Positions 1 to 64,000 of a stretch of 64,000 bases of DNA are shown here, piece after piece. Source of the DNA: a virus; the IMG/VR virus record IMGVR_UViG_3300020472_000021, positions 1 to 64,000 of that record; one strand, 5' to 3'. Positions within the stretch are counted from its first letter, which is position 1; each line of letters begins with the position of its first letter. Position numbers and translations under genes: made by a program. The notes below the pieces were generated by a model. That model ran no database searches. It saw only the letters and a program-made list of their open reading frames with translations, and was not told where the DNA came from.

Positions 1-653
1 TAGAAGTGGTTCATACCATTAGGAGTGGATATGATTATTACTTTCGTTGACTTACCAGAAGTAATAGTAGGATAAACCGATGCAAAGAATTGTTCTGCAA
101 CATGGTTTGGAACGAAAGCGAATTCATCGAGGAAGAGGATATTGAATGACATGCCTCGGACAGCACTTGCAGACGTAGAAGCAGCCAAAATCTTTGATCC
201 GTTTTCGAGTTCAACGTTTCCTTTGTTCCAAACCAGTATCCCATGTTGCATCCATTTTGGTAAATTTTCGTATGCTAGTTGTAGTCTTCCTAAGAGTTCC
301 CTTGCAGTACTAGCCTTGTTAGCAAGTATCCCAATGTTAACGCTATCATTGAAGATAGCATAGTGAAGCAGATACGCCACCACAGTGGTTGACTTACCAG
401 TCTGACGAGGAAGTTTTGCAATGTTGAATCTATTCTCATGGAAGTCCATTAAGATTTTCTTCTGAAAATCATACATGGAGAAAGGCACTAGACCTTCATC
501 CAATGAAATGATCTGCATATAATTACATGCAAAATATAACGGATCATTCTTACACTTAATCCATTCTTCTACTTGCTTCTTTGTAAATTGTAACTCAGTA
601 CCTGCCTTCTTCAGGTTGGGGTTACCAAGATATACTTCTGTTTTAGTTACCAT
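1..653 (-). CDS. 17: Terminase large subunit gp17, N-terminal part (runs off the window)
   Basis: The minus strand is open from the ATG at 653 to the window edge, giving 217 residues of the DNA-packaging motor ATPase. A Walker A motif LPRQTGKST lies at residues 81-89, Walker B ILFLDEFAFV at about 172-181 and the coupling motif STPNG at about 199-203; all are classic gp17 signatures. In T4 gp17 the Walker A lies near residue 161, so the N-terminal extension is shorter here. The start overlaps the stop of the upstream NifU-like gene (TAATG), which indicates translational coupling. The nuclease domain lies outside the window. The protein should pump genome concatemers into proheads together with gp16. 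Confidence 0.95.
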   Translation of the reverse strand, partial: MVTKTEVYLGNPNLKKAGTELQFTKKQVEEWIKCKNDPLYFACNYMQIISLDEGLVPFSMYDFQKKILMDFHENRFNIAKLPRQTGKSTTVVAYLLHYAIFNDSVNIGILANKASTARELLGRLQLAYENLPKWMQHGILVWNKGNVELENGSKILAASTSASAVRGMSFNILFLDEFAFVPNHVAEQFFASVYPTITSGKSTKVIIISTPNGMNHF

Positions 654-883
654 TATAATACCTGCACAACTCCTTTAACATCTGGTATCTCCATCATCAA
701 CTTTTTTTCTATACCTTGCTTCAATGTCATGGTACTCATAGCACATGTCTCACATGCACCACCAAGTCTTACTTTAACATATCCATCTTCTATATCATAA
801 AGTTGTAGGTATCCACCATCAGCTTCAATATAAGGAACAAGTTCCTCTAATACTGTAAGTACATTCTCTTCTGTTAATTCCAT
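653..883 (-). CDS. NifU C-terminal-like (Nfu) Fe-S scaffold protein
   Basis: A 76-residue protein that matches a complete NifU C-terminal (Nfu) domain: an ADGG motif at residues 21-24, a GGACETC segment with the two scaffold cysteines C44 and C47, and a hydrophobic C-terminal strand. Nfu domains bind a transient 4Fe-4S cluster at the CxxC and hand it to target proteins. Its start overlaps the stop of the 51-residue gene upstream (TAATG), and its own stop overlaps gp17. Cluster supply for phage or host Fe-S proteins is an inference. The U32-like protein at 9.5-11.3 kb would be one phage-encoded client. Confidence 0.85.
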   Translation of the reverse strand: MELTEENVLTVLEELVPYIEADGGYLQLYDIEDGYVKVRLGGACETCAMSTMTLKQGIEKKLMMEIPDVKGVVQVL

Positions 884-1038
884 TATAAAAGAATTGCACC
901 TATAACGAACCCTTTAGCAAAGGCAAGACATAGCATTTGATAGTCAGTCAAATTAAACTTAACCTGTATCTTCTTTGCCATTGCCTTATCCCAGTCTTTG
1001 ATCTTAGTTAAAGACTTACCTAGTTGTATGTTCCACAT
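883..1038 (-). CDS. Small hypothetical protein (51 residues)
   Basis: A 51-codon gene from the ATG at 1038, too short for most gene finders. A strong ribosome binding site (GGAGGGA) lies 5-11 bases upstream, inside the last codons of the nuclease gene, and the stop overlaps the ATG of the NifU-like gene. The N-terminal half is lysine-rich. The C-terminal part, from about residue 32, is hydrophobic with small residues and could be one membrane segment. The function is not recognised. Tight coupling on both sides supports it being real. Confidence 0.7.
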   Translation of the reverse strand: MWNIQLGKSLTKIKDWDKAMAKKIQVKFNLTDYQMLCLAFAKGFVIGAILL

Positions 1039-1041
1039 ATC

Positions 1042-1506
1042 TTATCCCTCCAGTAGTGTGCCAAATGATCTACGTATCTCACGTAGTTCCTCAAAGTTCT
1101 TTTGCTTAGTACCTCCGTCATATGCCCACGCATATCCTTCGGTTATCATCTGTTCGTTTAATGAAAGATCAGAATCGCCAACGTAGAGCCAACCAAGAAG
1201 CCTACCATACTTCCCCATGCCACCCTTAAGTTCAGTTCTAACAATGAGTTCATCTTCACCTTTAATTGTTTCCTCCAATTTGCTCTTCATCCAATTCGTC
1301 GCATCTAACCCAAGTGCCTTCTCCTCCAAGTCCCTCGTTCTTTTCTCTGGTGTGTCTATACCAGCAATCCTCACTCTTTCCGTTTTTGCTAAATCGAATC
1401 CAAGATCTATCACCACATCTATCGTATCTCCATCCACGACTTTCTTGATTTTCGTAACTCTGAAATTGTAGCAGCTCTTTCTGCTTGGTGGAATCATTGC
1501 ACCCAT
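1042..1506 (-). CDS. Staphylococcal-nuclease-fold (thermonuclease-like) protein
   Basis: A 154-residue protein with the SNase (OB-fold) signature. VVDGDTID at about residues 23-30 supplies calcium-binding aspartates, VRIAGIDTPE at about 45-54 contains the equivalents of the catalytic Arg35 and Glu43 of the S. aureus enzyme, and KYGRLLGWL at about 99-107 holds the equivalent of Arg87. It probably cleaves DNA or RNA with calcium. There is no obvious signal peptide. The ATG at 1506 is preceded by GAGG at 8-9 bases, which supports this start. The first 245 bases are also open in a second frame that continues the upstream gene. Host DNA breakdown is a plausible role, but it is inferred. Confidence 0.85.
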   Translation of the reverse strand: MGAMIPPSRKSCYNFRVTKIKKVVDGDTIDVVIDLGFDLAKTERVRIAGIDTPEKRTRDLEEKALGLDATNWMKSKLEETIKGEDELIVRTELKGGMGKYGRLLGWLYVGDSDLSLNEQMITEGYAWAYDGGTKQKNFEELREIRRSFGTLLEG

Positions 1507-1792
1507 ATTTTATTTCCTCAAGTGAGCTATTTATCATTTCGTCAATGGGAACTCTATTCTTCTCAGATTCCCAGTCTCTCATTCTTTGTATTGTTTCACC
1601 TGCACTAGGCCATTGACTAGCATCTGCTTTTGGCACAAAATAACCTGCACCAACAAAGGTACAGGCTATAACTCCCAACAAACTAACAGAAGCAACTACC
1701 TTCTCATTAGCACGAACTCTAAGGGTGAGCTCCTTTGTATGGATCATCATATGTTCCACCTTCGCTTCCAAGACTGCTATCTTGGTCTCCAT
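1262..1792 (-). CDS. Predicted coiled-coil membrane protein overlapping the nuclease gene
   Basis: The first half looks like a real protein: an N-terminal helix with heptad character (METKIAVLEAKVEHM), then a hydrophobic stretch at about residues 33-53 that is probably one membrane span, then a charged segment. I chose the ATG at 1792 because GGAG lies 6 bases before it; upstream ATG codons lack this. From position 1506 down to 1262 the frame runs inside the nuclease gene in another register, and that tail is charged and low in complexity. It may be a true overlap, or the upstream gene may have lost a nearer stop codon. The function is unknown; the small coiled-coil plus one-span layout recalls phage lysis accessory proteins, but nothing proves this. 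Confidence 0.55.
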   Translation of the reverse strand: METKIAVLEAKVEHMMIHTKELTLRVRANEKVVASVSLLGVIACTFVGAGYFVPKADASQWPSAGETIQRMRDWESEKNRVPIDEMINSSLEEIKYGCNDSTKQKELLQFQSYENQESRGWRYDRCGDRSWIRFSKNGKSEDCWYRHTREKNEGLGGEGTWVRCDELDEEQIGGNN

Positions 1793-1910
1793 GCTTTGCT
1801 CCGTCATTTGGATACCATGTATCATACATGAATATGTAGTATATACTAACACCTACTCCTACTAAAAGTAAAGCAAGCATTATATTAATTGACCAAACTA
1901 CTTCGCTCAT
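1719..1910 (-). CDS. Small single-span membrane protein (63 residues)
   Basis: The protein begins with a short segment, then a hydrophobic stretch at about residues 8-29 that should span the membrane once, followed by an acidic, glycine-rich soluble tail. The start overlaps the stop of the upstream gene (ATGA at 1907-1910). The end overlaps the next gene by about 75 bases. The neighbour downstream is also a predicted single-span protein, so the pair may act at the membrane. The family is not recognised. Confidence 0.6.
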   Translation of the reverse strand: MSEVVWSINIMLALLLVGVGVSIYYIFMYDTWYPNDGAKHGDQDSSLGSEGGTYDDPYKGAHP

Positions 1911-2167
1911 AATGGTGGGTATTCGGATTGTATTTCTTCTACTGTTCGTTCAACTTCAAATTCTTTCATAAGACGTTGAACTTGTTTCTTATCAAGTCCT
2001 GCAAGATTTTCACAGTTATCTAAACACTTGTAAATACATTCTCTATCAGAGATAGGTGCGTTGGTCTCCCACCCCTGTTCATCATAATACTTCTTACCCT
2101 TAGTGACTTGTGCCTCTACATGTCCAAGATCTTGTGTCTTAGAAGGATTAGTATAACTATGAGACAT
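1907..2167 (-). CDS. Hypothetical protein (86 residues)
   Basis: A soluble, charged protein with a cysteine-rich stretch around residues 40-55 (CIYKCLDNCENL) and a helical C-terminal half. The ATG at 2167 is preferred over the in-frame GTG at 2176. The start overlaps the last codons of petE by 11 bases, and the stop overlaps the next ATG. The three cysteines spaced CxxxCxxxC could bind a metal, but no family is recognised. Confidence 0.65.
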   Translation of the reverse strand: MSHSYTNPSKTQDLGHVEAQVTKGKKYYDEQGWETNAPISDRECIYKCLDNCENLAGLDKKQVQRLMKEFEVERTVEEIQSEYPPL

Positions 2168-2540
2168 GTATGACACCTTTCATGCCAGCACCAGCATGAG
2201 GTTCACACTGGAACTCATAGTCTCCTGCTTTATCAAAGGTAACAGGGAATTGTTCTCCACCCATAAATGCAAGATCAGGATGTGACAACTCTGGGTTGTC
2301 AAGGAATACTACATTGTGAGGAGGTAGTTCTCCGTTTGTAAATGTAACAGTGTCACCTACATTAACGGTGACTTCATTGGGTTCAAATATTAGGTTGCCT
2401 CCTGCACCCATTTGTATACCTGCATCAGCAGCATATGCTGATTGTGCTAATGTAAAAGAAAGAAATAGCGATGTTAACATTATAGTTAACCTAGACATCC
2501 ACCACATAATCTCATGTTTATATTGTGTTATTGTTTTCAT
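2157..2540 (-). CDS. petE: Plastocyanin
   Basis: A 127-residue precursor. Residues 1-37 are a signal peptide with a hydrophobic core, ending in the typical AYA cleavage site, so the mature protein should enter the thylakoid lumen. The four type-I copper ligands are visible: H75 (PPHNVVF), C112, H115 and M120 (QCEPHAGAGM). Plastocyanin carries electrons from cytochrome b6f to photosystem I or to a terminal oxidase. Phage copies are known among cyanophages and are thought to sustain electron flow during infection. The mature part is of normal length and appears intact. The start overlaps the stop of the upstream small gene (TAATG). Confidence 0.93.
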   Translation of the reverse strand: MKTITQYKHEIMWWMSRLTIMLTSLFLSFTLAQSAYAADAGIQMGAGGNLIFEPNEVTVNVGDTVTFTNGELPPHNVVFLDNPELSHPDLAFMGGEQFPVTFDKAGDYEFQCEPHAGAGMKGVIHVS

Positions 2541-2704
2541 TATACTACATCCTTCATACAGTAGTCAATAAAATGAGGATGATCGTGTAGATACGATACA
2601 TCCTCTTTGCTGTGTTCTATTGCTGAGTATGCATCTTCTGCATACTCACATATTTCGTAATGATGTTGTTCCGTATCGTGGTAACCTACGGTATAGTGAG
2701 TCAT
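2540..2704 (-). CDS. Small His/Tyr-rich hypothetical protein (54 residues)
   Basis: A 54-codon gene starting at the ATG at 2704, which overlaps the preceding stop (ATGA), and ending in TAA overlapped with the petE ATG. The composition is unusual: about eight histidines, many tyrosines and acids, and two cysteines. This suggests metal binding, perhaps copper or zinc, and the adjacency to petE makes copper handling an idea worth testing. No family is recognised, and the metal link is an inference only. Confidence 0.65.
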   Translation of the reverse strand: MTHYTVGYHDTEQHHYEICEYAEDAYSAIEHSKEDVSYLHDHPHFIDYCMKDVV

Positions 2705-2862
2705 TTGCTTGTAGCACAGTACCCTTGTTCACATAGAGTTTGTAACTTATCTTTTAAATGCTCGTATTCATCCCACATGTACTCCGAACCAGTTTGTTCC
2801 TGATAGGTTTTACATGCAGAAATTAAACGTAAAACATCTTCTTCGGTAAGTCTCATACCCAT
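2701..2862 (-). CDS. Small hypothetical protein (53 residues)
   Basis: A 53-codon gene from the ATG at 2862 (a second ATG two codons in is possible). It is helical and charged, with three cysteines. The stop overlaps the next start by ATGA. No Shine-Dalgarno sequence is clear. It is first in the petE and nifU-like series after a 67-base gap from gp16. The function is unknown. Confidence 0.6.
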   Translation of the reverse strand: MGMRLTEEDVLRLISACKTYQEQTGSEYMWDEYEHLKDKLQTLCEQGYCATSK

Positions 2863-2929
2863 AATGTAATCTAATACTAATTATAAGTATAACTTACTAC
2901 AAATCAAGCTACTGTGTACCTATCCTAAC

Positions 2930-3334
2930 TTAACGTTTACCACCATTCATTTGCTTAAGCATCTTCTGTAGTTCTGATGTAGAACCTACAAACATAGCAT
3001 TGTTAGTAACCTTACTAGGACCAGACTTATCTTCATCTAAATCTTTCATTTTCTTATGTAAGTCAGCAAGTTTATCAGTCATGTCTGCTACATTCTTCAT
3101 TGCGTTTACAGCAACTTCAAATGCTCTAGGGTGACCACTCTCCTGTGCAACCTCTAACGCTCCTCTGACTGCCTCCTGACCCTGATCTATAAGACTATAG
3201 AGTTCTCCTCTAGTATATGCATAGTCCTTATCCCTATCTTCTACATCATCCTTAGATTCTTTCTTGACTACTTCAGGTTCTGGTACAACATCAAGATTGA
3301 GAATATTCTCCATATTGTCTTCTAGGTTATTCAT
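2930..3334 (-). CDS. 16: Terminase small subunit gp16
   Basis: A 134-residue acidic, helical protein in the gp16 position directly after gp15. It has a central helical pair (about residues 45-100) with a heptad-like pattern of the kind that forms the oligomeric ring of small terminases, and a basic tail. It is a little shorter than T4 gp16 (164 residues). gp16 recognises DNA and regulates the gp17 ATPase. The identification rests mainly on gene order and shape. The gp17 gene is separated from it by eight small genes instead of lying next to it as in T4. Confidence 0.75.
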   Translation of the reverse strand: MNNLEDNMENILNLDVVPEPEVVKKESKDDVEDRDKDYAYTRGELYSLIDQGQEAVRGALEVAQESGHPRAFEVAVNAMKNVADMTDKLADLHKKMKDLDEDKSGPSKVTNNAMFVGSTSELQKMLKQMNGGKR

Positions 3335-3336
3335 AA

Positions 3337-4140
3337 TTATAAGTATGTAATACCTTCATTAAATCCGAAATCATCATCTGCTGTTACTAGTATGTCATCA
3401 GCAGCATCAATGTTTCCGTCTTGGTTAATGTCAGTCTTTGCTTTAGGTGTATATGTACGAGTAATGGTTCTTCTACTTACCGCAGCATCACCAATAGTCT
3501 CGTGAATAATTGCCTTGTTAATAACATCAGATGTACTGTAAGGACCGTACATGTATGTCTTAAGAGTGAAGTTAAGTGTATATGTAATCCACCTTCTGTT
3601 TAAGAAACTTTCATCCCACTCATCTTCGTAGTTAATATTATTTAAAACGATTGCTATATCTCTCTTCTCATTCATATCGGGAATCATATTCAATGTTATT
3701 GAAAATGATGGTTGGAAATAAGGAAGAATTGATTCTAATATTTGTAGGGCATCATCTTGTGACTGTGCAATGATACCTAATTCAAATCCAAGATTGTAAG
3801 GTACTGGTGTATACTGAACTCTTACTTCATCTTGATCATCATTAATAATAGTTTTATACTTCTGTATAGGAGAAGTCTTTCTTTGAGGATCATAATCAAC
3901 ACTGTTCATCTCAAAGTAAAGACGAGGAACAGTAATAGAAACCTTACGTGTCGCAGACACCATCTGTTCTAAACGAACAAGAAACTTCTGTCTGGGACCA
4001 TAAGCTAAAGGAACCTTACTCTCCTCAAGGACAGCTCCTGTGCTTGGATCTTTCTTCTTTACACTAATGTTATTGAAGAGAGTACCAAAAGCAATAATTG
4101 ATTTACGAGTTACCTCGTTATAAAAATGTGATCCTAACAT
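3337..4140 (-). CDS. 15: Tail sheath stabiliser / tail completion protein gp15
   Basis: 267 residues, close to T4 gp15 (272). The N-terminus GSHFYNEVTRKSIIAFGTLFNNI is typical of the gp15 family, which caps the tail tube and sheath and joins the tail to the neck. The position between gp14 and gp16 fits. An unusual feature near the C-terminus, residues 237-248, is a DxNxDGxIDxxD sequence that matches a calcium-binding EF-hand or dockerin-type loop. The start overlaps the upstream gp14 stop. Confidence 0.88.
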   Translation of the reverse strand: MLGSHFYNEVTRKSIIAFGTLFNNISVKKKDPSTGAVLEESKVPLAYGPRQKFLVRLEQMVSATRKVSITVPRLYFEMNSVDYDPQRKTSPIQKYKTIINDDQDEVRVQYTPVPYNLGFELGIIAQSQDDALQILESILPYFQPSFSITLNMIPDMNEKRDIAIVLNNINYEDEWDESFLNRRWITYTLNFTLKTYMYGPYSTSDVINKAIIHETIGDAAVSRRTITRTYTPKAKTDINQDGNIDAADDILVTADDDFGFNEGITYL

Positions 4141-5024
4141 CAGATACTACCTGTAAAGTTACCAAATTCACCGAATGGATTACCTTCTGTCCAATCAATA
4201 AGATTGTCAGCAGCATCCTCGATTTCTCTATTTGCATCATACTCACTGTTTGTATTATCTAGAGTGTCGAATGTAGACACTACCCAAACAGCACCACTAC
4301 TATCACCAGTTAAAGATTCATTAGCAGAGAAGGTTCCTTTTCTATTAATGACCTGAAGTATTCTTGTAGAATTATCCCAAGATTTAACTTCTGCTTCAAC
4401 TCCAGTTGTACCACCAGTAACTATCTCACCAGCAGTAAAGTCTCCAGTTCCACCAACACCTAATGTTAATGCAATAGCACTAGAGTATATAGTTTCTATC
4501 TCATCAATTTCTGCAATACCAGTATTGATCTCGTCTGACTGACCAACGTATAGTTCAGCAGTTATAGAATAGAATTGAATCTTACCAAACTGATAGAATG
4601 GATTTTCTAATTGAACGTATTTAATCTCATACAAATCTTTTGTTAATGGGAAGTACAATAAGTCTCCCTCATTAGGTCTACCAGCAACTGTTAGGGTAGG
4701 AGTATTAGCTGCTACTGCCTCATCCCAACGTCTAGTAGATACTTTAAAAACGACTTCATCACTTATTGTTAATCCAAACTTACTGATGATCTCATTGTTA
4801 TCACCCCAACCTGCTACGTTTTGTAGTAGCATCTCTACTTGAAATTCATCTTGATACTTAGAATAGATGACATCATCCAATGTATTATCTTTTAGAATAG
4901 TTCTAGGAAGATAATAGATATCAGTTCCAAACAGCTTGATCTGTTCGTCGGCCAGATCCTGATATAGGTTCTGTTCACCGACGTGACCAGCGTAATAAGT
5001 TGGGAAGTAAGGACTAGTAGGCAT
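4140..5024 (-). CDS. 14: Neck protein gp14
   Basis: 294 residues, slightly longer than T4 gp14 (256). The N-terminus (TSPYFPTYYAGHVGEQNLYQDL) and the segment GTDIYYLPRT are typical of cyanophage gp14, which forms the head neck with gp13 before tail joining. A glycine-rich segment at about residues 190-225 looks like an inserted beta domain of the kind seen in the giant fibres. One base separates it from gp13, and it overlaps gp15 by one base. Confidence 0.88.
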   Translation of the reverse strand: MPTSPYFPTYYAGHVGEQNLYQDLADEQIKLFGTDIYYLPRTILKDNTLDDVIYSKYQDEFQVEMLLQNVAGWGDNNEIISKFGLTISDEVVFKVSTRRWDEAVAANTPTLTVAGRPNEGDLLYFPLTKDLYEIKYVQLENPFYQFGKIQFYSITAELYVGQSDEINTGIAEIDEIETIYSSAIALTLGVGGTGDFTAGEIVTGGTTGVEAEVKSWDNSTRILQVINRKGTFSANESLTGDSSGAVWVVSTFDTLDNTNSEYDANREIEDAADNLIDWTEGNPFGEFGNFTGSI

Positions 5025-5025
5025 T

Positions 5026-5838
5026 TTATCCGATCATATCCATTGGTGGTATAGCATATTTGGAGAGAACTTCTCCTTCAATCATTCTAAGAGAGGTCAC
5101 ACCATCTTCATATATTTCTTTACCATTAAGATTCATACCGCCTGGTAGTTGAACATTTTGATACTTAATTAAGTTCTGACCCCACTGCTTCTTCATTAGA
5201 GCAGTAGCATATTTTTTAACAAAAGGATCGTTGTATGCTTCAGTAGCATCATTTGGATCAATCATCCTATGACACTCTATCAACAAGTTAGTTCCTACTT
5301 CTAAGAAATCCTTATCAATATCTAAGTATAAACGATCACGACGTTGTGTATATCTAAACTGTTGGAACGAACCATTGTTCAAAACCATATCTAATGTTTC
5401 AAGATATTGTTTAGTCATAAAATAATTTAAGATATCCAATGATCCAAATGCATATAAGTCATTTAAGAACATTCGATACTCTATACCAAATAAGTTAGAA
5501 CGAATAGAGTTACCAACCAATCCATACACTTTACTAATACCAACTACATGAGGTGGTATGGGAATATAATTTGTATCTTCTGACCATGTAGTTGTTACAG
5601 CACCTTCTACTTTAGTAGAATCAGTCTGAGCAGCAAGACGAGTCTTATCGTCAGCAGTTATTGCATGGTACATATAGCACCGTTCCTGACCATTATAGCA
5701 ATTCTCATTAAAGAATTGAAACGTGTCGTCAATAACGTTGTTTACTTGCTCATCGTCGATGTTAACCTGCAACACAGGTTCACCCAATTGCCTCTTGCAA
5801 TATGTTATAAGATCAGCTTTAGATGCAGGTGATGCCAT
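5026..5838 (-). CDS. 13: Neck protein gp13
   Basis: 270 residues (T4 gp13 has 309). It starts with SPASKADLITYCKRQLGEPVLQ and continues into the conserved neck-protein pattern DDEQVNNVIDDTFQFFNE. gp13 and gp14 complete the filled head so that the tail can bind. It is the first gene of a tightly packed gp13-gp14-gp15-gp16 run. A CTAAATA late-promoter-like element lies 25-31 bases upstream, inside a terminator hairpin. Confidence 0.88.
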   Translation of the reverse strand: MASPASKADLITYCKRQLGEPVLQVNIDDEQVNNVIDDTFQFFNENCYNGQERCYMYHAITADDKTRLAAQTDSTKVEGAVTTTWSEDTNYIPIPPHVVGISKVYGLVGNSIRSNLFGIEYRMFLNDLYAFGSLDILNYFMTKQYLETLDMVLNNGSFQQFRYTQRRDRLYLDIDKDFLEVGTNLLIECHRMIDPNDATEAYNDPFVKKYATALMKKQWGQNLIKYQNVQLPGGMNLNGKEIYEDGVTSLRMIEGEVLSKYAIPPMDMIG

Positions 5839-5846
5839 TAGATACT

Positions 5847-5878
5847 AAAAATCCCTTCATACTATTTAGTAGAAGGGA
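5847..5878 (-). terminator. Intrinsic terminator of the upstream gene with a late-promoter core in its loop
   Basis: On the minus strand TCCCTTC pairs with GAAGGGA, extended by TACTA pairing with TAGTA with one unpaired T, and five Ts follow. It should end transcription after the 69-residue gene at 5887. The tip of the stem reads TACTAAATAGTA, so the hairpin contains CTAAATA (5863-5869), the late-promoter-like element placed for gp13. Confidence 0.75.
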
Positions 5879-5886
5879 CTTTATGA

Positions 5887-6096
5887 TTATTCTGCTGGTG
5901 GATTTGCAATGTCTGGAGTGATTGCTGGAGCACCTTCTTCTGGTTTTTCTTCCAGTAATCCCAGTGTTTCTAGACCACCTGTTAATTTTAATTTATATTC
6001 TTTTGCCTTTGCGAGATTCTCTTCGAGTTCTCTTATCTGAACATCAGTCTTTTCGATCTGTTCGGTGAAGTTCTGTTTCAGTTGTGCTGGATCCAT
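5887..6096 (-). CDS. Small coiled-coil protein (69 residues)
   Basis: A continuous charged helix from about residue 5 to 45 with a heptad pattern (QIEKTDVQIRELEENLAKAK), followed by an acidic, proline-rich tail. It was probably retained as a short oligomeric structural or chaperone protein, and lies between the oxygenase array and gp13. It is followed by an intrinsic terminator. A perfect TATAAATA at 6229-6236 lies upstream, within the neighbouring gene, and may serve as a late promoter. The precise function is unknown. Confidence 0.7.
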   Translation of the reverse strand: MDPAQLKQNFTEQIEKTDVQIRELEENLAKAKEYKLKLTGGLETLGLLEEKPEEGAPAITPDIANPPAE

Positions 6097-6102
6097 ATCT
6101 AA

Positions 6103-6645
6103 TCAAGGAATGAAGTTAAAGTTTATTACAAATCTTGGTTTCTGTGTAGGTTTGCTGCTTGCGTGAAAACGTAAACCATCAAAGAATACACATCTACCTT
6201 TCTCTGGTGATACGGTATTATTTATACCATATTCTCCCATCGGATCTCCGTACCTCTTTTCACTGAAATACGTGTCTCCGTCACTATCGGTTGCATAATA
6301 TAAGCATACCATATGATCCTCTGGTATGTCAACATGCATTTGATCATATTCATTTTCCCTAACTCCAGGAGTTTGAAGAAAACATCTTCCACGTATGACT
6401 TTAGAAATACTCACATTAGCATTATGACATGCTTCAAATACTAAAGGAAGAAGTAATCCACTATACTTACTACAAGATTTTCCATCAAGTAGAAACATAT
6501 GAGAGAATCCTACTAACTGACTATCACCATCTTCTACTAAGTTATCATGATACACCCATCTAAAATCAGTATCAAACCTTAGAGTTTCTTCTATAAGGTT
6601 TTGATAATTTGGATTGATGCAATCATCTTTAATAATGCTCTTCAT
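6103..6645 (-). CDS. 2OG-Fe(II) oxygenase-like protein (sixth of six)
   Basis: A 180-residue protein with the double-stranded beta-helix signature of 2-oxoglutarate and Fe(II)-dependent dioxygenases. H104-V-D106 (QMHVDIPEDH) and H161 (FHASSKP) fit the iron triad, and R171 follows ten residues later as the likely 2-oxoglutarate contact (KPRFVINFNF). Such enzymes hydroxylate proteins, lipids, nucleic acids or small molecules. It is the most downstream of six overlapping genes of the same superfamily; its start lies 17 bases inside the upstream gene. The substrate is unknown. Confidence 0.78.
   Translation of the reverse strand: MKSIIKDDCINPNYQNLIEETLRFDTDFRWVYHDNLVEDGDSQLVGFSHMFLLDGKSCSKYSGLLLPLVFEACHNANVSISKVIRGRCFLQTPGVRENEYDQMHVDIPEDHMVCLYYATDSDGDTYFSEKRYGDPMGEYGINNTVSPEKGRCVFFDGLRFHASSKPTQKPRFVINFNFIP
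6229..6236 (-). promoter_or_regulatory. T4-type late promoter element TATAAATA
   Basis: Perfect TATAAATA on the minus strand within the last oxygenase gene, 133 bases before the 69-residue coiled-coil gene. Confidence 0.45.
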
Positions 6646-7297
6646 CTGGACCCTCTACATTCCAAGCAATATTTCCAGACACAGTTGTTCTTTCTTTATC
6701 AGTAGACCTGAATGGATATACAGCATGATAAGTTGTTGATGGAAATAAAAGTATAGTACCGTTCCATGAATTATCTACTGGTAATACTTCCTTTTCTAAT
6801 TGAAATGTTCCATCACTATGGAAGGAATTTCTTTCTTCTGGTCCATATGGTATATCTACAAATATAACAAAACTAGCAATACCAGAATGGATATGCATTG
6901 GATTATATTCATTCTTTTTCTGATAGTTAACCCATAGATTATGTAACTTTAAAAATCTAGTTATATCTTTGCAACTATGGAACTCCCATGGACATGTAGT
7001 ATAAACATCATTCCAAATTGGTCTGACTAAAGATAATAGATAAGGTTCTAATGTCGGACATTGTAATTTCCATTCACCTAAACTTGATTGTTGGTTTAAA
7101 GCACCAGCTAATCTATCATTCATATTCCATACTTTATCTTTTCTTCTTATCCTTGTATACTCCAAGAGAGGATAGTATACATCTGGTGGTAATTTTGTTG
7201 CAACAAAATTTAAAGTTGATTGACTATGAACCTGAGCATCACCATAGTCTTTAACATGATGGTTAGGATTTTCTATATGTTTCTGTTGACTATTCAT
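6629..7297 (-). CDS. 2OG-Fe(II) oxygenase-like protein (fifth of six)
   Basis: 222 residues from the ATG at 7297, which overlaps the previous stop. The segment NPMHIHSGIASFVIFVDIP (H135 and H137) followed by ILLFPSTTYHAVYPF (H191) and R203 resembles the 2OG-FeII_Oxy_5 group, where the first metal motif reads HxH. Only one of the two first histidines needs to be a ligand. It has a long N-terminal helical part compared with its neighbours. The substrate is unknown. Confidence 0.78.
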   Translation of the reverse strand: MNSQQKHIENPNHHVKDYGDAQVHSQSTLNFVATKLPPDVYYPLLEYTRIRRKDKVWNMNDRLAGALNQQSSLGEWKLQCPTLEPYLLSLVRPIWNDVYTTCPWEFHSCKDITRFLKLHNLWVNYQKKNEYNPMHIHSGIASFVIFVDIPYGPEERNSFHSDGTFQLEKEVLPVDNSWNGTILLFPSTTYHAVYPFRSTDKERTTVSGNIAWNVEGPDEEHY

Positions 7298-7790
7298 AAT
7301 ACAAATCCGCACTTAAAGAATATCGTTTTTCATCTTCTGTTCCTTTACCTGCCATGTGTGGTAAGTTTGATGGAAATATAAACCATGTAAATAATTTCTT
7401 TGGTAAGTGATATGGATCATAATTTGGCATAGGAAACTCAGCAGTTCCAGATGATCCAGGTAGTCGTAAATACATTATACCAGATAGAGTGTATGGATTC
7501 TCTAAATTATGAGCGTGCATATATGGTTCTTTTGAATTTGATTTCCAATCAACATATATCCATGAACTTATTTTATAATCAAAAACATTCATATCCCAGT
7601 ATCTAGAACATGAATCGTAATAAGATAATCTCAGTTTTTCAATCACTGGATTTTGATAATCTAAAAAATTATCCTCAGTCTTTGCAACAATAGGATTATC
7701 TTGATACTCTATATTATCAATAAAATTTATAAGAGTATCTACCTCCTCATTATCTAGTTCACAAGAATATTCTCTAATACCTAATACCAT
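7290..7790 (-). CDS. 2OG-Fe(II) oxygenase-like protein (fourth of six)
   Basis: 166 residues. YMHAHNLENPYTLSGIMYLRLP (about residues 90-111, with H92 and H94) followed by WFIFPSNLPHMAGKG (H145) and R156 matches the 2OG-FeII_Oxy_5 pattern of a first HxH motif followed by SGxxYL. It overlaps both neighbours by 8-10 bases, so all copies are likely to be translated from one mRNA. The substrate is unknown. Confidence 0.78.
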   Translation of the reverse strand: MVLGIREYSCELDNEEVDTLINFIDNIEYQDNPIVAKTEDNFLDYQNPVIEKLRLSYYDSCSRYWDMNVFDYKISSWIYVDWKSNSKEPYMHAHNLENPYTLSGIMYLRLPGSSGTAEFPMPNYDPYHLPKKLFTWFIFPSNLPHMAGKGTEDEKRYSLSADLYYE

Positions 7791-8362
7791 GTTCTTGACT
7801 GACGACTATTGATGTGTGCATGAATTTCAGGAACACAAAATGAAAATGCTACTGTAGTTCTGTAACCATTACCAATTAAACTATTTGGTGAATGACCTTT
7901 GTGTTCCCAATTAGATGGAATGAATACACCATTGTTAGGAATATATGGTGTGTAATGAAGTTTGCCATCTGGACTCTTACATACAAACTCACCACCCCAC
8001 TCATGATTCCACTGCATTTGGTTAAACAATATAAATGTCCATACCTCATCCAATGGATAATCTTTATGGAACAATGAGTTCTGTCCAGGAGTCTGTCCAT
8101 TTGCATGAATCTTACACAACTGAATATCCTTTTTAAGAATCTTCATCATCTTAAGTCTTACTGTGGTAGCACATTTAACAAAGAACAAATCAGTTCTTAA
8201 AGGATGTTGCCAAGATACAGGATCCCCTTTACCATATGATGCATTGTTAAGTGTCCATATAGCTAGACTATTTACAGCAGGTTGAGTACGGTCAAAGTAT
8301 TGCCAAAGACCTTCAAACTCTTCTCTACTTAAGACAGCTTCAATGACTTTAGGTTCGTTCAT
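7781..8362 (-). CDS. 2OG-Fe(II) oxygenase-like protein (third of six)
   Basis: 193 residues from the ATG at 8362, which overlaps the previous stop as ATGA. The iron triad is likely H99-K-D101 (LFHKDYPLDE) and H154 or H157 (NWEHKGHSPN), with R168 as the 2-oxoglutarate contact. The WGGEFV segment between them is typical of prolyl-4-hydroxylase-type folds. The substrate is unknown. Confidence 0.78.
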   Translation of the reverse strand: MNEPKVIEAVLSREEFEGLWQYFDRTQPAVNSLAIWTLNNASYGKGDPVSWQHPLRTDLFFVKCATTVRLKMMKILKKDIQLCKIHANGQTPGQNSLFHKDYPLDEVWTFILFNQMQWNHEWGGEFVCKSPDGKLHYTPYIPNNGVFIPSNWEHKGHSPNSLIGNGYRTTVAFSFCVPEIHAHINSRQSRTWY

Positions 8363-8925
8363 TTGCCCCACCATAACCATCCTGTAATAATATATTTCTC
8401 ATGTTCCTCCGATATTTGTCCTCTGTGTTTATGAGTTAATCCAGCAGGAAATAAAACTGTATTACCTTTCTTTGCTTGCACAGTATAATTCTGATAATAG
8501 AATTCAGTTCCACCATTAGGAACATCATTCAAATATGTAATAAAAACAAAAGCTTTATCACAACCATCTAAACCAGATGCATCTACATGCCATGTATAAA
8601 AACCTTCACCAGGTTTATAATACTGTATCTGTGGTAACTGCTTCATTGTAAACTCTTGGTTTCCAACTTCTAGTAATTGTAAGTATTCATTTATAAAACC
8701 ATCTAATGATTTTGAATATTCATCATATTTAAAGTCACTTGGTTTTCCAAACTTTCCAGCATCAGTTATAGAGAAATCGGTACTCTTCTTAATATCTGGA
8801 ATGATACTTCCACCACCGACTCTACCAGCATATGTCATCTCACCTTTATCAGCTATGTGAAAAAGCTCTATGAGTTTATCACATACACTAGTATCTTCTA
8901 ATTGATATTCGTTAATAAAATTCAT
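8359..8925 (-). CDS. 2OG-Fe(II) oxygenase, prolyl-4-hydroxylase type (second of six)
   Basis: 188 residues from the ATG at 8925, overlapping the previous stop as ATGA. The pattern is clear: YKPGEGFYTWHVDAS with H113 and D115, then LNDVPNGGTEFY, then FPAGLTHKHRG with H165, and K177 where prolyl-4-hydroxylases place the lysine that binds 2-oxoglutarate. This is the best-defined oxygenase of the set, and it is full length for a phage P4H domain. Confidence 0.85.
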   Translation of the reverse strand: MNFINEYQLEDTSVCDKLIELFHIADKGEMTYAGRVGGGSIIPDIKKSTDFSITDAGKFGKPSDFKYDEYSKSLDGFINEYLQLLEVGNQEFTMKQLPQIQYYKPGEGFYTWHVDASGLDGCDKAFVFITYLNDVPNGGTEFYYQNYTVQAKKGNTVLFPAGLTHKHRGQISEEHEKYIITGWLWWGK

Positions 8926-9512
8926 TTGTATGGTGGACCTTGTACCCATCCTACTAAGGATTTTCTACACCCAGAAGTAACTTCTCTTACTCTATGCGGT
9001 GTATCACTCATGAATATTATAGCATCCTTTTTCTTTAATGGAATAATCTTTTTCTCATCTACTACCATTTCAAATTCACCACCTTCAAAATCATCATTCA
9101 ATAGTATAGTAAAACTAAGTTTACGTATTCTATTATTCTGTCTCTTACCTTGCATCCAATTAGATTCATCTATATGCCAATCATAGTAACCACCCTTTTC
9201 ATATACAGTATCTTGCATAGGTTCTATAAAATCAATATCATAATTCCATTCACATTTTCTATTAGCAAAATCAAGAAACCCATCTACTAATCCATACAAA
9301 CGTTCATCATCTATAAAACGAGATTTTGATTCTCTATTTACTTTATCGAGTTCTCCTTTATTTTCTAAACCTTCTACTTTAGAAGATTCATAATCATCTA
9401 TAGGTTTACTTTCACGATCTGTACCTTGACATTTTTTAAGTTGCCTTTCTATAAGATCAAAATATTCATCTTCCATATTGATGATTATATATTGGTGTTT
9501 AAATGAATTCAT
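8922..9512 (-). CDS. 2OG-Fe(II) oxygenase, PKHD-hydroxylase type (first of six)
   Basis: 196 residues from the ATG at 9512, overlapping the stop of the U32-methyltransferase gene as ATGA. YEKGGYYDWHIDES carries H113 and D115, LNDDFEGGEFEM is the typical central strand, FMSDTPHRVREV carries H173, and R183/K184 follow. Phage PKHD-type proteins are common in cyanophages, and their targets are not known. An acidic and basic insert at about residues 30-70 is longer than usual. Confidence 0.85.
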   Translation of the reverse strand: MNSFKHQYIIINMEDEYFDLIERQLKKCQGTDRESKPIDDYESSKVEGLENKGELDKVNRESKSRFIDDERLYGLVDGFLDFANRKCEWNYDIDFIEPMQDTVYEKGGYYDWHIDESNWMQGKRQNNRIRKLSFTILLNDDFEGGEFEMVVDEKKIIPLKKKDAIIFMSDTPHRVREVTSGCRKSLVGWVQGPPYK

Positions 9513-11263
9513 TTTTGACACACCATTATATGTACACCATTCCACCAACCATTAGGATCCTCTGGAACACCAGTTAATATCTTACGATCAAACATAACTT
9601 TAATATCATTTTCTTTAATCCATATATTTGCTGACTCTACCACACCCATAAAGTTAGCATCATCTATTACTATTATAAACTGATCATCCATAATTGTATA
9701 GAGATAAGTTAGATTATCATATTGCTGTTGTGGATCATGATCAGCATCATAGAAAATAATATTTGCTTTCTTATTCTCCATAGTATGTTCATCACGAATA
9801 ATATTAAAGTCTGCTTGAGTTAGATCTTGAATACTTTTCTCATGAAAAACTTGATTCTTTTTCATACCTTTAAAGAATGCACCTTTAGGATTATTCATCT
9901 TAAATCCTTTATGTCCATATACTTTACCACCACTATCCCAACTATCTTCTTCACGGAAGGGAGCAATATCTTCTTCTGAATAGTTATCAACAGCAAACGC
10001 TGGTATATCTCTATCCATTGTTGCAGCAAAGAATGTACTACCAGCAGCAACACCCAATTCTAAATACACAGCATCTTCTTTAGAACATAAGTTATTAAGA
10101 AAATGTCTAATAATATTTGATGATAAACCTTCGTAATTATATCCTTCTGGATTGAACTTACTATCTCCTCTTGCTGCCTTATCAATAGAATTAAGAACTA
10201 ATTCTATATCCTTGTCCATAGTTCTTTCATTCTTCTTCATCCTAGAATGAATAACTGAATCACAATAATTACAATCCCAACAATCAAACTTACATGTCTT
10301 AATCTTATCTCTCCAGATATCAATTGGTTTCTCTTGTAATGTAGTATCTTCAATATACTCATTGAACTGAGGAAATAATAATTCTTCATCACTATCCCAT
10401 CGCTTAATGATCTCCATTGATTCCATTAAACGCATAGCATTTTCTCTACCATGCATCTTGAATACATCTATACCAAGATCAATAAACTCTTGCCAATCTT
10501 CTTTCCATGGAGGTAATGCTGCTTGCTTTAAAGCATTAGCTGGATCTTTCTCATCCCAATTAGAACATGACACTCTACTAATAGAATCATTAAAATACTG
10601 AGGATCATCTTCTCCTCTTTCCATATTATAATGATAGTGTTCTGGCATGATCGGACATCCACCCCAACACCACTCATTAGCAAGGAGTGATATCTTGACT
10701 GGTTTACCTATCTCAGCACAATATTCTTTTGCTTTTTTAATTCTTAGTAATTGATCATGATCTCTCATTAGATCGCGATCTAAATTAATATAATTAAATC
10801 CTGCCTTTGCTAGATTAACTATCTCATTTGCTCTTGTTACTTCTCTGAGTATAGTATTTTTGATATAAAGTTCTGGAAACTCTTTCTGTATTTGTCCAGT
10901 CAACATCCATGTTGTATGAGGTAACGTAACAATACGAACACCCATATCATATACTGCTTTAAAATTCTCAATAAAAAGATTCAAATTCTTTTGATTAGGA
11001 AGAACCTGAATATTATTAAATGTTGCTGATAATGGAATACCTGTTTCTTGAGAAACATAGAGAGCATTGAATGTTGTCTCTCTCATATCCCCATCAATAG
11101 TATCCCCCATTGCGTCTTGAACGAATGGAGGCATCCGACATGTAAAGTATATGTCGTAAATATGTTTCTTATACTGATTAAGGAACGGTATAAAAGTTCC
11201 TGTTACAAAATCTTCAGGAAGCTTTGTATTCAGTGGGATCGAGAACCTTTGTACCATATTCAT
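9509..11263 (-). CDS. U32-like TIM-barrel Fe-S protein fused to a SAM methyltransferase
   Basis: 584 residues in two parts. Residues 1 to about 340 resemble the peptidase U32 family (TrhP, RlhA, UbiU/UbiV): a barrel-like series, LREVTRANEIVNLAKAG (139-155) like the family's RELS..EI motif, cysteines at 199, 203 and 233, and FKMHGRENAMR (268-278) like the family's KIEGR motif. A cysteine knot CKFDCWDCNYC (324-334) follows. Residues from about 395 form a class I methyltransferase: LELGVAAGS (401-409) as motif I and FYDADHD (504-510) as a downstream acidic motif. U32 members carry Fe-S clusters and perform hydroxylations of tRNA, rRNA or quinones. No peptidase catalysis is implied. It heads the six-oxygenase array, and its start overlaps the upstream gene. 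The substrate is unknown. Confidence 0.62.
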   Translation of the reverse strand: MNMVQRFSIPLNTKLPEDFVTGTFIPFLNQYKKHIYDIYFTCRMPPFVQDAMGDTIDGDMRETTFNALYVSQETGIPLSATFNNIQVLPNQKNLNLFIENFKAVYDMGVRIVTLPHTTWMLTGQIQKEFPELYIKNTILREVTRANEIVNLAKAGFNYINLDRDLMRDHDQLLRIKKAKEYCAEIGKPVKISLLANEWCWGGCPIMPEHYHYNMERGEDDPQYFNDSISRVSCSNWDEKDPANALKQAALPPWKEDWQEFIDLGIDVFKMHGRENAMRLMESMEIIKRWDSDEELLFPQFNEYIEDTTLQEKPIDIWRDKIKTCKFDCWDCNYCDSVIHSRMKKNERTMDKDIELVLNSIDKAARGDSKFNPEGYNYEGLSSNIIRHFLNNLCSKEDAVYLELGVAAGSTFFAATMDRDIPAFAVDNYSEEDIAPFREEDSWDSGGKVYGHKGFKMNNPKGAFFKGMKKNQVFHEKSIQDLTQADFNIIRDEHTMENKKANIIFYDADHDPQQQYDNLTYLYTIMDDQFIIVIDDANFMGVVESANIWIKENDIKVMFDRKILTGVPEDPNGWWNGVHIMVCQK

Positions 11264-11465
11264 CTAGAACTTTATTAATAAATAAACCTTCGTTGTCACT
11301 ATGTTCTATCAAGAGATTCTTATTCTCCTTACAGATTTCTCTGAGTCTTACTCTATCTAAATCCTTGTCTTTATTTTCAAGATTATACTTTTCGTACATC
11401 ATGAAATGTATGACAGGTAGAAGCTCATCATACCTCTCTGCATCAGCGTGCCAAACACCTGCCAT
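11214..11465 (-). CDS. Hypothetical protein (83 residues)
   Basis: A charged, helical protein starting MAGVWHADAERYDELLP; the N-terminus is aromatic and acidic, the remainder rich in Lys, Glu and Asp. It ends about 50 bases inside the U32-methyltransferase gene. A CATAAATA late-promoter-like element lies 38 bases upstream of its start. It could be the first gene of a late unit that includes the oxygenase array. The family is not recognised. Confidence 0.65.
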   Translation of the reverse strand: MAGVWHADAERYDELLPVIHFMMYEKYNLENKDKDLDRVRLREICKENKNLLIEHSDNEGLFINKVLDEYGTKVLDPTEYKAS

Positions 11466-12344
11466 CTATTTCTCCCCCTCTTTAAATTGTAGCTGTCCTG
11501 TATATTTATGCGCCTCGAACTTAGGCATTGTTATACCTTCCGATTCTATCTGTTGTTGTATAGCAGGAGCGAATGTTTTATTTAACTTATCCATACCACC
11601 ACCAACGAGAGCAGAGAATTGTATTGCTACTTCTAAACATTTAACTTGATCCTGTTCTGGCATATCCAAAATAGAAGTCATGTTACCAGTAGATATTCTA
11701 CCATAGGATACAATATCCATAGCAGCCTGTTTGCCCATACGAGCAATCCAGTATACTCTTTCTTCATCTTCTTGTTCTTCCAAGAAATACTCTAATGGAT
11801 GTTCATCATCAACATTCTCATTAACAGTTTTCAAGAAATGTGTCATTTCAATTTCTGATTGACGTAGTTTCCTTTTCCAGATACCTATGTCATAATCATT
11901 CTTTTCTAAATCAATCTGGATAAATCCAGCATCAATTTCATCTCCACCATCTGCCTCTAAATTTTCAAGAGTACGAATGAATTTCTTTCTAAGTAATTCT
12001 GCTTTTCTAAGACTATGCCTATTTTCCATATAAGCATGATACCTTGTTTCTAGTTCCATCAATGCTTGACGAACCTTTCTCCATGGAGTCAGTTGCATAT
12101 CAATAACAAAATGCTTGCTTTGATATTCAGTCATACCGCTATTGAAGCGCATACTCCCTTCTAAGATATCAAAATCTTTCTTTGAGAAATTAAATTCCTC
12201 AACGAAAGACTTAGCTAGATTTATCTCTCCAGTATCAGAACTGACAATGTTATTAACATCAGCAATAATATCAGACAACTCTGCGTTGTAAGATAATCTT
12301 GAATTTTTTGGATCAGTGTTAACTAATTCAGAACTTAAAGACAT
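11466..12344 (-). CDS. Hypothetical protein (292 residues), paired with the next gene upstream
   Basis: A soluble, mostly helical, charged protein with no transmembrane segment. The central part (about residues 95-125) is a long basic helix. Near the C-terminus it has ITMPKFEA, which resembles IMMPQFQA in the protein encoded just upstream, so the two may be distant relatives. It overlaps the upstream gene by 17 bases and abuts the next gene directly. It could be a virion or assembly protein, since it lies beside fibre genes. No family is recognised. Confidence 0.7.
   Translation of the reverse strand: MSLSSELVNTDPKNSRLSYNAELSDIIADVNNIVSSDTGEINLAKSFVEEFNFSKKDFDILEGSMRFNSGMTEYQSKHFVIDMQLTPWRKVRQALMELETRYHAYMENRHSLRKAELLRKKFIRTLENLEADGGDEIDAGFIQIDLEKNDYDIGIWKRKLRQSEIEMTHFLKTVNENVDDEHPLEYFLEEQEDEERVYWIARMGKQAAMDIVSYGRISTGNMTSILDMPEQDQVKCLEVAIQFSALVGGGMDKLNKTFAPAIQQQIESEGITMPKFEAHKYTGQLQFKEGEK
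11503..11510 (-). promoter_or_regulatory. T4-type late promoter element CATAAATA
   Basis: CATAAATA on the minus strand, 38 bases before the ATG at 11465 and inside the C-terminal codons of the 292-residue gene. It could launch the 83-residue protein, the U32-methyltransferase and the oxygenase array. Confidence 0.5.
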
Positions 12345-13143
12345 ATGCGTCTACCTCATACTCTGGTTTTCGATCCCAGTCAGTATCAGATTTAGTGCGA
12401 CCCATTTCAATTGCCTGAAATTGAGGCATCATAATACCGATGTGATCTTCATATAATGTATTTAGGTCCCATACAGAGTCGGCATCTTCAAACTTTTTCT
12501 TAAGTTTTTGATACGTAACAAGCATAGTAGACAGTTTATCTTCATAAGATTCTGCCTTAGTTAAAATTTTATTGGATAAATCTGTTTTGTCCAGACTTCT
12601 TTCTGTAGCAAGATAGTCAAGGAATGGAGTCTTACTTCCATTCTTACCTTTTTCTCTCAACCATTCTCTTGCTTCATGCTTCTGTATTTCCCAAGAAGCA
12701 GTTTCTAATTCTGTTGTGTCTGTTAGATTTTTAATTCTTACATTAAATTCATCATCAATAATCTCTACAGCAAAGATAGTCATGAAATCAGTAATTTCTT
12801 TTTTGATTTCATCTGTCAATTCTACTGGTACTTTAAGAACACCACCAGCAGGAGTCCATGCTTGAGCAACACCTTGATGGTTAACAGTTGCCATAACCTT
12901 ACCAAAAGGTCTGACTTCTGAGAAGAAGTTAGATCCATTAAGTGCTTGCTTTTTAGTAACTTCTTTATACTTATGTTCCCACTCTTTAGAGATAACTTGG
13001 AAGATGTTTTCACTTACTTCTACACATGCAAAATGCATCAACGAAAATATTTCGTTGTAATGAAGTCTTGAATCAGCTGTCTCAGCAATATTGACATACT
13101 GCTCAGGCTTGATTTCTTTTTCGTTGACGATTAAGTATCTCAT
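12328..13143 (-). CDS. Hypothetical protein (271 residues), paired with the gene downstream
   Basis: A soluble alpha and beta protein with a beta-rich first half and a helical second half. It carries IMMPQFQAIEMG near its C-terminus, like the ITMPKFEA of the 292-residue neighbour. It starts four bases after the stop of the 428-residue structural protein, so it is probably made late with the fibre. No family is recognised. Confidence 0.7.
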   Translation of the reverse strand: MRYLIVNEKEIKPEQYVNIAETADSRLHYNEIFSLMHFACVEVSENIFQVISKEWEHKYKEVTKKQALNGSNFFSEVRPFGKVMATVNHQGVAQAWTPAGGVLKVPVELTDEIKKEITDFMTIFAVEIIDDEFNVRIKNLTDTTELETASWEIQKHEAREWLREKGKNGSKTPFLDYLATERSLDKTDLSNKILTKAESYEDKLSTMLVTYQKLKKKFEDADSVWDLNTLYEDHIGIMMPQFQAIEMGRTKSDTDWDRKPEYEVDAYVFKF

Positions 13144-13146
13144 TGT

Positions 13147-14433
13147 TTATTGTGCGTATCTAGCTGTAACAGATGCTGCTGCTGAACAGCAACCACCTGA
13201 TGATTGTCCATAATGTCCTTTAGGTCTTGTAGAAGCACCCATATTAGTCTCAACGTCAGTTGAATAATCCCACTTAGTAGTGTGGTTGTTCTGCTGACCA
13301 TCATATTGTCCCATCATATAACCCCAGTCCTGACCCATCATCATGTTCTCTTCTCCATAAGAACGAACCTTAGATCCATTCTTAATACCAGATCCTGAAG
13401 AACCATTGTACTTAGTCCAAGGAGTTGTAACGTTGTTACCAGTTCCGCAATAGAAGTGACCCCATTTAGAAGGAAGTGGTTTACAAACTCCGTCAGGAGC
13501 AGCAGATGAAGACCAACCACCCCAACTATCGTTAGAATGATTACAGTAATATCTGTTACCTGAGAATGAAGCCCATGTTTTATCTTCATCAGCACATGAA
13601 GCAGTATGGTCATTACCAGAAGGTGAGTTACCTGCCTGATACATGATTTCTGAAGGGAAGTGTAACTTACCTACAGCAGAGTTACCTCCACCCAAGTTGT
13701 ATCCATGCTGTTGTTTTTGTGCAGATGCACATGAGTTTCTGTCTCTGTTAACAGGCATGTTCCAACCACCAACAGTACCATAACCCATGATTCCTCTTGG
13801 GTCATCTCCTTCCCAACCGTAGTTGTGAGGTGAATATGTACCACCACCAGGGTTACTACCTGATGTACCAAACATTCGTCTCATTCCAGTATGGAGGTTG
13901 ATCGAAGATGTGTGGTTTGATGATCCAGTAAATGAGTTAACACATCCATGACCATACCCAAAGTAATCACTCCAAGTAACATCAGCATATGTTAATGCAC
14001 GGTCAAGTTGTTCACCACAATAGAAAGTAACGTCTGTAGCGTGCCAAGTTTTGTTTACTGTTCTCCAAGGATTAGATCCTTTGTATCCAGCAATCAGATA
14101 ACCATGTGTTATCAAACTTCTATATCTAAACCCAGTCAAGGGTGAAGAAACAGCATTGTTCTGGCCAGGATATGCCCAGAAAGTTCCGTTCTCTCCATCA
14201 GATACTAAGTAAGCACCTCTAGTTTCTTCAGTTGTGCCTGGTACACCACCTCCTACATCATCCCATTCAGAACCACTCCAAATTTGTGCTTTCGCATCTG
14301 TGGAGTTCCAAATCATCTGACCTATATTAGGAGATGCAGGTCTACTGCCAGCAGCAAATGATGGCAACTTCAAACCTTGTGTGGCTAAAGATGCATTACC
14401 TGTGACAACAGTTCCAACTGTTAACTGAGACAT
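13147..14433 (-). CDS. Putative fibre or surface virion protein rich in Gly, Ser, Asn, Trp and Tyr
   Basis: 428 residues. The N-terminus LTVGTVVTGNASLATQGLKLP and the segment RPASPNIGQMIWNSTDAKAQIWSG are typical of short cyanophage fibre proteins that attach through an N-terminal beta domain (the pattern of the 'GxMxYNTxTxxxExWxG' repeat). The rest is rich in aromatic residues and glycine with about ten cysteines, which suggests a stable globular tip, possibly with disulphides. A CATAAATA late-promoter-like element lies 23-30 bases upstream. A receptor-binding role is likely, but it is inferred from composition and location. Confidence 0.65.
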   Translation of the reverse strand: MSQLTVGTVVTGNASLATQGLKLPSFAAGSRPASPNIGQMIWNSTDAKAQIWSGSEWDDVGGGVPGTTEETRGAYLVSDGENGTFWAYPGQNNAVSSPLTGFRYRSLITHGYLIAGYKGSNPWRTVNKTWHATDVTFYCGEQLDRALTYADVTWSDYFGYGHGCVNSFTGSSNHTSSINLHTGMRRMFGTSGSNPGGGTYSPHNYGWEGDDPRGIMGYGTVGGWNMPVNRDRNSCASAQKQQHGYNLGGGNSAVGKLHFPSEIMYQAGNSPSGNDHTASCADEDKTWASFSGNRYYCNHSNDSWGGWSSSAAPDGVCKPLPSKWGHFYCGTGNNVTTPWTKYNGSSGSGIKNGSKVRSYGEENMMMGQDWGYMMGQYDGQQNNHTTKWDYSTDVETNMGASTRPKGHYGQSSGGCCSAAASVTARYAQ

Positions 14434-14455
14434 GACTACCTATCTTTCTTAATTG

Positions 14456-14463
14456 TATTTATG
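14456..14463 (-). promoter_or_regulatory. T4-type late promoter element CATAAATA
   Basis: CATAAATA on the minus strand, 23 bases before the ATG of the 428-residue protein. T4-like late promoters are a single TATAAATA-like -10 element read by a phage sigma (gp55). Confidence 0.6.
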
Positions 14464-14815
14464 ACTTAGGATATTTATCTTTAACAGCAGCGACAGATTG
14501 ATACCACTGACCGTCTTTTCCAGGAACTAAGCCTAATTCCATATCATGCCAAAGTTTATCTAGTTGTTCTTCAATTTGTTCATATTCAAATTTTCTTTTG
14601 AAGTCATAAGTGGCTTCAGTTATGACACGTTTAACAACTTGCTGTTGTTGAGTATCCCAAACAAAATCAGGAGCCTGCGTGCCATCATCCTGTACCTTAT
14701 CATAAGGTCCATTTACCCATTCAAAATCTTCATGAGTTTCAAACGTAGGTTCGTTTGAATCTTGTATCTGTTGTACAGTTCCACTTTTTTTATGTACTAA
14801 TGAAATATATGCCAT
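14459..14815 (-). CDS. Tail fibre-associated protein, probable assembly factor
   Basis: 118 residues from the ATG at 14815. The C-terminal half (YDFKRKFEYEQIEEQLDKLWHDME, followed by GQWYQSVAAVKDKYPKS) has the IEEQLDKLWHD motif with a Trp/Tyr-Pro end that recurs in phage tail fibre assembly proteins and short fibre parts. It lies between two fibre-like genes, six bases after the glycine-rich gene. A chaperone or fibre accessory role is likely. Its exact role is an inference. Confidence 0.6.
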   Translation of the reverse strand: MAYISLVHKKSGTVQQIQDSNEPTFETHEDFEWVNGPYDKVQDDGTQAPDFVWDTQQQQVVKRVITEATYDFKRKFEYEQIEEQLDKLWHDMELGLVPGKDGQWYQSVAAVKDKYPKS

Positions 14816-14820
14816 TTTTA

Positions 14821-15576
14821 TTAACTGTAATTGTATACAATAACGCAACCGCCACCGCCGTTGCTATTATCATGAGCAAAACTATTCTGTGAATAGTATC
14901 CATGACCACCACCAGAACCCCACTGACCATGAGTAATTTCCTCTTGGTTGTTATAATAATGGTGTGAAGAACCAGCTTTGTGCCAGAAACTAGAACCAGC
15001 AACTCCTTCATTGTTTGAACCGTGAGTCATTTCACCACCACCGCCAGGTAAGTTTATATCACCACCTGAAGCATTTCCACCAGGTCCGCCCTGATGAGGT
15101 ACATCTGATTGACCACCTTGTCCACCACCAGCAGTACAGTAAGATCCAAAGGAAGATGTACCTCCCGAACCACCTCTACCACCGTTACGAGCATAACCTC
15201 CTCCACCACCATATGTGTAGCTGACAGAGTTTACACTAGAAACATCAATCCATTTGATAGCAGTAGCTCCACCGCCACCTCCAGCACCACGATAAGTGTT
15301 ATCATTGACTCTGGCCCCGCCACCACCACCAGTTACATAAACTAAGACGTGACTACATCCAGAGGGTTTTGTCCAAGTACCAGAACCACCACTGGTGGAT
15401 TTAGAGTTCCAAGTACCATTCTGTGAAGTATAAACATTCATACCCAACAACGATCCAGTAGATGCCATTGCAGTATAACCGCTTCCATTCCACAGTCTCA
15501 AATCATCATTTTGCAGATCCATTATATTAACTCCTGCGGAGTTTTGGATCTGGTCTACTTTTAATATTCCAGCCAT
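14821..15576 (-). CDS. Glycine-rich tail fibre tip / adhesin-like protein
   Basis: 251 residues. The N-terminus MAGILKVDQIQNSAGVNIM is a common cyanophage fibre attachment sequence. From about residue 66 the protein has GTWTKPSGCSHVLVYVTGGGGGA, the start of a glycine-rich domain, followed by at least six poly-glycine blocks separated by variable loops. Glycine islands with variable loops are the design of the gp38 adhesins of T4-like phages that determine host range. A perfect TATAAATA late element lies at 15612-15619, 36 bases upstream. Confidence 0.75.
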   Translation of the reverse strand: MAGILKVDQIQNSAGVNIMDLQNDDLRLWNGSGYTAMASTGSLLGMNVYTSQNGTWNSKSTSGGSGTWTKPSGCSHVLVYVTGGGGGARVNDNTYRGAGGGGGATAIKWIDVSSVNSVSYTYGGGGGYARNGGRGGSGGTSSFGSYCTAGGGQGGQSDVPHQGGPGGNASGGDINLPGGGGEMTHGSNNEGVAGSSFWHKAGSSHHYYNNQEEITHGQWGSGGGHGYYSQNSFAHDNSNGGGGCVIVYNYS

Positions 15577-15585
15577 ATTTCCTCG

Positions 15586-18500
15586 TTATACGATAGCCCA
15601 GTTACCACCACTATTTATAGTGACCGTGTAACCGTTTGCAATTGTGATCGGACCTGCACTGACACAGTTTGTGTTAGCAGGTATTGTTACGTTTTCAGAA
15701 ACTGTGTTTCTGTTAGACTTAAAGATTCCATAAGTATCAATCCACATCGTATCACCATTGATATAACCAATGCCTTCAAAGTTAGAAGTACCACCAACAT
15801 GTAAATCATATGATGGGTTTGCTTTGTTTATACCAACCTTAGATATTCTATGGATATCATTTCCGTTAGAAGATTCTGTCCAACGTGACGTAACGAATTC
15901 AGCATTGTTCTGGAAGAACTGACCGTTAAGGTTCATATCACCTTGTACGGTTAACTGATAAGTTCTTGCAGTGTTGTTGTTTGGATCAGTACCAGAGTTT
16001 GTAGTAGTGTTAATAGAAACTCTATTATTACTACCATCAACAGCAATTGCTGGTGTAGTATTCCAAGTTGTTCCACCGTTATCAGTAGATGCTTGAATTG
16101 CAAAGAAATGGTTACCTACTGTCTGGTTACTAACTCTGAAGTTTCTATAAGAAGAAGAACCACGTAGGTTTATTCTTGCACCAGAGTTATCATCATCCTG
16201 ATCAATGTTAAGTGTACCAGTAATCATTGCAGTACCAGCAACTTCTAATGCGAAGTCTGGTTCACGGTTGATACCAACACCTAAGTATCTAGATGCAATA
16301 ACATCACCAACAACACGTAAATACAGATCTGATTCTGTACCTTCCATGGTGAATCCTTCACCATACTCACCAGCTGGTGATGCTGAATCTGCATGGTTGT
16401 ATCTAAGAGTACCAATTTGAGAGTAACCACCAGTATGGTCGGAGAATCTAATTCTTGCACCTGTAGCAATAGCATTGGTTGCTGATTTAAGGAATATACC
16501 TTCATCACTACGAAGATCAAGAGCAGCAGAAGGAGAAGTACCTACGTTAATACCAACTCTATTAGCACTTGCATCAACAAATAGAACTCCAGCATCAACA
16601 TTCAAATCATTACTTAGAGTTGTAACTCCAGTAACACCAACTGTACCACCGATACTTAAGTTAGAAGATCCACCAGCAAGTGTTAGTGAACCAGTCATGG
16701 TATCACCAGTCTTCAATACGTTAAGTGATGCAGCACCTGATAATGAACCAGTAATAGTACCAGCAGAGAAGTTACCTGAACCATCTCTCTTAACAGCAGT
16801 ATTGGCAATGTTATTAACTTGGAAAGTAATATTACCTGCGTTCCATACAGTAGCACCATTAACTTCTAAACCATCAGCATTAGCAACTTTAACTTCTAAT
16901 GTACCAGAACCATCAGTTGTAGTACCACCAGCAGCAATCAAAGCAACGTTGTAGTTTGATGCAGCAGATGCAGAAGAGTTGAAGTAAACAGCAGGACTAG
17001 ATGCTTGACCATCCTTTCTACCAAGTCTTAGTTTTGCAGTACCAGAATCACTCTCAAGTCTAGTTACCTCGAAGGTGTTATCATCTTCAATAGTAAAGTC
17101 TTGGAATGGAACTCTGTTACTTGCAGTACCAATTGTCAGAGCACCAGTAAAGTTACCAGAAGTTAATCTACCAATTAGAATACTGTAATCATTGAAGTTA
17201 TCATTAACATCATCGTTAATAGTAATAGCATCAATTGTGTAACTACCAACTGCCTGTGCGTTAGCATTGTATAGGTTAACTGGGTTACCTGGTGTGAATG
17301 GTGAACTGTTAAGGATTAAACCTTGTACATAAATCTGATACTTAGCATCACCATTAAATGTCTTGACTACTAATCTATCTTGATAAGATCTAGGACTAAT
17401 GAATCCTGGTAGTCTGTTATCAGACATAATACCAGAGTTCAAGTTGTAAGCATTCTGATACCAATCACCTTGTCTATTATCTAATCTGTCAGCATCAAGA
17501 TCTGAATCTACACCATCGTTAAGTGATGTCCAAACCTTACCCCATGAACCGAATGTAGAAACACCTGTACCAGAACCTCTCATCCACATGTTGTCATTAT
17601 CTGTGAATGCAAGTTGTCTAATACCACCGTAAGTAGCATCGAAACCAGAACCACCATTTCTGATAGTCATAACTAGGTTTCTAGTACCACCATCTGAAAG
17701 ACTGTTAGCACTGTTGAATACTGTGTTAGCGATAACACCTTCAACGAAGTTGTTTGGAGCAGGGTTTGATGTGGGGTTGTTAGTACCTGTGATCAAACGA
17801 ATTGTATTCTGAGATGAACCAGAAATACTAATGTTATATGTACCAGATAATCTATCAGTAGGTAATGTACCAGAGTTCTGGTTACCAGAGTTTAGATAGA
17901 ACGCACCTTGAGCACCGTCAAGAAGGTCAGCATCTAATCCACTGTCAGCACCAGTTTTAAGTACAACAGAACCATTACCTGCTAAACCAATATCAAATTG
18001 TGATTTCTTATATCTCGAAACACCAATAGTACCGTAGAGGTCAGCAGAAATTGTTTGATCTGTAACTCTCTGAACGTCAATAGCAACGTTAGCATACTGT
18101 CTATTAACAGTACTTACCTTAGCCTCTAATACAAGACCAGATCCAGTACCTATTGCTGTTGGAGCAACTGTAATTGAGAAGTCAGCACTATATCCTGAAC
18201 CACCGTTAGTTACAGTTACATCAGTTACTGCGTTACCAGATACAACAAAGTTTGCCTTTAGATCAACACCTGATCCACCTGTTAGAGGAATATCGTAGTA
18301 TTGACCATTAGTGTATCCAGAACCACCATTAGAAATGATGACATCATCAACAAAGTTACCTTGAGTATATGTTGACTCGAAGGTCACTGGGGAAGCACCC
18401 CTTTCAAATTCAATAATCGTACCAGAAGCAATAGTCTGGTTGATTGGATTGTTGATTGCAACTGTAGTTAATCCACCAGCAGTTACAATACCTGTAATAT

Positions 18501-21500
18501 TTGTGTTTGCCTGTATTCCATTAACAGTATTCTTAACCTCGTGACCAATCAGAGCATTCTGGTTTGTTTGGAATATCAGTGAGTTAGTTCCACTAGTTGC
18601 CTGTGAATATAATTGAGCAAAGTATCTATTTTCTGCACCTTTCAATGATTGCATTGCAAGTGCATAGTTCTGGTCACCTCTTAAGAATGTGAAGGAGTTA
18701 GCAGCACCACCTGATGCCAATCTGTCTGTTTCAATAACACCAGATGTAATATCAGCAGCAGCAATTTGGTTAGTAGATAGTGATACCCAGTTAGCAGCAA
18801 GAGAACAAGATGTGTTAACAACACGGTTAATATTAACTGTATTAGCAGTTGGTGTTGTACTATCGTCGAATGTATCGGTATCTTCAATCTTAAGCTTGTT
18901 AACAATAGTACCATATACTCTACTTTCAATTAAGCAGTTACCTTGTGCTTGTGTTCCAGCTCCTGGAGGAGCAGCGAATGTGATTGTTGGAGCAGTAGTA
19001 TATCCTTTACCACCAACATATCCATTAAAGTCAATAATGGTAGCAGTAACAACTTCACCGTTAGCAATAGTACATGTAACAGAAGCAGCAACCGCACCAC
19101 CACCAGGATTACCTCCTGAAACTGTGACAGCAGGAGCAATTGTATATCCAGAACCAGAGTTAGTAACGTTTACTGTATAAACAACACCAGTTCTATATTC
19201 AGTAGACTGAATACGACCACCAGATACACTACCTTCAAATATATCTCCAATAGTAAATGCTAGGTTGGAATCAAATGCAAATCCTAAGAACAGACTTGTT
19301 AGGTCATTGTTCAAGATGAAGGACTGTGAAGTATCCTGCTGAATCGCAATGTCACCAGCAAGTGCTCCCTCTAGTGCCAATCTTTCTGGTTCGTCAGCAA
19401 CAGTGTAAACACTGAATGGTCTCAAAGCAGGAATCTGGTCAACAGATATCTTACCTGAGTCTGTTAGTTCAACCAATGCTCTTGGAACAGCGTTCGTAGA
19501 GTATGGCTTGTTAATGAATGGACCTAAGTTATTTGTAATGTAATCTTTAACTGCCTTCTGAGTAGGTAGTTTAGAGTCAGATGCGTTTGCACCACCCAAT
19601 GTGTTGGAGTCATCGAATCCAGTAACAACAACGTCACCACCTTTCAGTTTCAAGAATTCAACTTCAGAGATCGTAACCGTACCAGTGAAGGTAATGTTAC
19701 CAGTTCTGTTCTCAATTCTAGCGAATGTACCAACCTTGAAGTCTCCTAGTTCGTCAGTACCAGAAACATATACACGACCATAATTCTGTGATACCTGTTC
19801 GTTTGCTTCGATCTTAGTACCACCGTTCTCAGGTAGAGCAAGGTAGTTAGTACCAGATCCAGCAAATTCCCATGTATGAGATGATGAGTTAACAATAGAT
19901 GGTCTGTGTAGGTTGATAGTCTTACCAAGTAATACACTTGTTGAAACTGCGTTACCAGTAGATACATCAGTCAGATCCATTCCACCACCAGTACCATCAT
20001 CAATGGTTAACTGAGCAGAGAAAGGAGGACCAACGGTAACTGCTGAAACTACATCAACAAAGTATTCAATTTCAGTATTAGTATTGGTATAACCATTAAT
20101 CTTAACAACGTAGTGCTCTAGTGGTTCTCTTCCTAATCCACTAACTGTAAGAATTGTTCTACCAGTAGGTGTAGAAGATACGTTAGAGATAGTTGCAATA
20201 TCAAATACGTATGGAGTAGCACTAAATCCAACACCTCTTAATGCATACTGACCGAAGTTAGTAGCAGAGTTAGTAATAGATGCATAACCACCAGACTCAC
20301 AAAGAACACCATCTGCACAGAAGATAACGAATACAGAAACCAACTGAACATAACCATCATTGATAATCTTGTATCCAGTACCACCAAAGGAAACGATAGT
20401 GAATGCAGATGCAACCATCGACTTACCCTGATTAGGATAAGTTGCACTACCATCTAACTCTAGTCCAGTAAACGGACAGTTAGGTTGCTTAACCTTAGCA
20501 CCATCAATAAATGCACCATTACCACCTAAGAAGGAGATAACAGAAGAGTTCTGAGTATATGGAGATGCCTCAATGATTGGATATTCATCATAGTCAGAAC
20601 GAACAGCAGATCTAACATTGTTAGAATCATAGATGTAACTATCTGGATATGATGTTAATAATGCAGTATCATATAAAGTACCTGTTGTTTGTGTAGTTGC
20701 ACCAGGAAGGATTGTTCCATCTAAGATGTCTTCTAACAGATCCATTTCTGTAGCAATAGAAGAAGCAATGTTAGCACACTTAGGAGTACCACCTGTGTAT
20801 AGAGTAATGTTCCAATCTTCGTACTTAGGAATTGGAGAAGTAGTTACAACCTGATCGTAAACGATAACAATACCATTTGCTAATCCACTTACGAATGCGT
20901 GTGTAGAAGCACTAGCAGATCCAGCAGCACCTACGTTACATGTAACAGTGGTATTACCACCAGCAGATGATACGTTAGTAATTTCAAGTGATTTACCATA
21001 TGCTTTCTTATCAGCAGCAACTCTTCTTGGATAAGAGTGCTCAGTAGCATTACTATCTACATCACAAGTAAACTTAAGTGCGTTCTCTCTAAATGCAATT
21101 CTATGTGATGTCTTAACTGCCTTAGAAGGATCTGGGAATGTTACTGTTAAATTACCAGTAGATGCTGTGTAAGTAGCAGCATTTGCTGTTCCAACATGAG
21201 GAACATTTGAAGCAGCACCAACGTTAACAGTAATAGTTGTTGCGGTTACTGCACTAATAGCAAGAGTTGCTCCAGATGCAGGGTCAGTTGCTCTTGGATA
21301 AGCATGGTTTGTAGAGTTAGCATCTAAGTCACAAGTAAATGTAACAGCACCATTTGCGATCTGTACAGTGTTACTTGTTGTTAAACTATGAGATCCAATC
21401 TCCAATACCATATCACCAGATGTAGCATTGTAAGTTGTTCCAGCAGCTGCTGTGACAGCACTACCAGCATTAGGAGTAATTCCTCCAGCAGTTCCACTTA

Positions 21501-24500
21501 CGAATGTATGAGTTCCAGCATATCCAGTCCAGTTAGAAAGTGCGTTGATTGCGTACTCTTTGACCTTCTGATAAGCGTAAAGGGTTTGAGCAAGCATTGA
21601 TGGTTGAATACCAGTTAACGCTGTTCCTGTGAAGTATAACTCTGCTCTAGAAACGATACCAGAGTTACCACCAAGTACAAGGTCACGAACCAATCCACCA
21701 AGAATCAATCCAACGTCTCTACGACACTTTCTTTGATTAAGATCGGATAGATTTGCATTAGGATATTTCTTCTCTACATCTAACAATACCTGATCAGCAA
21801 TGAGATCTTTGTTACGTGCAATTAAGTATGCACCATCAAGGTATACGTTAGCAGCATTATTTGATAGAACATCTACGAAGAGATATGAAAGAGTATCAAT
21901 AGCAGCTCTTACATCATCACAACGTGGGCTACCAGCAGTAGTGTTGATAATTGTTGTATCTCTATACTGGGTTAAAGCAGTATGCTCTGCGACATATAGA
22001 GGATCTGTAGTCAATCTACTATCACCAGTATGCCAGTTACACATAGCATAGATTGCTAATTCTCTAGCATATTCTATACCACGTACAGTTTGAATAATTT
22101 CATTCTCTACATATTCTACTTTTGCTCCAACAATATATTTCTTAGCAGCTTCTATAACGTTATGGTTAGAACCATACTCTAAGTCTCTTATAACAGCATT
22201 CAAGAAATGTCTAATGTCCTGCTTACACTGTTCATCACCATTAGGTTGATTGTTATTACCAGAAGTAGGAGGACTGAATGATGGATATGTCTTTTGTCCA
22301 GAAGAACAAGACATTAAAATACTATCAAGTTTTATAGTAGCATCTTCTGCAATATTTGGAACAGCAGCAGTTACAGTAACTGTAGCAATACCAGTTATAG
22401 CATTATCATATACAAAGTCTGAAATATTATAAGAACTACCACCAAAATCTACAGTACCACCACTAACATAAGTGTGTACTTCGGGTGTTTGTCCTAAGTA
22501 TACTTTAAATGTTGTACCACCAGTAGATAGACAATTTGAAGCAGCTCTTACAAATGTATGAACAGTTTGAGGTCTGTTCTTAACACAATTTGTGTCAGCA
22601 GTAACAAATGTATGAGCAGTACTTGGTCTAAATTTAATTCCGTTAGTTGATCCACTTATAAATGTGTGAGCATAAGATCCACCACTAACAAGACCACCAG
22701 ATGTAGCACTAACAAATGTGTGTGAATAGTTACCACCTGAAACTACGAATCCCTGATTAGCAGATACGTATACGTGTGCGGATGTATCAGAAGATGTACC
22801 AACATTAACTGTTATAGTAGTTGCTGTTGTTGCAGTGATAGAAACAGATGTATTGTATGCTGGATCGTCAGCAGTTGCACCACCTTGACCATTTGCACGA
22901 GGATAAGAGTGCTGTGTAGCATTACTATCTAATCCACATGTAAATGTAATACCTTCATTTGTAAGGCTAACACCTTGTCCAGTGTTTAAATTATGAGTAC
23001 CAATGGTCATCTCAAGAAGACCAGTAGCAGGATCGTAAGTAGCGTTAGTTGGTGTGTACTCTACAGATGGAGAAGCACCTACATTAATTGTTATATCACC
23101 AGATTGATGAGTTAATCCACCAGTAATAGCAGAAACAAATGAGTGTGTAGATGTATCACTTGAAGTACCAACATTAATTTCAAATGTATCTGTAGCAACT
23201 TGTGATACTGCTAACCAATCACCACCACCGCCAGGATCTGAAGTTCTTGGATAAGAGTGCTGAGTAGCATTATTATCTAAACCACATGTGAATGTTAAAG
23301 AGTTATTTCCTAATCTAACTCTATCACCATTAGAGAATCCATGACCAGCAATAGTTAATTGCATTACACCTGTTGAAGGATTGTAAGCAGCACCTGTTAC
23401 AGTGTGGGCAGTATTACCAACAGCAATAACTTCTAAAGAAGAATCATATGCTCTATCTCTCTTTTGTTTGATTCCATCAGTAGTAGCAGAAACAAATGCG
23501 TGAGTAGTCTGGTTTGTAGAAGGAACTGTGTCAAGAACTTGAATTGTATATGTGTTAAGAGTTACATTCTGTACAGGAATCCAATGACCGCTGATTGGGT
23601 CAGTTGCTCTTGGGTATGTGTGGTTTGATCCGTTATTATCTTCTAAACAAGTGAATGTTAATGAGTTATCATCAAGTTTAATAAGATCCCCATTTGACAT
23701 TCCATGATTAGGAGTTGTTAATGTTAATAGACCAGTTGAAGGATTGTATGCAGCGTTAGTTGCTGTATGAGTATCAATGTTTGTTCTTGGATAACTCTTA
23801 TTAGCAGTATTACCATCCATTGCACAACTGAATGTTAGAGCACCATCAGCAAGTTTGATGTTATCTCCAACTTGTAAATTGTGAGCACCAAGAGTAAGAA
23901 CCATATTACCAGTAGATGCTGTGTAAGAAGCATTAGTTGGTGTGTATGTTACCTGTGGTGATGTACCAACGTTAACAGTTAAAGTACCGTCTTGTCTCTT
24001 TAATCCGTTAGATACAGCAGAAACAAATGTATGAGTTGAAGTATCCTGAGATATACCAACGTTAATATCAAAAGTATTTGTCGTTATATTACCAATCTGT
24101 AACCATCTTCCACTTGCTTTATCATATCCAGCACGAGGATAGTCATGATTAGAACCATTACTGTCTAATGCACAAGTAAGTCTTAATGAATCATCATCAA
24201 GTTTAATATAATCTCCATTACTAAATCCGTGACCAGAAACAGTTAATTGTAAAACACCTGTCGCAGGAGTATATGTTGCATCAGTTACTGTGTGTTGTGT
24301 CTCTCCAACTGCTGTAACTCCAATTGCTTGGCCAGAAGTAGGGTCAATATCTAGTCTAGGATAACTATGCTTAGTCGCATGACCATCCATAGCACAAGTA
24401 AATGTCAATGCATCATTGTCTATCATGATGCTATCGCCTGTGCGAATTCCATGCTGCCCAACTGTCAATACCATGACACCTGTAGCAGGATCATATGTAG

Positions 24501-27492
24501 CACCACTTGCTGTAAAGTCTCTATTAGTACCAGCAGCACCAACGTTAACAGTAACACTAGTTGATGTAGAACCAGTAATAGCAAGAGATCTACCAGAAGC
24601 TTGATCTTTTAATGCACGAGGATACTTCTTAGTAACCTGATTACCATCCATTGCACACTTGAAATGTAATGAATCATTGTCAATAGTGATACTTTCACCA
24701 GTTGATAAGGAATGAGTTCCAAGTGTTAATGTTAAATCTCCAGTTGTAGGATCATATGCAGCAGCAGTAGGTGTCCATTCATCATTTGCAGGTGACACAC
24801 CAACATTAACAGTAAATGTATCTGTAGTTGTTGCTGTAATAGGAAGTGCTTTTGAACTAGCAGGGTCTGTTGCTCTAGGATATGCGTGCTCGGTAGCATT
24901 ACTATCCATAGCACAAGTAAAGGTTAAACCACTATCAGCAATTCTAATACCTGTTCCTTCTGAGAATGAGTGACCTGCTATTGTAAATACTAAATCTCCA
25001 GTTGCAGGATCGTATGTTGCATTAGTTGGTGTGTAGTTTGAAGATGCTGTACCACCAATTTCATATGCAGCATAGTAACTTTTTGCAAATTGTGAGTTAA
25101 GTCTACCAACTGCTTCTTCTGCAATATACTCTCTGTTATTTCTAATCAACAAAGAAGCATCCTGATATCTTCTATTAACAGGAGTTGCTATAGGGAAACT
25201 GTTTGGAGAGTTTAGTAGTGATAATGTAACAGTTTTAGAATATGTTTTAACTGTTGCAAATTGACCAGGACTGAGGTTAGCATCAACAATCGCTGGCATC
25301 TTCTTAGGAATAACAAATCGTCTGCAACGACCATCATTATCTTCTAAGACTTTATAAATTCTTTGCTTACCATTTAATTCTGATAAGTCTGGACTTGAAG
25401 TTGGAAGACCTTCAATTAAAATTTCTTGACCGTCTTTATATTCGTGAGTGTTAGTTCTACCAACAAGAGCATTAGTGTAGAATATAATACCACCCACATC
25501 TTCAGCATTACCAAACTGTGAGTTTTGGAAACCACCTGTAGCTATAGCAGCATCTCCTTGTTGTGAGAAGTCAATTCTAGAAATAGGTAACGTTGAAGTA
25601 TAATCTTCATCTACTGATACAACTTCACCTTCTGCCCTGATTGACTTAATGGCAGTGGTATCAACTGTTTCAATTTGTGGTGTTGCTGCATTAATCGTAA
25701 AGGAACTAGCACTAGAAGTATCCCAACCAGGAGAATTAAGAATAGGAACGAATGTTACATCCCAGTAAGTAGGAGCATTTGTAGTATCAATTGCTATTAC
25801 TTGATAATAACCTTGAGTAAAGTTAGTATCATTAGTATCATCAAGGAAAACATATGTACCAGCAGGGGCAGCAGTTGAAGGATCCTGTGTAAATCTTAAT
25901 TTGTTAGTACCAGCAGCCTGTGAAATATTCAGACTTATAGCACCACCAGTACCAGCAGATATAATATATTCAAATCGTTCACCTTCAACAAAGGAACCAC
26001 TTGTTAAGTTAACATCAATAGTACCATTAATATATGCACTAGCACCAGTTGTTTGAGCAAAATCTACAGCAATAATTTTTGCTCTAGCACCAGTGTTAAC
26101 ACCAACCACTTCTAGGTTGTTTACTAGATTTACTAGACCTGTGTTCTGTTGGAATGTAACACGGAACTGATCTGGACCAAAGATTTGGTGACCTATAGGA
26201 TAACTCGTTCCAGCATCACCATTAGCATCAACATCAATAGCAACACGCTGCTTGTCATCAAAGACCATCGCGTAGTCCCAAGTAGCAACTGGGTCACCAT
26301 TGGAGTCAATCTGGTCTCTAAATGTTACACCAATAACGTAGTTCTTATCACCAAACTTAAATACGTGCTTACCTGGATTAGAAGGACGGATAATAACCAA
26401 ACGTAGGTTGTCACCAACGATTGATGCATCAGGTGGAATTGATATTGGGTTGTCTTCTACATAGTCTCCACCCGAAACAATAATTGTTTCTTTAACACCA
26501 GGAGTAGCCCATGCTAACTGACATGCTTTTTTAATAGTTCTTACAGGGTTTACCGCAGATCGACCATCGTTAAGGTCAGAACCAATCTGTGATGAAACAT
26601 AAACACGACCACCAACGTCATTCGTTGCTAGGTTAAGTACGTATTCTGTAGTTGCAATCTTATCTGATCTATCACCTAACAGTGGTGTAATAGATCTTGG
26701 GAATATACCAGCTTCTCCAGTTTCTCCATACTTAAATTCTAATTGGTCTACAACGTGGAAACCAATATGTTTTAGATCAACATCACCATTTTTTACAATT
26801 CCATCAGCGTGTGTTGGAGCATCACTACCTGTTTGTCCAGCAGTAACTGCTTGATAAACGTTAGCACCAAAATATCTGTAAGAATCCTTCTGGATAATAA
26901 CATTAGCTGCCCATGGAATACCAGTATTATTTTGATACGTCTTTAAATTCGGTCCCCTTAAGTTTGCATCAGGAGTAACGAAGTTATCAATATCAAGGTT
27001 TAGAATTCTAGCAGTATCAGAAATGATAGATGTAGAAGTTCTAATAGCACCGTTGATATCAAGTTCGTAATCAACTGTGTCAAGAACAGCATCAGCAGTT
27101 GCACCAGCACCGCCTCCACCACTTATAGTTACCGCAGGAGCAGTTGTATATCCGTAGCCTGGATTATTAACAGCAATAGAAACGACTTTACCGTTGAAAA
27201 TAAACGCGGAAGCAAGCGCATTAATTCCGTCAGAACCACCAGGAGGCGCAACTGTTACAGACGGTTGAGTCGTATAACCAGCACCACCATTAGTGATATC
27301 AATGTTGTTAATTCTTTGTCCAGTTCTATTAATACCTACACGAGGTAATCCAGTTGCTGTATCGAGTTCTGTACGAAGAATCTCTCTTTCTAGAGCTCCT
27401 GTACCCCCTCTAATTGTTAATTCATTATCACCGATAAGTTTCGGGTTGACACCCCTAAACTTCTCTTTATCGGAATTAATATGCAAACTCAT
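15586..27492 (-). CDS. Giant tail fibre protein, 3968 residues
   Basis: A single open frame with typical phage fibre modules. It has GAGYTTQPSVTV-type repeats near the N-terminus, a beta-helix-like region (about residues 290-400), about ten Cys-containing repeats with a YPR motif (mostly residues about 810-1680, further copies at about 2000-2210), and helical segments such as DIRHFLNAVIRDLEYG (about residues 1758-1773). Later parts show the LDADLLDGxxGxYY pattern of fibre shafts. The C-terminus NVTIPANTNCVSAGPITIANG is a widespread fibre end in marine phages. It probably forms a trimeric long fibre or baseplate appendage. A CTAAATA element lies 37-43 bases upstream. The exact location in the virion cannot be told from the sequence. 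Confidence 0.85.
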   Translation of the reverse strand: MSLHINSDKEKFRGVNPKLIGDNELTIRGGTGALEREILRTELDTATGLPRVGINRTGQRINNIDITNGGAGYTTQPSVTVAPPGGSDGINALASAFIFNGKVVSIAVNNPGYGYTTAPAVTISGGGGAGATADAVLDTVDYELDINGAIRTSTSIISDTARILNLDIDNFVTPDANLRGPNLKTYQNNTGIPWAANVIIQKDSYRYFGANVYQAVTAGQTGSDAPTHADGIVKNGDVDLKHIGFHVVDQLEFKYGETGEAGIFPRSITPLLGDRSDKIATTEYVLNLATNDVGGRVYVSSQIGSDLNDGRSAVNPVRTIKKACQLAWATPGVKETIIVSGGDYVEDNPISIPPDASIVGDNLRLVIIRPSNPGKHVFKFGDKNYVIGVTFRDQIDSNGDPVATWDYAMVFDDKQRVAIDVDANGDAGTSYPIGHQIFGPDQFRVTFQQNTGLVNLVNNLEVVGVNTGARAKIIAVDFAQTTGASAYINGTIDVNLTSGSFVEGERFEYIISAGTGGAISLNISQAAGTNKLRFTQDPSTAAPAGTYVFLDDTNDTNFTQGYYQVIAIDTTNAPTYWDVTFVPILNSPGWDTSSASSFTINAATPQIETVDTTAIKSIRAEGEVVSVDEDYTSTLPISRIDFSQQGDAAIATGGFQNSQFGNAEDVGGIIFYTNALVGRTNTHEYKDGQEILIEGLPTSSPDLSELNGKQRIYKVLEDNDGRCRRFVIPKKMPAIVDANLSPGQFATVKTYSKTVTLSLLNSPNSFPIATPVNRRYQDASLLIRNNREYIAEEAVGRLNSQFAKSYYAAYEIGGTASSNYTPTNATYDPATGDLVFTIAGHSFSEGTGIRIADSGLTFTCAMDSNATEHAYPRATDPASSKALPITATTTDTFTVNVGVSPANDEWTPTAAAYDPTTGDLTLTLGTHSLSTGESITIDNDSLHFKCAMDGNQVTKKYPRALKDQASGRSLAITGSTSTSVTVNVGAAGTNRDFTASGATYDPATGVMVLTVGQHGIRTGDSIMIDNDALTFTCAMDGHATKHSYPRLDIDPTSGQAIGVTAVGETQHTVTDATYTPATGVLQLTVSGHGFSNGDYIKLDDDSLRLTCALDSNGSNHDYPRAGYDKASGRWLQIGNITTNTFDINVGISQDTSTHTFVSAVSNGLKRQDGTLTVNVGTSPQVTYTPTNASYTASTGNMVLTLGAHNLQVGDNIKLADGALTFSCAMDGNTANKSYPRTNIDTHTATNAAYNPSTGLLTLTTPNHGMSNGDLIKLDDNSLTFTCLEDNNGSNHTYPRATDPISGHWIPVQNVTLNTYTIQVLDTVPSTNQTTHAFVSATTDGIKQKRDRAYDSSLEVIAVGNTAHTVTGAAYNPSTGVMQLTIAGHGFSNGDRVRLGNNSLTFTCGLDNNATQHSYPRTSDPGGGGDWLAVSQVATDTFEINVGTSSDTSTHSFVSAITGGLTHQSGDITINVGASPSVEYTPTNATYDPATGLLEMTIGTHNLNTGQGVSLTNEGITFTCGLDSNATQHSYPRANGQGGATADDPAYNTSVSITATTATTITVNVGTSSDTSAHVYVSANQGFVVSGGNYSHTFVSATSGGLVSGGSYAHTFISGSTNGIKFRPSTAHTFVTADTNCVKNRPQTVHTFVRAASNCLSTGGTTFKVYLGQTPEVHTYVSGGTVDFGGSSYNISDFVYDNAITGIATVTVTAAVPNIAEDATIKLDSILMSCSSGQKTYPSFSPPTSGNNNQPNGDEQCKQDIRHFLNAVIRDLEYGSNHNVIEAAKKYIVGAKVEYVENEIIQTVRGIEYARELAIYAMCNWHTGDSRLTTDPLYVAEHTALTQYRDTTIINTTAGSPRCDDVRAAIDTLSYLFVDVLSNNAANVYLDGAYLIARNKDLIADQVLLDVEKKYPNANLSDLNQRKCRRDVGLILGGLVRDLVLGGNSGIVSRAELYFTGTALTGIQPSMLAQTLYAYQKVKEYAINALSNWTGYAGTHTFVSGTAGGITPNAGSAVTAAAGTTYNATSGDMVLEIGSHSLTTSNTVQIANGAVTFTCDLDANSTNHAYPRATDPASGATLAISAVTATTITVNVGAASNVPHVGTANAATYTASTGNLTVTFPDPSKAVKTSHRIAFRENALKFTCDVDSNATEHSYPRRVAADKKAYGKSLEITNVSSAGGNTTVTCNVGAAGSASASTHAFVSGLANGIVIVYDQVVTTSPIPKYEDWNITLYTGGTPKCANIASSIATEMDLLEDILDGTILPGATTQTTGTLYDTALLTSYPDSYIYDSNNVRSAVRSDYDEYPIIEASPYTQNSSVISFLGGNGAFIDGAKVKQPNCPFTGLELDGSATYPNQGKSMVASAFTIVSFGGTGYKIINDGYVQLVSVFVIFCADGVLCESGGYASITNSATNFGQYALRGVGFSATPYVFDIATISNVSSTPTGRTILTVSGLGREPLEHYVVKINGYTNTNTEIEYFVDVVSAVTVGPPFSAQLTIDDGTGGGMDLTDVSTGNAVSTSVLLGKTINLHRPSIVNSSSHTWEFAGSGTNYLALPENGGTKIEANEQVSQNYGRVYVSGTDELGDFKVGTFARIENRTGNITFTGTVTISEVEFLKLKGGDVVVTGFDDSNTLGGANASDSKLPTQKAVKDYITNNLGPFINKPYSTNAVPRALVELTDSGKISVDQIPALRPFSVYTVADEPERLALEGALAGDIAIQQDTSQSFILNNDLTSLFLGFAFDSNLAFTIGDIFEGSVSGGRIQSTEYRTGVVYTVNVTNSGSGYTIAPAVTVSGGNPGGGAVAASVTCTIANGEVVTATIIDFNGYVGGKGYTTAPTITFAAPPGAGTQAQGNCLIESRVYGTIVNKLKIEDTDTFDDSTTPTANTVNINRVVNTSCSLAANWVSLSTNQIAAADITSGVIETDRLASGGAANSFTFLRGDQNYALAMQSLKGAENRYFAQLYSQATSGTNSLIFQTNQNALIGHEVKNTVNGIQANTNITGIVTAGGLTTVAINNPINQTIASGTIIEFERGASPVTFESTYTQGNFVDDVIISNGGSGYTNGQYYDIPLTGGSGVDLKANFVVSGNAVTDVTVTNGGSGYSADFSITVAPTAIGTGSGLVLEAKVSTVNRQYANVAIDVQRVTDQTISADLYGTIGVSRYKKSQFDIGLAGNGSVVLKTGADSGLDADLLDGAQGAFYLNSGNQNSGTLPTDRLSGTYNISISGSSQNTIRLITGTNNPTSNPAPNNFVEGVIANTVFNSANSLSDGGTRNLVMTIRNGGSGFDATYGGIRQLAFTDNDNMWMRGSGTGVSTFGSWGKVWTSLNDGVDSDLDADRLDNRQGDWYQNAYNLNSGIMSDNRLPGFISPRSYQDRLVVKTFNGDAKYQIYVQGLILNSSPFTPGNPVNLYNANAQAVGSYTIDAITINDDVNDNFNDYSILIGRLTSGNFTGALTIGTASNRVPFQDFTIEDDNTFEVTRLESDSGTAKLRLGRKDGQASSPAVYFNSSASAASNYNVALIAAGGTTTDGSGTLEVKVANADGLEVNGATVWNAGNITFQVNNIANTAVKRDGSGNFSAGTITGSLSGAASLNVLKTGDTMTGSLTLAGGSSNLSIGGTVGVTGVTTLSNDLNVDAGVLFVDASANRVGINVGTSPSAALDLRSDEGIFLKSATNAIATGARIRFSDHTGGYSQIGTLRYNHADSASPAGEYGEGFTMEGTESDLYLRVVGDVIASRYLGVGINREPDFALEVAGTAMITGTLNIDQDDDNSGARINLRGSSSYRNFRVSNQTVGNHFFAIQASTDNGGTTWNTTPAIAVDGSNNRVSINTTTNSGTDPNNNTARTYQLTVQGDMNLNGQFFQNNAEFVTSRWTESSNGNDIHRISKVGINKANPSYDLHVGGTSNFEGIGYINGDTMWIDTYGIFKSNRNTVSENVTIPANTNCVSAGPITIANGYTVTINSGGNWAIV
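15612..15619 (-). promoter_or_regulatory. T4-type late promoter element TATAAATA
   Basis: A perfect T4 late -10 element on the minus strand, located in the last codons of the giant fibre gene and 36 bases before the ATG of the glycine-rich adhesin-like gene. It would let the tip protein be made in excess of the giant fibre. Confidence 0.7.
20870..21480 (-). repeat. Second block of YPR/Cys fibre repeats (two units)
   Basis: Two further units of the repeat that fills 22450-25050, with HSYPR and HAYPR near 21025 and 21291 and the TFTC or KFTC core before them. They are separated from the main block by the helical stretches at about 21.5-22.4 kb. Confidence 0.75.
22450..25050 (-). repeat. Main block of tandem protein repeats in the giant fibre (about eight units)
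   Basis: Each unit is about 75-110 codons and reads, with variation: A-x-Y-(D/N)-P-(A/S)-T-G-x-(L/M), then H-(G/N/S)-(F/L/M)-S-x-G-D-x-I, then L-T-F-T-C-(A/G)-(M/L)-D-x-N, then H-(S/A)-Y-P-R, then INVG/TVNVG. YPR codons fall near 24880, 24622, 24355, 24133, 23784, 23605, 23243 and 22897. A shorter repeat HTFVSA-x(4)-G occurs six or more times at about 22480-22750. Each long unit has one cysteine. Confidence 0.85.
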
Positions 27493-27528
27493 GGTGCTTC
27501 CTATTAGGCCGTCGTTTATCCTAAACTA

Positions 27529-27535
27529 TATTTAG
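27529..27535 (-). promoter_or_regulatory. Late-promoter-like element CTAAATA for the giant fibre
   Basis: CTAAATA on the minus strand, 37 bases before the ATG at 27492. It sits in a small palindrome CTAAA-tatag-TTTAG. The same core recurs ahead of gp13, the DUF4815-like gene and two small gene groups. Confidence 0.5.
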
Positions 27536-27537
27536 CA

Positions 27538-28038
27538 TTAAGACCAAGCAATAGTGTGAACCTTAGTGCATACAGCCCATTTAATTGTTTGTGTAGTACC
27601 AGCCCTTGTAGTCGAGTAACTAAATCTATTTGTTGCTCCCAGTGGAATTATACTCCAGGTCTCACCTGCTGGAATATCATCCTTAATAACTGTCTCGAAT
27701 GTTGATAGAATAGTAACTTGACCAATATTGTCGCATTTAACAGCAGTCTCTAACTTTCCTGTATGAACAGTACCTGCTGGATTAACAGCAATAAAGTGAC
27801 CATCAATAAAACTTAGTGTATTATTTGCTAATGTAATTTGAGTACCAACATTATCTAATTGCAATACAGCAGTGTTGATACCTCGCATAATATATTCAAC
27901 ATGATGACTATCATCATAGTAACGATTTTTTACTTCTAAAGTATTGAGATTCTTACAATTCTTATTTTCATCTATGACAACAGTCTTGTCTAACGAAAAT
28001 CCACCTTGCGAATCAAATTTGTCTAGTGTTGTTGCCAT
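27538..28038 (-). CDS. Small virion protein (166 residues), likely fibre-associated
   Basis: A soluble, beta-rich protein with alternating hydrophobic residues and no signal peptide. It ends in GTTQTIKWAVCTKVHTIAWS. It starts two bases before the end of the 1818-residue gene and lies just ahead of the giant fibre, so it is probably a structural or connector subunit. No family is recognised. Confidence 0.65.
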   Translation of the reverse strand: MATTLDKFDSQGGFSLDKTVVIDENKNCKNLNTLEVKNRYYDDSHHVEYIMRGINTAVLQLDNVGTQITLANNTLSFIDGHFIAVNPAGTVHTGKLETAVKCDNIGQVTILSTFETVIKDDIPAGETWSIIPLGATNRFSYSTTRAGTTQTIKWAVCTKVHTIAWS

Positions 28039-28040
28039 TT

Positions 28041-31000
28041 TTATTTCTTGGTAATGTTGGATACAATAGTAACCTTGACGGTATGAGTGTTAGTAACGTT
28101 AGTTGCTAAACTAAAGTTTAATCTAACTTTATTTTGTGCGGTATATTCAAAAGTAGAATCAATTAACTTACCACTTGTTTGCAGATTACCATATTCACTA
28201 TGATAAACATTTGCTCCATCATCAGTAACACCAAATTCAACAAATTCCTTATGATTAGTATTGGTATTTTCAGCAACTATAACAACCTTCGCACCTTTTT
28301 CTGTTGCAACTTCATAAATGTCAGTGTTACCAACGTTAATTGATCCCTTGACCATTTGTACTATATCAGTTTTGATCTTTGCATCAGCAAGTTCAAAATC
28401 TTTAAGGTCGCTATCGAAGATTTTAACTCCATTATAGTTACCTGTACCGAATCCAGTATTTAGATAAACATCACCAAGATAATCAAGTCTAAGAACTGGT
28501 TCAGTGTATATACCACTAGCAACACCAATATCAAAGTTTTGCTTACTGGTGTATAAGAATGTCTTAGATGCCTGAGTATTATCTAGGGTAGTTGCAGCAC
28601 TATCAAATGTCATCATAGATGCTGTAATTTCAAACTCATCAGAAGTCTGACTTCTAATAGTATCTACAGCATAGAAATCTAATGCGGTAGTAGTGAGTCG
28701 CATAGACTCAGCACCATCGTTATAGAAGAATAAAGTATTCTCATTAGATCCAGCAGATAGTTCTGGAATAATATATGTATTCTGATCAACGTCTCTTACA
28801 CCACCCAGAGAACCCCAGTTAGTTCCATCATAACCTTCATACTGTGAAGTAGTGCTGTTATAACGTAGAGATCCTTGAACTGGTGTACCTCTTTCTGCTG
28901 TAGTACCAGCAGGAACAGCAAATGTTGTATTTGTATTAACAACAACTTTCTTACCAGCATTAGGTTGAATAATTAAATCATTAGTATCTGTAGAAATCTT
29001 ATTACCAGAGAATCTAAGATCATCATTGATACTAAGAGCAGTTGTACTGTTGTTAGGACCAATCTTAACAAGGTTAATATCTTCAAAGGTTAAATCAGCC
29101 ACCGCCAATCTATCCCATAACATATCAGTAGTACCGTTTGCCTGAGTACCAGATGTATGAGTTGGTTCGTTACCTGAAGTAGCAGATGTACCAGCAGATG
29201 TTACCTTATACAGGTTGTTCTTATACTTAACATAATCATCAACTGCATATGGAGTATTAGCAGCCCATTCTGTAAATGCAGGTGCAGTAGTATTAATCGA
29301 ACGTAATTTCTTAGTATTAACAAACTCTACGTAATTTGGAGAGATACGAATAGAGTTAACATTATCGTTAATGAACCAGTGAGTGTTATCGTTAGCACCA
29401 ACTGTTTCTTCTGCCAATAGATATGTGTTTCCATCAAGGTCTCTTACACCTCCAAGAGATGCCCAAGATGTTGTGTTTTGATTATAACCCTCATAAGAGT
29501 TAGAATCTGTGTTGTATCTAATACAACCATCCTTAACAATACCTGCTGTTGGTCTAGCTGCTGTATCACCAGAAGGAACTGCAAGAGCAGTGGTAGTAGC
29601 TACGTCAACAATTCTTCCTGTATCAGGTGATAGTTTAATATCGTAACCAGCAAGAGAATTGATAGATGCATCAGCAGCTAATATTTTTAAGTTATCACCC
29701 AATCTAATATCAGGAGAATTGAAGAAACCACCCATAGTGGTATCTCCAGTAGATACTATAGTACTCCAAGTAGTTCCAAACTTAACATTCTTTGATGTCA
29801 GAGTAATATCATGAGAGGCAGGATCATCAACTGCAATCGTCATCGAAGTTGCAGCAGTAATTGATGGGATTGCAGCAGTAGTTAATGTTGCAGTATCAGA
29901 ACTTAAATTGTTTATAGTACCAGTTGTAATAGTACCTGTTGAACTTTGTAAATCTACAGCACTGAAAGCACCTGTTAATACATTACCATTAATTATTTCT
30001 TGTACAACAACATCAGTAACTTGTAATTGGAATCCACTACCAAATGTCTTAGGGTTAACTGTATTAATAGTAAATGATGCCTCATCATTATCATCGCCAC
30101 CCTCATTGGCGTGAGTCGATTGCTCAGTACCACAATAGTAATAAAGAGTTGGTGTATTATCAGTAATTTTAATCGTTAGATCAGTTCCTGTTCTTGTTAC
30201 ACCTGTGATATATTCAGCACCAAAGATATTAAGAACTACAGCACCAGCAGTTGTTGGACTCTCACTAAGAGTTATTTGTGTACCACTATCAACAGAAGCA
30301 ATAACAGTCGTAGAAGGAATAATACCATCACCACTAACTTTAACAACCTTCATACCTGCCAGCATTCCAGATGTAGAATTAAGAGTTACTTGTTTAGTTG
30401 TAGTTGCTAGTGTCGCAGATATATTCTCAAATCTGCTAGGAGCCCACTGACCATCTCTAAACTGTGATAGAGAGAATACGTGACCACCTAAAGTTCCCGA
30501 ACTTAAATCAAACTTATAACTGTTACCAGCATAGAATGTCGCACTAGGTGTATACTGAACACCATTACCATCTCCTTTGTCAATATAGAAACGATATTCA
30601 TCAGTAACAGTTGCAATCTTATCTCCTGTAGTTGGAGTACCAACATCCTTTACCAAATAATCATTAGCATTGATTGATAACTTATCACAAATTATCTTCT
30701 GTATGAATCCACCATTAGCAACAATTTTTCTAATAATAACAGCAGTTTGAGCATTACCAACGCTACTAACTGTCATTACAATATCATCAGCAGGAGATGC
30801 ACCACCAACTAAGTTACCAGTAATAGTGATAGTATCATTTGCTTGATAAAAAGCACCAGAAGAAGTTGTAGTTATTGTAGCAGATAACACTGCTCCAGTT
30901 GGACTACGACTAACATCAAAGGTAGCATCAACACCATTATTATTACTTGTAGATGCAACACCAGAATAAACTCCATCAGCTGCAGCAGCTACTGTTGTAG

Positions 31001-33497
31001 ATGTTGTGATTGTTGTAGCAACAACTGAACCACCAGAATCTCTGACATTATCTCCTACAGAATATGCTGAATCTGCAATATTATTAGCAGTTGGTGTTAA
31101 TACAGAAACTTCTCCATTAGTTACAATATAAGTTTCTGGTTGAACAAGATCAAATGCTGAAACCTGTAATATATCCCCTACAGTATATCCATTACCTCCG
31201 TCAGCAACACTAACTGAACTAATAACACCTAATTTATCAATGGTATATGCAAATCCACTACCAGCACCAAATTCAGGTTCAAAGTTAACAACCAATGCAC
31301 CTGGTGCAGATGGTTGAATTGAAAGTGTTAATTCCGTAGCACTTTCAATACTTGATATGGTAGTTCCAGTGATTAGTACACCTGTACCACTCACTTTATT
31401 AACAAGCATTCCAGTTACAAGTCCAGTTGTAGAAGGAACAGTCAGTCTTGATGGGTTTTGGTTTGTAACTTTAATATCAGCAACACCTGGAGTTGGTGGA
31501 GCAATACTTAAAGTAAATTGAGTAGCACTGTCAACAGATTGAATAACAGTACCTGCTGCTACTTGACCTGGATTATTAATATTTGGAATAATGTCAACAG
31601 TATCACCAACCATAACCCCTGTTGTACTAGCAACAGTAATCTGTGGGTTGCCTGGTTCAACTGTTTGAACAGAAATAGTTAAGTCGTTATTTGGAGTAAC
31701 ACCACCTACCGAAGTACCTAGAATAACAAGTTGATCTGATGGAGTATACCCTGTACCAATATTAGTAACTGTTACATTATCATATGATGCATTACCTCCA
31801 GCATATAAAACATCAACAGTAACAATACAACCATTACCAGTTCCACCAGTAGGAGTTATGTTTGTATATGTTTGGGATGATGAACCTGCTGCAATACCAC
31901 TCCATGTAAGAGTCTGTATACCAGCGTTAGAGACGAAGTTAACACCTGTAAAGTCTAATTCACCTCTAGCGATAGTAGATACGTTTGTAACCGCTGCTGG
32001 AAGCGTTAGAACGTCTCCTCCAGTGTATCCACTACCATAGCTGGGAATATTATCAAGAGTTTGGACAGCACCCATTGTTGCGCCACCCAATGTGTATACA
32101 AATCCAGAACCTGTTACACCAGCACCAACATCAGATGAATTCATCAAATCTGTAGCTGTTACACCACAAGCATCACCAGAAGCATAATTTTCACCAGAGT
32201 TAGTAACATTAACTTCACTAACTTTACCTGGAACCGTTGTAATAACATATTGGAATCCAGAACCTGTAGCTACATCGGTTAATGTAATTCCTGCTCCCAT
32301 ATTATTATGAAGAGCACAACTAACAAAAAGATTATCTGTTACAGGAGCAGCAGGAACAACCCAAGTTATTTGTCTAGTCGTAGCAGTTGTATAATTAGCA
32401 AGCCAATCTGCTGTAGATACATTAGAACCATCTAATGTGTATGTAATTCCATCTGTACTAATAGTTGCAGTATCATCCTGTGTTGTAGAGAGAAATAGTG
32501 GATGATTTGCAGCAGTAGTATCATTCAAATCAAAGATATATGTCTTACCTTTCAATAAATTAAAATTATCAATTTGAGATCCATCAAGATAATATCTACC
32601 ACTAGCAGCTTTAATTACAAATGTCTGTGTACCAGATACATCAATTGTTGCAGATACTGTATCATTTGCTACAAATCCTGTACCAGATACCCATTCACTT
32701 GCTCCAACTCCTCCAGAGAAATCCTGAACAGAACCATTTTGTACAACTAAATTAACAAGACCATTAGATCCAGTACCACCTGTCAGAGAAATACTTCTCC
32801 AAGTACCATTTGGATAGTTTGAACCAGCAGTAAGTGTACCGTCAATAGCATCAACTACAAATGTTGCTGCTAAGTTTGTACCACTACCACCTGTAATAGA
32901 AATGTTACTATAAGTACCTGGCGTATAGTTATCACCACCATTTGTTACAGAACCAGATACTTCGGGAACAGTAAAATCAAATAATGCTCCAGTACCAGTT
33001 CCACCAATCAACGCAATGTTCTGATAAACACCAGGATCATATCCAGATCCCTGATTAGTTACTGATCCACTAAATCCATCAACTTCAATACCTAATAAAG
33101 CACCGTCACCAGTACCACCCAAAGCAGGGATACTAGCATACGTACCACCATCATAGTTTTCACCAGCAGTAAGAATAGAAACATACTGACTATCGAGACT
33201 ATTCTTCTCAATAATAAAATTTCGATAATACTTTGTCGAAACAGCAGATAGATCTGCTATTTTCTTACTGGCATGGGCAAAACCAAATACTCCAGCAGAA
33301 GGTCTATAGACACCTAACTGAGTGTCATTTGTAAACGCTAGAGAAGGAGCTGCTACAGTTCCATCTCCTAATCTTAATAGTCCTGTTGAGAGGTTTGATC
33401 CTCCTGAAGTAACAGAAAATATCTGGGTACTGATAGTATTAATTTTGACCCTTTGACTCTCAAAGGTGTCCGTTCTCGCTACATTAATTGCTGGCAT
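28041..33497 (-). CDS. Giant virion protein (1818 residues) with cupredoxin-like modules
   Basis: A beta-rich protein made of many GxGY-type repeats (for example VTNGGDNYTPGTYSNISITGG). Two modules look like cupredoxin domains: about residues 310-400 has YLDGSQ, GKTYIFDLND, NHPLF and SCALHNNMG, while about 990-1140 has YKFDLSS, GHVFSL and LYYYCGTEQSTH. The later part has the GGVRDxDGNTYxxxE repeats of cyanophage fibres. It probably belongs to the fibre or baseplate periphery. The start overlaps the 68-residue gene upstream, and a CATAAATA element lies 55-62 bases upstream. Confidence 0.8.
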   Translation of the reverse strand: MPAINVARTDTFESQRVKINTISTQIFSVTSGGSNLSTGLLRLGDGTVAAPSLAFTNDTQLGVYRPSAGVFGFAHASKKIADLSAVSTKYYRNFIIEKNSLDSQYVSILTAGENYDGGTYASIPALGGTGDGALLGIEVDGFSGSVTNQGSGYDPGVYQNIALIGGTGTGALFDFTVPEVSGSVTNGGDNYTPGTYSNISITGGSGTNLAATFVVDAIDGTLTAGSNYPNGTWRSISLTGGTGSNGLVNLVVQNGSVQDFSGGVGASEWVSGTGFVANDTVSATIDVSGTQTFVIKAASGRYYLDGSQIDNFNLLKGKTYIFDLNDTTAANHPLFLSTTQDDTATISTDGITYTLDGSNVSTADWLANYTTATTRQITWVVPAAPVTDNLFVSCALHNNMGAGITLTDVATGSGFQYVITTVPGKVSEVNVTNSGENYASGDACGVTATDLMNSSDVGAGVTGSGFVYTLGGATMGAVQTLDNIPSYGSGYTGGDVLTLPAAVTNVSTIARGELDFTGVNFVSNAGIQTLTWSGIAAGSSSQTYTNITPTGGTGNGCIVTVDVLYAGGNASYDNVTVTNIGTGYTPSDQLVILGTSVGGVTPNNDLTISVQTVEPGNPQITVASTTGVMVGDTVDIIPNINNPGQVAAGTVIQSVDSATQFTLSIAPPTPGVADIKVTNQNPSRLTVPSTTGLVTGMLVNKVSGTGVLITGTTISSIESATELTLSIQPSAPGALVVNFEPEFGAGSGFAYTIDKLGVISSVSVADGGNGYTVGDILQVSAFDLVQPETYIVTNGEVSVLTPTANNIADSAYSVGDNVRDSGGSVVATTITTSTTVAAAADGVYSGVASTSNNNGVDATFDVSRSPTGAVLSATITTTSSGAFYQANDTITITGNLVGGASPADDIVMTVSSVGNAQTAVIIRKIVANGGFIQKIICDKLSINANDYLVKDVGTPTTGDKIATVTDEYRFYIDKGDGNGVQYTPSATFYAGNSYKFDLSSGTLGGHVFSLSQFRDGQWAPSRFENISATLATTTKQVTLNSTSGMLAGMKVVKVSGDGIIPSTTVIASVDSGTQITLSESPTTAGAVVLNIFGAEYITGVTRTGTDLTIKITDNTPTLYYYCGTEQSTHANEGGDDNDEASFTINTVNPKTFGSGFQLQVTDVVVQEIINGNVLTGAFSAVDLQSSTGTITTGTINNLSSDTATLTTAAIPSITAATSMTIAVDDPASHDITLTSKNVKFGTTWSTIVSTGDTTMGGFFNSPDIRLGDNLKILAADASINSLAGYDIKLSPDTGRIVDVATTTALAVPSGDTAARPTAGIVKDGCIRYNTDSNSYEGYNQNTTSWASLGGVRDLDGNTYLLAEETVGANDNTHWFINDNVNSIRISPNYVEFVNTKKLRSINTTAPAFTEWAANTPYAVDDYVKYKNNLYKVTSAGTSATSGNEPTHTSGTQANGTTDMLWDRLAVADLTFEDINLVKIGPNNSTTALSINDDLRFSGNKISTDTNDLIIQPNAGKKVVVNTNTTFAVPAGTTAERGTPVQGSLRYNSTTSQYEGYDGTNWGSLGGVRDVDQNTYIIPELSAGSNENTLFFYNDGAESMRLTTTALDFYAVDTIRSQTSDEFEITASMMTFDSAATTLDNTQASKTFLYTSKQNFDIGVASGIYTEPVLRLDYLGDVYLNTGFGTGNYNGVKIFDSDLKDFELADAKIKTDIVQMVKGSINVGNTDIYEVATEKGAKVVIVAENTNTNHKEFVEFGVTDDGANVYHSEYGNLQTSGKLIDSTFEYTAQNKVRLNFSLATNVTNTHTVKVTIVSNITKK

Positions 33498-33690
33498 TTG
33501 ATACTAACTCTCGCAACAGGGATTTAATCTCAAGAATTTCTTCTTTCAACATATTTATGTCGTCCAATGCGGAACCTAAGTTCCGCGTCTTACGTCTAGC
33601 TTCTATAGCAGAAGTGTCCTGATTCAAGATGGCCCCTGTGTTTTCATCCCTTACGAGACCGTCATGACCCTTAACCTTGAGATATTCCAT
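33484..33690 (-). CDS. Small coiled-coil protein between giant virion genes (68 residues)
   Basis: A short beta or loop N-terminus (MEYLKVKGHDGLVRDENTGAI) followed by a predicted helix with heptads (INMLKEEILEIKSLLRELV). It is conserved in position next to large cyanophage structural genes and could be an attachment or assembly peptide. It overlaps the next gene by 14 bases. A CATAAATA element inside it (33552-33559) would drive that next gene. Confidence 0.7.
   Translation of the reverse strand: MEYLKVKGHDGLVRDENTGAILNQDTSAIEARRKTRNLGSALDDINMLKEEILEIKSLLRELVSNASN
33552..33559 (-). promoter_or_regulatory. T4-type late promoter element CATAAATA
   Basis: CATAAATA on the minus strand, about 55 bases ahead of the 1818-residue gene and inside the 68-residue gene. 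Confidence 0.5.
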
Positions 33691-33699
33691 TCGCGGAGT

Positions 33700-36600
33700 T
33701 TAGAACGATGCTACAGCTCTAAGATCCTGAATCTTAGACACATATGCTGGATCAACTGATTTCATTACAACTTTCACAGCAAATGACGAGAATTCAGCGA
33801 TGTCAGAAGCACTGTAACTCAGTTCTTGATAAGAAGATTGTTTCTCAACAACACCAGATATTGTATTCTCGCTATTAGCAACTTCACTCTGATCTGGTAC
33901 ACCTGTACTATTGAAGTATTGCCAATCAATATCTTCAAAGTTTTCTTGACTTGCTGCTTTCTTAATTCTATAAAGAACTTCAATATTTGAAATATCTTTG
34001 ACATTAACTGTCAATTTAACATTGACATTTGTTGCTGGATTACTAATTCCAACTTCCTTAGTAACATACTTAGCAATAGATGATCCATTCTTAGAAGTAT
34101 TCTCAGGAATGAAATCTAAACCATTGGTATAAGTTACCTTACCAACTTGTAAATAATATGCTTCGTCATCTACCTGATCTGGATATTTAACTATATCTCC
34201 AACACGGAATATATCAGGAGTCTGACTAGCAATAATTGGATTTCTATTATAGTCAGCACTATCTATTATTCTATCAGTAAAGTTATCATTAATTGGTTGT
34301 GTGTCAGTTCTTACAGTAAGTTCCTTACTATTAGAATCCCACTGTTGACTAGTACCAAGTATACCGTAACTTGGACTATCATAAACCTGTGTTATAGTAC
34401 TAGGATTACGTGCAACTATAGTTGCTGCATCAGCAATAGATGTAATAACTTCTTGAGGATAAGTATTAACTGTAACAGTATTATTATCTGTTACAGTACT
34501 CTGAACACTTAAACGTATACGTTCTCCTTTCTGGAAATACTGACTAGTTTTAACTCTTACAACCACTTCACTTGAATTTACTGCTGCAATAGTACCAGAT
34601 GCTTTTGAAGTATCACCTGTAATTGTTTGATTACTTGTTATAGCAGTACCACCATTACCAGTAAGATTAAATTTATATACTGGATAGAATTCTAGTATTT
34701 GATCTTTTCTACCAAATCTATCTTCTTGACCACTTCCATTTTCAACTCTGTTAGAAACCGTCTTAATAGATGCAGATGAAAGATCCACAACTGGACTCAA
34801 ATGAGACACAGTAGATGTAAGAAGTAATTTATAAGTTAAAGACTCATTCAAACTATTCATTGTTTCATTAATCTTAGAAGCAATAAACTTCTGATTTGTG
34901 AAATAATGTGGTTCATTTAAGAATGTCTTTTCATAATCACTAGATCTTGCATATGAAACATAATTGGTTGTAGTAGAATCAACTGGTACTACATTAGTAG
35001 TTTTAACTGATGTTTCTATCTTAGTTCCACCTGTAGTTAAATATTGAACTTGTGGATATAATATCTCATATTTTCTGTTATGTGATGCATAAGTAGTAGT
35101 TCCACCACCTATAGCGTTACCTGATGCTTGAGAAGCACTAGTAATAGTGTAACTATCAACACCTCCATTATCTACTTGGAATAAGTTAGTGTTGAGATTA
35201 TCTGCGGTAATACCTGCTACTTCTGTTGCAGACCTATAGAATACATATGATTTTCCAGTATCTTCAAAACCATTATCTCTATGATTTACTTTAATAATCT
35301 TATTGTTATTCTTAAAGAGTTTAGCTGATGCTGAAGTTGCAGCACTAGCATTAGTTTCAAATGGATTTTTACTTAATAATGTATATCCTAAATCACCATT
35401 CTTAAGTAACAATTCTGCTGGTCTAGTAACATTAAACTCAGCACGATATAACTTAAACTTAAGATCCTCAAATATATCTTCTGTCCAGTTATCTACGTTC
35501 TGTGATTTATATACAGAACCTAATGATGGTTGAGAAGTAATAACTGTGCTTGTAGAAACATCAGTATCACCTAATTTGGATGCCCAAAGTTCGTAATCAA
35601 TTGAATCTGTTTCAACTGCGAAAGCATATTCAGTATCATTTTGAAGGTATACTGGATAATCAAACTCGAAGTATGTTGGTATGGTTGAATTAGTAACACC
35701 AGTTTGATCTGTTGCTACACCCATCCGTACAGCAGGAGTATCTATTTCAATAGCAGTTGTTATTTCACAACCACCTGCTCCATTACCAATACCTTTAACA
35801 ACAACTGAAGGTGCTTCAGTATATCCATAACCTGTAAGTAGTACTTCTGTATTATAAACTTTACCTCCTGATACAAATATACTTGCAGTAGCAGTAGATC
35901 CACCAGGTAATTGAGGACTCTCAATAGTTAATAAAGCACTATCATAATTCTGACCAACAGCAGTTACCTTAATTTCAGATAACTTACCACTATCCTTAGC
36001 AATAGTTAATTTTAATTCAGTAGCATTAGTATTATTTGCTAATGTAACTGAAGGAATAGTTAGATCTTCATTCTGATTAAATGATTTGCCATTATGGTTA
36101 CTAAGAACAAGAGTATATACTTGTTCATTAGTTAATGTATAAACACCAGATGCTGTAGCAACTAAATCAACTCCATTTCTATCAATTACTTTTTGAATAG
36201 GTCCACTAGCAGCAGAACTTACACCAGTTGCACTCTCTCCTCTAGTTACATTAACATTTCCATTAGTGTATACTTTAATATATGTACTAGGTGCTAAAAC
36301 TTTTTCTGTTCCTGGAACAACATTCTTTCCTGGTTTATCACCATCAACATTACTAATATAAACTTTAACTGGAATATCACCACTCTTCTTACTGAAGAAT
36401 AGATCAGCACCAGTTACAAATACACCACCATCAAAGTTCTCTACTTTAAATGTCTGAGCAAGAGGATTAGGTCTTACTGGGTTATCTGTATTATTGTCTA
36501 TTATTTGTACACCTTCATTTGCTTTGAAGTATGCTGGTCTAGTAGAAACAATACTTGATGGATTCTCTGGAAGAATACCAGTTGCATAGTACTTAACCTC

Positions 36601-39600
36601 TGCATATGTATCAACAGTTGACTTATCAGCATCAGTAGCACTAGATGTAAATCTAAATGTCTTAACACCAGTTGTTACACGAATCTCTTCTGCAACAGTA
36701 TCATAAGCTACAGTATCAACATCACCACTCCAAGTTGCATTCTCTCTTGGTGGTTGACCAGCAGGAAGTAAAATTATACCACTAGCATTACCATTATTAT
36801 CTGTAACAACATCTCCATTAAATGCAGATGGGGAATTACCAGCAGCACCAGTAAATCTAAGGTCAGGGTTAACCCAACGATTAACATTTCTACCTTCTAA
36901 GAATACAGATATCTTTGTATTTGGTTTTAATCTATTAACAACAAACTTAATTGCTTGACTTCTAGCAAAGAACTGAAGTGCAGTAGATACAATCTTTCCA
37001 TCAACAGTCTTAGTTTGAATACCTTTACCAACCTCATTATTCTGAGGACTTACATTAGAAGAACTTGCAACAGATGCTGAATTAACAGAAGCAGCAGCTT
37101 GTTGTGTAGCAACTTCACCTAATGAATTGATAGCAGTAAATGATGGTGATGTTCCAACCCAGTTACACACAAATGAATTATATAAACTAGAGAAACTTTC
37201 ACTAACATGATCCTTAGCAAGGAATATACTATAAAGATTAGTATTTGTATCTACAACTAATGGTTCAATACCCTGATCATACCATTGATCTATTGCTGGA
37301 GAAATAACACTATCTCCAACATATTGAAGAACAACAAATGGATTTGGATTTATTGTCTTGGATGCAAAATCATTTCCTAATAAAGAGAATGATGTATATG
37401 GAAGTGTAATAATATCACCAGACTTCTTATAACCAGAAACTGCTCTCTGATCTTCTCTTGCATTAACTTCTTCTAAAGATACAGAATCTTCTTTGGATTG
37501 TGGACGTAATACTGACTGTTGACTATCTATAGCACATTGATAATCTAAAGATTTTAGATTACCTAATCCATGTGTTTCAAAGTTATCAACAAAGAATCCA
37601 CTCTTAAAGCGATCCATACCAATTTCATCCTTGATCTGCATATTCAATGCTTGTTGCTCAAGAATACTTAATGTTGTATAGAACTCTAATCTCTCAACAC
37701 GCTTCTCTAGTTTACCGATATCACGCATTGTATAACGTTTGTTATCGACTGGAGTAATTCTTACATCTTTAGTTGTCTTAGTATATGCAGGAATATAAGC
37801 ATAGAATAGAGGAACCGCATCTGCAATAGGATCTGGTTTAGATGGGTTAAGTGAAGAGTTACCTTGTTTGATAACAAACTCACCTTTCTTATTAAGGAAT
37901 ATACCATCAATACGATCTAAGTATTGAACAGTACTGAATGAGAATGTATATTCTAAATTGCTATCTGGAGCAGGAGTAGATGTAACAACAGCACCAGCAC
38001 CAGAGAATGCTCCACTAGTATTTGCTAGAGAAGATACATCTTGGAATCCAGCAATAATAGAAGTACTATCTACTTTAGGTCTAAAGTCAAGTACATTCTT
38101 AAGTTCAACCATTCCATGAACATTAGAATCAAAAGTAGGTATCTCATCTTCAGGAACACCTGCTTCATGTAAGTAACTATCAATAGTACAGAAATCTCCT
38201 TGTGATTGCTCAAAGTAATCAAAACCAATTACTAATTGTCCTGTTGTTGCCTGTGCTCCTGGTTTAATAACGATTCTTGAAACGTCATAAATCGTATCTC
38301 TTTGACCATTGTCGAAGGTAAACCTGTCAGTAACGTCAGTACCAACAATGAGATTACCAGCACTATCAACTTCAGGTGGTTGTGATGAAGTTCCTTCGTA
38401 AACATATCTTAGTTTATATGCATCTGAATAAGATGTAATTGCAATTACTTCAGTATCATAATCAGTTCCTCTGAAAGGAATAACACGATCACCAGAAGAA
38501 GGAACAATAATTCTCTTATTGCTAACTGATGTTTTAAGTCTTGGTTTAGCATTGCTAACTTCAAGAGTAGCAGTTAATTTTAATTTGGGGAATGTTCCAT
38601 AATTATTTGGATCTCCACCAAAATAATTTGATGGTAGTTGTAAAGTAATACTACCAGATGTTAATCCACTAGCAGTGTCAGTAGCAGAAGTAATTTCTAC
38701 ACTATCAGGTGGAAGATATATGATATCTCCAGCAGCAATATCTGGAGCACCACCTGGATTTAATACAGTTACTATATAATTTTCTTCACTGAAAGCAGTA
38801 AACCTTTGTGTACCATAAGGTAATTGTGCAGCAAAAGTAATTAAACCACCACCAGTAGATGTCTCTGCAACAAAATCTCTACGGAAGAAATATTTAATCT
38901 TAGTATCGTTACCACCAGCAGAAATTTTCTGTACTTGCTTACTACCAGTAGGATATACTAATGTACCAGCAACAGTCTTACCTGCTTTAGGACGTAACCT
39001 AACAATATTTGTATTATTTACATCTGCTGGTAGAACAGTATCTAGATATATTCTAGTCTTAGCAGAACCTTTTGGTTCAGTTGCATATTGAACTATTGCA
39101 CGAACTAAATCATTATTGCTATCAGAGAATTGAACTATATCTCCTTGTTGTAATTCTTTTGAAGCATCTGCACTGAAACTAGTAGATTCAATAAAGTTGT
39201 ATCCATTGCTACCAAAGAATGTATATTCTGTTACATCTTTAATATCTGAAAAAGATCTATCATTAACCACAATATCAGCAGTGAATTTATTAGCACCACC
39301 AGATCCATATTGACAACCAACAGACTTAACATTTGCTGGTGTATAAGTTGTTACAGCATTTCTCACAAGTACAGGAAGAACAGCAGCAGCATCACCAGCA
39401 GCAGTTCCTGGTCCATTCTTAACTGTAACTGCTGGAGGTTGAGCATATGTTACATTTAATCCAGCTCTATTCAGTACCTCACAAGAATATATCTTTCCAC
39501 TACTACCAATTCTGTCTATGGTAATAACAGAGTTATCGTAATCAACACCATTAATTGTTAATGCAGAATCATCATTATAACCAAGACCTCCTTTTTGAAC

Positions 39601-41826
39601 TATAAAATGAGAGATAGTATTATCCTTAGCAATCTTTATTGTATTTCCTGCTTCATCCTTAATAGTTTCACCAGATTCAAACTTTCCTGAAAGTGTTTTG
39701 ATAAAGAGGATCTTTCCAGTTGAATAAACACCATTAGATGCTCCTTCAATGACACCATAAGACTCACTAGATAATCCAAAGATATATTTACCTATTTCAA
39801 ATGTACCACCTGTTCTTGGTCTCTCAAGAATAATCTTAGTATAGAATTGAGGATCAAAATAAGAGAATCCAAAAGTAGTATTATATGCAGCACCACCTTG
39901 AGATAAACGTCCTTTAGAAAGAACAATATCAGAATCAGAATTGAATCCTAATCCTCTTTCTTGTAGTACAAAGTTACTAGGCTTAGCAGTTCCTATTACA
40001 GGAGTAATAGTCTCGCTATAATCTACAATAAATCCTAAACCTAATTCAGCAGCTACTTCATTTGAAGCATCAGCAGATGTAAAGAATATCCTTCTTTGTT
40101 TACCAGGATCACCTAAATCTTTCTCTGTTAATAATGCTTCAAGCTCATCCTTACTTCCACTAACAGTTAACTCTAAGTAGAATACTGAGGTATTAGGTTC
40201 AATAAGTGGTTTATTAACCTTAGCAAATGCTAATGATTTAATTGAACTAGTACCTGTTGGAGTATTAGCATCATCTCTTTTTTTAATAAAATAAAGAGTT
40301 CCTAATAAACTTGCAAAGTTAGAATCATCTATAGATGCAAGTGTATTAGAGGTACTTGTTACTTGAATAGTAATAGTTTTTATACCATCATTAGAAGATA
40401 GTATAGTACCTCTCTTATTAGTAGTCTGTCTATGATCAGTTGCTGCTTCTGTACCATTTAAACCTACAGTACCATCATTAAATGAAGAATATAAAAATAC
40501 TGTTGGGTATGAAGTTAGGTCGGAACCCTCTTGGTTAAGAGGAACACTTCCATAAACATTGTTTATACTATAAGTAGGTAATCCTTTAGTCTTTAATGTT
40601 ACATTATCACTAGCAAGACTTTCTTTTGCTTTATCAACTGTTAAATATTTGGTTTCTTTATTAACAATTTCATATCCTTTAATATATGCTTTACCAGGTC
40701 CAATGCTGGCAACCATCTTCTTAGATGCATCAGCAGCAGATAATCCGTTATAAAGTCCTAGATCATCAGCAGCATATATGCCCTGATTACCATCTTTCTG
40801 TGCATATTCTCTTATGTCAGTTGTAAAACTGTCTACTACATAATCTCCACTCTCATCAAATGTTCTACGAGCAAGAGTTTGTTCTAATAAATTATAATCT
40901 GTTGGAGATACTTTCTTTTGTACAACTCCTCTAGAAACTCTAAGAAGTTCTATGAAGTTTTTATCTGTGATTGTATCAAGAGAAAATTCTTTTAATGTAA
41001 GACCAATCTTTAATCTATGAGCACCAGGTGCAGTAGCATTAGAAGATCCTATTGAATTATCATATAATGATGCATCTTCTTCAGGAGTTATAATATCTTC
41101 AACAATAGTAAATCCAATCTTTGCAGATGGTTTGTCGTAATATTCATCAATGACAAGAAGATTAGAATCGTTACGAACAAAATAACCATTAATGAAGTAA
41201 ATACCTTCTTCTACTTTAACAGCAGAACCATATCCCATTGCAGGACTTTCAAGTGAAGTAACCTCGCTAGTATCAGGGTTAGTTACTTGAATACTCGTAG
41301 GAAGTACACTACCATCTGTACCTACCACGAGTAAAGGAGTATTGACACCATCAACAACTTCTAGAGTCTCACCTTGTCTAAAAGTAGACTCAGTATTGGA
41401 ATTACCACTATTAAGATAATTGACAAAGACTGTATCAGCTGATGCTTCTGTTGCTAGTTTCGTTGCTAGTATCGTTCCTACAACACCAGAAGTTATCCCT
41501 TTCAGTTGTTGTCCAACTAATAGAGATATATCGTATTTCTTATAAACAATCTCTCCACCTTCGTTAATTGCTACTTCTGAAACAGAAGATAGTTTAACGT
41601 AATCTAATTTAGTGTTGAGACCGACCTCTCCAGGAATGACAAGTTCACCCTGTTTAAAGGCATACTTACCAAAAGATTCAATCTGATTCTGTAGAATAGA
41701 TTGAACCTGCGTTAATTCTCTACCCTGTATAGAGTAACCAGGACGAAATAGAATTTTATAAAAATTCTTGTTTACGTCAAAGTCCTCGTAATAAGGGCTT
41801 ACATTTAAGTTCGTCTTTTGTGGCAT
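33700..41826 (-). CDS. Giant baseplate or tail structural protein, DUF4815-like (2708 residues)
   Basis: The N-terminus has the DUF4815 hallmark (NVSPYYEDFDVNKNFYKILF, then GRELTQVQSILQNQIESFGKYAFKQGELVIPG), which cyanophages carry at the place where T4 has genes 9 and 10. The central region contains a helical block around residues 1360-1430 (KLEKRVERLEFYTTLSILEQQALNMQ). C-terminal parts include GYGYTEAPSVVV repeats. It may be the distal baseplate wedge, like gp10, joining fibres to the baseplate. The exact T4 counterpart is not certain. A CTAAATA element lies about 35 bases upstream. Confidence 0.78.
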   Translation of the reverse strand: MPQKTNLNVSPYYEDFDVNKNFYKILFRPGYSIQGRELTQVQSILQNQIESFGKYAFKQGELVIPGEVGLNTKLDYVKLSSVSEVAINEGGEIVYKKYDISLLVGQQLKGITSGVVGTILATKLATEASADTVFVNYLNSGNSNTESTFRQGETLEVVDGVNTPLLVVGTDGSVLPTSIQVTNPDTSEVTSLESPAMGYGSAVKVEEGIYFINGYFVRNDSNLLVIDEYYDKPSAKIGFTIVEDIITPEEDASLYDNSIGSSNATAPGAHRLKIGLTLKEFSLDTITDKNFIELLRVSRGVVQKKVSPTDYNLLEQTLARRTFDESGDYVVDSFTTDIREYAQKDGNQGIYAADDLGLYNGLSAADASKKMVASIGPGKAYIKGYEIVNKETKYLTVDKAKESLASDNVTLKTKGLPTYSINNVYGSVPLNQEGSDLTSYPTVFLYSSFNDGTVGLNGTEAATDHRQTTNKRGTILSSNDGIKTITIQVTSTSNTLASIDDSNFASLLGTLYFIKKRDDANTPTGTSSIKSLAFAKVNKPLIEPNTSVFYLELTVSGSKDELEALLTEKDLGDPGKQRRIFFTSADASNEVAAELGLGFIVDYSETITPVIGTAKPSNFVLQERGLGFNSDSDIVLSKGRLSQGGAAYNTTFGFSYFDPQFYTKIILERPRTGGTFEIGKYIFGLSSESYGVIEGASNGVYSTGKILFIKTLSGKFESGETIKDEAGNTIKIAKDNTISHFIVQKGGLGYNDDSALTINGVDYDNSVITIDRIGSSGKIYSCEVLNRAGLNVTYAQPPAVTVKNGPGTAAGDAAAVLPVLVRNAVTTYTPANVKSVGCQYGSGGANKFTADIVVNDRSFSDIKDVTEYTFFGSNGYNFIESTSFSADASKELQQGDIVQFSDSNNDLVRAIVQYATEPKGSAKTRIYLDTVLPADVNNTNIVRLRPKAGKTVAGTLVYPTGSKQVQKISAGGNDTKIKYFFRRDFVAETSTGGGLITFAAQLPYGTQRFTAFSEENYIVTVLNPGGAPDIAAGDIIYLPPDSVEITSATDTASGLTSGSITLQLPSNYFGGDPNNYGTFPKLKLTATLEVSNAKPRLKTSVSNKRIIVPSSGDRVIPFRGTDYDTEVIAITSYSDAYKLRYVYEGTSSQPPEVDSAGNLIVGTDVTDRFTFDNGQRDTIYDVSRIVIKPGAQATTGQLVIGFDYFEQSQGDFCTIDSYLHEAGVPEDEIPTFDSNVHGMVELKNVLDFRPKVDSTSIIAGFQDVSSLANTSGAFSGAGAVVTSTPAPDSNLEYTFSFSTVQYLDRIDGIFLNKKGEFVIKQGNSSLNPSKPDPIADAVPLFYAYIPAYTKTTKDVRITPVDNKRYTMRDIGKLEKRVERLEFYTTLSILEQQALNMQIKDEIGMDRFKSGFFVDNFETHGLGNLKSLDYQCAIDSQQSVLRPQSKEDSVSLEEVNAREDQRAVSGYKKSGDIITLPYTSFSLLGNDFASKTINPNPFVVLQYVGDSVISPAIDQWYDQGIEPLVVDTNTNLYSIFLAKDHVSESFSSLYNSFVCNWVGTSPSFTAINSLGEVATQQAAASVNSASVASSSNVSPQNNEVGKGIQTKTVDGKIVSTALQFFARSQAIKFVVNRLKPNTKISVFLEGRNVNRWVNPDLRFTGAAGNSPSAFNGDVVTDNNGNASGIILLPAGQPPRENATWSGDVDTVAYDTVAEEIRVTTGVKTFRFTSSATDADKSTVDTYAEVKYYATGILPENPSSIVSTRPAYFKANEGVQIIDNNTDNPVRPNPLAQTFKVENFDGGVFVTGADLFFSKKSGDIPVKVYISNVDGDKPGKNVVPGTEKVLAPSTYIKVYTNGNVNVTRGESATGVSSAASGPIQKVIDRNGVDLVATASGVYTLTNEQVYTLVLSNHNGKSFNQNEDLTIPSVTLANNTNATELKLTIAKDSGKLSEIKVTAVGQNYDSALLTIESPQLPGGSTATASIFVSGGKVYNTEVLLTGYGYTEAPSVVVKGIGNGAGGCEITTAIEIDTPAVRMGVATDQTGVTNSTIPTYFEFDYPVYLQNDTEYAFAVETDSIDYELWASKLGDTDVSTSTVITSQPSLGSVYKSQNVDNWTEDIFEDLKFKLYRAEFNVTRPAELLLKNGDLGYTLLSKNPFETNASAATSASAKLFKNNNKIIKVNHRDNGFEDTGKSYVFYRSATEVAGITADNLNTNLFQVDNGGVDSYTITSASQASGNAIGGGTTTYASHNRKYEILYPQVQYLTTGGTKIETSVKTTNVVPVDSTTTNYVSYARSSDYEKTFLNEPHYFTNQKFIASKINETMNSLNESLTYKLLLTSTVSHLSPVVDLSSASIKTVSNRVENGSGQEDRFGRKDQILEFYPVYKFNLTGNGGTAITSNQTITGDTSKASGTIAAVNSSEVVVRVKTSQYFQKGERIRLSVQSTVTDNNTVTVNTYPQEVITSIADAATIVARNPSTITQVYDSPSYGILGTSQQWDSNSKELTVRTDTQPINDNFTDRIIDSADYNRNPIIASQTPDIFRVGDIVKYPDQVDDEAYYLQVGKVTYTNGLDFIPENTSKNGSSIAKYVTKEVGISNPATNVNVKLTVNVKDISNIEVLYRIKKAASQENFEDIDWQYFNSTGVPDQSEVANSENTISGVVEKQSSYQELSYSASDIAEFSSFAVKVVMKSVDPAYVSKIQDLRAVASF

Positions 41827-41860
41827 CTTACTATCGCCAATACTAGCATCTTGTCCTTAG

Positions 41861-41867
41861 TATTTAG
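41861..41867 (-). promoter_or_regulatory. Late-promoter-like element CTAAATA
   Basis: CTAAATA on the minus strand, 35 bases before the ATG of the 2708-residue gene. Confidence 0.5.
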
Positions 41868-41884
41868 CGAAGTAATTGAAGTGC

Positions 41885-43702
41885 TTAGAACTCAATTACT
41901 AGTTTAATATCTTCAATCTGGTCAGGAGCACGAGTAATTAGTCTTCTGTTCTCGATGTAGATTACATCACCAGAGTTGTTTGCAATCTCAGGATTAGCAA
42001 GACCACTGGAGAATGTAGAACCTAATAGAGAGTTACTATAACCAGTATCAACGTTACCACTAGCAGCAGATAAACCACCAGTAACAGCGTTAGAACCGTT
42101 ACTCTCGAATGCTTCTACAACACCATTTGTAGTGTGAGTATCGTTAACTTGGATGTACTTAAGAACACCAGTTGTTGTTTGACCTTGATCTAATGTCCAA
42201 GAAACAACAGTACCCTTAGCAGTACCACCTGCTGCTGTTGATTGAGTAATTTCTTCATCAGGAACGAAATCAGCAGTCGCACCTGTAATCTTAACTGCTT
42301 TCAATCCACTCAATGTATCAGCAGTGGAGAAAGTTGTAGTTCCGAAGTTAAATGGATCCTTAATAATACCAATTCTACGGAAGTCGTTATCTACTGGGAA
42401 GTCTCCAGAACCTTCAGCGTAAGTTAGACGAATGTTCGTCATAACTCTCTTACCATTAAGTTCTGTCTCAAAATCTGATCCGTGACCACCTTGTGAAGGA
42501 AGAATTACTTCTATTTCACCTTTAGCACCTGCACCAGTTGCTACAGCACTAGAAAGTCCAGCATTACTGTATAGGTTACCATTTCCTAATAGTACGTTGC
42601 CATAAGTATAACCTGATCCACGTGCTTCGATCTCAGCAGATGTAATAGTTCCAGAACCGTCTGTGGCGAATTTAACCTTACCACCTGTTCCGTCACCTTT
42701 AATACTTGTGTATAGAGTCTGTGAAGCAGGAAGACCTGATCCAGCATTCTCAATGATTGCAACATCAATAGCACCAGCGACTGCTAGAGCCTCAGTTGCT
42801 TGACGAGTTGCGTTTGTAGAAAGCACAACAGGAATGAAGTCAGAAGATAAGAACTTCAGAACATCATCAGTTGGAATGGTGAACATATACTTCCAAATAT
42901 ATCCAGCACCAGTAGTCTCTGTATAAAGACCTGTTGCGGAAGCATAGTTAGCACCAGATGTGCTTGGTTCCTCAGTAGCGTTTTGTCCAGTAGCATTACC
43001 AGGTGCCTCTCCATTATAGAGACACTTGAACACTTCATATGAGGAGTTCATTACATAAAACTTTGCGGTAGAGATGCTATCTTGTCCTGTAGCAGTCTGC
43101 TTACCTATTTGACCACCGCCACCTGGAGTAGCAGAATAGTCGGGTTTCCAACTGTCAAACTTAGGGTTAGCAACTAAGTCCCAGTTGTAACGACGAATTA
43201 CTGTACGAGCATAAGCACCAGTAACACGCTTGGCTGCGATAATCTCATCATAAAGATTAACTTTCTCTGTTGCGTTGTCGAGTGGTAGAGGTGGCACATC
43301 CTCTGTTGCATAACGATAAACGCCAGATACTGCTTCTGCACCAGTGTCAGATCCACCTGATCCACCAGTTCTACCCTTAAGAGTAGATCCTAGAGTAGGA
43401 ACAGAGTTAACACCGTTACTTCCAAAAACGTCGGTAAGAAGTAATGCATTGTCATACACTGCGGCTATTGTCGCACGAAACGCCGTGCTTCCGTAAGTAC
43501 CGACATACACTTCTTGTCCTACTACAAAGGCAGTAGCATTCTGAGAGTGAACTTCAAGATTTGCTTTCCACGGTTGTGGTCTACCCACAAAGAAATACAT
43601 CCTAGAACGTTCTGCGCTTGTGTCCGTTGCGCCCTCAGTTAGAGATTCAAGGAATTGTTTCGCATTGAAAATCCTAAATTTATCAGATATAATAGCAGCC
43701 AT
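41885..43702 (-). CDS. 8: Baseplate wedge protein gp8
   Basis: 605 residues. The start MAAIISDKFRIFNAKQFLESL and the segment YFFVGRPQPW are typical of cyanophage gp8, which is longer than T4 gp8 (334). gp8 joins gp7 and gp10 in the wedge. The middle contains the ENAGSGL and GSGYTYGNVL repeat segments shared with the giant proteins. It follows gp7 as in T4, and a double TATAAATA element lies 31-44 bases upstream. Confidence 0.82.
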   Translation of the reverse strand: MAAIISDKFRIFNAKQFLESLTEGATDTSAERSRMYFFVGRPQPWKANLEVHSQNATAFVVGQEVYVGTYGSTAFRATIAAVYDNALLLTDVFGSNGVNSVPTLGSTLKGRTGGSGGSDTGAEAVSGVYRYATEDVPPLPLDNATEKVNLYDEIIAAKRVTGAYARTVIRRYNWDLVANPKFDSWKPDYSATPGGGGQIGKQTATGQDSISTAKFYVMNSSYEVFKCLYNGEAPGNATGQNATEEPSTSGANYASATGLYTETTGAGYIWKYMFTIPTDDVLKFLSSDFIPVVLSTNATRQATEALAVAGAIDVAIIENAGSGLPASQTLYTSIKGDGTGGKVKFATDGSGTITSAEIEARGSGYTYGNVLLGNGNLYSNAGLSSAVATGAGAKGEIEVILPSQGGHGSDFETELNGKRVMTNIRLTYAEGSGDFPVDNDFRRIGIIKDPFNFGTTTFSTADTLSGLKAVKITGATADFVPDEEITQSTAAGGTAKGTVVSWTLDQGQTTTGVLKYIQVNDTHTTNGVVEAFESNGSNAVTGGLSAASGNVDTGYSNSLLGSTFSSGLANPEIANNSGDVIYIENRRLITRAPDQIEDIKLVIEF

Positions 43703-43732
43703 TTAATTTACCGACGTGTTTTGTGCCAAAGT

Positions 43733-43746
43733 TATTTATATTTATA
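43733..43746 (-). promoter_or_regulatory. Tandem T4-type late promoter TATAAATATAAATA
   Basis: Two overlapping perfect TATAAATA elements on the minus strand, 31-44 bases before gp8 and between gp7 and gp8. It is the best late promoter match in the window. Confidence 0.75.
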
Positions 43747-43750
43747 CGAG

Positions 43751-46700
43751 TTATGAAGGGTTATACGGAACCAACTCCTGCCCATTAGCAATGCTATTAG
43801 GTCCAGAGTAGAGTGTGCATCCTTCAAAAGTTGATGAAGTTTTACTGGTGTACTGTATAACTGTTCCACCAGACGTAAATATGTAGCCATCAGATGGCCA
43901 ATGAGTTGTGTCTTGTACGACAATATTACCTCCAATAGTTCCTGTGGAACTACTGATGGCCACTGGGTTCTGGGTAGATGGTCTACCAAGCATGAAGTAG
44001 TCACCTGAAAGCGTATAATTAGACAGTGGTCTTTCGATGAAATCTTTAATTGTCATAGAAGCAAAGATCCTATCAATCTCACCAATAGTAAGAGCAGAAA
44101 CTCCAGACGCTCCAACATCAGTAGAAGATTGGTCATACATTCCTATAGTAGAACCGATATTACCAATAATATAATCACCAATCAGTAGAACTTCTCTACC
44201 AAATACTTGGTTAACAACTTCAATTATAGTAGTATCTCTCTTAGTAACAGTATATGGTTCAGTAAGAACAACAAAATTACCATTTCTCTGTTCAACAGGA
44301 TCGCTAAGGAAAGCAACCTCTAGATACTGATCAACAATACCAGTCTCAGGTGGTTTTACTACAACTTCAGTCTTACTATTAGATAGAGTATTAATTGGAG
44401 TCTGTATTTGACGCTCATACTCACTTTCTGTTACTGCACCAACAGAAGCATTTACTATTGATACATCAGATACTTCAGATTCAATCCTAACAATACCAAC
44501 AGATGCGACAGAGATAAGTTCTGGAACTTGACGTAAATAAGTATTCGCAGCATGGAACTGATCAGAAGTTCCATATAAACCACGATCAACAGCAAGGAAT
44601 CTATCAGATAACTTCCTCCAATAACGAACACGTTCATTACCTATTAATAAATGTCCATTAGAATTAAACTTGGAAGTATCTGGGATGTATATAATACTAT
44701 CGCCAATATTAGTATCAACGTTAGTATATGCAGCATCCTCAAAGTAATTGATATTAGTTAATGCAGTATTGCGGATCTCATGAGTTAAAGTAGAAACTAT
44801 ATGTTTCTGAACTTTAGTAACAGAATTAAGAGATACAATATCTTGAAGTTCTGCACTTAGAACAGTTGCTTCGTATGAATTCTCTAATGCTCCACCTTTT
44901 CCTACAATCTCTACAGGTTCTGGTTCAATAAAGACAATTTTAGATCCACCTGGTTGTTCAATTCCAGATGGCATATCAAATCCAGATTCACCTTCTGCAA
45001 TATTATCAGTATCAATCTGAATCTCTGCTGTTATCTTCTTAGTAACATCATGAGGACTGTTGAATAATGTACTTGTAAAAGTATCAACACCCTGAACCTG
45101 AGTACCAAGAATAGTAATCCTAGATGAAGAAACAGCACCTTGTCCTATTTCAACTTGAGGAACCATCTCAGCATTAATAAGAGATACACCAATATCTCTT
45201 TCAGTTAAGATATCAAATCTTCTAGCAACTACGATAATAGGTGCTTTAGTATATCCAGAACCACCATCAAGTAGATCAACACTAAGTACTTGACCTTTAC
45301 TTACAATAACTTCTGCTTTTGCACCACCACCAGTACCATCTTCAGGAATGAATTCTAGAACAGGAGGTGTAAAGTATTGATATGCAGTAGGTTGAGTTAA
45401 TGGATCATAACTACGACGGTTCCATGTTAAGGCAGTAACCTCACCACCACTAACAGTTGCAACAACACTAAGACCTTCACCTCTAGTAACACCATTAAAA
45501 CCTTCTACAGAAATGTTACTATAAACATCATCTGTTAGTTGTTCTCCACCTCTACCATCTTTACTTGTAGTACTCTCAGGTACTTTCTTAATTCTTCTAA
45601 ACTTATCTTCACCTTCTACTCTTACAAGATCTCCATTGGCCAAATAAGCAAATGGATTTCTATATGTTGTACCTAATGTTGTACCATACCAAATAGAATT
45701 ATCACTGTATAGTTGTTTTCTTCCAGTAGAATCTAATGGGAATGTTAGAGTAGGATTAGTAAATTGAGACTCTGGGAATGTATATGTCTTAGTATAATCT
45801 GTCTTAGTAGCAAAGACTAAATCTAATCCTGCTTCAACAGCAGCATTCTGTGATTTAATACTAAAGGATAATGTAGTTGAAGTCTTATATGCACTACTTA
45901 CTTCACCAATAATATTATAGGTTCCATTTGCTCTTACTTGCCAACAATGTATTCCAGTACCTATCTTTTCACCCATCCATTGATATGTGAGGAAAGGATC
46001 TACCCAAGCAGAACTAGTTTCTAGTACAAATGTACCAACGGCAAAGTAAGTATCAGGAGAAAAGTCATATATGTTTAAAGTCTGACCTGCGTCTCTACCA
46101 TAGAGATAACGCATATCAACCTTCATCTTCTTATTAATAGGAACATTAAAGAAGATATTTGGTCCTGCAATTGTATAACTATACCCTTCTCTTTGAAGAA
46201 CTCCGTCTAAGAAGACATACAGATAATCTTTCTGTTCAACAGTTTGTGAAGTGCTATCTTCTACATCAAGAATTAAGAATGGACCAGACTTTACATTGTC
46301 TACTAAATCGTAGTCGATTGTAAGACGCTTGTAATTACCAACTCCAATACCTACTACTTTCTCAACTGCTGTTGCTTCACCTAAATTCTTAGCACCAAGA
46401 TCTTGATCCCAAATAGGAGCAACACTAAACTTCAATACGTTAGGTACAGTAGTTCTATCAATAAAGTATGAATCGGGTGATATACCAGAACTATATTTTG
46501 GTGTTTGTAATACTGCGTTAATAGTTAAGAAGAAATCTTCATCAACATTAGTATCTACAGCAGTACCATCTTCCCAATATAATTCAAAGTCTGTATTCTC
46601 TCCATCAACGTAATCTGGATTACTTCTAGTAACAGATCTTGCACTTATTATATCTTGGAAACTATCGTATAAAGAATCTACAGCAGAAACTACATTGTCA

Positions 46701-49700
46701 CAATCCTTAGCAATTAACTGAGGATCTTGAATAATATTATGATTTGCATAAGTTGTTGTGCTTGACCAATTACCAGTCTTATTAACATTAATAGATGTTG
46801 GTATAACTAAACCTTCTCCTTCTGTAAGAACTGTCTTAGTAATAGAACCAAATGTATCTAAGGCAGCTGCTACTTCAGCACATGCAGGTGCTAACTTATC
46901 AACTGTAATAGTATTATCTGGATTTGGATCTACTGTTGAATAAACTTTTGGTTGCAATGAGTTTCTCATAGCAAGAGTCATATACTCAGATGCTTTAACA
47001 AACATCGAAGACATATCTCTTTTCCACTCATCTAATAAAGTATTAAATCCTACAGATGGATTACCTGTTATAGTTGTTGGTAGATTTTTAAAATCTAATC
47101 TCTTGTAAATCTCAGCAACTCTCTCGTTACCACCAAGACGTAAATGATATATTACAGATTCGATATAATACTGTACATATGGATGGTAAGTAGTTGGGTT
47201 AGTTTGATAATCACTAATACTAGCAATAATTGCTTGTGTTGCTTCTTCTACAATATGCTGTTTATTCCTTTCAATTAAATATGCAGCATCATAGAATATA
47301 CCATCTGTCCTACCAGTAAGATGGAATATAATTTCAGGTGATCCACCAGGATCTTCACCTATTACAACAGTATCACCTAAAGAAACAGTATAGGTATCAT
47401 TAAGAATAACTTGTCCTACACCAGATAGATTAACATCACCACTAGTAGTTCCAGTTAAACTGTTTGGAGATGTATTACTAGATGCAGTAGAATTACCAAG
47501 TATAGTTTTATCAACAGTTATTTGAGTTAAACTGTCTATAGAAGCAATTCTAGTATTTGTTTGGAATGCTCTACCAGATGTCAAATACATTCCAACTGTT
47601 AAGTTGTTAGTATCTGTTACTGTGACAGTTGTAGTATTGGTACTATATGTCGCATTAGTCTCAATGTAGTCCCAATTCCTAATAGCAAGTCTCGCTAAGT
47701 TAGTAGCATATTTGAATATCTTAAAGGACTCATCTTTGTTATCTTTAATATAAGGAGTATCAGCAAATATAGTTGAATAGTCAACAGTTTTAACATTACC
47801 ACCAAATCTTAAATCATGTTCATATGCATCAACAATAAATCCTATATCCTTGATATAATCATCAGTCTTAGTAGCCCAATCTAATGATGGGTAAGTTGCT
47901 TTACCATATCCAACTGATTCAGATGTAATAAACTCTTTATTTCTTGCAAGTTGATTTGCAGAGTCTAACCATCTTCCACTACGTTGGAAAATATTTTTAA
48001 CCTTCTTAAGATATCTTGTATTATAAGCAGCACCTGGTGCTTTCCAATAAAATACCTTACCATAGAAAGTAACACCACTATAAACAGCACCAGCTTTTAC
48101 GCCTGGTCCTAATGGTGGTTGTGTAAAGGTAATATTATCACCTGATACCGTGTATGCTACTTTTGGTTCCTGTAGAATACCATCAAGTGTTATAATAAGA
48201 GATTCTTCTTTAACTGGAGTGAATGGAACTCCGTTCTCATCCAGGACTTGGAATGTCTTTGTACCAACTAACTGACCATCACTATTATATGTTCCATCAA
48301 ATGCACCATTGAGTTTAAATTCAAATGCACGAGTTTCATTGAAGTTAAAGTCAGATGTAGCAACAGATCCAATACCTCTACGAATTCTCTGACTCTCAAC
48401 ATTCTGAATAGTTTGAGTAACTACTCTTGAAGTATTTTCGACAGTAATCTTATTCTTTTCTGGATCCCAAAGTTGAATAATACTAAAATGATCTGCCTTA
48501 GCAACATCAGATGGCATTTTTGTACTAGCATCACTCTCTACATCAACCTGACCAAAGAGTTTAAATCCAGCAGGGTGTGTAGTAGACTTGATTAAGTCTC
48601 TCCATTGCTCTATAGAGGTCTTAGACTTAATAACATACGAATAATCTTGGTAGAAGTTGCTATCAATCAGTTTCTGATTAGATACACCTAACTTACCTTT
48701 ATCAGATTTAGAGAATCCTTGATTGTCAAAGAAACTACTAATCTCTTCAGTGAAGGTAGTAACAAATACAGCAGTAACAACACCACTAGATGTTGATGAT
48801 AATCCAGTAATAGAAACATCTTCCCTCAAGATCCCAGTCAGGGACTGGAGTTTCAGGAGGTTAGATCCTAGTCTCCACTCATAAACCTTTGCTCTTGCAA
48901 TTTCTGTATTACCAATCTTTTGTACTACAGTTTCGCCCTTTTGGAAATTTCCATTAATATCTTTTAATGATACTGTATATGGAGAACTAAAAGTAGAAGA
49001 AATAGACTTATCTAAATGGAAAGCACTTCCATTATTAGTAAATCTAACACTTTGAGGTATGCCTATTGTACTACTATTAACATATGCTTTAACATCTCCT
49101 TCCACTATCTCTATTTGTGGTGCAGATTCATATCCTTCACCAGGAGAAGTTACATTTATCTGATAAATTTCTCCTACCCTAGAAATAACTTCAAATGAAG
49201 CATTTCTTCTTGTTACTGGATCATTAACAATTATAACTTTAGGGTTAACATAATTAGAACCCTTATTAGTAATATTAACACCAGTTACAACTTTAGTTGC
49301 AACATCAAATAAAACTGTGGCCTTTGCTTGATAATCAGATCTAGGTTCTACACCTACAATTACAGGAACCTTAGTATAATTAGATCCTAAATTAACAACT
49401 TTAAAATCGTTAATCTTACCAGTTGCAAACTGACCTGTAGTTGTATATGTTATTGTTCCTGACCCGTCCCAGAGAGGAGGATCGCCAACCAAATCATATA
49501 CAAAGCGATTGCTAGTAACATAATTGATAACCTTTGTACCTTGTAACGGATCAGTAATGATTTTTAATTTTCCATCACCACTATTGACAATATTGTTATT
49601 ATCAAAGTAATAGAAATTAGTAAAATCAGTTCCTACCTTAGTTGTGTAAGTATTAGTCTTTAATCTTGATCCAAATCCAAACTTAACATCTGTATATGCA

Positions 49701-52700
49701 CCATCATTACCAGGTAATGTTGTTGATGCTGATTTCTCTACAGTTATTAAGTTATAATTCTTACTAGGACTGAGATCAAAGTAAGTCCCACTGAGACTAC
49801 TATGAGACGTATCGAACTTATACTTATAAAATTCTTGTATATGTAATTCTGGGTTTGGTACAAATGTACTATTATCCTCTGAGAATTCAAATTTATACTC
49901 TATAGAAGAGAACTGACTGACAGAAACCAATCTCTTAGGATTACTAGAATCAAAGAATGTAGTACTTACATCTACAGAACTAGCAGTTGTTTTCTCTATA
50001 CCATAATCAAATACAACAGTTGCTTTCTGTGTTGTGCTATCATATGACTTAATATAACCAGAACCAGCAATAGATCCTATCTGGAAATTGTTAGTAAAAT
50101 TATATTGTGCTTTATGTAAAGCAATTTCCTTGTTATCGTAGTGGTCAACAGCAGTTGTACCTTCTTGACCTCTAATAACAGATAAAGTATTACTATTAAT
50201 AGCAGTAACTTTAATTACTTCATTTCCTATCAATAGAAGATCATCTACAGCAAATCCTGTAGCATCATCAACTGTAACAGCAGTATTACCAAATGCAAAA
50301 CCTGCATGGTCAACGAAAATAGTCAATCTTGATGTACTTAAAGATCCACCAGACCTTACAAGACTTTCATCAGCAACTCCTAATTGATCACCGAACTTAT
50401 ATCCACTTCCAGCATTCTGTATTGTAACATTTGATACAACACCAGCAGCAGATACAGTAATAGAGGCAGTAGCACCTGTACCACTACCACTAGTTAATGG
50501 AATATTAGTATATGAATTTTCTGTATAATCTGCACCACCATTTAAGATAGTAAATCTACCAATACCACTGTCATTGATCTTTGTTTTTTTAGATGGTGTT
50601 GTGAAAGTAACTTCTTGATATAAACGTTTTCTTAAATACCAAGTTTTAGTTTTAATCGAATCATCTGGATTAATATCAATATCTACCTTATCACCAATAC
50701 CCAATCCATGTTCAGATGTTGTTTCAATAAGAGCAACACTTTGATTAACAATAAAAGGTTCTAAGTTATCACTTAATGATGTAAGTGTTATTATCTTAGA
50801 TCCTGAAGTATTGAATAGATCACTTGATTGTATATAATAATTATCATCAATAATCCATGTCCCTGACAGAACTTTGATCTTAAGTACGTTCTGACTTGAT
50901 GTACCTTCTAGTACTTGAGCAGTAGCTATAGGAGTATTAACACCATCAGTAAGGCTTAAAGTAGCACCTTCAGAGTAAGAACTGTTCTGATCAACTAAAA
51001 TACTGAAAGTCTTAATGTCTGCGGAGAATGTTCCTGTATTATCAAACGTTCCTTGTACGTTTTTCAACACAATATCATTATCACTTGCAACTGTACCTAC
51101 TATTTCACCATAAGCACTTGAAGATGGTTGCCTTAATGTATCATTAGCAAACAAATATGCAGTCTGAATTGTTGTTAATTTAACTACCTTATTTTCTTTT
51201 GATTGTAGATAACTAACTGTTTCACCTTTAACAGACTTAACTCTTGCTTCTGCTTCTGAACCATCTGTTCCTACTTCATCAAAATAAACTTTTGAATTAA
51301 CAGAGAAATTACTAGATGAACTTTCTATAGAAACATTATCAATAGAACCAGGAGTAATGTCAGAGATACTAGCAATTACACCTTCACCATTTATAGGTGT
51401 AGCATCAACATAAAATCTTTTAGCATTCTTAGGAAGATCATTCTGATTAATCTTAGAATTATAGTTACTGTCTACAGGTAATGAATAGAAATTGTCTCCT
51501 AAGACATAAGGGAACTGTGGTACTTGACTACTATTAATAGTTAAGAAATAAGCATACGTTCCTTTTGGAAAATCTGGAGTGATACAGAATCTACCATTAT
51601 TCTGATCTAATGTTCCTGACTTATGATTGTAAGTATAATCATTATTAAATGTCCCTAGAGGATAGGTTACCTTAGAAGGACCATCTATACGATCACCATT
51701 AAGAGAATAACTAGATGTCATTCTGATTATTGATGATGTTGCATCTAGTGGGTCTTCATAACCAAAAGCACCATATATGGGGTTACCATCATAAGCAAAA
51801 CCTATGATAGGTGAGTGTGTCTTAGTTGATGGTTCACTACCAGTATTACTTAAATTATCATTGAGAGAAACTCGAAGTGCTTTCGGGTTTGCTACATGTG
51901 CATATCCGTAGAAAAGATTATTGTCAAAGTTCTCAAACAGATAACCATACTCGGTATCTAAATTATTTTTAACCTTTTCAAATCTATTATAGTTCCATTC
52001 TTTAAGTAGTGGAATTCCTGTAGCATTCTCCCCAACAGGGATAATATCTACATTTACATTCTCTTGTGTATAGAAGTTACCACCATCTACCTTTTCAAAT
52101 TCTTTGAGTTTACCATCAGTATCAAGGACTGCATTAAATTCAGCAAATCTACCTTTACCTGCATTGTCACGAATTCTTACGATTGGTGGAGAACTGTAAA
52201 ACTCTCCTTTGTTAGCAATTGTAAGGCTTGTAACCTTACCTTGTGTTATTACAGCATTTACTACACCATTCCTACCAGATGTAATAACAATATCTGGCGT
52301 TCTTGGAAATATATCAGTAGTATCAACTACAATACTCTCTACAACTTCTCCTGATAATATTGCTCGTGCTTTGCTTGCAACACCATCTACAAGAACAAAG
52401 GGCGGTTTAACGTACCCTCTTCCTTGTACACTAACATTAATACTTTCTAGTTTACCGAACCTTATACTTTCTGTATCCTTGTAACCGTAGACAGGGACAC
52501 CGTTTAGAAGGATACCAACATCTCTCTTAGGAGTCTTATATACTTCTGTAGTTCTTGTTGCTTGTTTTCTTATAAGACGAAGTAATCGTTGATCCTTTAC
52601 AGTTTGAGTAACAGTAGATCCATCTAATATATCATATGATGGATAACTTGAACTAGTAATATAATAATACTGATCGTCTTCGTGTATAGAAGAGACATTA

Positions 52701-54067
52701 GTCTGAACTTGGTCTAATGCAGTTTCTACAGCAGATTGTGTAGATGCATTAACATCACCAGTAGTAAGAAACCAACGTGATTGACCATTAGACATGATCT
52801 TAGTATCATTAGTCTCAAATCCTGGTTTAGATACTTGTATGTTATCTCCTGGACTTGAATATGCTGCCGTATCAGTAGCATTCAAGTTGTATATTACACC
52901 AAGGCTTAAAAGGGTAACATTAGCTCCTTTAAGTAGTACTGGTTTATACACAGATGATCCAATTGCGTGAGTCAATGGATTATCACGTTTAGAAATGATG
53001 AACTGAGAAACTGTACTCTCACCAAATGAGATAGTTTCGTCACCTATTAGAATTTCTCCAGTATCATCCCAACCTTGAGTGGAGAATACATTAATACGCT
53101 TACCTACACCATCAGTGTTAGGAAGGTTCTTCTCAAGACGAGTCTTAGTTGAGACAGAGAAGAGACCATTAACAGTTTCTGGTGCTAGAACGATATTCCA
53201 TATTACTTCATTATCAGAAGTACCTTCTGCATATACATTGTCAACAGTAGCAGAAGCATATCCATATTCTTCAGTAGCAGTCTGGACAATAGTCTGTCCT
53301 ATTAAATCTTTTGCATTACCACTAACAACTTTTGCTTTTACAGCATATACATTGATCCAATCAGCATTGGATGCTTTGTAAGTAAAATCTCTTGGTTTGT
53401 AAACTTCTGGTTTATTTTCTACATCTTTCGCAACAATAGTATTGAAAATAAACTTAATAGAACTATCAGTTCCTTTTGCCTTATAAAATTTCTGTATATT
53501 CTTAATAAGGGTTCTCTTATCAACTTCACCTCTGAGATACTTCTCAGGGAAAGAACCCAAATACTGATTCTCAAAACTCTTTATAAACGCATAGATGAAA
53601 AGGTTACTAACGTTGTATACCTTCTCTCCTGAGTTGTGAGGGGCAGCAGTAGTAGTTTTATAGTCTGATTCAGAATAAAGGTCACCTAATGTTGTATTGC
53701 CACTGACACCCCTTACACAACCACTTAGTGTTGTAGCAGTACGAGTATCATAGAATACAATCTCATCACCAATTCTTACGTATCCGTTTTTCTGTGGAAA
53801 ACTCGACGCATCTTGTAATACAATTGTATCATCACTAGCAGAAACACTAGTGTCCAAGATATCAGACTGTCTAAGAAGATTTTGTTCATAATAATCTATA
53901 TCTCTATATTTTTGTATATTAGAGATAATGTCTAAAGGACCACCTTGTAATTCCTGTGCTTCATAATACTTCTGTATGAACTTGGTAAACAGTTCATACT
54001 CTGAAGTTATAAAATCAGGTATCTGTGACTCAATAAGAGTAGATATTCTTTTGGTCTTAACTGCCAT
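43751..54067 (-). CDS. 7: Baseplate wedge initiator gp7, giant version (3438 residues)
   Basis: T4 gp7 has 1032 residues; this one is more than three times longer. The N-terminus (ISTLIESQIPDFITSEYELF, then FIQKYYEAQ) and the placement between gp6 and gp8 support gp7. The middle and end contain several GYGY-type beta repeats, helical segments DIGFIVDAYEHDLRFGGN and YVQYYIESVIYHLRLGGNE that resemble the giant fibre, and fibre-like repeat units. The extra length probably forms peripheral domains of the wedge. It overlaps gp6 by one base. Confidence 0.7.
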   Translation of the reverse strand: MAVKTKRISTLIESQIPDFITSEYELFTKFIQKYYEAQELQGGPLDIISNIQKYRDIDYYEQNLLRQSDILDTSVSASDDTIVLQDASSFPQKNGYVRIGDEIVFYDTRTATTLSGCVRGVSGNTTLGDLYSESDYKTTTAAPHNSGEKVYNVSNLFIYAFIKSFENQYLGSFPEKYLRGEVDKRTLIKNIQKFYKAKGTDSSIKFIFNTIVAKDVENKPEVYKPRDFTYKASNADWINVYAVKAKVVSGNAKDLIGQTIVQTATEEYGYASATVDNVYAEGTSDNEVIWNIVLAPETVNGLFSVSTKTRLEKNLPNTDGVGKRINVFSTQGWDDTGEILIGDETISFGESTVSQFIISKRDNPLTHAIGSSVYKPVLLKGANVTLLSLGVIYNLNATDTAAYSSPGDNIQVSKPGFETNDTKIMSNGQSRWFLTTGDVNASTQSAVETALDQVQTNVSSIHEDDQYYYITSSSYPSYDILDGSTVTQTVKDQRLLRLIRKQATRTTEVYKTPKRDVGILLNGVPVYGYKDTESIRFGKLESINVSVQGRGYVKPPFVLVDGVASKARAILSGEVVESIVVDTTDIFPRTPDIVITSGRNGVVNAVITQGKVTSLTIANKGEFYSSPPIVRIRDNAGKGRFAEFNAVLDTDGKLKEFEKVDGGNFYTQENVNVDIIPVGENATGIPLLKEWNYNRFEKVKNNLDTEYGYLFENFDNNLFYGYAHVANPKALRVSLNDNLSNTGSEPSTKTHSPIIGFAYDGNPIYGAFGYEDPLDATSSIIRMTSSYSLNGDRIDGPSKVTYPLGTFNNDYTYNHKSGTLDQNNGRFCITPDFPKGTYAYFLTINSSQVPQFPYVLGDNFYSLPVDSNYNSKINQNDLPKNAKRFYVDATPINGEGVIASISDITPGSIDNVSIESSSSNFSVNSKVYFDEVGTDGSEAEARVKSVKGETVSYLQSKENKVVKLTTIQTAYLFANDTLRQPSSSAYGEIVGTVASDNDIVLKNVQGTFDNTGTFSADIKTFSILVDQNSSYSEGATLSLTDGVNTPIATAQVLEGTSSQNVLKIKVLSGTWIIDDNYYIQSSDLFNTSGSKIITLTSLSDNLEPFIVNQSVALIETTSEHGLGIGDKVDIDINPDDSIKTKTWYLRKRLYQEVTFTTPSKKTKINDSGIGRFTILNGGADYTENSYTNIPLTSGSGTGATASITVSAAGVVSNVTIQNAGSGYKFGDQLGVADESLVRSGGSLSTSRLTIFVDHAGFAFGNTAVTVDDATGFAVDDLLLIGNEVIKVTAINSNTLSVIRGQEGTTAVDHYDNKEIALHKAQYNFTNNFQIGSIAGSGYIKSYDSTTQKATVVFDYGIEKTTASSVDVSTTFFDSSNPKRLVSVSQFSSIEYKFEFSEDNSTFVPNPELHIQEFYKYKFDTSHSSLSGTYFDLSPSKNYNLITVEKSASTTLPGNDGAYTDVKFGFGSRLKTNTYTTKVGTDFTNFYYFDNNNIVNSGDGKLKIITDPLQGTKVINYVTSNRFVYDLVGDPPLWDGSGTITYTTTGQFATGKINDFKVVNLGSNYTKVPVIVGVEPRSDYQAKATVLFDVATKVVTGVNITNKGSNYVNPKVIIVNDPVTRRNASFEVISRVGEIYQINVTSPGEGYESAPQIEIVEGDVKAYVNSSTIGIPQSVRFTNNGSAFHLDKSISSTFSSPYTVSLKDINGNFQKGETVVQKIGNTEIARAKVYEWRLGSNLLKLQSLTGILREDVSITGLSSTSSGVVTAVFVTTFTEEISSFFDNQGFSKSDKGKLGVSNQKLIDSNFYQDYSYVIKSKTSIEQWRDLIKSTTHPAGFKLFGQVDVESDASTKMPSDVAKADHFSIIQLWDPEKNKITVENTSRVVTQTIQNVESQRIRRGIGSVATSDFNFNETRAFEFKLNGAFDGTYNSDGQLVGTKTFQVLDENGVPFTPVKEESLIITLDGILQEPKVAYTVSGDNITFTQPPLGPGVKAGAVYSGVTFYGKVFYWKAPGAAYNTRYLKKVKNIFQRSGRWLDSANQLARNKEFITSESVGYGKATYPSLDWATKTDDYIKDIGFIVDAYEHDLRFGGNVKTVDYSTIFADTPYIKDNKDESFKIFKYATNLARLAIRNWDYIETNATYSTNTTTVTVTDTNNLTVGMYLTSGRAFQTNTRIASIDSLTQITVDKTILGNSTASSNTSPNSLTGTTSGDVNLSGVGQVILNDTYTVSLGDTVVIGEDPGGSPEIIFHLTGRTDGIFYDAAYLIERNKQHIVEEATQAIIASISDYQTNPTTYHPYVQYYIESVIYHLRLGGNERVAEIYKRLDFKNLPTTITGNPSVGFNTLLDEWKRDMSSMFVKASEYMTLAMRNSLQPKVYSTVDPNPDNTITVDKLAPACAEVAAALDTFGSITKTVLTEGEGLVIPTSINVNKTGNWSSTTTYANHNIIQDPQLIAKDCDNVVSAVDSLYDSFQDIISARSVTRSNPDYVDGENTDFELYWEDGTAVDTNVDEDFFLTINAVLQTPKYSSGISPDSYFIDRTTVPNVLKFSVAPIWDQDLGAKNLGEATAVEKVVGIGVGNYKRLTIDYDLVDNVKSGPFLILDVEDSTSQTVEQKDYLYVFLDGVLQREGYSYTIAGPNIFFNVPINKKMKVDMRYLYGRDAGQTLNIYDFSPDTYFAVGTFVLETSSAWVDPFLTYQWMGEKIGTGIHCWQVRANGTYNIIGEVSSAYKTSTTLSFSIKSQNAAVEAGLDLVFATKTDYTKTYTFPESQFTNPTLTFPLDSTGRKQLYSDNSIWYGTTLGTTYRNPFAYLANGDLVRVEGEDKFRRIKKVPESTTSKDGRGGEQLTDDVYSNISVEGFNGVTRGEGLSVVATVSGGEVTALTWNRRSYDPLTQPTAYQYFTPPVLEFIPEDGTGGGAKAEVIVSKGQVLSVDLLDGGSGYTKAPIIVVARRFDILTERDIGVSLINAEMVPQVEIGQGAVSSSRITILGTQVQGVDTFTSTLFNSPHDVTKKITAEIQIDTDNIAEGESGFDMPSGIEQPGGSKIVFIEPEPVEIVGKGGALENSYEATVLSAELQDIVSLNSVTKVQKHIVSTLTHEIRNTALTNINYFEDAAYTNVDTNIGDSIIYIPDTSKFNSNGHLLIGNERVRYWRKLSDRFLAVDRGLYGTSDQFHAANTYLRQVPELISVASVGIVRIESEVSDVSIVNASVGAVTESEYERQIQTPINTLSNSKTEVVVKPPETGIVDQYLEVAFLSDPVEQRNGNFVVLTEPYTVTKRDTTIIEVVNQVFGREVLLIGDYIIGNIGSTIGMYDQSSTDVGASGVSALTIGEIDRIFASMTIKDFIERPLSNYTLSGDYFMLGRPSTQNPVAISSSTGTIGGNIVVQDTTHWPSDGYIFTSGGTVIQYTSKTSSTFEGCTLYSGPNSIANGQELVPYNPS

Positions 54068-55863
54068 TACTCTTTATACGCAACGAAACTGGAATTTGCT
54101 ATATCAACATCAAGATACATCTCTCGAAGTGCCTTAATGTCGTTAGAAAGGGGTTTAACCGTTAGGGAAATACGATTATCAAAATAACTACCTTTAATGA
54201 TAGTCATGTTGTATAACATAATCTCACCTTTCACATAATCAATATCACCAACTTCCTTGTCCAGGACTACCTTATCGCCAGTCACAGGATCTAGTCTATA
54301 TAGGACAATTTTCTTATCCCTGTCCTCAAGATAGACATCATAAGTAGGATGTTCTGTCACCCTAAACCCAGTAGAGGAAAGAACTGGATCATCACAATCA
54401 CTATCAAATGCATTTTGATAACATACTTCATAGAAGAAAGTAGAATTTAACTGAGGATAGAAATCTCTCCTCATAGAAAGAGATGTCAAGTTAGAATTAA
54501 TACTACGATCCGCATCATCTATCACTCCAATAAACTTACTGTAACGGAATGTACCCTTAAACTTCTCAGTATCAGAGTTGTCAACATAGTTTTGTATAGA
54601 TCCAATAACCTTATCTCTTATTTGAGAAGGAGTTTGATCTGTTTGCAAACTGTTATAATAGATCTTACTATTCATTTCAACATGAAGAATAGCAGGATCT
54701 ATAATTACTGGTTCAACAGATGCCACAACATACTTTTGTAACTTAGAAACTATATCGTTCTTAGTTAGAGAAGTAAGATAGGAAGCATCTGATGGTTTTA
54801 AAACTATAAAAACCTTTCCATAGTCGGGTGGTTGTTGCTCTTCTCCACCGAATATGATTATATCGCTAGTAGCAGGATAAATGTTTCTTACAATTGCACC
54901 ATAGTCATCAGCAGTCACTGCACGATCCTGTGACCCATATGTTTTTGGTGCGTTATATTTGATCTTATCAGTCGTTTCTATCTCCTCTCCACCTGCTGAA
55001 GCGATAGTAGAGTCTATATTAACAGTGAACTGATTAGGTGAAACACCATTAGGGTTCTCAAGAACACCAGAAAAGACAAAAGTCTTTACTCCATTGGACT
55101 CTGGACCAGTTGTTGTGATGTAAGAAACATTAACAACAGCGTTATTATCCAGTTTTTTACCTAATACACCATCACCAAAGATCAATTCATACCTTTCATC
55201 TGCAATTTCATCAAGGAAAAACACCTTAGAGTTAGCATCTACCCCTAAAATGTTCTCTGCAAGTAGGTATGGTTCGTTAAATGAAGCTCCTGTTGGGTAA
55301 ACTCTAACGCTAATAGTGTTAGTATCAATATTTCTGTTCGTTAATATGAACTTCTGTGACTTATTATTGGTATCAACTGTGAAATTCTGTACAACTTGAG
55401 TGCCTTCTCTTATAGGAATGTTCGTAAACACTGCTGCATCATTAGAAACTTGTGCTTTTGTGTCCTCTGCTGTCACATAATTGTAAAGAACGTTGTCATA
55501 TGACGCAGTAAACCCTGTTCCCTTCCTAAGAATCAACTCTGTGTCAGTTGTAGGGTTAGAATAATTGACCGTAAATGAAATATAAGCAGTAGGAGACGTA
55601 GCAGACTTGGGTCTGTAACCCAGTTGCTTCGCAATTGCTATTACATTGTCTCTCAGTGTGGCAGAATCAATGTATAGTTCATTGACTACCATGTTGGTAT
55701 TGAACGCCGTGTAGTACGTATTATACGCAAGTACGTCCAGCATGTTTGATAGTGCCGAACCATCAAAATCATAATCAGTAAAATCAGTCTGTGCTCTCAT
55801 GTATTCTTTGAGAGAACTCTTGATTTGATCAAAATCTAAATTAGCGACCTGTGTATATGGCAT
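54067..55863 (-). CDS. 6: Baseplate wedge protein gp6
   Basis: 598 residues (T4 gp6 has 660). YTQVANLDFDQIKSSLKEYMR at the N-terminus and the region FDGSALSNMLDVLAYNTYYTAF followed by NELYIDSATLRDNVI are typical of gp6, which forms the continuous inner ring of the wedge as a dimer. It is followed without a gap by gp7 and preceded without a gap by gp25. Confidence 0.93.
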   Translation of the reverse strand: MPYTQVANLDFDQIKSSLKEYMRAQTDFTDYDFDGSALSNMLDVLAYNTYYTAFNTNMVVNELYIDSATLRDNVIAIAKQLGYRPKSATSPTAYISFTVNYSNPTTDTELILRKGTGFTASYDNVLYNYVTAEDTKAQVSNDAAVFTNIPIREGTQVVQNFTVDTNNKSQKFILTNRNIDTNTISVRVYPTGASFNEPYLLAENILGVDANSKVFFLDEIADERYELIFGDGVLGKKLDNNAVVNVSYITTTGPESNGVKTFVFSGVLENPNGVSPNQFTVNIDSTIASAGGEEIETTDKIKYNAPKTYGSQDRAVTADDYGAIVRNIYPATSDIIIFGGEEQQPPDYGKVFIVLKPSDASYLTSLTKNDIVSKLQKYVVASVEPVIIDPAILHVEMNSKIYYNSLQTDQTPSQIRDKVIGSIQNYVDNSDTEKFKGTFRYSKFIGVIDDADRSINSNLTSLSMRRDFYPQLNSTFFYEVCYQNAFDSDCDDPVLSSTGFRVTEHPTYDVYLEDRDKKIVLYRLDPVTGDKVVLDKEVGDIDYVKGEIMLYNMTIIKGSYFDNRISLTVKPLSNDIKALREMYLDVDIANSSFVAYKE

Positions 55864-56259
55864 TTATCTTGTACGATCTAAGAAGAACTCAACGGCCACT
55901 GCTGATTCATCCTCTCTTCCTACAATTGTATAGAAGACTTCTACTTCAAACCCATTATTTTGTTCATCGGGAACACATCTAATATCAGTTAATGCTATAC
56001 GTGGTTCGTGTGAAAGAATAGTCTCGGCAATTTCTGCTTTAATTAATGCAGCAGTACCATAATCCAGTGGTTCAAAGAGTAACTCTCTGACACTAGATCC
56101 TATTTTAGGTTGAAATGGTCTCTCACCCTTATTAGTAAGGATAAGATTCTGTAATGCTTGTACAATCGCAGCTTTATCCTTCACACAAACGAGATCATCC
56201 GTAACTGGATGTGTCTTGAATGTGACGCTTAGATCTTTAAACGTCTGGAAGGTGGGCAT
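55864..56259 (-). CDS. 25: Baseplate wedge protein gp25
   Basis: 131 residues from the ATG at 56259. FKDLSVTFKTHP and the lysozyme-like core with GSSVRELLFEP and the conserved HEPRI match gp25, which anchors the sheath at the baseplate in T4-like phages and in type VI secretion (TssE). An upstream non-ATG start is possible, but the ATG is preferred. A GATAAATA element lies 26-33 bases upstream. Confidence 0.92.
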   Translation of the reverse strand: MPTFQTFKDLSVTFKTHPVTDDLVCVKDKAAIVQALQNLILTNKGERPFQPKIGSSVRELLFEPLDYGTAALIKAEIAETILSHEPRIALTDIRCVPDEQNNGFEVEVFYTIVGREDESAVAVEFFLDRTR

Positions 56260-56283
56260 ATGTAGATACAGCAAGGCTGTTTT

Positions 56284-56291
56284 TATTTATC
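56284..56291 (-). promoter_or_regulatory. Late-promoter-like element GATAAATA
   Basis: GATAAATA on the minus strand directly after the SET-domain gene and 26 bases before gp25. It would launch the gp25-gp6-gp7 group. Confidence 0.5.
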
Positions 56292-56608
56292 TACTCAACG
56301 CTATAGAACGTATACCGTAACGTTAGTTCTTCCTGTGGTTTTATGGGTTTGATCGTCTTAATATAATATCTGTCACCTATTTTGTATTTCTCACAGTTAG
56401 GTGTATTACTGTGATTGATGAAACCACCAAGCGGAGTTCTGATTATTTCATCCTCTATAATAAGATGTGACATGCCAAGTTCCGCACCTACTGCAAGTAG
56501 TAAGCGCGAAAATAAACCTTGACCTGCTATAGAACTATAGTCTATATAACAGCCTCTAGGTAGTGCTTGGTACATCGGTTGTCTCACGGCAGCATTCATG
56601 TTCACCAT
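56291..56608 (-). CDS. SET-domain protein, probable lysine methyltransferase
   Basis: About 105 residues. The pattern of a minimal SET domain is visible: GQGLFSRLLLAVGAELG (about residues 29-45), GGFINHSNTPNC (61-72, the conserved NHSxxPNC motif) and YYIKTIKPIKPQEELTLRYT (about 81-100, ending in the conserved YT). SET enzymes methylate lysines using SAM; a virion protein or a host target are both possible. The start is uncertain (ATG at 56608, 56599 or 56575), because all overlap the upstream 60-residue gene and lack a clear ribosome site. Confidence 0.72.
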   Translation of the reverse strand: MVNMNAAVRQPMYQALPRGCYIDYSSIAGQGLFSRLLLAVGAELGMSHLIIEDEIIRTPLGGFINHSNTPNCEKYKIGDRYYIKTIKPIKPQEELTLRYTFYSVE

Positions 56609-56738
56609 CTTCTTGTCTATGCATGTGTTCTAGAACGTGCTCTAATTTACCCTCTATCCTTTCCAACACATCTAGTATTGGATCATCATAATAATACATA
56701 TTTCCATTCTCAGGTGCTCTGGTCTCGTCAGTAGTCAT
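56556..56738 (-). CDS. Small hypothetical protein (60 residues)
   Basis: From the ATG at 56738, with GGAG and GAGG 8-10 bases upstream supporting this start over the GTG at 56747. Acidic; a helix in the middle (DVLERIEGKLEHVLEHMH) and a C-terminal CC pair. A CTAAATA element lies 30-36 bases upstream. The function is unknown. Confidence 0.65.
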   Translation of the reverse strand: MTTDETRAPENGNMYYYDDPILDVLERIEGKLEHVLEHMHRQEDGEHECCRETTDVPSTT

Positions 56739-56767
56739 AGTCCTCACTCCTTTATTGAATAATACAA

Positions 56768-56774
56768 TATTTAG
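56768..56774 (-). promoter_or_regulatory. Late-promoter-like element CTAAATA
   Basis: CTAAATA on the minus strand, 30 bases before the ATG at 56738, in a 72-base gap whose other half is unusually GC-rich (56774-56806). Confidence 0.5.
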
Positions 56775-56810
56775 TCGGCGACTCGCGCTCGGCGTTTTCG
56801 GCGGTATTAA

Positions 56811-56960
56811 TCAGAACTGTTTAGGATGGGTTACTACATCACCATGTATCTCTCCAATGTCATCTATATGTGCATGATCAATCTTCTCAATATGAAGATG
56901 CTCTAATGCACTTGCTATTCTTTCAAGAGAATTAGCAATACGTGTAAATTCTTCGCTCAT
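56811..56960 (-). CDS. Small His-rich hypothetical protein (49 residues)
   Basis: A 49-codon gene from the ATG at 56960, overlapping the previous stop as ATGA. Residues 1-25 form a likely helix (FTRIANSLERIASALEHLH), and the C-terminal half has several HxH-like residues. No family is recognised. It is too short for standard gene calling but is supported by its coupling. Confidence 0.6.
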   Translation of the reverse strand: MSEEFTRIANSLERIASALEHLHIEKIDHAHIDDIGEIHGDVVTHPKQF

Positions 56961-57139
56961 TTTAAATGTGATGTACCTGTGTCCATAAATTCTGCCATCT
57001 TCTGATTGATAGCATCCATCTTTGCCTCCACAGACTCTGGCGTTGCCATAACCCTGTATAAGACTTCATCTCTCGTTGAGAGTTCTGATAGCATTGTCGA
57101 TACTTGATCCCACAAATGATCAGAACCCACGCCTTTCAT
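56957..57139 (-). CDS. Small hypothetical protein (60 residues)
   Basis: From the ATG at 57139 (a GTG start at 57145 is also possible). Predicted helical, acidic, no transmembrane segment. The start lies within six bases of the end of the 44-residue gene, and the stop overlaps the next start. The function is unknown. Confidence 0.6.
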   Translation of the reverse strand: MKGVGSDHLWDQVSTMLSELSTRDEVLYRVMATPESVEAKMDAINQKMAEFMDTGTSHLK

Positions 57140-57141
57140 GC

Positions 57142-57276
57142 TCACTTGCCCTGCCCTCTGTATCTTTTACGAGCACCATTGCGAGAGGATGCTGAGAGTT
57201 TTGTGTTCTTACTATTACCCTGCCTAGTTACCTTAGCAGGTGGTTTGATGTAAGTGTCGTTGTTATAAAGTGCCAT
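57142..57276 (-). CDS. Small basic protein (44 residues)
   Basis: A 44-codon gene ending in KLSASSRNGARKRYRGQGK. The strongly basic C-terminus, ending in R-K-R-Y-R-G-Q-G, resembles a short peptide that I believe is conserved near cyanophage baseplate genes; it could bind nucleic acid or an acidic virion surface. The role is not known. Confidence 0.65.
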   Translation of the reverse strand: MALYNNDTYIKPPAKVTRQGNSKNTKLSASSRNGARKRYRGQGK

Positions 57277-57277
57277 G

Positions 57278-57691
57278 TTAGCCTGATCTACGTGTTCCTA
57301 TGTGTATTGTAGCACCAATACCAGGTACTTGGCAAGTCCTTTGTTGGGAAGTGTTACCACATACACTATAATCCCCGACCTGTGCTATAGGTCTTCCATT
57401 AAACTTAACCTTCTGACATTTCAGATCATCATCATTAAATGTTCGTGATGTTGCAGTACAACCTGCTAAGGTTCTCGGAACTCCTGGAACTGCTAGTGGG
57501 GTTGCAGCACTGTTATATGCTTGTAATGGTTGTCCTTCAATAGAAATCTTACCACCTGGAACTCTACCAATTCCTGTGGTTCTAGCAACATTAGGTGCAG
57601 GTGTACCTCCTAATGCAAGAGGGTTATAGAAACAATTAGCGTCAAACGACTGCGTATCTAAAGTTCCTGGATGTACTATCTGTAATGCCAT
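57278..57691 (-). CDS. PAAR-like protein, candidate baseplate spike tip (gp5.4-like)
   Basis: 137 residues. The C-terminal part, FNGRPIAQVGDYSVCGNTSQQRTCQVPGIG (split over about residues 97-130), has the GxxxAxxGD...C...C...G arrangement of PAAR proteins that sharpen phage spikes and type VI tips. The N-terminal part is variable. T4 has its PAAR protein gp5.4 close to gp6, and gp25 and gp6 lie just downstream here. The match is partial. Confidence 0.5.
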   Translation of the reverse strand: MALQIVHPGTLDTQSFDANCFYNPLALGGTPAPNVARTTGIGRVPGGKISIEGQPLQAYNSAATPLAVPGVPRTLAGCTATSRTFNDDDLKCQKVKFNGRPIAQVGDYSVCGNTSQQRTCQVPGIGATIHIGTRRSG

Positions 57692-57924
57692 TACCTTATT
57701 CTATGTCCGAATTTTACTAAGTCTGTTTTAAGTCCTTCGACATTATTATGCAAGTAATCTAAAGTATCAGAGAGACTCTCGTGTTCATTCGACGTTGGTC
57801 GTCGGTATAGTAACGACGGCTGCTCGAGCTGGGATATCCTCTGCTCTAGTGTGATGCACTTCTCTGACAGCATCAGGAGTGCCTGTTCCAATTTCTTCTG
57901 ATTTGCTAATAACTCTTCCATCAT
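57691..57924 (-). CDS. Coiled-coil protein (77 residues)
   Basis: From the ATG at 57924, chosen because GTGGAG lies 6 bases upstream. Residues 1-35 form a long amphipathic helix (MEELLANQKKLEQALLMLSE), and the end forms a second one (LDYLHNNVEGLKTDLVKF). It overlaps the previous gene by 140 bases and the PAAR-like gene by one base. The function is unknown; a baseplate accessory role fits the location. Confidence 0.6.
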   Translation of the reverse strand: MMEELLANQKKLEQALLMLSEKCITLEQRISQLEQPSLLYRRPTSNEHESLSDTLDYLHNNVEGLKTDLVKFGHRIR

Positions 57925-58033
57925 TTTGATCTCCACGTAAGAAGGCGTTTGCGGCACGACTCTCGAATTCATCACAGAAGTTATCAAAGTCATTCAGAAT
58001 GCCTTCATAATCTAGCTCAGGTTTTTTAGTCAT
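57785..58033 (-). CDS. Small acidic hypothetical protein (82 residues)
   Basis: The first 38 residues (TKKPELDYEGILNDFDNFCD) look like an acidic helical protein. The last 45 residues overlap the coiled-coil gene in another frame and are of low complexity. Its ATG at 58033 has no strong ribosome site. A CTAAATA element lies about 58 bases upstream, so it may be first in the late group that leads to gp25. Confidence 0.5.
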   Translation of the reverse strand: MTKKPELDYEGILNDFDNFCDEFESRAANAFLRGDQNDGRVISKSEEIGTGTPDAVREVHHTRAEDIPARAAVVTIPTTNVE

Positions 58034-58062
58034 TTTTTACCGCGGAAATTTTTTTCAAATTT

Positions 58063-58081
58063 ATGGTTTTAAAAAAACCAT
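58063..58081. other. Short perfect inverted repeat
   Basis: ATGGTTTT-AAA-AAAACCAT in the 157-base gap between the acidic small gene and the GIY-YIG-like gene. It is flanked on both sides by copies of TTTCAAATTTAT. AT-rich, with no clear T-tract direction, so it may be a weak terminator or a protein site. Confidence 0.45.
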
Positions 58082-58090
58082 TTTCAAATT

Positions 58091-58097
58091 TATTTAG
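58091..58097 (-). promoter_or_regulatory. Late-promoter-like element CTAAATA
   Basis: CTAAATA on the minus strand, 58 bases before the ATG at 58033 and next to the inverted repeat. It would mark the start of the late structural block. Confidence 0.45.
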
Positions 58098-58190
58098 CTG
58101 TCGTCTGGATACTTTTGTAGGTTAGCTCTTTTGGATTTTCGCTCGGGCTTAAGGGGGTAGGGGGCGCACACCCCAATCACTGCAAATCTG

Positions 58191-58892
58191 TCACCGTGTT
58201 GCGATCCACTGTGGATCTGTGGTGACACATCCGACAGGTGCAAATCCTGTGAGTGTGCGATAATCCCAAATGAATTTCAATTTCTGTTCCTTAATCGGTC
58301 CACCTCTGCGTCCTGTCATGTCTGCGGTTGGTTGGTCTATGGCGTTCAATTTGAATTTAACAGGTGAATTCTTTGCAGTCTCACCGACCCAACCTGATTT
58401 CCATGCGTCTGGTTTGCCGTGTCTGTCATATGATTTTAATGCAAGGCGTGTCATAAATTTGTCTAGCATGGCACGTGTCATTACAAACCACTCATTGCCA
58501 CCTGCCTGTTCAGAATAAAAATGCTTATAACGCTCAGGCACTTTATGGTCATGTCCATGTAGTGTTGAATATCCTTGCTTACGCAGTAGCATGTGAATCC
58601 ACTCTTCGGACCAACCACAATTATTCACTGCGAGCATGTCAATAATAATTTGGTCACCAGCGAGTTTAGTCCGTGACCCCTGCATGATTTCCCATGCAGC
58701 AGATTCGCCACCAGCAGCAAGACCAATTTTGACAGCGACGTATTGTGACTTGTCATTAGTCACGGCGTTGTCCTTTGATGTCCAAACGTAAATGCTGCCT
58801 GGTGCGAACTTAAGATTTCCAGGTTGCAAGTGTGAAGGATCTGCTACGCTTCCGAACTTGTGACCTTTGGGGAGTTCTGTTCTTGTTGGCAT
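58191..58892 (-). CDS. GIY-YIG / T5orf172-like protein
   Basis: 233 residues from the ATG at 58892. The segments SIYVWTS (about residues 32-38), YVAVKIGLA (about 50-58), EEWIHMLLRKQGY (about 100-112) and HFYSEQAGGNEWFV (about 126-139) resemble the T5orf172 / MUG113 branch of GIY-YIG nuclease-like domains. The C-terminal part is basic (KPDAWKSGWVG). It could be a DNA endonuclease or a homing-type protein; catalytic residues are not certain. It is the first gene of the non-structural region. Confidence 0.45.
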   Translation of the reverse strand: MPTRTELPKGHKFGSVADPSHLQPGNLKFAPGSIYVWTSKDNAVTNDKSQYVAVKIGLAAGGESAAWEIMQGSRTKLAGDQIIIDMLAVNNCGWSEEWIHMLLRKQGYSTLHGHDHKVPERYKHFYSEQAGGNEWFVMTRAMLDKFMTRLALKSYDRHGKPDAWKSGWVGETAKNSPVKFKLNAIDQPTADMTGRRGGPIKEQKLKFIWDYRTLTGFAPVGCVTTDPQWIATR

Positions 58893-58919
58893 GATGTAGA
58901 GAGAAAGAGAGTTGAACGA

Positions 58920-58951
58920 CAAAAAAAATCAGACCGCTTAGTGGCGGTCTG
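58920..58951 (-). terminator. Intrinsic terminator whose loop holds the stop codon of the gene
   Basis: On the minus strand CAGACCGC pairs with GCGGTCTG around loop CACTAA, followed by eight Ts. The TAA (58938-58940) of the 55-residue gene lies in the loop, so the terminator overlaps the last three codons. Confidence 0.9.
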
Positions 58952-59105
58952 AAATATACCAAGTTCCACCTGTGGGAACTTCGAGGGTTTCAAAATTGCG
59001 TCTTGCCATTGCGTCAAGGGCAGCACGTACAACTGGATCTTTAGATGCGGTCTCGTTCATTAAGACCTGTCCGTTGTAGAAAGATTTGAGTTCTTTGTTG
59101 TTCAT
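58938..59105 (-). CDS. Small hypothetical protein (55 residues), UTR-less unit
   Basis: A 55-codon gene with an acid and base mix, ending in GGTWYISDRH. The TATACT -10 box ends exactly 6 bases before the ATG, so the mRNA should begin at or near the start codon. The stop codon lies inside the terminator loop. The transcript should be barely longer than the gene. No family is recognised. Confidence 0.7.
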   Translation of the reverse strand: MNNKELKSFYNGQVLMNETASKDPVVRAALDAMARRNFETLEVPTGGTWYISDRH

Positions 59106-59111
59106 GTCTTA

Positions 59112-59155
59112 AGTATAAACAGAAAATGCCCCGAATGGGGGCATTAGTGGACACT
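59112..59155 (-). promoter_or_regulatory. Early-type promoter (leaderless), variant box
   Basis: -10 TATACT at 59112-59117; 27 bases further upstream is CCACTA preceded by GTGT, close to the box at 63053. The terminator hairpin of the previous gene (59125-59145) lies between the box and the -10. Confidence 0.55.
59121..59145 (-). terminator. Terminator hairpin of the 46-residue gene, nested in the next promoter
   Basis: AATGCCCC-CATTC-GGGGCATT followed by TTTTC on the minus strand. It directly precedes the TATACT -10 box of the next gene. Confidence 0.7.
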
Positions 59156-59294
59156 ATTCCGATTGGCATAGTGTGGGGTCAATCTTGCATAGTTGATCCA
59201 TTTTATTTTGTTGGATGGTATCAACCTTTTTTATTGCAGTCGTTCCCACTTGGAGACCGACGACTAAGACAACGGCGACAAGAATAAATCTCAT
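59154..59294 (-). CDS. Small secreted or membrane-anchored protein (46 residues)
   Basis: 46 codons from the ATG at 59294, overlapping the previous stop as ATGA. The N-terminal hydrophobic stretch RFILVAVVLVVGLQVGTTA should be a signal peptide or a single span; the short polar tail has two cysteines (CKIDPTLC). It could act in the periplasm or inner membrane. No family is recognised. Confidence 0.65.
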   Translation of the reverse strand: MRFILVAVVLVVGLQVGTTAIKKVDTIQQNKMDQLCKIDPTLCQSE

Positions 59295-59446
59295 GCGTGG
59301 TTCAATGTGAATTCACAACGAATGCCAGCACCTTGATAAAATGCGAGCATGTCCTGTGCTTTCGCAAAACTGCTAAACGTTATATGCCTTGGTTGACCTT
59401 GGTCGAATGGCATCCAATAGCGAATAGTGTTTTTTGATGATTGCAT
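59291..59446 (-). CDS. Small hypothetical protein (51 residues)
   Basis: From the ATG at 59446: QSSKNTIRYWMPFDQGQPRH followed by a helical part and an end with GIRCEFTLNHA. A longer in-frame form would start inside the preceding terminator and promoter, so the shorter form is preferred. The predicted -10 box lies 24 bases upstream. Its pattern (one alpha-beta unit) is unrecognised. Confidence 0.6.
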   Translation of the reverse strand: MQSSKNTIRYWMPFDQGQPRHITFSSFAKAQDMLAFYQGAGIRCEFTLNHA

Positions 59447-59469
59447 AGAGTGATTTGCTGAACAATGTA

Positions 59470-59512
59470 AGTATAGGACATAACAGGCACGGCGCAAGGT
59501 CCTTAGTGCCAG
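59470..59512 (-). promoter_or_regulatory. Early-type promoter, box CTGGCAC
   Basis: -10 TATACT at 59470-59475, 30 bases, then CTGGCAC at 59506-59512 with AAA before it on the minus strand. It begins right after the 13-bp terminator of the gene upstream. The left half of the palindrome is lost. Confidence 0.6.
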
Positions 59513-59515
59513 TTT

Positions 59516-59554
59516 GAAAAATGCCATACCTTCTGTCCTGGGAAGGTATGGCAT
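59516..59554 (-). terminator. Strong intrinsic terminator with 13-bp stem
   Basis: ATGCCATACCTTC and GAAGGTATGGCAT are perfect complements around an 8-base loop, followed by TTTTT on the minus strand. It should stop transcription after the 101-residue gene. Confidence 0.9.
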
Positions 59555-59565
59555 GGTGTATGATG

Positions 59566-59871
59566 TCAAGTCAGACTCATGTGAGTAAGGACCTGAGAGA
59601 TCATGACGGCATCCTGTCTGAATTGTTTTTTGTATGCCGCTGCGATGCAGTGAAAATTCACCAGCATGTCTTCGACTTCAGAGTCTGGAAGTTCGATGTA
59701 AAGGATTTTGCATTCTTCGCGCTCACCCTTCCAGAATCCTTCGCCGTCGATAAATGTTCCGTACTCAAGGAGTGGCATCACTTCGCGTCTGATGAAATCA
59801 TCCATCATTGCATCGGTGACTCTGCCATTGTCGGGAATGTTGCGTCCCATTGTCAATTCGAGTCGGATCAT
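59566..59871 (-). CDS. Hypothetical protein (101 residues)
   Basis: Acidic alpha-beta protein, starting IRLELTMGRNIPDNGRVTDAM and containing DGEGFWKGEREECKILYIEL. The pattern of strands and helices could form a compact domain. No family is recognised. It has its own predicted promoter (59895-59937) and a strong terminator. Confidence 0.72.
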   Translation of the reverse strand: MIRLELTMGRNIPDNGRVTDAMMDDFIRREVMPLLEYGTFIDGEGFWKGEREECKILYIELPDSEVEDMLVNFHCIAAAYKKQFRQDAVMISQVLTHMSLT

Positions 59872-59894
59872 AGAAAGTTCGTTGGTACATTACA

Positions 59895-59937
59895 AGTCTA
59901 ACAAAAAACCCTCACCGTGTGGGGCGAGGGTGTCCAG
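59895..59937 (-). promoter_or_regulatory. Early-type promoter, box AACTGGACA
   Basis: -10-like TAGACT at 59895-59900, then 30 bases, then CTGGACA at 59931-59937 on the minus strand. The spacing equals that of the other members. The terminator of the upstream gene lies inside the 30 bases. The left half (CAATA) is weakly palindromic. Confidence 0.5.
59902..59931 (-). terminator. Intrinsic terminator of the 52-residue gene, nested in the next promoter
   Basis: ACCCTC pairs with GAGGGT on the minus strand with a GC-rich interior, followed by six Ts. Confidence 0.8.
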
Positions 59938-59942
59938 TTATT

Positions 59943-60101
59943 CTATTGGCACATCTCCTCGAATCTTTTGATTGCGAGTTTTGCTGCCTTGTCTGCGATC
60001 TCATCCTCAGAATAGACACCTGTGTTTAACCTTGCTTCAAGTTCAGTTAAGCAGTCGTCGAAAATTCCTTCAAGGAGTGATTCGTTTGCAAGTGTGGACA
60101 T
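59943..60101 (-). CDS. Small acidic helical protein (52 residues)
   Basis: 52 codons; the ATG at 60101 is preceded by GGAG 6 bases upstream, a clear ribosome site. Two helices with many acids (NESLLEGIFDDCLTELEARL; DEIADKAAKLAIKRFEEM). It looks like a small protein-binding inhibitor or regulator, but this is a guess. Its predicted mRNA has a leader of about 70 bases. Confidence 0.68.
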   Translation of the reverse strand: MSTLANESLLEGIFDDCLTELEARLNTGVYSEDEIADKAAKLAIKRFEEMCQ

Positions 60102-60178
60102 AAGGTCTCCGATTGAAAAATGTGTGAGGGGCGTAGTCAGTGCGTCCGTAGACCGTTGCTTAAACCCTTCACTCTTTT

Positions 60179-60232
60179 AATATAAACCATTTTGAAACAG
60201 AATGGTGAAACTGTGTGCCAGTTTGTCAACTG
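60179..60232 (-). promoter_or_regulatory. Early-type promoter with full palindrome
   Basis: -10 TATATT at 60179-60184, 27 bases, CACACA at 60212-60217, then the palindrome CAGTT-GACA-AACTG at 60219-60232 on the minus strand. The consensus member of the family. Confidence 0.8.
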
Positions 60233-60233
60233 G

Positions 60234-60245
60234 ATTCGGGCCGGA
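60234..60245. repeat. 12-base exact repeat, copy 1 (ATTCGGGCCGGA)
   Basis: The GC-rich sequence ATTCGGGCCGGA occurs here and at 61447-61458, both in non-coding gaps between transcription units. It is unusual in an AT-rich genome. Confidence 0.6.
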
Positions 60246-60247
60246 TT

Positions 60248-60433
60248 TTATGCGAATAGAGGTCGCATAAAATCTTTGAATGCTTCGCGCTTGAAATCTG
60301 CAAGGTGTCGCATCTCATCTTCAGAGAGAATCAGGTCGTAACCCTCACCCCTCATCTCATCATAACATGCTTGAGAGATGGACTTGTCTGTGATGTCGTA
60401 ATCAGCAAGCGAGACGTGTTTGAAAAATGACAT
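60248..60433 (-). CDS. Hypothetical protein (61 residues)
   Basis: From the ATG at 60433, overlapping the stop of the upstream gene (TGATG). SFFKHVSLADYDITDKSISQ at the start, a helical middle and a basic, aromatic end. No family is recognised. It is the second gene of a two-gene operon. Confidence 0.68.
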   Translation of the reverse strand: MSFFKHVSLADYDITDKSISQACYDEMRGEGYDLILSEDEMRHLADFKREAFKDFMRPLFA

Positions 60434-60678
60434 CAGCACATCCCCCAATATTGGAGGTCTGTGCCAGCGTGCATTTCGTTGAACATGCTTTGGATTTCGT
60501 AGTAGTCTGCGTCATCCCATAGCACGCCGTCCTCAGTACTCAAAAATCCACAGTCTTCTTTGATTACTGTTTTGAATTCTGTGAATCCACAGCACTCAAG
60601 AGCGAGACGGTAAAGGCACTCTGTATTCTGAATCCAGAGAGCGACGTTCCAAGTCTCGTAATCTTTCCAACCGTTCAT
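60433..60678 (-). CDS. Hypothetical protein with KDYETWNVALWIQN motif (81 residues)
   Basis: The N-terminal KDYETWNVALWIQNTE is the start pattern of a short domain widespread in cyanobacteria and their phages (probably the DUF7249 group), of unknown function. It contains several tryptophans and cysteines. It has a predicted promoter with the -10 box 29 bases upstream of the ATG. Confidence 0.72.
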   Translation of the reverse strand: MNGWKDYETWNVALWIQNTECLYRLALECCGFTEFKTVIKEDCGFLSTEDGVLWDDADYYEIQSMFNEMHAGTDLQYWGMC

Positions 60679-60706
60679 AAAATGCTTTGATTTGTTTGAC
60701 TCTTTA

Positions 60707-60765
60707 AATATAAACGATTTTGAGTGAGAATAGGAGAAGTGTGTGCCACTAATATAATTGGCACG
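60707..60765 (-). promoter_or_regulatory. Early-type promoter, weak palindrome
   Basis: -10 TATATT at 60707-60712, 27 bases, CACACA at 60740-60745 on the minus strand. The palindrome is degenerate (CAATT-N4-TAGTG). TGCCA and TGGCA flank the site as an outer inverted repeat. The core between box and -10 shares TCAAAAT and GTTTATATT with the 60179 site. Confidence 0.7.
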
Positions 60766-60826
60766 AGGTCAGCCAGAATTTTGTTTCATTATGTAACGAT
60801 ATTGTCCAAATGGGTCGATCTGTGTT

Positions 60827-60832
60827 TATAAT
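60827..60832 (+). promoter_or_regulatory. Plus-strand -10 element TATAAT
   Basis: TATAAT 25 bases before the ATG at 60858, with TTGTCC about 19 bases further upstream as a possible -35. It does not have the CACACA box and may be read directly by the host polymerase. Confidence 0.5.
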
Positions 60833-60857
60833 GAGTGAGTACAAACGTAAATCACGT

Positions 60858-61187
60858 ATGCCAACCGCAACCGTCTCCAAGTCAACCGTAGCAAAACCAG
60901 CACGCAAGACAAGGACACGCAAAGCACCTGCTAAAAAAGCAGCAGTACGCAAAGTCACCGTCACAACCTTCAAAGGTGGCAAGGCAGTCGCAAAGGTCAC
61001 AACCCTGAAACGTCCAAGCACTCGCAACCTCATTTCAGGTGATCGCTATCTCAAGGATTTTCAAACACGTTGGGCAATCCATTCATTTGAGATCCAAGAA
61101 TTAGTCAAGGACTTTCGCAAGGGTTTCGATTTTGTCACTCCCTATCACGCTCAACTCGTAAATCAAGTTAAGCAGTGGACAGTCTAA
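60858..61187 (+). CDS. Basic histone-H1-like DNA-binding protein (109 residues)
   Basis: The first 50 residues are rich in Lys, Arg, Ala, Thr and Pro (for example KPARKTRTRKAPAKKAAVRK), as in the tails of bacterial H1-like proteins, and are followed by TTFKGGKAVAKVTTLKRP. The rest (about residues 58-109) is a compact, helical domain with Trp, Tyr and Phe. It could condense or protect phage or host DNA. The start at 60858 is preferred because an upstream frame-open ATG at 60831 overlaps the -10 box. It is transcribed against its neighbours and ends before an intrinsic terminator. Confidence 0.72.
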   Translation: MPTATVSKSTVAKPARKTRTRKAPAKKAAVRKVTVTTFKGGKAVAKVTTLKRPSTRNLISGDRYLKDFQTRWAIHSFEIQELVKDFRKGFDFVTPYHAQLVNQVKQWTV

Positions 61188-61194
61188 CAAGTTG

Positions 61195-61233
61195 CACACA
61201 AGCACCCCACAGGGTGCTTTTTTCATGTATTAT
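61195..61233 (+). promoter_or_regulatory. Plus-strand early-type promoter, terminator nested inside
   Basis: CACACA at 61195-61200, 27 bases, then TATTAT at 61228-61233, the same spacing as on the minus strand. A terminator hairpin (61201-61218) fills the spacer. GTTG before the box is a partial palindrome half. Confidence 0.7.
61201..61223 (+). terminator. Intrinsic terminator of the histone-like gene
   Basis: AGCACCC-CACA-GGGTGCT followed by six Ts, 14 bases after the stop codon. Confidence 0.92.
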
Positions 61234-61256
61234 TAAAGAGTAAAGCAATTCACCCT

Positions 61257-61406
61257 ATGATGACCTACAACACAGATTTCGTTGAAGCACGTGCAGAGGA
61301 CATCTTCGATTCATGGGTCACTCAGTTTTTCAGAGACCTAACACCTGCGGATGAGTCAGCACTCTACTCACTCGCTCTCGACACAGCAATCGAAGAGTCA
61401 AACTAA
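61257..61406 (+). CDS. Small acidic protein (49 residues)
   Basis: 49 codons from the ATG at 61257 (a second ATG follows directly). Acidic, helical, with aromatic residues (DIFDSWVTQFFRDL). The -10 box TATTAT lies 23 bases upstream. Codon use is richer in G and C than the rest of the window. No family is recognised. Confidence 0.68.
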   Translation: MMTYNTDFVEARAEDIFDSWVTQFFRDLTPADESALYSLALDTAIEESN

Positions 61407-61413
61407 AAAATCC

Positions 61414-61436
61414 ACCCCTCGAAAGAGGGGTATTTT
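61414..61436 (+). terminator. Intrinsic terminator of the 49-residue gene
   Basis: ACCCCTC-GAAA-GAGGGGT with a GAAA tetraloop, followed by ATTTTA. It lies 7 bases after the stop codon. Confidence 0.85.
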
Positions 61437-61446
61437 AATGCAAAAA

Positions 61447-61458
61447 ATTCGGGCCGGA
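61447..61458. repeat. 12-base exact repeat, copy 2 (ATTCGGGCCGGA)
   Basis: Second copy of the repeat at 60234-60245, in the convergent gap between the plus-strand gene and the minus-strand gene at 61492. Confidence 0.6.
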
Positions 61459-61476
61459 CCGATAGTACATATGCAC

Positions 61477-61503
61477 TAAAAAACGGACTCCTTAGAGTCC
61501 GTT
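61477..61503 (-). terminator. Intrinsic terminator with stop codon in the loop
   Basis: On the minus strand AACGGACTC pairs with GAGTCCGTT around a four-base loop TAAG, followed by six Ts. TAA (61492-61494) is the stop codon of the 60-residue gene. Confidence 0.92.
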
Positions 61504-61674
61504 CATGAAATCTGAAATCGCTTCCAAATATTCTTCGTAAGTTGAATAACGATTTTTGAAATCGTTGGGAACCTCACGCTTTAAATGTGATTGGCAAGAC
61601 TCGTTGATCTCGCGAACTGTGTAACCCTTTTCGAGGAGTGAAGGAAAGAACTCTTGAAGATTTGATTTATTCAT
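61492..61674 (-). CDS. Small hypothetical protein (60 residues), UTR-less unit
   Basis: From the ATG at 61674, whose -10 TATAAT ends exactly 6 bases upstream, so the mRNA should be leaderless; the stop is within the terminator loop. Helical protein NKSNLQEFFPSLLEKGYTVR and a basic middle. No family is recognised. Confidence 0.72.
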   Translation of the reverse strand: MNKSNLQEFFPSLLEKGYTVREINESCQSHLKREVPNDFKNRYSTYEEYLEAISDFMNGL

Positions 61675-61680
61675 ATCCTT

Positions 61681-61735
61681 ATTATACACACGCAACCGAC
61701 CCAAATAGGAAAAATGTGTGACAGTTCCTCAACTG
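61681..61735 (-). promoter_or_regulatory. Early-type promoter, leaderless
   Basis: -10 TATAAT at 61681-61686, 28 bases, CACACA at 61715-61720, palindrome CAGTT-GAGG-AACTG at 61722-61735. The stop codon of the upstream gene (TGA at 61729-61731) lies in its centre. Confidence 0.8.
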
Positions 61736-62037
61736 TCTTGGGCGGCTGACTTTTGATGTACTGGAAATGATAGACTCTCACCAGGTTCTAGACCATATGT
61801 GACAGTAGTGACACTGCCCACTAGATCATCAAGCGTCTCTGTATCAAATGTACATTCAATCTCATTCAGTAACTCATCCTCTGAGTAATTAGAAAAATCC
61901 TCCGTGAGTGTCTGAGATACAAATGAATACATGTCCTTATGATCCATGCTATCAATGCACAGTTCAACATAACGATCAATAAGATCTGAACACTGTGCGG
62001 TTGTGAGTTTGTAAGGCATTGAGTTTGAATCAGACAT
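61729..62037 (-). CDS. Acidic hypothetical protein (102 residues)
   Basis: 102 residues from the ATG at 62037, chosen because a -10 TATAAT box lies exactly 6 bases upstream. Acidic, helical at the start (AQCSDLIDRYVELCIDSMDHKD) and beta-like at the end. The stop codon is in the palindrome of the next promoter. No family is recognised. Confidence 0.7.
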   Translation of the reverse strand: MSDSNSMPYKLTTAQCSDLIDRYVELCIDSMDHKDMYSFVSQTLTEDFSNYSEDELLNEIECTFDTETLDDLVGSVTTVTYGLEPGESLSFPVHQKSAAQDS

Positions 62038-62043
62038 GATACT

Positions 62044-62107
62044 ATTATAACACACCGTAGGCACATTGCAACAAAAATCCAGCTGACCGTGTGCAGTTTG
62101 TCTAGTG
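62044..62107 (-). promoter_or_regulatory. Early-type promoter, leaderless, with longer spacer
   Basis: -10 TATAAT at 62044-62049, then 38 bases instead of 27, then CACACG at 62088-62093 and a CACTA-GACA-AACTG palindrome at 62094-62107. The extra 11 bases equal about one helix turn. A second direct repeat GTGTGCC flanks it. Confidence 0.6.
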
Positions 62108-62125
62108 GCACACGGTGTGTTGATT

Positions 62126-62284
62126 TTATCTGTAACTCGGTGTAATATAGTATTCTCCGTCGTAGTAATCCGATTCAATCCAATTCTTTATACCTACATC
62201 TTCTCCATAAGAGTTTATTAACTCTTCTCTTTGTTCATTTAACTCATTAATGAAAAATTGTTGATTCTTGTTAACATTTTCCAT
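62126..62284 (-). CDS. Small acidic protein (52 residues)
   Basis: 52 codons from the ATG at 62284 (helix with NQQFFINELNEQREELINSY, then acid- and tyrosine-rich end). A TATAAT at 62311-62316 lies 27 bases upstream, but no CACACA box is visible at the expected distance, so it may follow another promoter type. No family is recognised. Confidence 0.65.
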   Translation of the reverse strand: MENVNKNQQFFINELNEQREELINSYGEDVGIKNWIESDYYDGEYYITPSYR

Positions 62285-62310
62285 AATAGATTAGAGCGAG
62301 GTTAGTATTA

Positions 62311-62316
62311 ATTATA
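62311..62316 (-). promoter_or_regulatory. -10 element TATAAT without the early-type box
   Basis: TATAAT on the minus strand, 27 bases before the ATG at 62284, with no consensus -35. Confidence 0.45.
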
Positions 62317-62364
62317 ACACAACATGTATTAAACACGTTCTGTTAAATCTTAAGTTTTTATAAA

Positions 62365-62407
62365 AACAAAAAAACGCACTTTCTGAAAAAACTCAAAAAG
62401 TGCGTTT
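62365..62407 (-). terminator. Intrinsic terminator with 11-bp stem
   Basis: AAACGCACTTT and AAAGTGCGTTT are perfect complements on the minus strand, with an A/T loop, followed by seven Ts. Confidence 0.9.
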
Positions 62408-62414
62408 CTTAAGT

Positions 62415-62762
62415 TTATGCTATTTCGAGACTTTCAGAATTATGTATTATCATACCATCAAAGAATGGTACAACTTTACCTCTGAAACTTACGAACCACT
62501 CAAATTGCTTTTGAAACACACCTGCACCGTATTTGACCTCATCAAGTAATGCATTTAGTCTGGACTTGGTAGTCACAGTCTCCCATCCGCATGATGATAT
62601 CTTTAATGCTTGCGTAGTGTGGTCAAATGTAGCGATGTTGTGACCATGTAGATAAACAGAACTGCAATTAGAAGCATCATTGTATCTGACCATTGTATTT
62701 GATCCAGACCAGTTGCCTTTGTTGCTAACTGCGAAGTTCATTTGTCTTTCAAGTTTACGCAT
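62415..62762 (-). CDS. Hypothetical protein (115 residues)
   Basis: A soluble, beta-rich protein with a GNWSGSNTMVRYND motif near the start, LHGHNIATFD in the middle and TTKSRLNALLDEV with FQKQFEWFV near the end. Such SGSNT / TKSRLNAL proteins recur in cyanophage genomes; none has a known function to my knowledge. The ATG at 62762 is tentative; 62741 is possible, as is 62816, which is coupled to the upstream stop (TAGTGATG). Confidence 0.65.
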   Translation of the reverse strand: MRKLERQMNFAVSNKGNWSGSNTMVRYNDASNCSSVYLHGHNIATFDHTTQALKISSCGWETVTTKSRLNALLDEVKYGAGVFQKQFEWFVSFRGKVVPFFDGMIIHNSESLEIA

Positions 62763-62818
62763 GAATGTAAGAAGGAATAGGTTAATAAAAGTTTTCAACA
62801 GGGTGTGGAAAAACATCA

Positions 62819-63007
62819 CTAAACCACAGGGTCTAGTGATGCTGTAACAGATGCGTCAAGTTTGGCATTTAATGTCCAAAGATTTTGACACTCATCGTCA
62901 TCCTGAATGAAAGGACAGTCAAGAGCACGATCCAAAGAGGCGACGTATGCTTGTGCTTCTTCGATTGTGAGTTCAAGTGTGATCATGTTGGGAACTTTGT
63001 TTGACAT
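62819..63007 (-). CDS. Small acidic protein (62 residues)
   Basis: From the ATG at 63007, with the -10 TATAAT ending exactly 6 bases upstream (leaderless). ITLELTIEEAQAYVASLDRAL suggests a small alpha-beta protein; two cysteines lie in CPFIQDDDEC. No family is recognised. Confidence 0.72.
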   Translation of the reverse strand: MSNKVPNMITLELTIEEAQAYVASLDRALDCPFIQDDDECQNLWTLNAKLDASVTASLDPVV

Positions 63008-63013
63008 GTTCTT

Positions 63014-63066
63014 ATTATAGACGAGATTGGCAACAGTGGGGAGAATAGTGGACAGTTTCTCAACTG
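63014..63066 (-). promoter_or_regulatory. Early-type promoter, leaderless
   Basis: -10 TATAAT at 63014-63019, about 26 bases, CCACTA in place of CACACA, palindrome CAGTT-GAGA-AACTG at 63053-63066. Confidence 0.75.
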
Positions 63067-63068
63067 GT

Positions 63069-63101
63069 CTACCTATCTCTTTGCCACTGCTGCTCAACCA
63101 T
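63069..63101 (-). other. Ten-codon leader-like open frame between two promoters
   Basis: An ATG at 63101, only 4 bases after a -10 box, opens a frame of ten codons (MVEQQWQRDR) closing at 63069, just before the palindrome of the next promoter. It could be a leader peptide or simply a spacer. Confidence 0.3.
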
Positions 63102-63105
63102 ATCT

Positions 63106-63159
63106 ATTATATACGATCACCCTACCTAATCTACCTACTGTGTGCCAGTTTAATAACTG
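63106..63159 (-). promoter_or_regulatory. Early-type promoter with full palindrome
   Basis: -10 TATAAT at 63106-63111, 27 bases, CACACA at 63139-63144, palindrome CAGTT-ATTA-AACTG at 63146-63159. The stop codon of the upstream gene (63150-63152) is in the centre. It is tandem to the 63014 promoter. Confidence 0.78.
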
Positions 63160-63305
63160 TCCTCCTCCCAACTCTTATATTCCTTGAACCGTGCTACCTT
63201 CTTTTTACCTTGTCTCTTGACATTCTTAATATTATATCCATAATCCTCGATATCTTCGTCTAATTGATTGTACTTACTATGATCTAACTTAGTAGGTTTA
63301 GTCAT
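63150..63305 (-). CDS. Small charged protein (51 residues)
   Basis: 51 codons from the ATG at 63305: acidic N-terminal part (LDEDIEDYGYN), basic middle (KNVKRQGKKKVARFKEYK). AATAAATA lies 24 bases upstream, a possible late element. It ends within the next promoter's palindrome. The pattern resembles very small nucleic-acid binding or regulatory peptides; the family is not recognised. Confidence 0.65.
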   Translation of the reverse strand: MTKPTKLDHSKYNQLDEDIEDYGYNIKNVKRQGKKKVARFKEYKSWEEDSY

Positions 63306-63327
63306 TGGTATGAGTAAAGATTGTGTA

Positions 63328-63567
63328 CTATTTATTTTCAGTTAGAGCACCAGATTTGATGCTTTGATGTAATAATTTCCCTACACTTTCCTTGTTTGAT
63401 ATACAATTAAGGAATGATTGTGTAAATTCTAATACATTTTCACAGTTAAATTCGTATTCTTTGTTTGTATTACTGTTATATGTTATTATAACACTTTTTT
63501 CAGTGAATTTAACTGTTTTTACGGCAGATGAGTTTAAATCATCAAAAATACCTGTTATTTTAACCAT
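63328..63567 (-). CDS. KTSC-like domain protein (79 residues)
   Basis: SSAVKTVKF (about residues 13-21), the central IITYNSNTNKEYEFNC strands (27-42) and ESVGKLLHQSIKSG (about 60-73) resemble the KTSC domain (S-S-x-I...Y...V.F..G..Y.Y...S.G..FN..I), a small domain found with phage and nucleic-acid proteins. The match is partial. The predicted promoter lies about 120 bases upstream, giving a long A/T-rich leader. Confidence 0.5.
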   Translation of the reverse strand: MVKITGIFDDLNSSAVKTVKFTEKSVIITYNSNTNKEYEFNCENVLEFTQSFLNCISNKESVGKLLHQSIKSGALTENK

Positions 63568-63687
63568 TTGTGATTAAATTGAAAGTTTTAAATTGTTAAA
63601 AAACTCAAAAAGTCAAAAATACAACTTTTTTAAAATGTTGAAAAACTTAAAAAGTGAGATTTCCGAGTTTTTTGGATTTATGTGTTT

Positions 63688-63741
63688 ATTATACTCCTCC
63701 TCAGAGGGATTTGGTGGGTTTCTGTGCCACTTTGAGAACTG
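63688..63741 (-). promoter_or_regulatory. Early-type promoter, long leader
   Basis: -10 TATAAT at 63688-63693, 27 bases, CACAGA at 63721-63726, palindrome CAGTT-CTCA-AAGTG at 63728-63741. The 120-base leader before the KTSC-like gene contains two ACTTTTT-rich direct repeats. Confidence 0.75.
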
Positions 63742-63756
63742 TCACACTACTCCTTG

Positions 63757-64000
63757 ACTTTCGGTAGGATGCACGCTAAGACAACAAGAAGAGAGCACGT
63801 TACCTATATTTTTTTAACCATTTCTAAATGATTCAGAGTTATCCACAACCACTGTGGAAAACCCTAGTCATACCAATACACGGAAGGTTACTAAAGGATA
63901 GTATCCTGAGAACAATTCTCAACTGTTCACACTGACTGCTTTCTCAACCATTTTGGTACATATATTAACAACAATGCACCTCCCCAAAACACTCCAAGTA
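63757..64000. other. Gene-free stretch with palindromes and DnaA-box-like sites
   Basis: No credible gene is seen in these 244 bases. They contain an A/T-rich tract (63810-63818), a facing pair of DnaA-box-like 9-mers, and two perfect palindromes: GGATAGTATCC at 63896-63906 and GAGAA-CAA-TTCTC at 63908-63920. CAGTTGAGAATTG on the minus strand overlaps the second one and recalls the early-promoter palindrome, but no -10 at the usual spacing follows. Confidence 0.6.
63839..63861. promoter_or_regulatory. Facing DnaA-box-like pair
   Basis: TTATCCACA at 63839-63847 and TGTGGAAAA at 63853-63861 (the reverse complement of TTTTCCACA, the form seen in cyanobacteria), five bases apart. An A/T-rich tract lies 20-30 bases away. 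Another TGTGGAAAA lies at 62804-62812, inside the gap before the 115-residue gene. Confidence 0.5.

Follow-up and report, generated by a model that had tools for sequence, protein, structure and literature searches.

Within a window of 64,000 nucleotides from a marine virus of cyanobacteria (positions 1–64,000 of the IMG/VR virus record IMGVR_UViG_3300020472_000021), we find six consecutive and overlapping genes of the oxygenase families on the minus strand at 6103–9512, and our tentative reading is that they form a cassette, placed among the late receptor-binding genes of a T4-like cyanophage, that would act on the phage's own late proteins. The role of 2-oxoglutarate (2OG) oxygenases in marine cyanophages has been a question since about 2007–2010, with DNA repair and nitrogen signalling as the proposals so far. 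By linking a conserved array to a receptor-binding unit and to a U32/O-methyltransferase fusion that lacks annotation, the present locus supplies a specific hypothesis that can be put to the test in cultured phages.

A conserved run of six overlapping genes

The six ORFs (P1 to P6; P0001 to P0006) lie where they had been predicted, each overlapping the next by 4 to 17 bases. With ATG starts fitting the sequence, the overlaps are 4 bases for P1/P2, 4 for P2/P3, 10 for P3/P4, 8 for P4/P5 and 17 for P5/P6, and the gene directly upstream of P1, encoding the U32/O-methyltransferase fusion (P7), overlaps P1 by another 4. All six genes are under purifying selection, with dN/dS values (NG86, compared with relative L006) of ~0.07–0.19 for each, and chance or miscalled ORFs are excluded as the source of the run.

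The original prediction had further described the run as co-translated; it is also conserved, the whole ordered run being found again in 23 distinct IMG/VR sequences, nine of which carry a seventh oxygenase; relatives retain it entire and not as random single copies. Single members are nonetheless added, lost or replaced in relatives while the rest are kept (OX7, OX8, OX9, a second PF13759 gene and speD), a turnover consistent with enzymes that work independently, on separate targets. The idea of a pathway of six or seven oxidation steps, in which a single compound would pass through the six enzymes in turn, each taking the product of the previous one, fares poorly on this point. Its stable order and translational coupling in the 23 sequences would suit such a pathway, but members turn over singly, a single oxygenase follows the same U32/O-methyltransferase gene in most isolates, and one relative (L007) has a divergent P4 among close P1, P2 and P6, all of which makes a linear pathway highly improbable.

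The six had been described as divergent and not as fresh duplicates, and this description holds. Fresh tandem duplication was rejected, as pairwise BLAST among the six is near noise (at best 25% over 120 aa, for P1/P2) and, for several members, other cyanophage oxygenases are clearly more similar than the neighbouring genes of the run. Profile-profile comparison of P3/P6 and of P4/P5 also gave noise-level similarity, despite the PHROG shared within each pair. Judged from these comparisons, the six represent separate old families drawn from the cyanophage oxygenase pool. As to an origin in host genomes, a genome scan turned up P7 homologues on just two MAG contigs, both probably mis-binned phage DNA.

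Active sites and nearest relatives of the six proteins

P1 (8922–9512, 196 aa) and P2 (8359–8925, ~188 aa from the ATG at 8925, which forms an ATGA overlap) match PF13640 above the curated Pfam cut-off (56.9 and 43.5 bits) as well as phrog_61, and P5 (6629–7297, ~222 aa from the ATG at 7297) likewise matches PF13759 (42.2 bits) and phrog_81. Pfam scores fall below the cut-off for P3 (7781–8362, ~193 aa from the ATG at 8362; PF13640, 18.2 bits), P4 (7290–7790, 166 aa; PF13759, 21.8 bits) and P6 (6103–6645, 180 aa; PF13640, 22.3 bits), which match phrog_274 (P3, 7.9e-17; P6, 2.2e-35) or phrog_81 (P4, 1.5e-9). We assigned the double-stranded beta-helix (DSBH) fold by Pfam for P1, P2 and P5, by an AlphaFold model for P4, and by sub-threshold Pfam and PHROG profile matches only for P3 and P6. 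The weakest member, P4, does not lack the fold: its model is a prolyl-hydroxylase-type DSBH, with 3bvc (Z 13.8) and PHD2 (Z 12.4) as best structural matches.

An HxD or HxH motif, a distal histidine and a basic residue had been noted in all six, and these residues are invariant when orthologs on other contigs are aligned. The HxD...H iron triad is present in P1 (H113xD115, H173), P2 (H121xD123, H173, numbering of the 196-aa ORF), P3 (H105xD107, H160, numbering of the 199-aa ORF) and P6 (H104xD106, H161), and the basic residue for 2OG past the distal histidine is R183, K185, R174, R156, R208 and R171 in P1 to P6, respectively. P4 (H92, H94, H145) and P5 (H140, H142, H196, numbering of the 227-aa ORF) depart from the 2-His-1-carboxylate triad, having an invariant HxH in place of HxD/E and thus missing the carboxylate ligand. 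The claim that all six are oxygenases therefore stands as far as DSBH family membership goes and is weakened for these two, which we file as PF13759-type DSBH proteins only, their 2OG use being putative and less certain.

Profile comparison relates P1 to the PKHD-type hydroxylase PiuC (1.1e-6 to 9ghl) and P2 to bacterial prolyl 4-hydroxylase (P4H; 4.5e-7 to 3itq/5hv0). The NCBIfam equivalog cut-offs for YbiX/PKHD lie far above their scores, and we regard the two as profile relatives of these enzymes, calling neither a PiuC or a P4H. A PDB sequence search with P3, P5, P6 and P7 profiles returned nothing useful. Among solved structures, those nearest to P1, P2 and P4 belong largely to protein hydroxylases (the PiuC/PKHD family, bacterial P4H, PHD2 and Pseudomonas putida P4H), one of the points in favour of reading the cassette as hydroxylating phage proteins; counting against this reading, the small-molecule enzyme PolD, also among the structural matches of P4, uses the same DSBH/prolyl-hydroxylase fold.

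JmjC_2 is the family of ribosomal oxygenases. Since a JmjC_2 protein lies within the oxygenase run of phage Syn9, and since one of the best fold matches of the P4 model is the P. putida P4H, whose crystal structure includes EF-Tu, host proteins (ribosomal proteins, EF-Tu or envelope receptors) could be the substrates, hydroxylated late in infection to help translation or to block superinfection. This seems quite unlikely, given that the run is located inside a virion-protein unit and that late timing leaves host proteins scant time to matter.

P3 and P6 were also considered as T4 DenV (DNA endonuclease V), an identity that we rejected because they show only oxygenase-type Pfam matches and an invariant HxD...H...R; their Syn9 homologues likewise match oxygenase-type Pfam models only, as do four of the five other proteins named 'DNA endonuclease V' that we scanned, the fifth matching nothing. 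Such misnames hide oxygenase arrays in annotations (phrog_274 as 'DNA endonuclease V', phrog_1644 as 'minor coat protein', phrog_2954 as 'ferrochelatase'). A PADLOC match was to a generic CRISPR-associated 2OG model only and is not evidence of defence, and an anti-defence role, also considered, found no support.

The U32/O-methyltransferase fusion and the late receptor-binding unit

P7 (P0007; 9509–11263, minus strand, 584 aa; phrog_1458/T4-GC354) had been labelled a U32-methyltransferase, and fold matches bear the label out. Its model places a U32-type domain at ~2–279, matching the U32 protein Mk0906 (5d88; Z 14.8, 223 residues, rmsd 3.7) with low pLDDT at 198–205 and 223–248, and a class I O-methyltransferase with a Rossmann fold at ~361–584, matching TomG (Z 16.4), COMT, MycF, SpnH and TrmR (5zw3, Z 15.4); Methyltransf_24 was found in 23 of 25 P7 members (best 4.9e-8). 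Across 30 sequences, four cysteines (C42, C182, C199 and C203) are invariant or almost invariant. By model and sequence, the gene upstream of P1 thus encodes a U32 [4Fe-4S]-type domain joined to an O-methyltransferase, a fusion newly recognised here and usually flanked by oxygenases. It resembles the U32 [4Fe-4S] hydroxylases UbiU/UbiV, RlhA and TrhP in its fold and in a UbiV-like cysteine layout (C42...C182-x16-C199-x3-C203, with X16 where UbiV has CXnCX12CX3C), and differs from them by the O-methyltransferase fusion, by four more invariant cysteines at 324–334, and by escaping Pfam Peptidase_U32, a profile that can miss distant relatives and that matched none of 25 members at E up to 1.

Hydroxylation of rRNA/tRNA requires the U32 proteins RlhA and TrhP, and TrmR O-methylates ho5U. 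The P7 fusion mirrors this TrhP-then-TrmR chemistry (PMC6599085), and DNA repair has been proposed for the Syn9 oxygenases (Weigele/Clokie; PMC2984593). Nucleic-acid modification or repair, whether AlkB-like DNA repair, modified DNA bases or RNA modification, is nevertheless improbable: TrmR is one among many equal fold matches of the methyltransferase domain, none of the six oxygenases matches AlkB or TET/JBP families in Pfam, the run has a late structural location, and modified nucleotides are stated to be without evidence in cyanomyoviruses (Clokie 2010; PMC2984593). Tailoring of surface glycans or lipids, with the oxygenases and P7 modifying host-envelope sugars or lipids or a virion-attached glycan, is suggested by the sugar O-methyltransferases MycF and SpnH, which P7 matches about as well as COMT types, by a weak NCBIfam match of P3/P6 to an FlmC-family oxygenase, and by the position of the block in a host-recognition region. 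We consider it unlikely, as we noticed no gene for glycosyltransferases, sugar nucleotides or lipids beside the run in the window's ORF list and protein hydroxylases are the closest likeness of P1, P2 and P4.

Upstream of P7, also on the minus strand, lie an 83-aa ORF with no PHROG match (11214–11465, overlapping the P7 start by 50 bases) and three genes that by position resemble T4-GC353 (phrog_1409, 11466–12344), T4-GC352 (phrog_1604, 12328–13143) and the 'sericin 1 precursor-like' T4-GC351 (phrog_1417, 13147–14433). This trio precedes the U32/O-methyltransferase gene in 52 of 52 checkable loci, and the phrog_1417 protein has a fibre-like N-terminus and a Gly/Ser/Asn-rich C-terminus. Further upstream are a gp38-like adhesin with 25% glycine (phrog_863, 14821–15576) and a 3968-aa fibre-like protein (15586–27492). 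Two late-promoter-like sites bound the unit. One, TATAAATA (15612–15619), precedes the adhesin gene by 43 bases and is kept in relatives, though it lies within the end of the preceding ORF; the other, CTAAATA (5863–5869), follows a small phrog_580 protein (5887–6096, 69 aa) and precedes gp13, the neck protein that begins the next late unit (head-tail adaptor Ad2, phrog_211; 5026–5838), in 35 of 37 distinct relatives. As CTAAATA is no more frequent than expected (7 on the minus strand against ~9), the motif is informative only through its placement ahead of late genes and through being conserved before gp13. A scan for sigma70-like promoters gave sites no more numerous than in shuffles.

Since the run shares this late unit with adhesin-block genes, and since other runs adjoin fibre genes, adhesin and fibre proteins are the substrates that we tentatively favour. 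The six DSBH proteins would be made in step by translational coupling at their overlapping stop and start codons, downstream of the fusion; each would most likely hydroxylate a site of its own, the four HxD members in an O2- and 2OG-dependent manner and the two HxH members probably with a modified metal site, while the fusion may add and methylate a further hydroxyl. The likeliest substrates, encoded in the same or the adjacent unit, would be the gp38-like adhesin, the phrog_1417 protein and possibly the giant fibre. Counting against this are the missing carboxylate ligand of P4 and P5, the location of TATAAATA within coding sequence, and a relative (L048) in which the adhesin block is 92–98% identical to the window and the oxygenases only 66–81%, so that a given adhesin allele does not come with a fixed set of oxygenase alleles. 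A Mantel distance-matrix test of oxygenase-adhesin co-evolution was uninformative, its correlations mostly dropping with physical distance; no collagen-like Gly-X-Y runs of six or more repeats were seen in the 16 window proteins scanned, and we found no published reports of hydroxylated phage fibre proteins.

A broader and more doubtful proposal is a modular 'adhesin decoration' system of T4-like cyanophages, in which one to ten oxygenases and a U32-hydroxylase/O-methyltransferase fusion would write a combinatorial hydroxyl (and methoxy) pattern on the phage's own receptor-binding proteins, swapping members to shift host recognition. If true, enzymatic side-chain hydroxylation or O-methylation of phage adhesins would add a new level of host-range control to ocean viruses that are very abundant.

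Comparison with cultured phages and known enzymes

Cyanophage isolates carry 6–23 oxygenase-family genes each, a number that has a bearing on the hypothesis of Sullivan et al. 2010 (PMC3037559), whereby such enzymes would draw down or sense 2OG and so steer NtcA-dependent expression or energy supply. For the present run this is very unlikely: one enzyme would be enough to consume 2OG, and the hypothesis leaves unexplained both the presence in one late unit of six diverged active sites, each of them conserved, and their fixed order beside adhesin-block genes and a U32/O-methyltransferase partner. Many cyanophage oxygenases sit elsewhere, for example in replication regions, so a link to fibres does not hold for the class in general; metaviromic islands do hold Fe(II) oxygenase genes alongside fibre and gp38 genes (Mizuno 2014; PMC3909814), and the oxygenase run of S-ShM2 also adjoins fibre genes.

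The original prediction had called a co-translated run of six notable, but uniqueness would be too strong a claim; the run is new but has precedents in Syn9 and S-SCSM1. In Syn9 (NC_008296), nine or ten genes of the oxygenase families, consecutive and overlapping (gp45 to gp53/54; PF13759, phrog_1644/DUF6445, phrog_81, JmjC_2, PF13640 and phrog_274), form a longer run, likewise downstream of fibre and gp38-like genes, but with a different oxygenase set, not orthologous as a run, that is preceded by two tryptophan halogenases, and with no U32/O-methyltransferase gene found within the 28-kb slice. S-SCSM1, with 24 2OG oxygenases in its genome, has four consecutive (ORF240–243) and three nearly consecutive ones (ORF248/249/251) flanked by fibre genes (PMC9602691), although these are of other families and in another place, and no U32/O-methyltransferase match was seen in the ~134 of 229 kb covered. 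In this phage the virion-protein mark is given to the fibre neighbours of ORF240–243 but not to these ORFs, as expected of enzymes and not of structural parts.

With the bacterial enzymes, the likeness is one of profile for P1 (PKHD/PiuC) and P2 (prolyl 4-hydroxylase), where it is local and limited to the catalytic core, and one of fold for P4 (PHD2). A close parallel to the locus is the T4-GC351-352-353-354-GC100 block of Syn33, Syn19 and S-BM1 (also S-RIM2, S-RIM12, P-RSM1, P-SSM3 and P-RSM3), in which a sericin-like protein, two unknowns and the U32/O-methyltransferase (GC354) are directly followed by a phrog_274 oxygenase, labelled there as hypothetical proteins or as 'DNA endonuclease V'/'tail fiber protein'. 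Among the 11 isolates viewed that bear the fusion, the next gene is of the oxygenase families in nine (eight with phrog_274, and S-CAM4 with phrog_1644), and a gp38 adhesin comes next in several; the T4-GC351 to GC100 block has one oxygenase where the window has six.

Layout and identity of the six genes

The window takes up 64 kb of the 67 kb in its IMG/VR record, and the presence of genes for plastocyanin, neck and baseplate proteins and a giant fibre marks it as T4-like cyanophage DNA. Six oxygenase-family genes (P1-P6, in transcription order) run from 9512 down to 6103 on the minus strand and, as originally noted, overlap one another, by 4, 4, 10, 8 and 17 bases (using start codons that fit the sequence). 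P1 in turn overlaps by 4 bases the upstream gene for P7 (9509-11263, minus strand), a U32/O-methyltransferase fusion whose phage matches are all cyanophages. No clear Shine-Dalgarno sequence was seen in the 20 bases preceding each start, and P1-P6 therefore probably rely on translational coupling. Downstream of the run lie a gene for a 69-amino-acid phrog_580 protein and then the neck gene gp13; beyond the neck genes, plastocyanin-like (petE, 2157-2540) and NifU-like (653-883) genes were recognized by eye. An 83-amino-acid ORF without a PHROG match (11214-11465) overlaps the start of the P7 gene by 50 bases.

P1 and P2 belong to PF13640/phrog_61, P3 and P6 to phrog_274 (with weak PF13640 matches), and P4 and P5 to phrog_81/PF13759; by profile, P1 is related to PKHD hydroxylases of the PiuC type, and P2 to bacterial prolyl 4-hydroxylase (P4H). 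The DSBH fold was checked on P4, whose Pfam score was among the weakest of the six (21.8 bits, spanning only 27 residues), and its structure model (pLDDT 66, pTM 0.72) matched the PF13759-like 3bvc/2rg4, PHD2 and bacterial P4H across nearly the full length, in support of that fold. Iron-site and 2OG-site residues were invariant in the ortholog alignments of P1-P6. In P4 and P5, HxH replaces HxD/E, leaving them without the usual carboxylate ligand; the conservation of these HxH sites argues for both proteins being functional. Use of 2OG by P4 and P5 is putative. Comparison of sequences and profiles among the six ruled out a recent duplication, and several have nearer relatives elsewhere in cyanophage genomes than within the run, so the original view of divergent genes stands.

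Conservation and modularity among relatives

One scan of IMG/VR with the P7 protein and two with oxygenase alignments gathered well over 100 contigs, and 23 distinct sequences carried the complete set of six in unchanged order, confirming that the whole run is conserved. A seventh oxygenase gene, OX7 (PF13640, 30.6 bits), lies between P2 and P3 in 9 of the 23, and more distant relatives retain the order P7-(OX8)-P2-OX9-(P6), OX8 being a PF13759 and OX9 a DUF6445 protein. A 192-kb record (G001) has two PF13759 genes upstream of its P7 gene and one phrog_274 gene downstream, while in another locus a speD-like gene (S-adenosylmethionine decarboxylase, recognized by eye; L028:7818-8195) is inserted between P1 and P2. 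Measured against locus L006, dN/dS was about 0.07-0.19 for P1-P6. In locus L007 a divergent P4 (63%) is flanked by close P1/P2 (91%) and P6 (97%), showing that alleles are exchanged singly. The array is therefore a stable yet modular set, and since its members are added or exchanged one at a time, separate targets fit better than the linear pathway of six or seven steps first proposed, to which we give lower weight.

Among 11 isolates viewed with a P7 gene, nine have an oxygenase-family gene directly after it. The neighbour is phrog_274 in Syn33, Syn19, S-BM1, S-RIM2, S-RIM12, P-RSM1, P-RSM3 and P-SSM3, and phrog_1644 in S-CAM4; S-ShM2 has oxygenase genes upstream instead, and in P-HM2 no oxygenase gene adjoins P7.

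Some loci are mosaic, with recombination breakpoints within or near the P7 gene (L048) and around P4 (L007). In L056, a gene for a 346-amino-acid multi-helix membrane protein (10154-11194) lies between OX9 and gp13. Two MAG contigs named Euryarchaeota (L197) and Dehalococcoidia (L198) both carry P7 homologues, the latter also P1/P2-like genes, and are probably mis-binned cyanophage DNA.

P7, the presumptive late unit and the likely substrate

P7, a U32-METHYLTRANSFERASE fusion (phrog_1458/T4-GC354), is a "hypothetical protein" in the deposited records viewed. In its structure model (pLDDT 75), the predicted N-terminal domain matches the U32 protein Mk0906 (5d88; Z 14.8, 223 residues), and the C-terminal domain matches O-methyltransferases (TomG, Z 16.4; COMT, MycF and TrmR, 15-16). 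Across 30 sequences C42, C182, C199 and C203 are invariant or almost so, a four-cysteine layout resembling that shown to hold the [4Fe-4S] cluster of UbiV (PMC6747719); a second invariant cluster between the two domains, CKFDCWDCNYC (residues 324-334; C324, C328, C331, C334), is possibly a further metal site. Hydroxylation that is oxygen-independent or depends on prephenate has been linked to the U32 proteins UbiU/V, RlhA and TrhP, the last of which makes the product that TrmR methylates (PMC6599085); by analogy, it is therefore reasonable to infer that P7 would hydroxylate, then O-methylate, within a single chain.

Upstream of P7, phrog_1409, phrog_1604 and phrog_1417 were found in 52 of 52 checkable loci, preceded in the window by a 3968-amino-acid fibre and a phrog_863 gp38-like adhesin (25% glycine). 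TATAAATA is situated 43 bases upstream of the adhesin gene. Relatives retain it, though coding constraint may contribute to its conservation, since the site is within the terminal part of the fibre ORF; CTAAATA precedes gp13 in 35 of 37 distinct relatives. These two elements place P1-P6 in a presumptive late unit headed by the adhesin gene.

Most likely, P1-P6 would independently hydroxylate the phage's own receptor-binding proteins, to which P7 may add methoxylation. We infer this substrate from the genes' location and co-expression, from their protein-hydroxylase-like relatives, and from the oxygenase-cluster genes of phage S-SCSM1, which carry no virion mark. Against it, oxygenases are found in other regions of cyanophage genomes too, and in L048 the adhesin block is near-identical while the oxygenases have diverged. 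Glycan or lipid tailoring, a nucleic acid or host protein as substrate, and a role in 2OG signalling were each given lower weight than receptor-binding-protein hydroxylation.

Mislabelled families and known oxygenase runs

Many cyanophage records label phrog_274 (here 6103-6645 and 7781-8362; in Syn9, L199/NC_008296, 18899-19417 and 20022-20606) "DNA endonuclease V/denV". We reject this label, as the family is oxygenase-like, with PF13640/PF13759 matches and an invariant HxD...H...R; denV had already been stated to be absent from cyanophages (Clokie 2010, PMC2984593). The labels of phrog_1644 ("minor coat protein", partly DUF6445) and phrog_2954 ("ferrochelatase") also look wrong, their genes (Syn9 15682-16473, 19414-20025 and 20603-21145; L086:10700-11410) having HxD...H motifs and lying inside oxygenase runs.

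Oxygenase-family genes numbered 6-23 per genome (median 9) in 17 isolates, the count combining the hits of four profiles with two manually added Syn9 genes, versus the 1-5 usually quoted. Fe(II) oxygenases were previously listed among metaviromic-island genes, under host recognition (Mizuno 2014, PMC3909814). The co-translated run of six, originally singled out as notable, is absent from the GenBank phages of the collection searched (no record at 80% coverage), but Syn9 holds a longer one: gp45-gp53 form an unbroken series of nine overlapping oxygenase-family genes, located downstream of genes for fibre and gp38-like proteins, and gp54 ("ferrochelatase"), which likewise shows HxD...H...R, brings the total to ten (15054-21145). 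Two tryptophan halogenase genes (gp41-42) lie just upstream. S-SCSM1 has 24 such oxygenase genes, four of them consecutive between fibre genes (PMC9602691), and ORFs 213-216 of Nanhaivirus ms29 are listed as such a run (PMC10436341). The six-gene run is thus new, while long oxygenase runs were already known, though under-recognized.

Follow-up and report, generated by a model that had tools for sequence, protein, structure and literature searches.

A phage gene joining a U32-like barrel to a class I methyltransferase may encode a two-step tailoring enzyme

A U32-like barrel and a class I methyltransferase are joined in one chain in a 584-amino-acid protein encoded on the minus strand (9509-11263) of the window analyzed here, a stretch of 64,000 nt that covers 64,000 of the 67,144 bases of a single virus record. 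We consider the best account of this protein, with a probability of a little under 0.6, to be that of a two-step tailoring enzyme that would hydroxylate its substrate and then O-methylate the product, a reading based on analogy with TrhP/TrmR and UbiU/UbiV. All coordinates below refer to the window, and every feature given with them lies on its minus strand.

The fusion gene is real and conserved. Two PHROG families align with its product, phrog_1458 along residues 52-584 (E 7e-229) and phrog_36869 along residues 6-346 (E 6e-76), both with unnamed functions, and in cultured phages (Kyanoviridae records) the protein is annotated as "T4-LIKE GC 354, hypothetical protein". The gene is found at a coverage of at least 80% in 123 of 50,697 phage records, and relatives are encoded in 453 IMG/VR stretches. 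Since all 123 records are named Synechococcus, Prochlorococcus or cyanophage, the source virus is taken to be a marine T4-like phage of the cyanophage type.

An initial full-length model had pLDDT values under 50 in the cysteine regions, and the N-terminal domain was therefore re-modelled alone. AlphaFold, run on residues 1-349 with 60 sequences, returned a model (pLDDT 89.1, pTM 0.89) with eight strands in barrel order, the TIM barrel for which the preliminary description had set structure prediction beforehand as a test. Among solved folds, 5d88, the U32 protein Mk0906, ranks first (Z 15.5, rmsd 3.4, 221 residues aligned) and MTHFR is next (Z 12.8), while by Foldseek E-value alone several MTHFR chains outrank 5d88. 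The best named match among viral models is a "Peptidase" of Escherichia phage OLB35 (E 1.9e-10). Residues 1 to about 346 (10226..11263) are predicted to form a (beta-alpha)8 barrel like that of 5d88. A glycosyltransferase or radical SAM identity, the unrelated-family outcome considered beforehand, was rejected for this domain on the basis of the Pfam scan together with the U32 identity of the nearest solved fold.

In sequence the relationship to U32 proteins is distant. A Pfam scan of the 584-aa protein gave no match to PF01136 (Peptidase_U32) even at E <= 1, leaving it short of the gathering score of that family, and running either the protein itself or its N-domain profile against the sequences of solved structures gave no useful match. 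Intermediates nevertheless connect the two. With tblastn at relaxed E, the matches included a solo ORF from a faecal contig as well as, across the cysteine region, "peptidase" proteins from phages of Klebsiella, Proteus and Yersinia; two of these phage proteins were scanned and pass the PF01136 cut-off (8.5e-12 and 5.1e-11). The N-domain profile also found a PF01136 protein in a Desulfocapsa MAG genome (8.8e-11). In hhalign comparisons the N-domain aligned with variant U32 proteins (E 6.5e-10, Prob 96.6) and with Straboviridae U32 proteins (E 1.3e-8, Prob 94.7), intermediates that are both above the PF01136 cut-off, while its alignment with canonical TrhP-like U32 proteins was weak (E 3.5e-4, Prob 16) and had the cysteines out of register. 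Reversed controls gave 0.53 against both the variant and the Straboviridae proteins, 0.53 to 0.7 over all three groups, and 0.013 against two close solo relatives. These alignments point to distant U32 superfamily homology by way of PF01136-passing intermediates, and suggest that the N-domain is closer to the variant and Straboviridae proteins than to the TrhP-like ones. In a phylogenetic tree, the point at which the U32 outgroups attach at depth is unsure because of long branches. The N-terminal unit is a U32-like distant relative that lies outside PF01136 by Pfam's own cut-off. The U32 assignment of the preliminary description thus stands as regards the barrel, the first rank of 5d88 and the profile homology, and fails as regards a PF01136 match and the canonical cysteine motif CX6CX15CX3C.

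The cysteine positions predicted at the outset (C199, C203, C233 and C324/C328/C331/C334) were confirmed, all being invariant in 60/60 aligned N-domain relatives, as are E197 and K269xxG272R273. This alignment of 60 sequences has 59 invariant columns in total; C182 and C42 are variable. The candidate Fe-S or active-site motif, E197-x-C199-x3-C203 (10655..10675), follows barrel strand 7 and is succeeded by C233 (10565..10567) and by K269-x-x-G272-R273 (10445..10459), which matches the KIEGR/KLEGR/KIAGR of Pfam-U32 proteins. A candidate second cluster, C324-x3-C328-x2-C331-x2-C334 (10262..10294), closes the U32-like unit. The knot of the form CxxxCxxCxxC had been described as lying between the two domains; it is present, but a role as inter-domain linker was rejected since relatives without a methyltransferase have it too. 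Solo relatives in phages and bacteria keep both ExC-x3-C and the terminal CxxxCxxCxxC, while a 299-aa faecal ORF is without the latter, and as judged from these alignments the knot is the C-terminal end of the U32-like subfamily unit. A set of 3 + 4 cysteines would fit two clusters, of which one would have an open iron and the other would be fully ligated. The U32 oxidases TrhP, RlhA, UbiU and UbiV instead share the four-cysteine motif CX6CX15CX3C (PMC11574389), which is absent from the fusion, where CX3C is followed by a cysteine after 29 residues. The Glu and Cys pair essential in TrhP is E162, C170 and C177 (PMC6599085); E197, C199 and C203, which are invariant here, could be their counterparts, although their spacing is different and hhalign places them out of register.

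The C-terminal half (residues 372-584, 9512..10150) resembles PF13578 and TrmR. PF13578 (Methyltransf_24) matches at E 0.0076, with 17.6 bits for the whole protein and 20.3 bits for the domain, and so does not reach its gathering score of 26.3; all 34 of the C-domain relatives scanned match it at E <= 0.01, the best at 3.5e-12. Against 177,635 distinct solved sequences, the best match of the C-domain profile was TrmR/YrrM (E 0.0019), followed by protein MW1564 (0.14). In fold comparison, residues ~361-584 matched many class I methyltransferases at Z 14-16; TrmR (Z 15.2) is one of many tied folds, level with many O-methyltransferases, and its sequence E-value is modest. The C-terminal half has a class I methyltransferase fold, and the earlier proposal of a SAM methyltransferase half is supported by this fold and by PF13578, below cut-off in this protein and matched by 34/34 relatives. 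D506 (9746-9748) and D534, D535 and N537 are invariant across 34 C-domain sequences, D534-D535-A-N537 (9653..9664) being the likely metal-ligand stretch, and we presume that these four residues fit the metal site of COMT/TrmR-like O-methyltransferases. Near the C-terminus, the motif W573-W574-N575-G576 (9536..9547) has an invariant W574, N575 and G576, with W, F or Y in its first position.

Physical coupling of a U32-like unit to an O-methyltransferase takes three forms: fusion, overlapping split genes, and an adjoining but unrelated O-methyltransferase gene. The loci gathered carried 178 fused, 39 split and 18 "solo" labels, corresponding to 128, 25 and 13 distinct proteins. The 13 distinct "solo" proteins consist of four cut by contig ends (L114, L117, L123, L215), three Pfam-U32 comparison proteins (L085, L086, L131) and six true solos (L084, L125, L126, L132, L133, L134). 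The sequence of L126 has an odd stretch near the third cysteine, without the usual SC-x-W, and may be imperfect. At 39/39 split loci, the end of a U32-like ORF (341-359 aa) overlaps the next ORF, which encodes a methyltransferase, by 1-47 nt, and the split group forms one clade (99/99) in the tree. That solo relatives exist shows that a fused methyltransferase is not required for the U32-like unit to work.

The third form of coupling occurs in bacteria. The U32-like subfamily is present in 7 of 156 genomes of one Chloroflexota order, at eight loci (L256-L258, L268-L272), and the sequences of L256-L258 keep both ExC-x3-C and the terminal CxxxCxxCxxC. At three of the eight loci a PF00891-type O-methyltransferase gene adjoins the U32-like gene on the same strand, with gaps of 9, -14 and 26 nt (two called by Pfam, the third by BLAST to those two). 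These differ from the phage arrangement in being separate genes on bacterial contigs, and since PF00891 is a different Pfam family from that of the phage methyltransferase half, the pairing seems to have arisen more than once. An RdhA-like gene lies within the stretch read at 6/8 of these loci; one was called by PF13486 and the others by BLAST to, or identity with, three RdhA-like seeds, of which the L257 seed has only Fe-S domains in Pfam.

The fusion gene sits in a run of overlapping or nearly abutting ORFs that leads from a tail-fibre gene to six 2OG-oxygenase-type genes. The genes here include those for a 3968-aa tail fiber protein (phrog_5342, 15586..27492), a tail fiber assembly or tail fiber protein (phrog_863, 14821..15576), three proteins with unnamed functions (phrog_1417, 13147..14433; phrog_1604/GC352, 12328..13143; phrog_1409/GC353, 11466..12344, a near-constant neighbour) and an 83-aa ORF without a Pfam family (11214..11465) that overlaps the start of the fusion by 50 nt. 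By position alone, phrog_1417, phrog_1409 and phrog_1604 may have a tail-like role. Directly downstream of the fusion are six overlapping ORFs of 2OG-Fe(II) oxygenase type (6103..9548; individually 6103-6645, 6629-7312, 7290-7790, 7781-8380, 8359-8949 and 8922-9548), three of them above a Pfam cut-off and three below. The motifs that we take to be late-promoter-like, TATAAATA and CTAAATA, have 4 and 8 sites, fewer than in shuffles, and were discarded as evidence.

Neighbours were counted at loci flanked by at least 4 kb in each direction, which represent 54 of the 128 fused and 13 of the 25 split distinct proteins, and were grouped by single-linkage BLAST into clusters of which only some members were scanned for family. 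GC353 accompanies 54/54 fused and 13/13 split proteins, phrog_1417-type proteins 52/54 and 13/13, and GC352 38/54 and 13/13. The remaining neighbours separate the two groups: selected 2OG-oxygenase clusters are nearby in 42/54 fused and 0/13 split cases and flavin halogenases in 20/54 and 0/13, while a radical SAM gene is nearby in 0/54 fused and 13/13 split cases. In S-ShM2 and L089 the fusion gene is found among metabolic genes. Cyanophage 2OG oxygenases have been placed under nitrogen metabolism in a paper whose main text does not contain "354" (Sullivan et al. 2010, PMC3037559), and the role suggested for a cyanophage tryptophan halogenase is called speculative in a review (PMC2984593).

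Several known systems share features with the fusion. UbiU/UbiV and RlhA carry out U32-type, O2-independent hydroxylation with an organic oxygen donor (PMC11574389), and differ from the fusion in their cysteine motif and in having no direct sequence similarity to it. In B. subtilis, the trhP1-trhP2-trmR operon produces ho5U and then mo5U, with TrmR methylating the hydroxyl of ho5U (PMC6599085). TrhP (YrrN/YrrO) and TrmR (YrrM) thus pair a U32 protein with a TrmR-type methyltransferase as in the phage, but as separate proteins of one operon with the canonical cysteine motif and a tRNA substrate, whereas the phage protein is one chain with another cysteine pattern, encoded in a tail operon. The Straboviridae U32 "peptidase" proteins of phrog_5757 (RB69 ORF050c, Klebsiella F48 gp095, Proteus Pm5461 gp038, Thanatos-2 TH2_068) share the U32 barrel, an NEFC motif, KxxGR and a C-terminal cysteine cluster with the fusion; they differ in being solo proteins without a methyltransferase, in belonging to an RB69-type DNA-modification module, and in scoring above the PF01136 cut-off (two scanned). 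A gene module has been described between polymerase and uvsX in RB69 (PMC6024577); the polymerase-uvsX stretch of the RB69 record contains the U32 gene, which the text of that paper does not name. A hydroxylate-then-methylate enzyme had been proposed to be new for a phage. Because phrog_5757 is already in 218 phage records, U32 proteins are common there and only the fusion is unusual. Among the papers searched, none links peptidase U32 with cyanophages or phage U32 with 5-hydroxycytosine; one paper from 2006 mentions cyanophage, U32 and methyltransferase together, and the one match for phage U32 with hydroxylase and prephenate is an unrelated genome paper. A preprint by Lee et al. from 2025 reportedly deals, according to its title, with glycosylated 5-hydroxycytosine in viral DNA, and may cover the Straboviridae U32 genes already.

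In the reaction that we propose, the U32-like barrel would hydroxylate an unsaturated carbon, aromatic or other, in an O2-independent way. It would rely on one Fe-S cluster on C199/C203/C233 close to E197, with a second one probably bound by C324/C328/C331/C334. The C-terminal domain, as a metal-dependent class I enzyme, would then methylate the new hydroxyl with SAM. The clusters, the chemistry, the oxygen donor and the order of the steps are all inferred. The donor may be prephenate or a similar organic compound, which fits hints from relatives, none of them in the fused family. A chorismate mutase gene directly follows the phage U32 gene in F48 and, by BLAST, in Thanatos-2, and is close by in Pm5461, and the gene that comes next on the same strand behind one Chloroflexota relative encodes DAHP synthase. 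RB69 ORF049c, in the same place as the chorismate mutases, has no similarity to them, and no similarity to chorismate mutase or DAHP synthase was found in the fused or split neighbourhoods.

The same two domains could instead act on RNA, as TrhP and TrmR do, and produce a mo5U-like methoxy-pyrimidine in tRNA or rRNA of the host or the phage. In favour of this, the methyltransferase profile has TrmR as its best match among solved sequences, the known U32 and TrmR pair modifies tRNA (PMC6599085), and 16 of the 27 split loci scanned (39 split loci in all) have a tRNA-Arg(CCG) gene after the split pair. The anticodon CCG, however, has no U34, no tRNA gene is present within the 64,000 nt or in the 53 fused/solo loci scanned, the N-domain is nearer to the variant and Straboviridae U32 proteins than to the TrhP-like ones, and a place in a tail operon gives no pointer towards either kind of RNA. 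We regard an RNA target as unlikely, if still worth weighing. By analogy with the Straboviridae U32 gene in its modified-cytosine gene module, a pyrimidine nucleotide might be hydroxylated and methylated to give a methoxy-base in phage DNA. Among viral models, the closest named fold is that of a Straboviridae U32 protein, and in RB69 and Thanatos-2 the U32 gene is near dCMP-hydroxymethylase-like genes, but that kinship is only distant, an unsystematic look at the neighbour clusters listed noticed no thymidylate synthase or nucleotide kinase, and the fusion is again in a tail operon. Such a DNA precursor role appears improbable.

It is also conceivable that the domains are not consecutive steps of one pathway: the U32-like part might be a structural or regulatory Fe-S unit or catalyze another reaction, and the methyltransferase might modify something else. 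The divergent cysteine pattern, the lack of a canonical U32 match by Pfam and the solo copies in phages and bacteria would fit this, while the 59 invariant columns across 60 sequences and the coupling of the U32-like unit to two different O-methyltransferase families argue against it, and we find it doubtful. The spacing CX3CX2C is a radical SAM motif, and C324-x3-C328-x2-C331 agrees with it; a true radical SAM gene also precedes the split pair. In the N-domain, however, this spacing occurs only after the last barrel strand and not early in the barrel, the fusion has no PF04055 match although the same Pfam library finds PF04055 in the neighbour gene, and the nearest fold is U32, which makes a radical SAM enzyme highly improbable.

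For hydroxylation followed by O-methylation, the target is less sure than the reaction. Because the fusion lies in a tail-fibre gene run with conserved neighbours, this setting speaks less for RNA than for a target produced along with the tail module, such as an aromatic residue of a tail-fibre-associated protein or, alternatively, a small aromatic compound that ends up in the tail module, with the caveat that neighbours can travel along without sharing a substrate. We tentatively suggest, as a speculation that we think more likely wrong than right, a cyanophage tail-fibre tailoring island in which the fusion, together with neighbouring enzymes (2OG oxygenases, flavin halogenases or one of the radical SAM type), would decorate proteins associated with the tail fibre and so tune adsorption. 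The side chains modified, aromatic or other, could be those of phrog_1417/1409/1604 or of the giant fibre. If such an island exists, the U32-like unit would to our knowledge be the first U32-family enzyme to act on a protein, and it would have its methyltransferase on one polypeptide with it.

The mechanism by which U32 enzymes hydroxylate without O2 is still being sought, and a U32-like family fused to or beside different O-methyltransferases offers direct access to both product and substrate. An unnamed gene found in 123 of the phage records searched thereby also gains a role that can be tested. The many oxygenases and halogenases still unexplained in marine T4-like phages may, by extension, be genes for protein tailoring and not for host metabolism.

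Directly after the fusion gene, a run of six successive overlapping ORFs of the 2OG-Fe(II) oxygenase type occupies window positions 6103-9548, three of which score under the Pfam cut-offs. Of the 54 fused loci with at least 4 kb on both sides of the fusion gene, 20 have flavin-dependent tryptophan-halogenase-like genes in its vicinity, as in the gathered loci L113 (4503-6017, locus coordinates here and below) and L235, which carries two (7667-9193 and 10188-11369). Where the two domains are encoded by separate, overlapping ORFs, a radical SAM gene is found directly upstream of the U32-like gene in all 25 distinct split loci examined (for example, L164:5036-6037).

Other neighbors accompany U32-like genes elsewhere. 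RdhA-like genes, of the reductive dehalogenase type, occur near those of Chloroflexota (L256, L257, L258, L268, L269, and L271); in three of these loci a PF00891-type O-methyltransferase adjoins the U32-like gene, and in one a DAHP synthase does. Among solo relatives, ORFs that by eye resemble xanthine dehydrogenase adjoin those of L259 (2071-5843), L260 (3264-7091), and L272 (3549-8183), and a VNEGC-x3-C motif is present in the solo proteins encoded at L259 and L260. The solo ORF of a Desulfocapsa MAG contig (L126:839-1999) has the end of an RTX-type repeat protein on one side; on the other is an ABC transporter of type I secretion, both identified by eye.

The Straboviridae U32 "peptidase" phrog_5757, with relatives in 218 phage records, lies within the RB69-type DNA-modification module in Klebsiella phage F48 (L085), Proteus phage Pm5461 (L086), RB69 (L273), and Thanatos-2 (L274). 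A 2025 preprint by Lee et al., titled for glycosylated 5-hydroxycytosine in viral DNA, may already assign 5-hydroxycytosine synthesis to this phage U32 protein. A chorismate mutase gene is found directly 3' of the phrog_5757 gene in F48 and Thanatos-2 and nearby in Pm5461. This "peptidase" may catalyze the formation of 5-hydroxycytosine, with prephenate as the source.

Follow-up and report, generated by a model that had tools for sequence, protein, structure and literature searches.

An upstream palindrome at rigid distance from TATAAT in putative early promoters of T4-like cyanophages

The site family and its sequence design

The window, a stretch of 64,000 nucleotides of viral DNA (positions 1 to 64,000 of the IMG/VR record IMGVR_UViG_3300020472_000021), carries between 59112 and 63741 a series of open reading frames interspersed with sites of the CAGTT-N4-AACTG family (Table 1). 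The earlier note had placed this family at ten minus-strand positions and at 61195 on the plus strand, and all 11 sites were located there. The four exact copies of CAGTT-N4-AACTG it named, at 60219, 61722, 63053 and 63146, were recovered, as were the gaps between CACACA or CACAGA and the -10 box: 27 nt at 60179, 60707, the plus-strand site, 63106 and 63688, 28 nt at 61681 and ~38 nt at 62044. The sites at 59895, 60707, 61195(+) and 62044 are weaker members of the family, each degenerate in a half-site, in the -10 box or in the gap. A further probable member is located at 64977 on the plus strand, just beyond the window end in the 67,144-base record.

Table 1. Operator palindromes, -10 boxes and associated gene starts in the window (gap, palindrome to -10 box, in nt)
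Site	Operator	Strand	-10 box	Gap	Gene start	Remarks
1	59147-59170	-	TATACT 59112-59117	29	predicted +1 (59105) is ATG of ORF 58938-59105; leaderless	spacer hairpin GCCCC-N-GGGGC
2	59505-59528	-	TATACT 59470-59475	29	ATG 59446 (+18)	
3	59930-59953	-	TAGACT (-10-like) 59895-59900	29	ATG 59871 (+18), DUF3574-like gene	weaker operator; terminator hairpin and T-run in spacer
4	60214-60237	-	TATATT 60179-60184	29		exact core
5	60742-60765	-	TATATT 60707-60712	29	ATG 60678 (+23), DUF7249 gene	
6	61175-61198	+	TATTAT (-10-like) 61228-61233	29	ATG 61257 (+18)	left half degenerate; terminator hairpin and T-run in spacer
7	61717-61740	-	TATAAT 61681-61686	30	predicted +1 (61674) is ATG of ORF 61492-61674; leaderless	exact core
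8	62089-62112	-	TATAAT 62044-62049	~39 (one turn more)	predicted +1 (62037) is ATG of DUF7326 gene; leaderless	atypical, right arm without N before CACA
9	63048-63071	-	TATAAT 63014-63019	28	predicted +1 (63007) is ATG of ORF 62819-63007; leaderless	exact core
10	63141-63164	-	TATAAT 63106-63111	29		exact core; tandem with site 9
11	63723-63746	-	TATAAT 63688-63693	29	upstream of ORF 63328-63567	top score in window

The consensus built from 988 sites is a symmetric 24-bp palindrome, TGTG[CA]CA[GC]TT-N4-AA[CG]TG[GT]CACA, which a spacer of 28-30 nt separates from a downstream -10 box whose consensus is TATAAT. The palindrome spans about -42 to -65. Its centre near -53.5 agrees with the value of about -53 given earlier, whereas the motif is larger than first described, since a TGTG arm pairs with the CACA arm. 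A k-mer scan of the P-SSM2 genome to which no motif was supplied recovered GTGCCAG and TGGCACAC in the same register.

Comparisons with shuffled sequences showed that the family exceeds chance expectation. Matches with at most one mismatch number 10 in the window vs. 3.4 expected, and none of the shuffles reached 10. An independent model, for which 120 IMG/VR loci served as training data and the window was excluded, identified at a strict cut-off seven palindromes in the window with a -10 box at a gap of 28-30 nt. Shuffles of the whole window gave a mean of 0.09 such palindromes (n=200, maximum 2) and shuffles of 59000-63800 a mean of 0.001 (n=1000, maximum 1), and the same scan gave no match at the wrong gaps of 18-20, 43-45 and 50-52 nt. 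Exact copies are present in at least 120 stretches of viral contigs. A fifth exact CAGTT-N4-AACTG, at 40818 in a different part of the genome, has no -10 box and is the one observation that would favour an artefact of chance or composition in an AT-rich region. That explanation is refuted by the shuffles together with the complete genomes described below, 11 of which are positive while T4, HTVC008M, P-SSP7 and S-CBS2 are negative.

Spacing, start positions and spacer hairpins

When operators were scored without regard to the -10 box, an exact TATAWT was found at gaps of 28, 29 and 30 nt in 56, 171 and 82 cases, respectively, compared with about one per position elsewhere. Gaps of 39-40 and 24-25 nt form minor classes, showing an operator that is helix-phased at a fixed distance from the -10 box. 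The -35 box is usually missing: TTGACA is matched at five or six of its six positions in just 52 of 454 sites and at four or fewer in the other 402. Half of the sites with gaps of 23-25 nt (6/12) match it at five or six positions. The window sites from the strict scan match at most three of six, in agreement with the earlier observation that no TTGACA is present at the normal distance.

Gene starts keep a fixed relation to the predicted +1. The predicted start signal has A at +1 in 63% and T at +2 in 74% of sites, and an ATG coincides with +1 in 48 cases, 37 of which open long frames. The other starts have their ATG at +15 to +24, and few fall between +1 and that range. Some palindromes are flanked by -10 boxes on both sides (56 of 380 strong IMG/VR operators vs. 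none at a control distance). All rates from the IMG/VR training set are inflated because it was selected for the motif plus TATAWT within 21-35 nt; the complete named genomes were not selected for the motif.

These features are best explained by promoters that drive small and probably early genes in T4-like cyanophages and at which a dimeric activator replaces the -35 contact, a reading that we consider likely. An activator-type dimer site is the best fit because of the rigid spacing, the symmetric operator, the missing -35 box and the use of one palindrome by divergent promoters. The promoters would be transcribed by the sigma-70-type RNA polymerase of the cyanobacterium. The 24-bp palindrome, centred near -53.5 and ending at about -42, would be occupied by a dimeric DNA-binding protein, which would take over the role of a -35 box in recruiting or positioning this polymerase. 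Transcription would begin 6-7 nt past TATAAT at the conserved A-T, and the gene would start directly at +1 (leaderless) or behind a leader of ~15-23 nt. Protein binding to the palindrome, activation through that binding and the early timing of the downstream genes are predictions from sequence. Counted against this reading are the strong operators of the named phages that have no -10 box at the expected distance (32%), together with the negative searches for a regulator described below.

Symmetric palindromes are typical of repressor sites and this one always adjoins a promoter, so that it might instead be a repressor operator that closes the early genes later in infection, with promoters that are otherwise ordinary. 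However, its position at -42 to -65 is outside the promoter part that is usually blocked, and a repressor requires neither a rigid distance to the -10 box nor the usual absence of a -35 box, which makes this alternative improbable.

Analysis of the spacers showed a G+C-rich hairpin in 116 of 454 sites (26%) vs. 3% in shuffled spacers, and a hairpin with a T-run in 59 of 454 (13%) vs. 0%. Thus, the layout resembles a terminator joined to an early promoter. The same rates could suggest that the palindrome itself acts not as a protein site but as an RNA or DNA structure, for instance a terminator or the stem-loop found in mobile promoter cassettes of the PeSL type. However, the hairpins are in the spacer, apart from the palindrome, the arms of which are weak and carry no T-run. 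A stem would also allow compensatory changes, yet the letters themselves are conserved. A structural role is therefore highly improbable. An Rfam search of window positions 57000-64000 gave no match.

Distribution among phages and the search for a putative reader

In the scan of complete genomes that the earlier note had suggested, all 11 T4-like cyanophages are positive, with 4-21 sites each compared with 0.1-0.4 in shuffled genomes; wrong-gap controls in the named genomes are mostly 0-1.3, with 2.3 in P-SSM4. In the same scan, T4, the Pelagibacter relative HTVC008M, and the T7-like and siphovirus cyanophages P-SSP7 and S-CBS2 lack the element. The element thus tracks cyanobacterial hosts, marine and freshwater, over different T4-like lineages. 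The expected location upstream of small genes in related phages was also borne out: in Syn9, P-SSM2, S-PM2 and P-HM2, small genes of unknown function follow the sites in runs. Syn9 has 14 sites at about 5-10% false positives, seven of them at 43-53 kb, and the layout of palindrome, spacer and TATAAT precedes small genes in this 43-53 kb stretch as well as at 127, 148 and 162 kb.

The palindrome might be read by a cyanobacterial transcription factor hijacked at infection. Early genes require a factor that is present in the cell beforehand, the element follows cyanobacterial hosts and is missing from HTVC008M, and a common phage regulator was not found. However, scans of host genomes showed no excess of sites over control. 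WH7803 has fewer sites than its shuffled control for all scores up to 12 bits and none at 15 bits or more, and among 300 genomes of the host family a single near-match occurs in just six, with no common promoter context. A looser pattern gave per-genome counts of the same order as its reversed control, and an exact half-site with TATAAT was not found in a ten-genome scan. Two host matches were rejected as regulon sites: the recurrent TGTCACTTGGGCAAGTGACA sits within a coding frame, and GGCCACTTAGCAAAGTGGCA represents one orthologous spacer. In addition, S-TIM5, whose host is WH 8102, favours another half-site, TGGCCCA. A host factor is thus somewhat unlikely, an estimate that overlaps with that of the preferred reading because it concerns the identity of the activator within it.

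On the phage side, phyletic profiles from BLAST and HMM searches showed no regulator family that tracks the element; what remained were genes for photosynthesis and HLIPs, one for a large structural protein and one for a 64-aa product of unknown function. Syn9 gp230, annotated as a 'transcriptional regulator', was rejected, as it lacks a Pfam domain and is not clearly matched in S-B43 or S-TIM5. The small core proteins were likewise rejected, since they belong to PHROGs of unknown function except for one gp33-like late regulator. Domain searches of the phages found no LuxR-type or RHH domain, and an HTH_3 search gave one sub-threshold match, in P-SSM2 only. Of the earlier proposal of an activator site read by a phage or host dimer, the activator dimer thus stands as the best fit, whereas a host reader is unsupported by the host genomes and the search for a phage regulator found none. 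The phage may supply the activator itself, as a virion-borne or an immediate-early protein, or the activator may be a host factor that has no comparable regulon in the host.

Relation to known promoter systems and meaning

NtcA-activated cyanobacterial promoters have a dimer site upstream of the -10 box and no -35 box, the site being GTA-N8-TAC with a usual centre near -41.5. The present element would share this arrangement but differs in sequence and in its centre near -53.5, and GTA-N8-TAC is missing from the 988-site consensus. The MotA box of T4 middle promoters is a short, asymmetric element near -30, and the activator bound there takes the place of the -35 contact made by the host sigma-70 polymerase. 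A similar replacement is proposed here, but with a 24-bp symmetric operator near -53.5. T4 late promoters consist of TATAAATA without an upstream element, unlike the TATAAT box with an upstream operator. Cyanomyoviruses are without motA, asiA, alt, modA and modB (PMC2984593).

The PeSL cassettes of T4-type phages combine a promoter with a terminator (Arbiol 2010; Comeau 2014; via PMC4503421), and their density in S-PM2 was judged to be much below that in other T4-like phages (PMC4503421). The hairpin-bearing sites here would resemble them in that an early promoter stands beside a terminator hairpin and the unit recurs among small, shuffled genes. Unlike in PeSLs, a hairpin accompanies just about one quarter of the sites here. 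To our knowledge, a 24-bp palindrome and a fixed distance to the -10 box are not among the known PeSL features.

The closest precedent concerns Syn9, for the early genes of which Doron et al. 2016 reportedly described 'a novel regulatory element'. The small-gene cluster of Syn9 carries the same palindrome-spacer-TATAAT layout as the window, in more degenerate copies, and the two elements are probably identical. Because of this report and the presence of the element in the Syn9 cluster, novelty is limited, and the earlier statement that this exact element had no description is doubtful. Among the papers searched, none was found to describe the palindrome element or leaderless cyanophage messages. 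We hold it as a tentative possibility that the sites form a pan-cyanomyovirus class of early promoters, bidirectional, usually without a -35 box and with leaderless or short-leader messages, that the dimeric activator is outside the known regulator families, in the virion or as a host protein without a regulon, and that the full palindrome and the leaderless class are undescribed.

The element provides a sequence handle on the onset of takeover by abundant T4-like phages of marine cyanobacteria that lack the tools of T4, and the operator is usable as bait for the missing regulator. Its fixed layout makes promoters and the starts of their genes predictable in uncultured phages, and many gene calls would be corrected if the leaderless starts are true.

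Operator sites in the window and the genomic setting

All 11 promoter sites listed in the earlier note were found in the window. Model-building was aimed against circularity: IMG/VR was searched for the exact palindrome core with TATAWT within 21-35 nt, giving at least 120 stretches, and an operator model was iterated from the IMG/VR loci with the window data left out. The spacing at these loci is sharply 28-30 nt despite the wider range permitted. The iterated model yields 988 distinct sites at ~3% false positives, with the consensus TGTG[CA]CA[GC]TT-N4-AA[CG]TG[GT]CACA and about equal conservation of the two arms. A strict scan of the window with this model showed seven palindromes with a strict -10 box at a gap of 28-30 nt, vs. 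0.09 in whole-window shuffles and 0.001 in shuffles of the region, a comparison by which the earlier note had proposed to judge chance. The weaker listed sites agree with the pattern in most features. A further promoter, probably of the same kind, lies outside the window in the 67,144-base source record (Table).

The closest named relatives are T4-like Synechococcus phages, led by S-B43; across the baseplate genes the DNA is ~71-73% identical. The 58-64 kb part of the window is a series of very small genes of unknown families, mainly on the minus strand. One gene oriented opposite to most of its neighbors encodes a lysine/arginine-rich protein of 109 aa, possibly DNA-binding, with a weak match to the histone H1-like HC2 (E 0.037).

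Distribution among phages and earlier descriptions

The same strict scan of complete cyanophage genomes, as the earlier note had suggested, showed sites in all eleven T4-like cyanophages scanned (Table), compared with 0-0.4 in shuffled phage genomes. It returned none in T4, P-SSP7, S-CBS2 and HTVC008M, a Pelagibacter phage of the same family according to its record; a simple pattern gave none in T4, KVP40 and Ma-LMM01. In P-SSM2, a motif-free k-mer scan of the sequence preceding TATA[ATC]T recovered both palindrome arms in register. The half-site differs by phage, and its variant in S-TIM5 possibly reflects operator-regulator co-evolution.

Strict-scan counts, half-sites and positions of individual features
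Genome	Sites	Half-site	Position	Feature
Syn9	4	TGTCC-like
S-PM2	15
P-SSM2	21	TGGCACA	66590-66615	single palindrome scoring as operator both ways, -10-like boxes flanking each side
P-HM2	11
S-RSM4	10	TGTCC-like
S-B43	11	TGTCC-like
S-CRM01 (freshwater; NC_015569)	13		mostly 78-170 kb	richest in near-perfect operators (24 at >=18 bits); -10 often TATGCT or TATGAT
P-SSM4	13
Syn19	9
S-SKS1	15
S-TIM5 (different lineage)	9	TGGCC(C/T)A	162-171 kb	variant TGGCCCA, distance unchanged
Window			59105, 61674, 62037, 63007 (-)	ATG at +1, leaderless small genes
Window			59446, 59871, 60678, 61257(+)	ATG at +18 to +23
Window			60858-61187 (+)	109-aa protein
Window			40818-40831	fifth exact CAGTT-N4-AACTG, distant from cluster, no -10 at right distance
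Source record			64977 (+)	promoter with terminator hairpin in spacer

In 2016, Doron et al. reportedly presented a new regulatory element of early genes for Syn9. As the small-gene cluster of Syn9 is preceded by the element, it was likely already seen there by Doron et al. The relevant passages of Sullivan et al. 2010 (PMC3037559) and of a 2010 review of T4-like cyanophages (PMC2984593) describe sigma-70-like early promoters and mention no such palindrome. The earlier note, which knew of no description of this exact element, agrees with these passages but probably not with the work on Syn9. Possible novelties are the palindrome at its full length, its occurrence in S-TIM5 and S-CRM01 as well, the lack of it in host genomes, the divergent arrangement and the leaderless genes.

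Promoter anatomy and gene starts

With the -10 box set at -12 to -7, the palindrome is centered near -53.5 and its lower edge is at ~-42. The -35 box, which the earlier note did not find at the normal distance, is usually absent from these promoters; half of a small class with gaps of 23-25 nt carry a near-perfect TTGACA. The spacer holds a G+C-rich hairpin at 26% of sites (3% shuffled) and a hairpin with a T-run at 13% (none shuffled), suggesting that transcription of the preceding genes may frequently end within the promoter; sites 1, 3 and 6 of the window copies show this layout. A -10 box stands on both sides of 56 of the 380 IMG/VR operators and of none at the control distance, so that a single palindrome could serve two divergent promoters.

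The predicted start has A at +1 in 63% and T at +2 in 74%. An ATG lies exactly at +1 at 48 of 534 sites, 37 of them opening at least 35 codons; the other preferred position is +15 to +24, where almost all open long frames, and ATGs rarely fall in between. This double lock of gene starts is strong evidence, at the sequence level, that the sites of the window and its relatives are real promoters.

The putative reader of the palindrome

A dimeric activator on the palindrome would contact the host polymerase. Such an activator, as the earlier note proposed, accounts for the fixed spacing, the lack of a -35 box, the symmetry of the operator and its bidirectional layout better than a repressor or a structured RNA would; that a protein binds, that it activates and when the promoters fire are inferred from the sequence.

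WH7803, RCC307, WH5701 and a fourth host genome have no sites beyond the reversed-pattern control, and 300 genomes of the host family have six near-matches without a common promoter context. In WH7803 (400 kb scanned), sites are fewer than in the shuffled control at all scores to 12 bits and absent from 15 bits upward; phages in the same comparison each carry 6-24 that reach at least 18 bits. Among phage gene families, only photosynthesis genes and two unlikely proteins (a large structural protein and a 64-aa protein) fit the distribution of the element, and LuxR-, HTH_3- and RHH-type regulator domains are absent or marginal in the phages. Thus, the regulon appears restricted to phages; its reader may be a fast-evolving or virion-borne phage protein, or a host protein that lacks a comparable regulon of its own.
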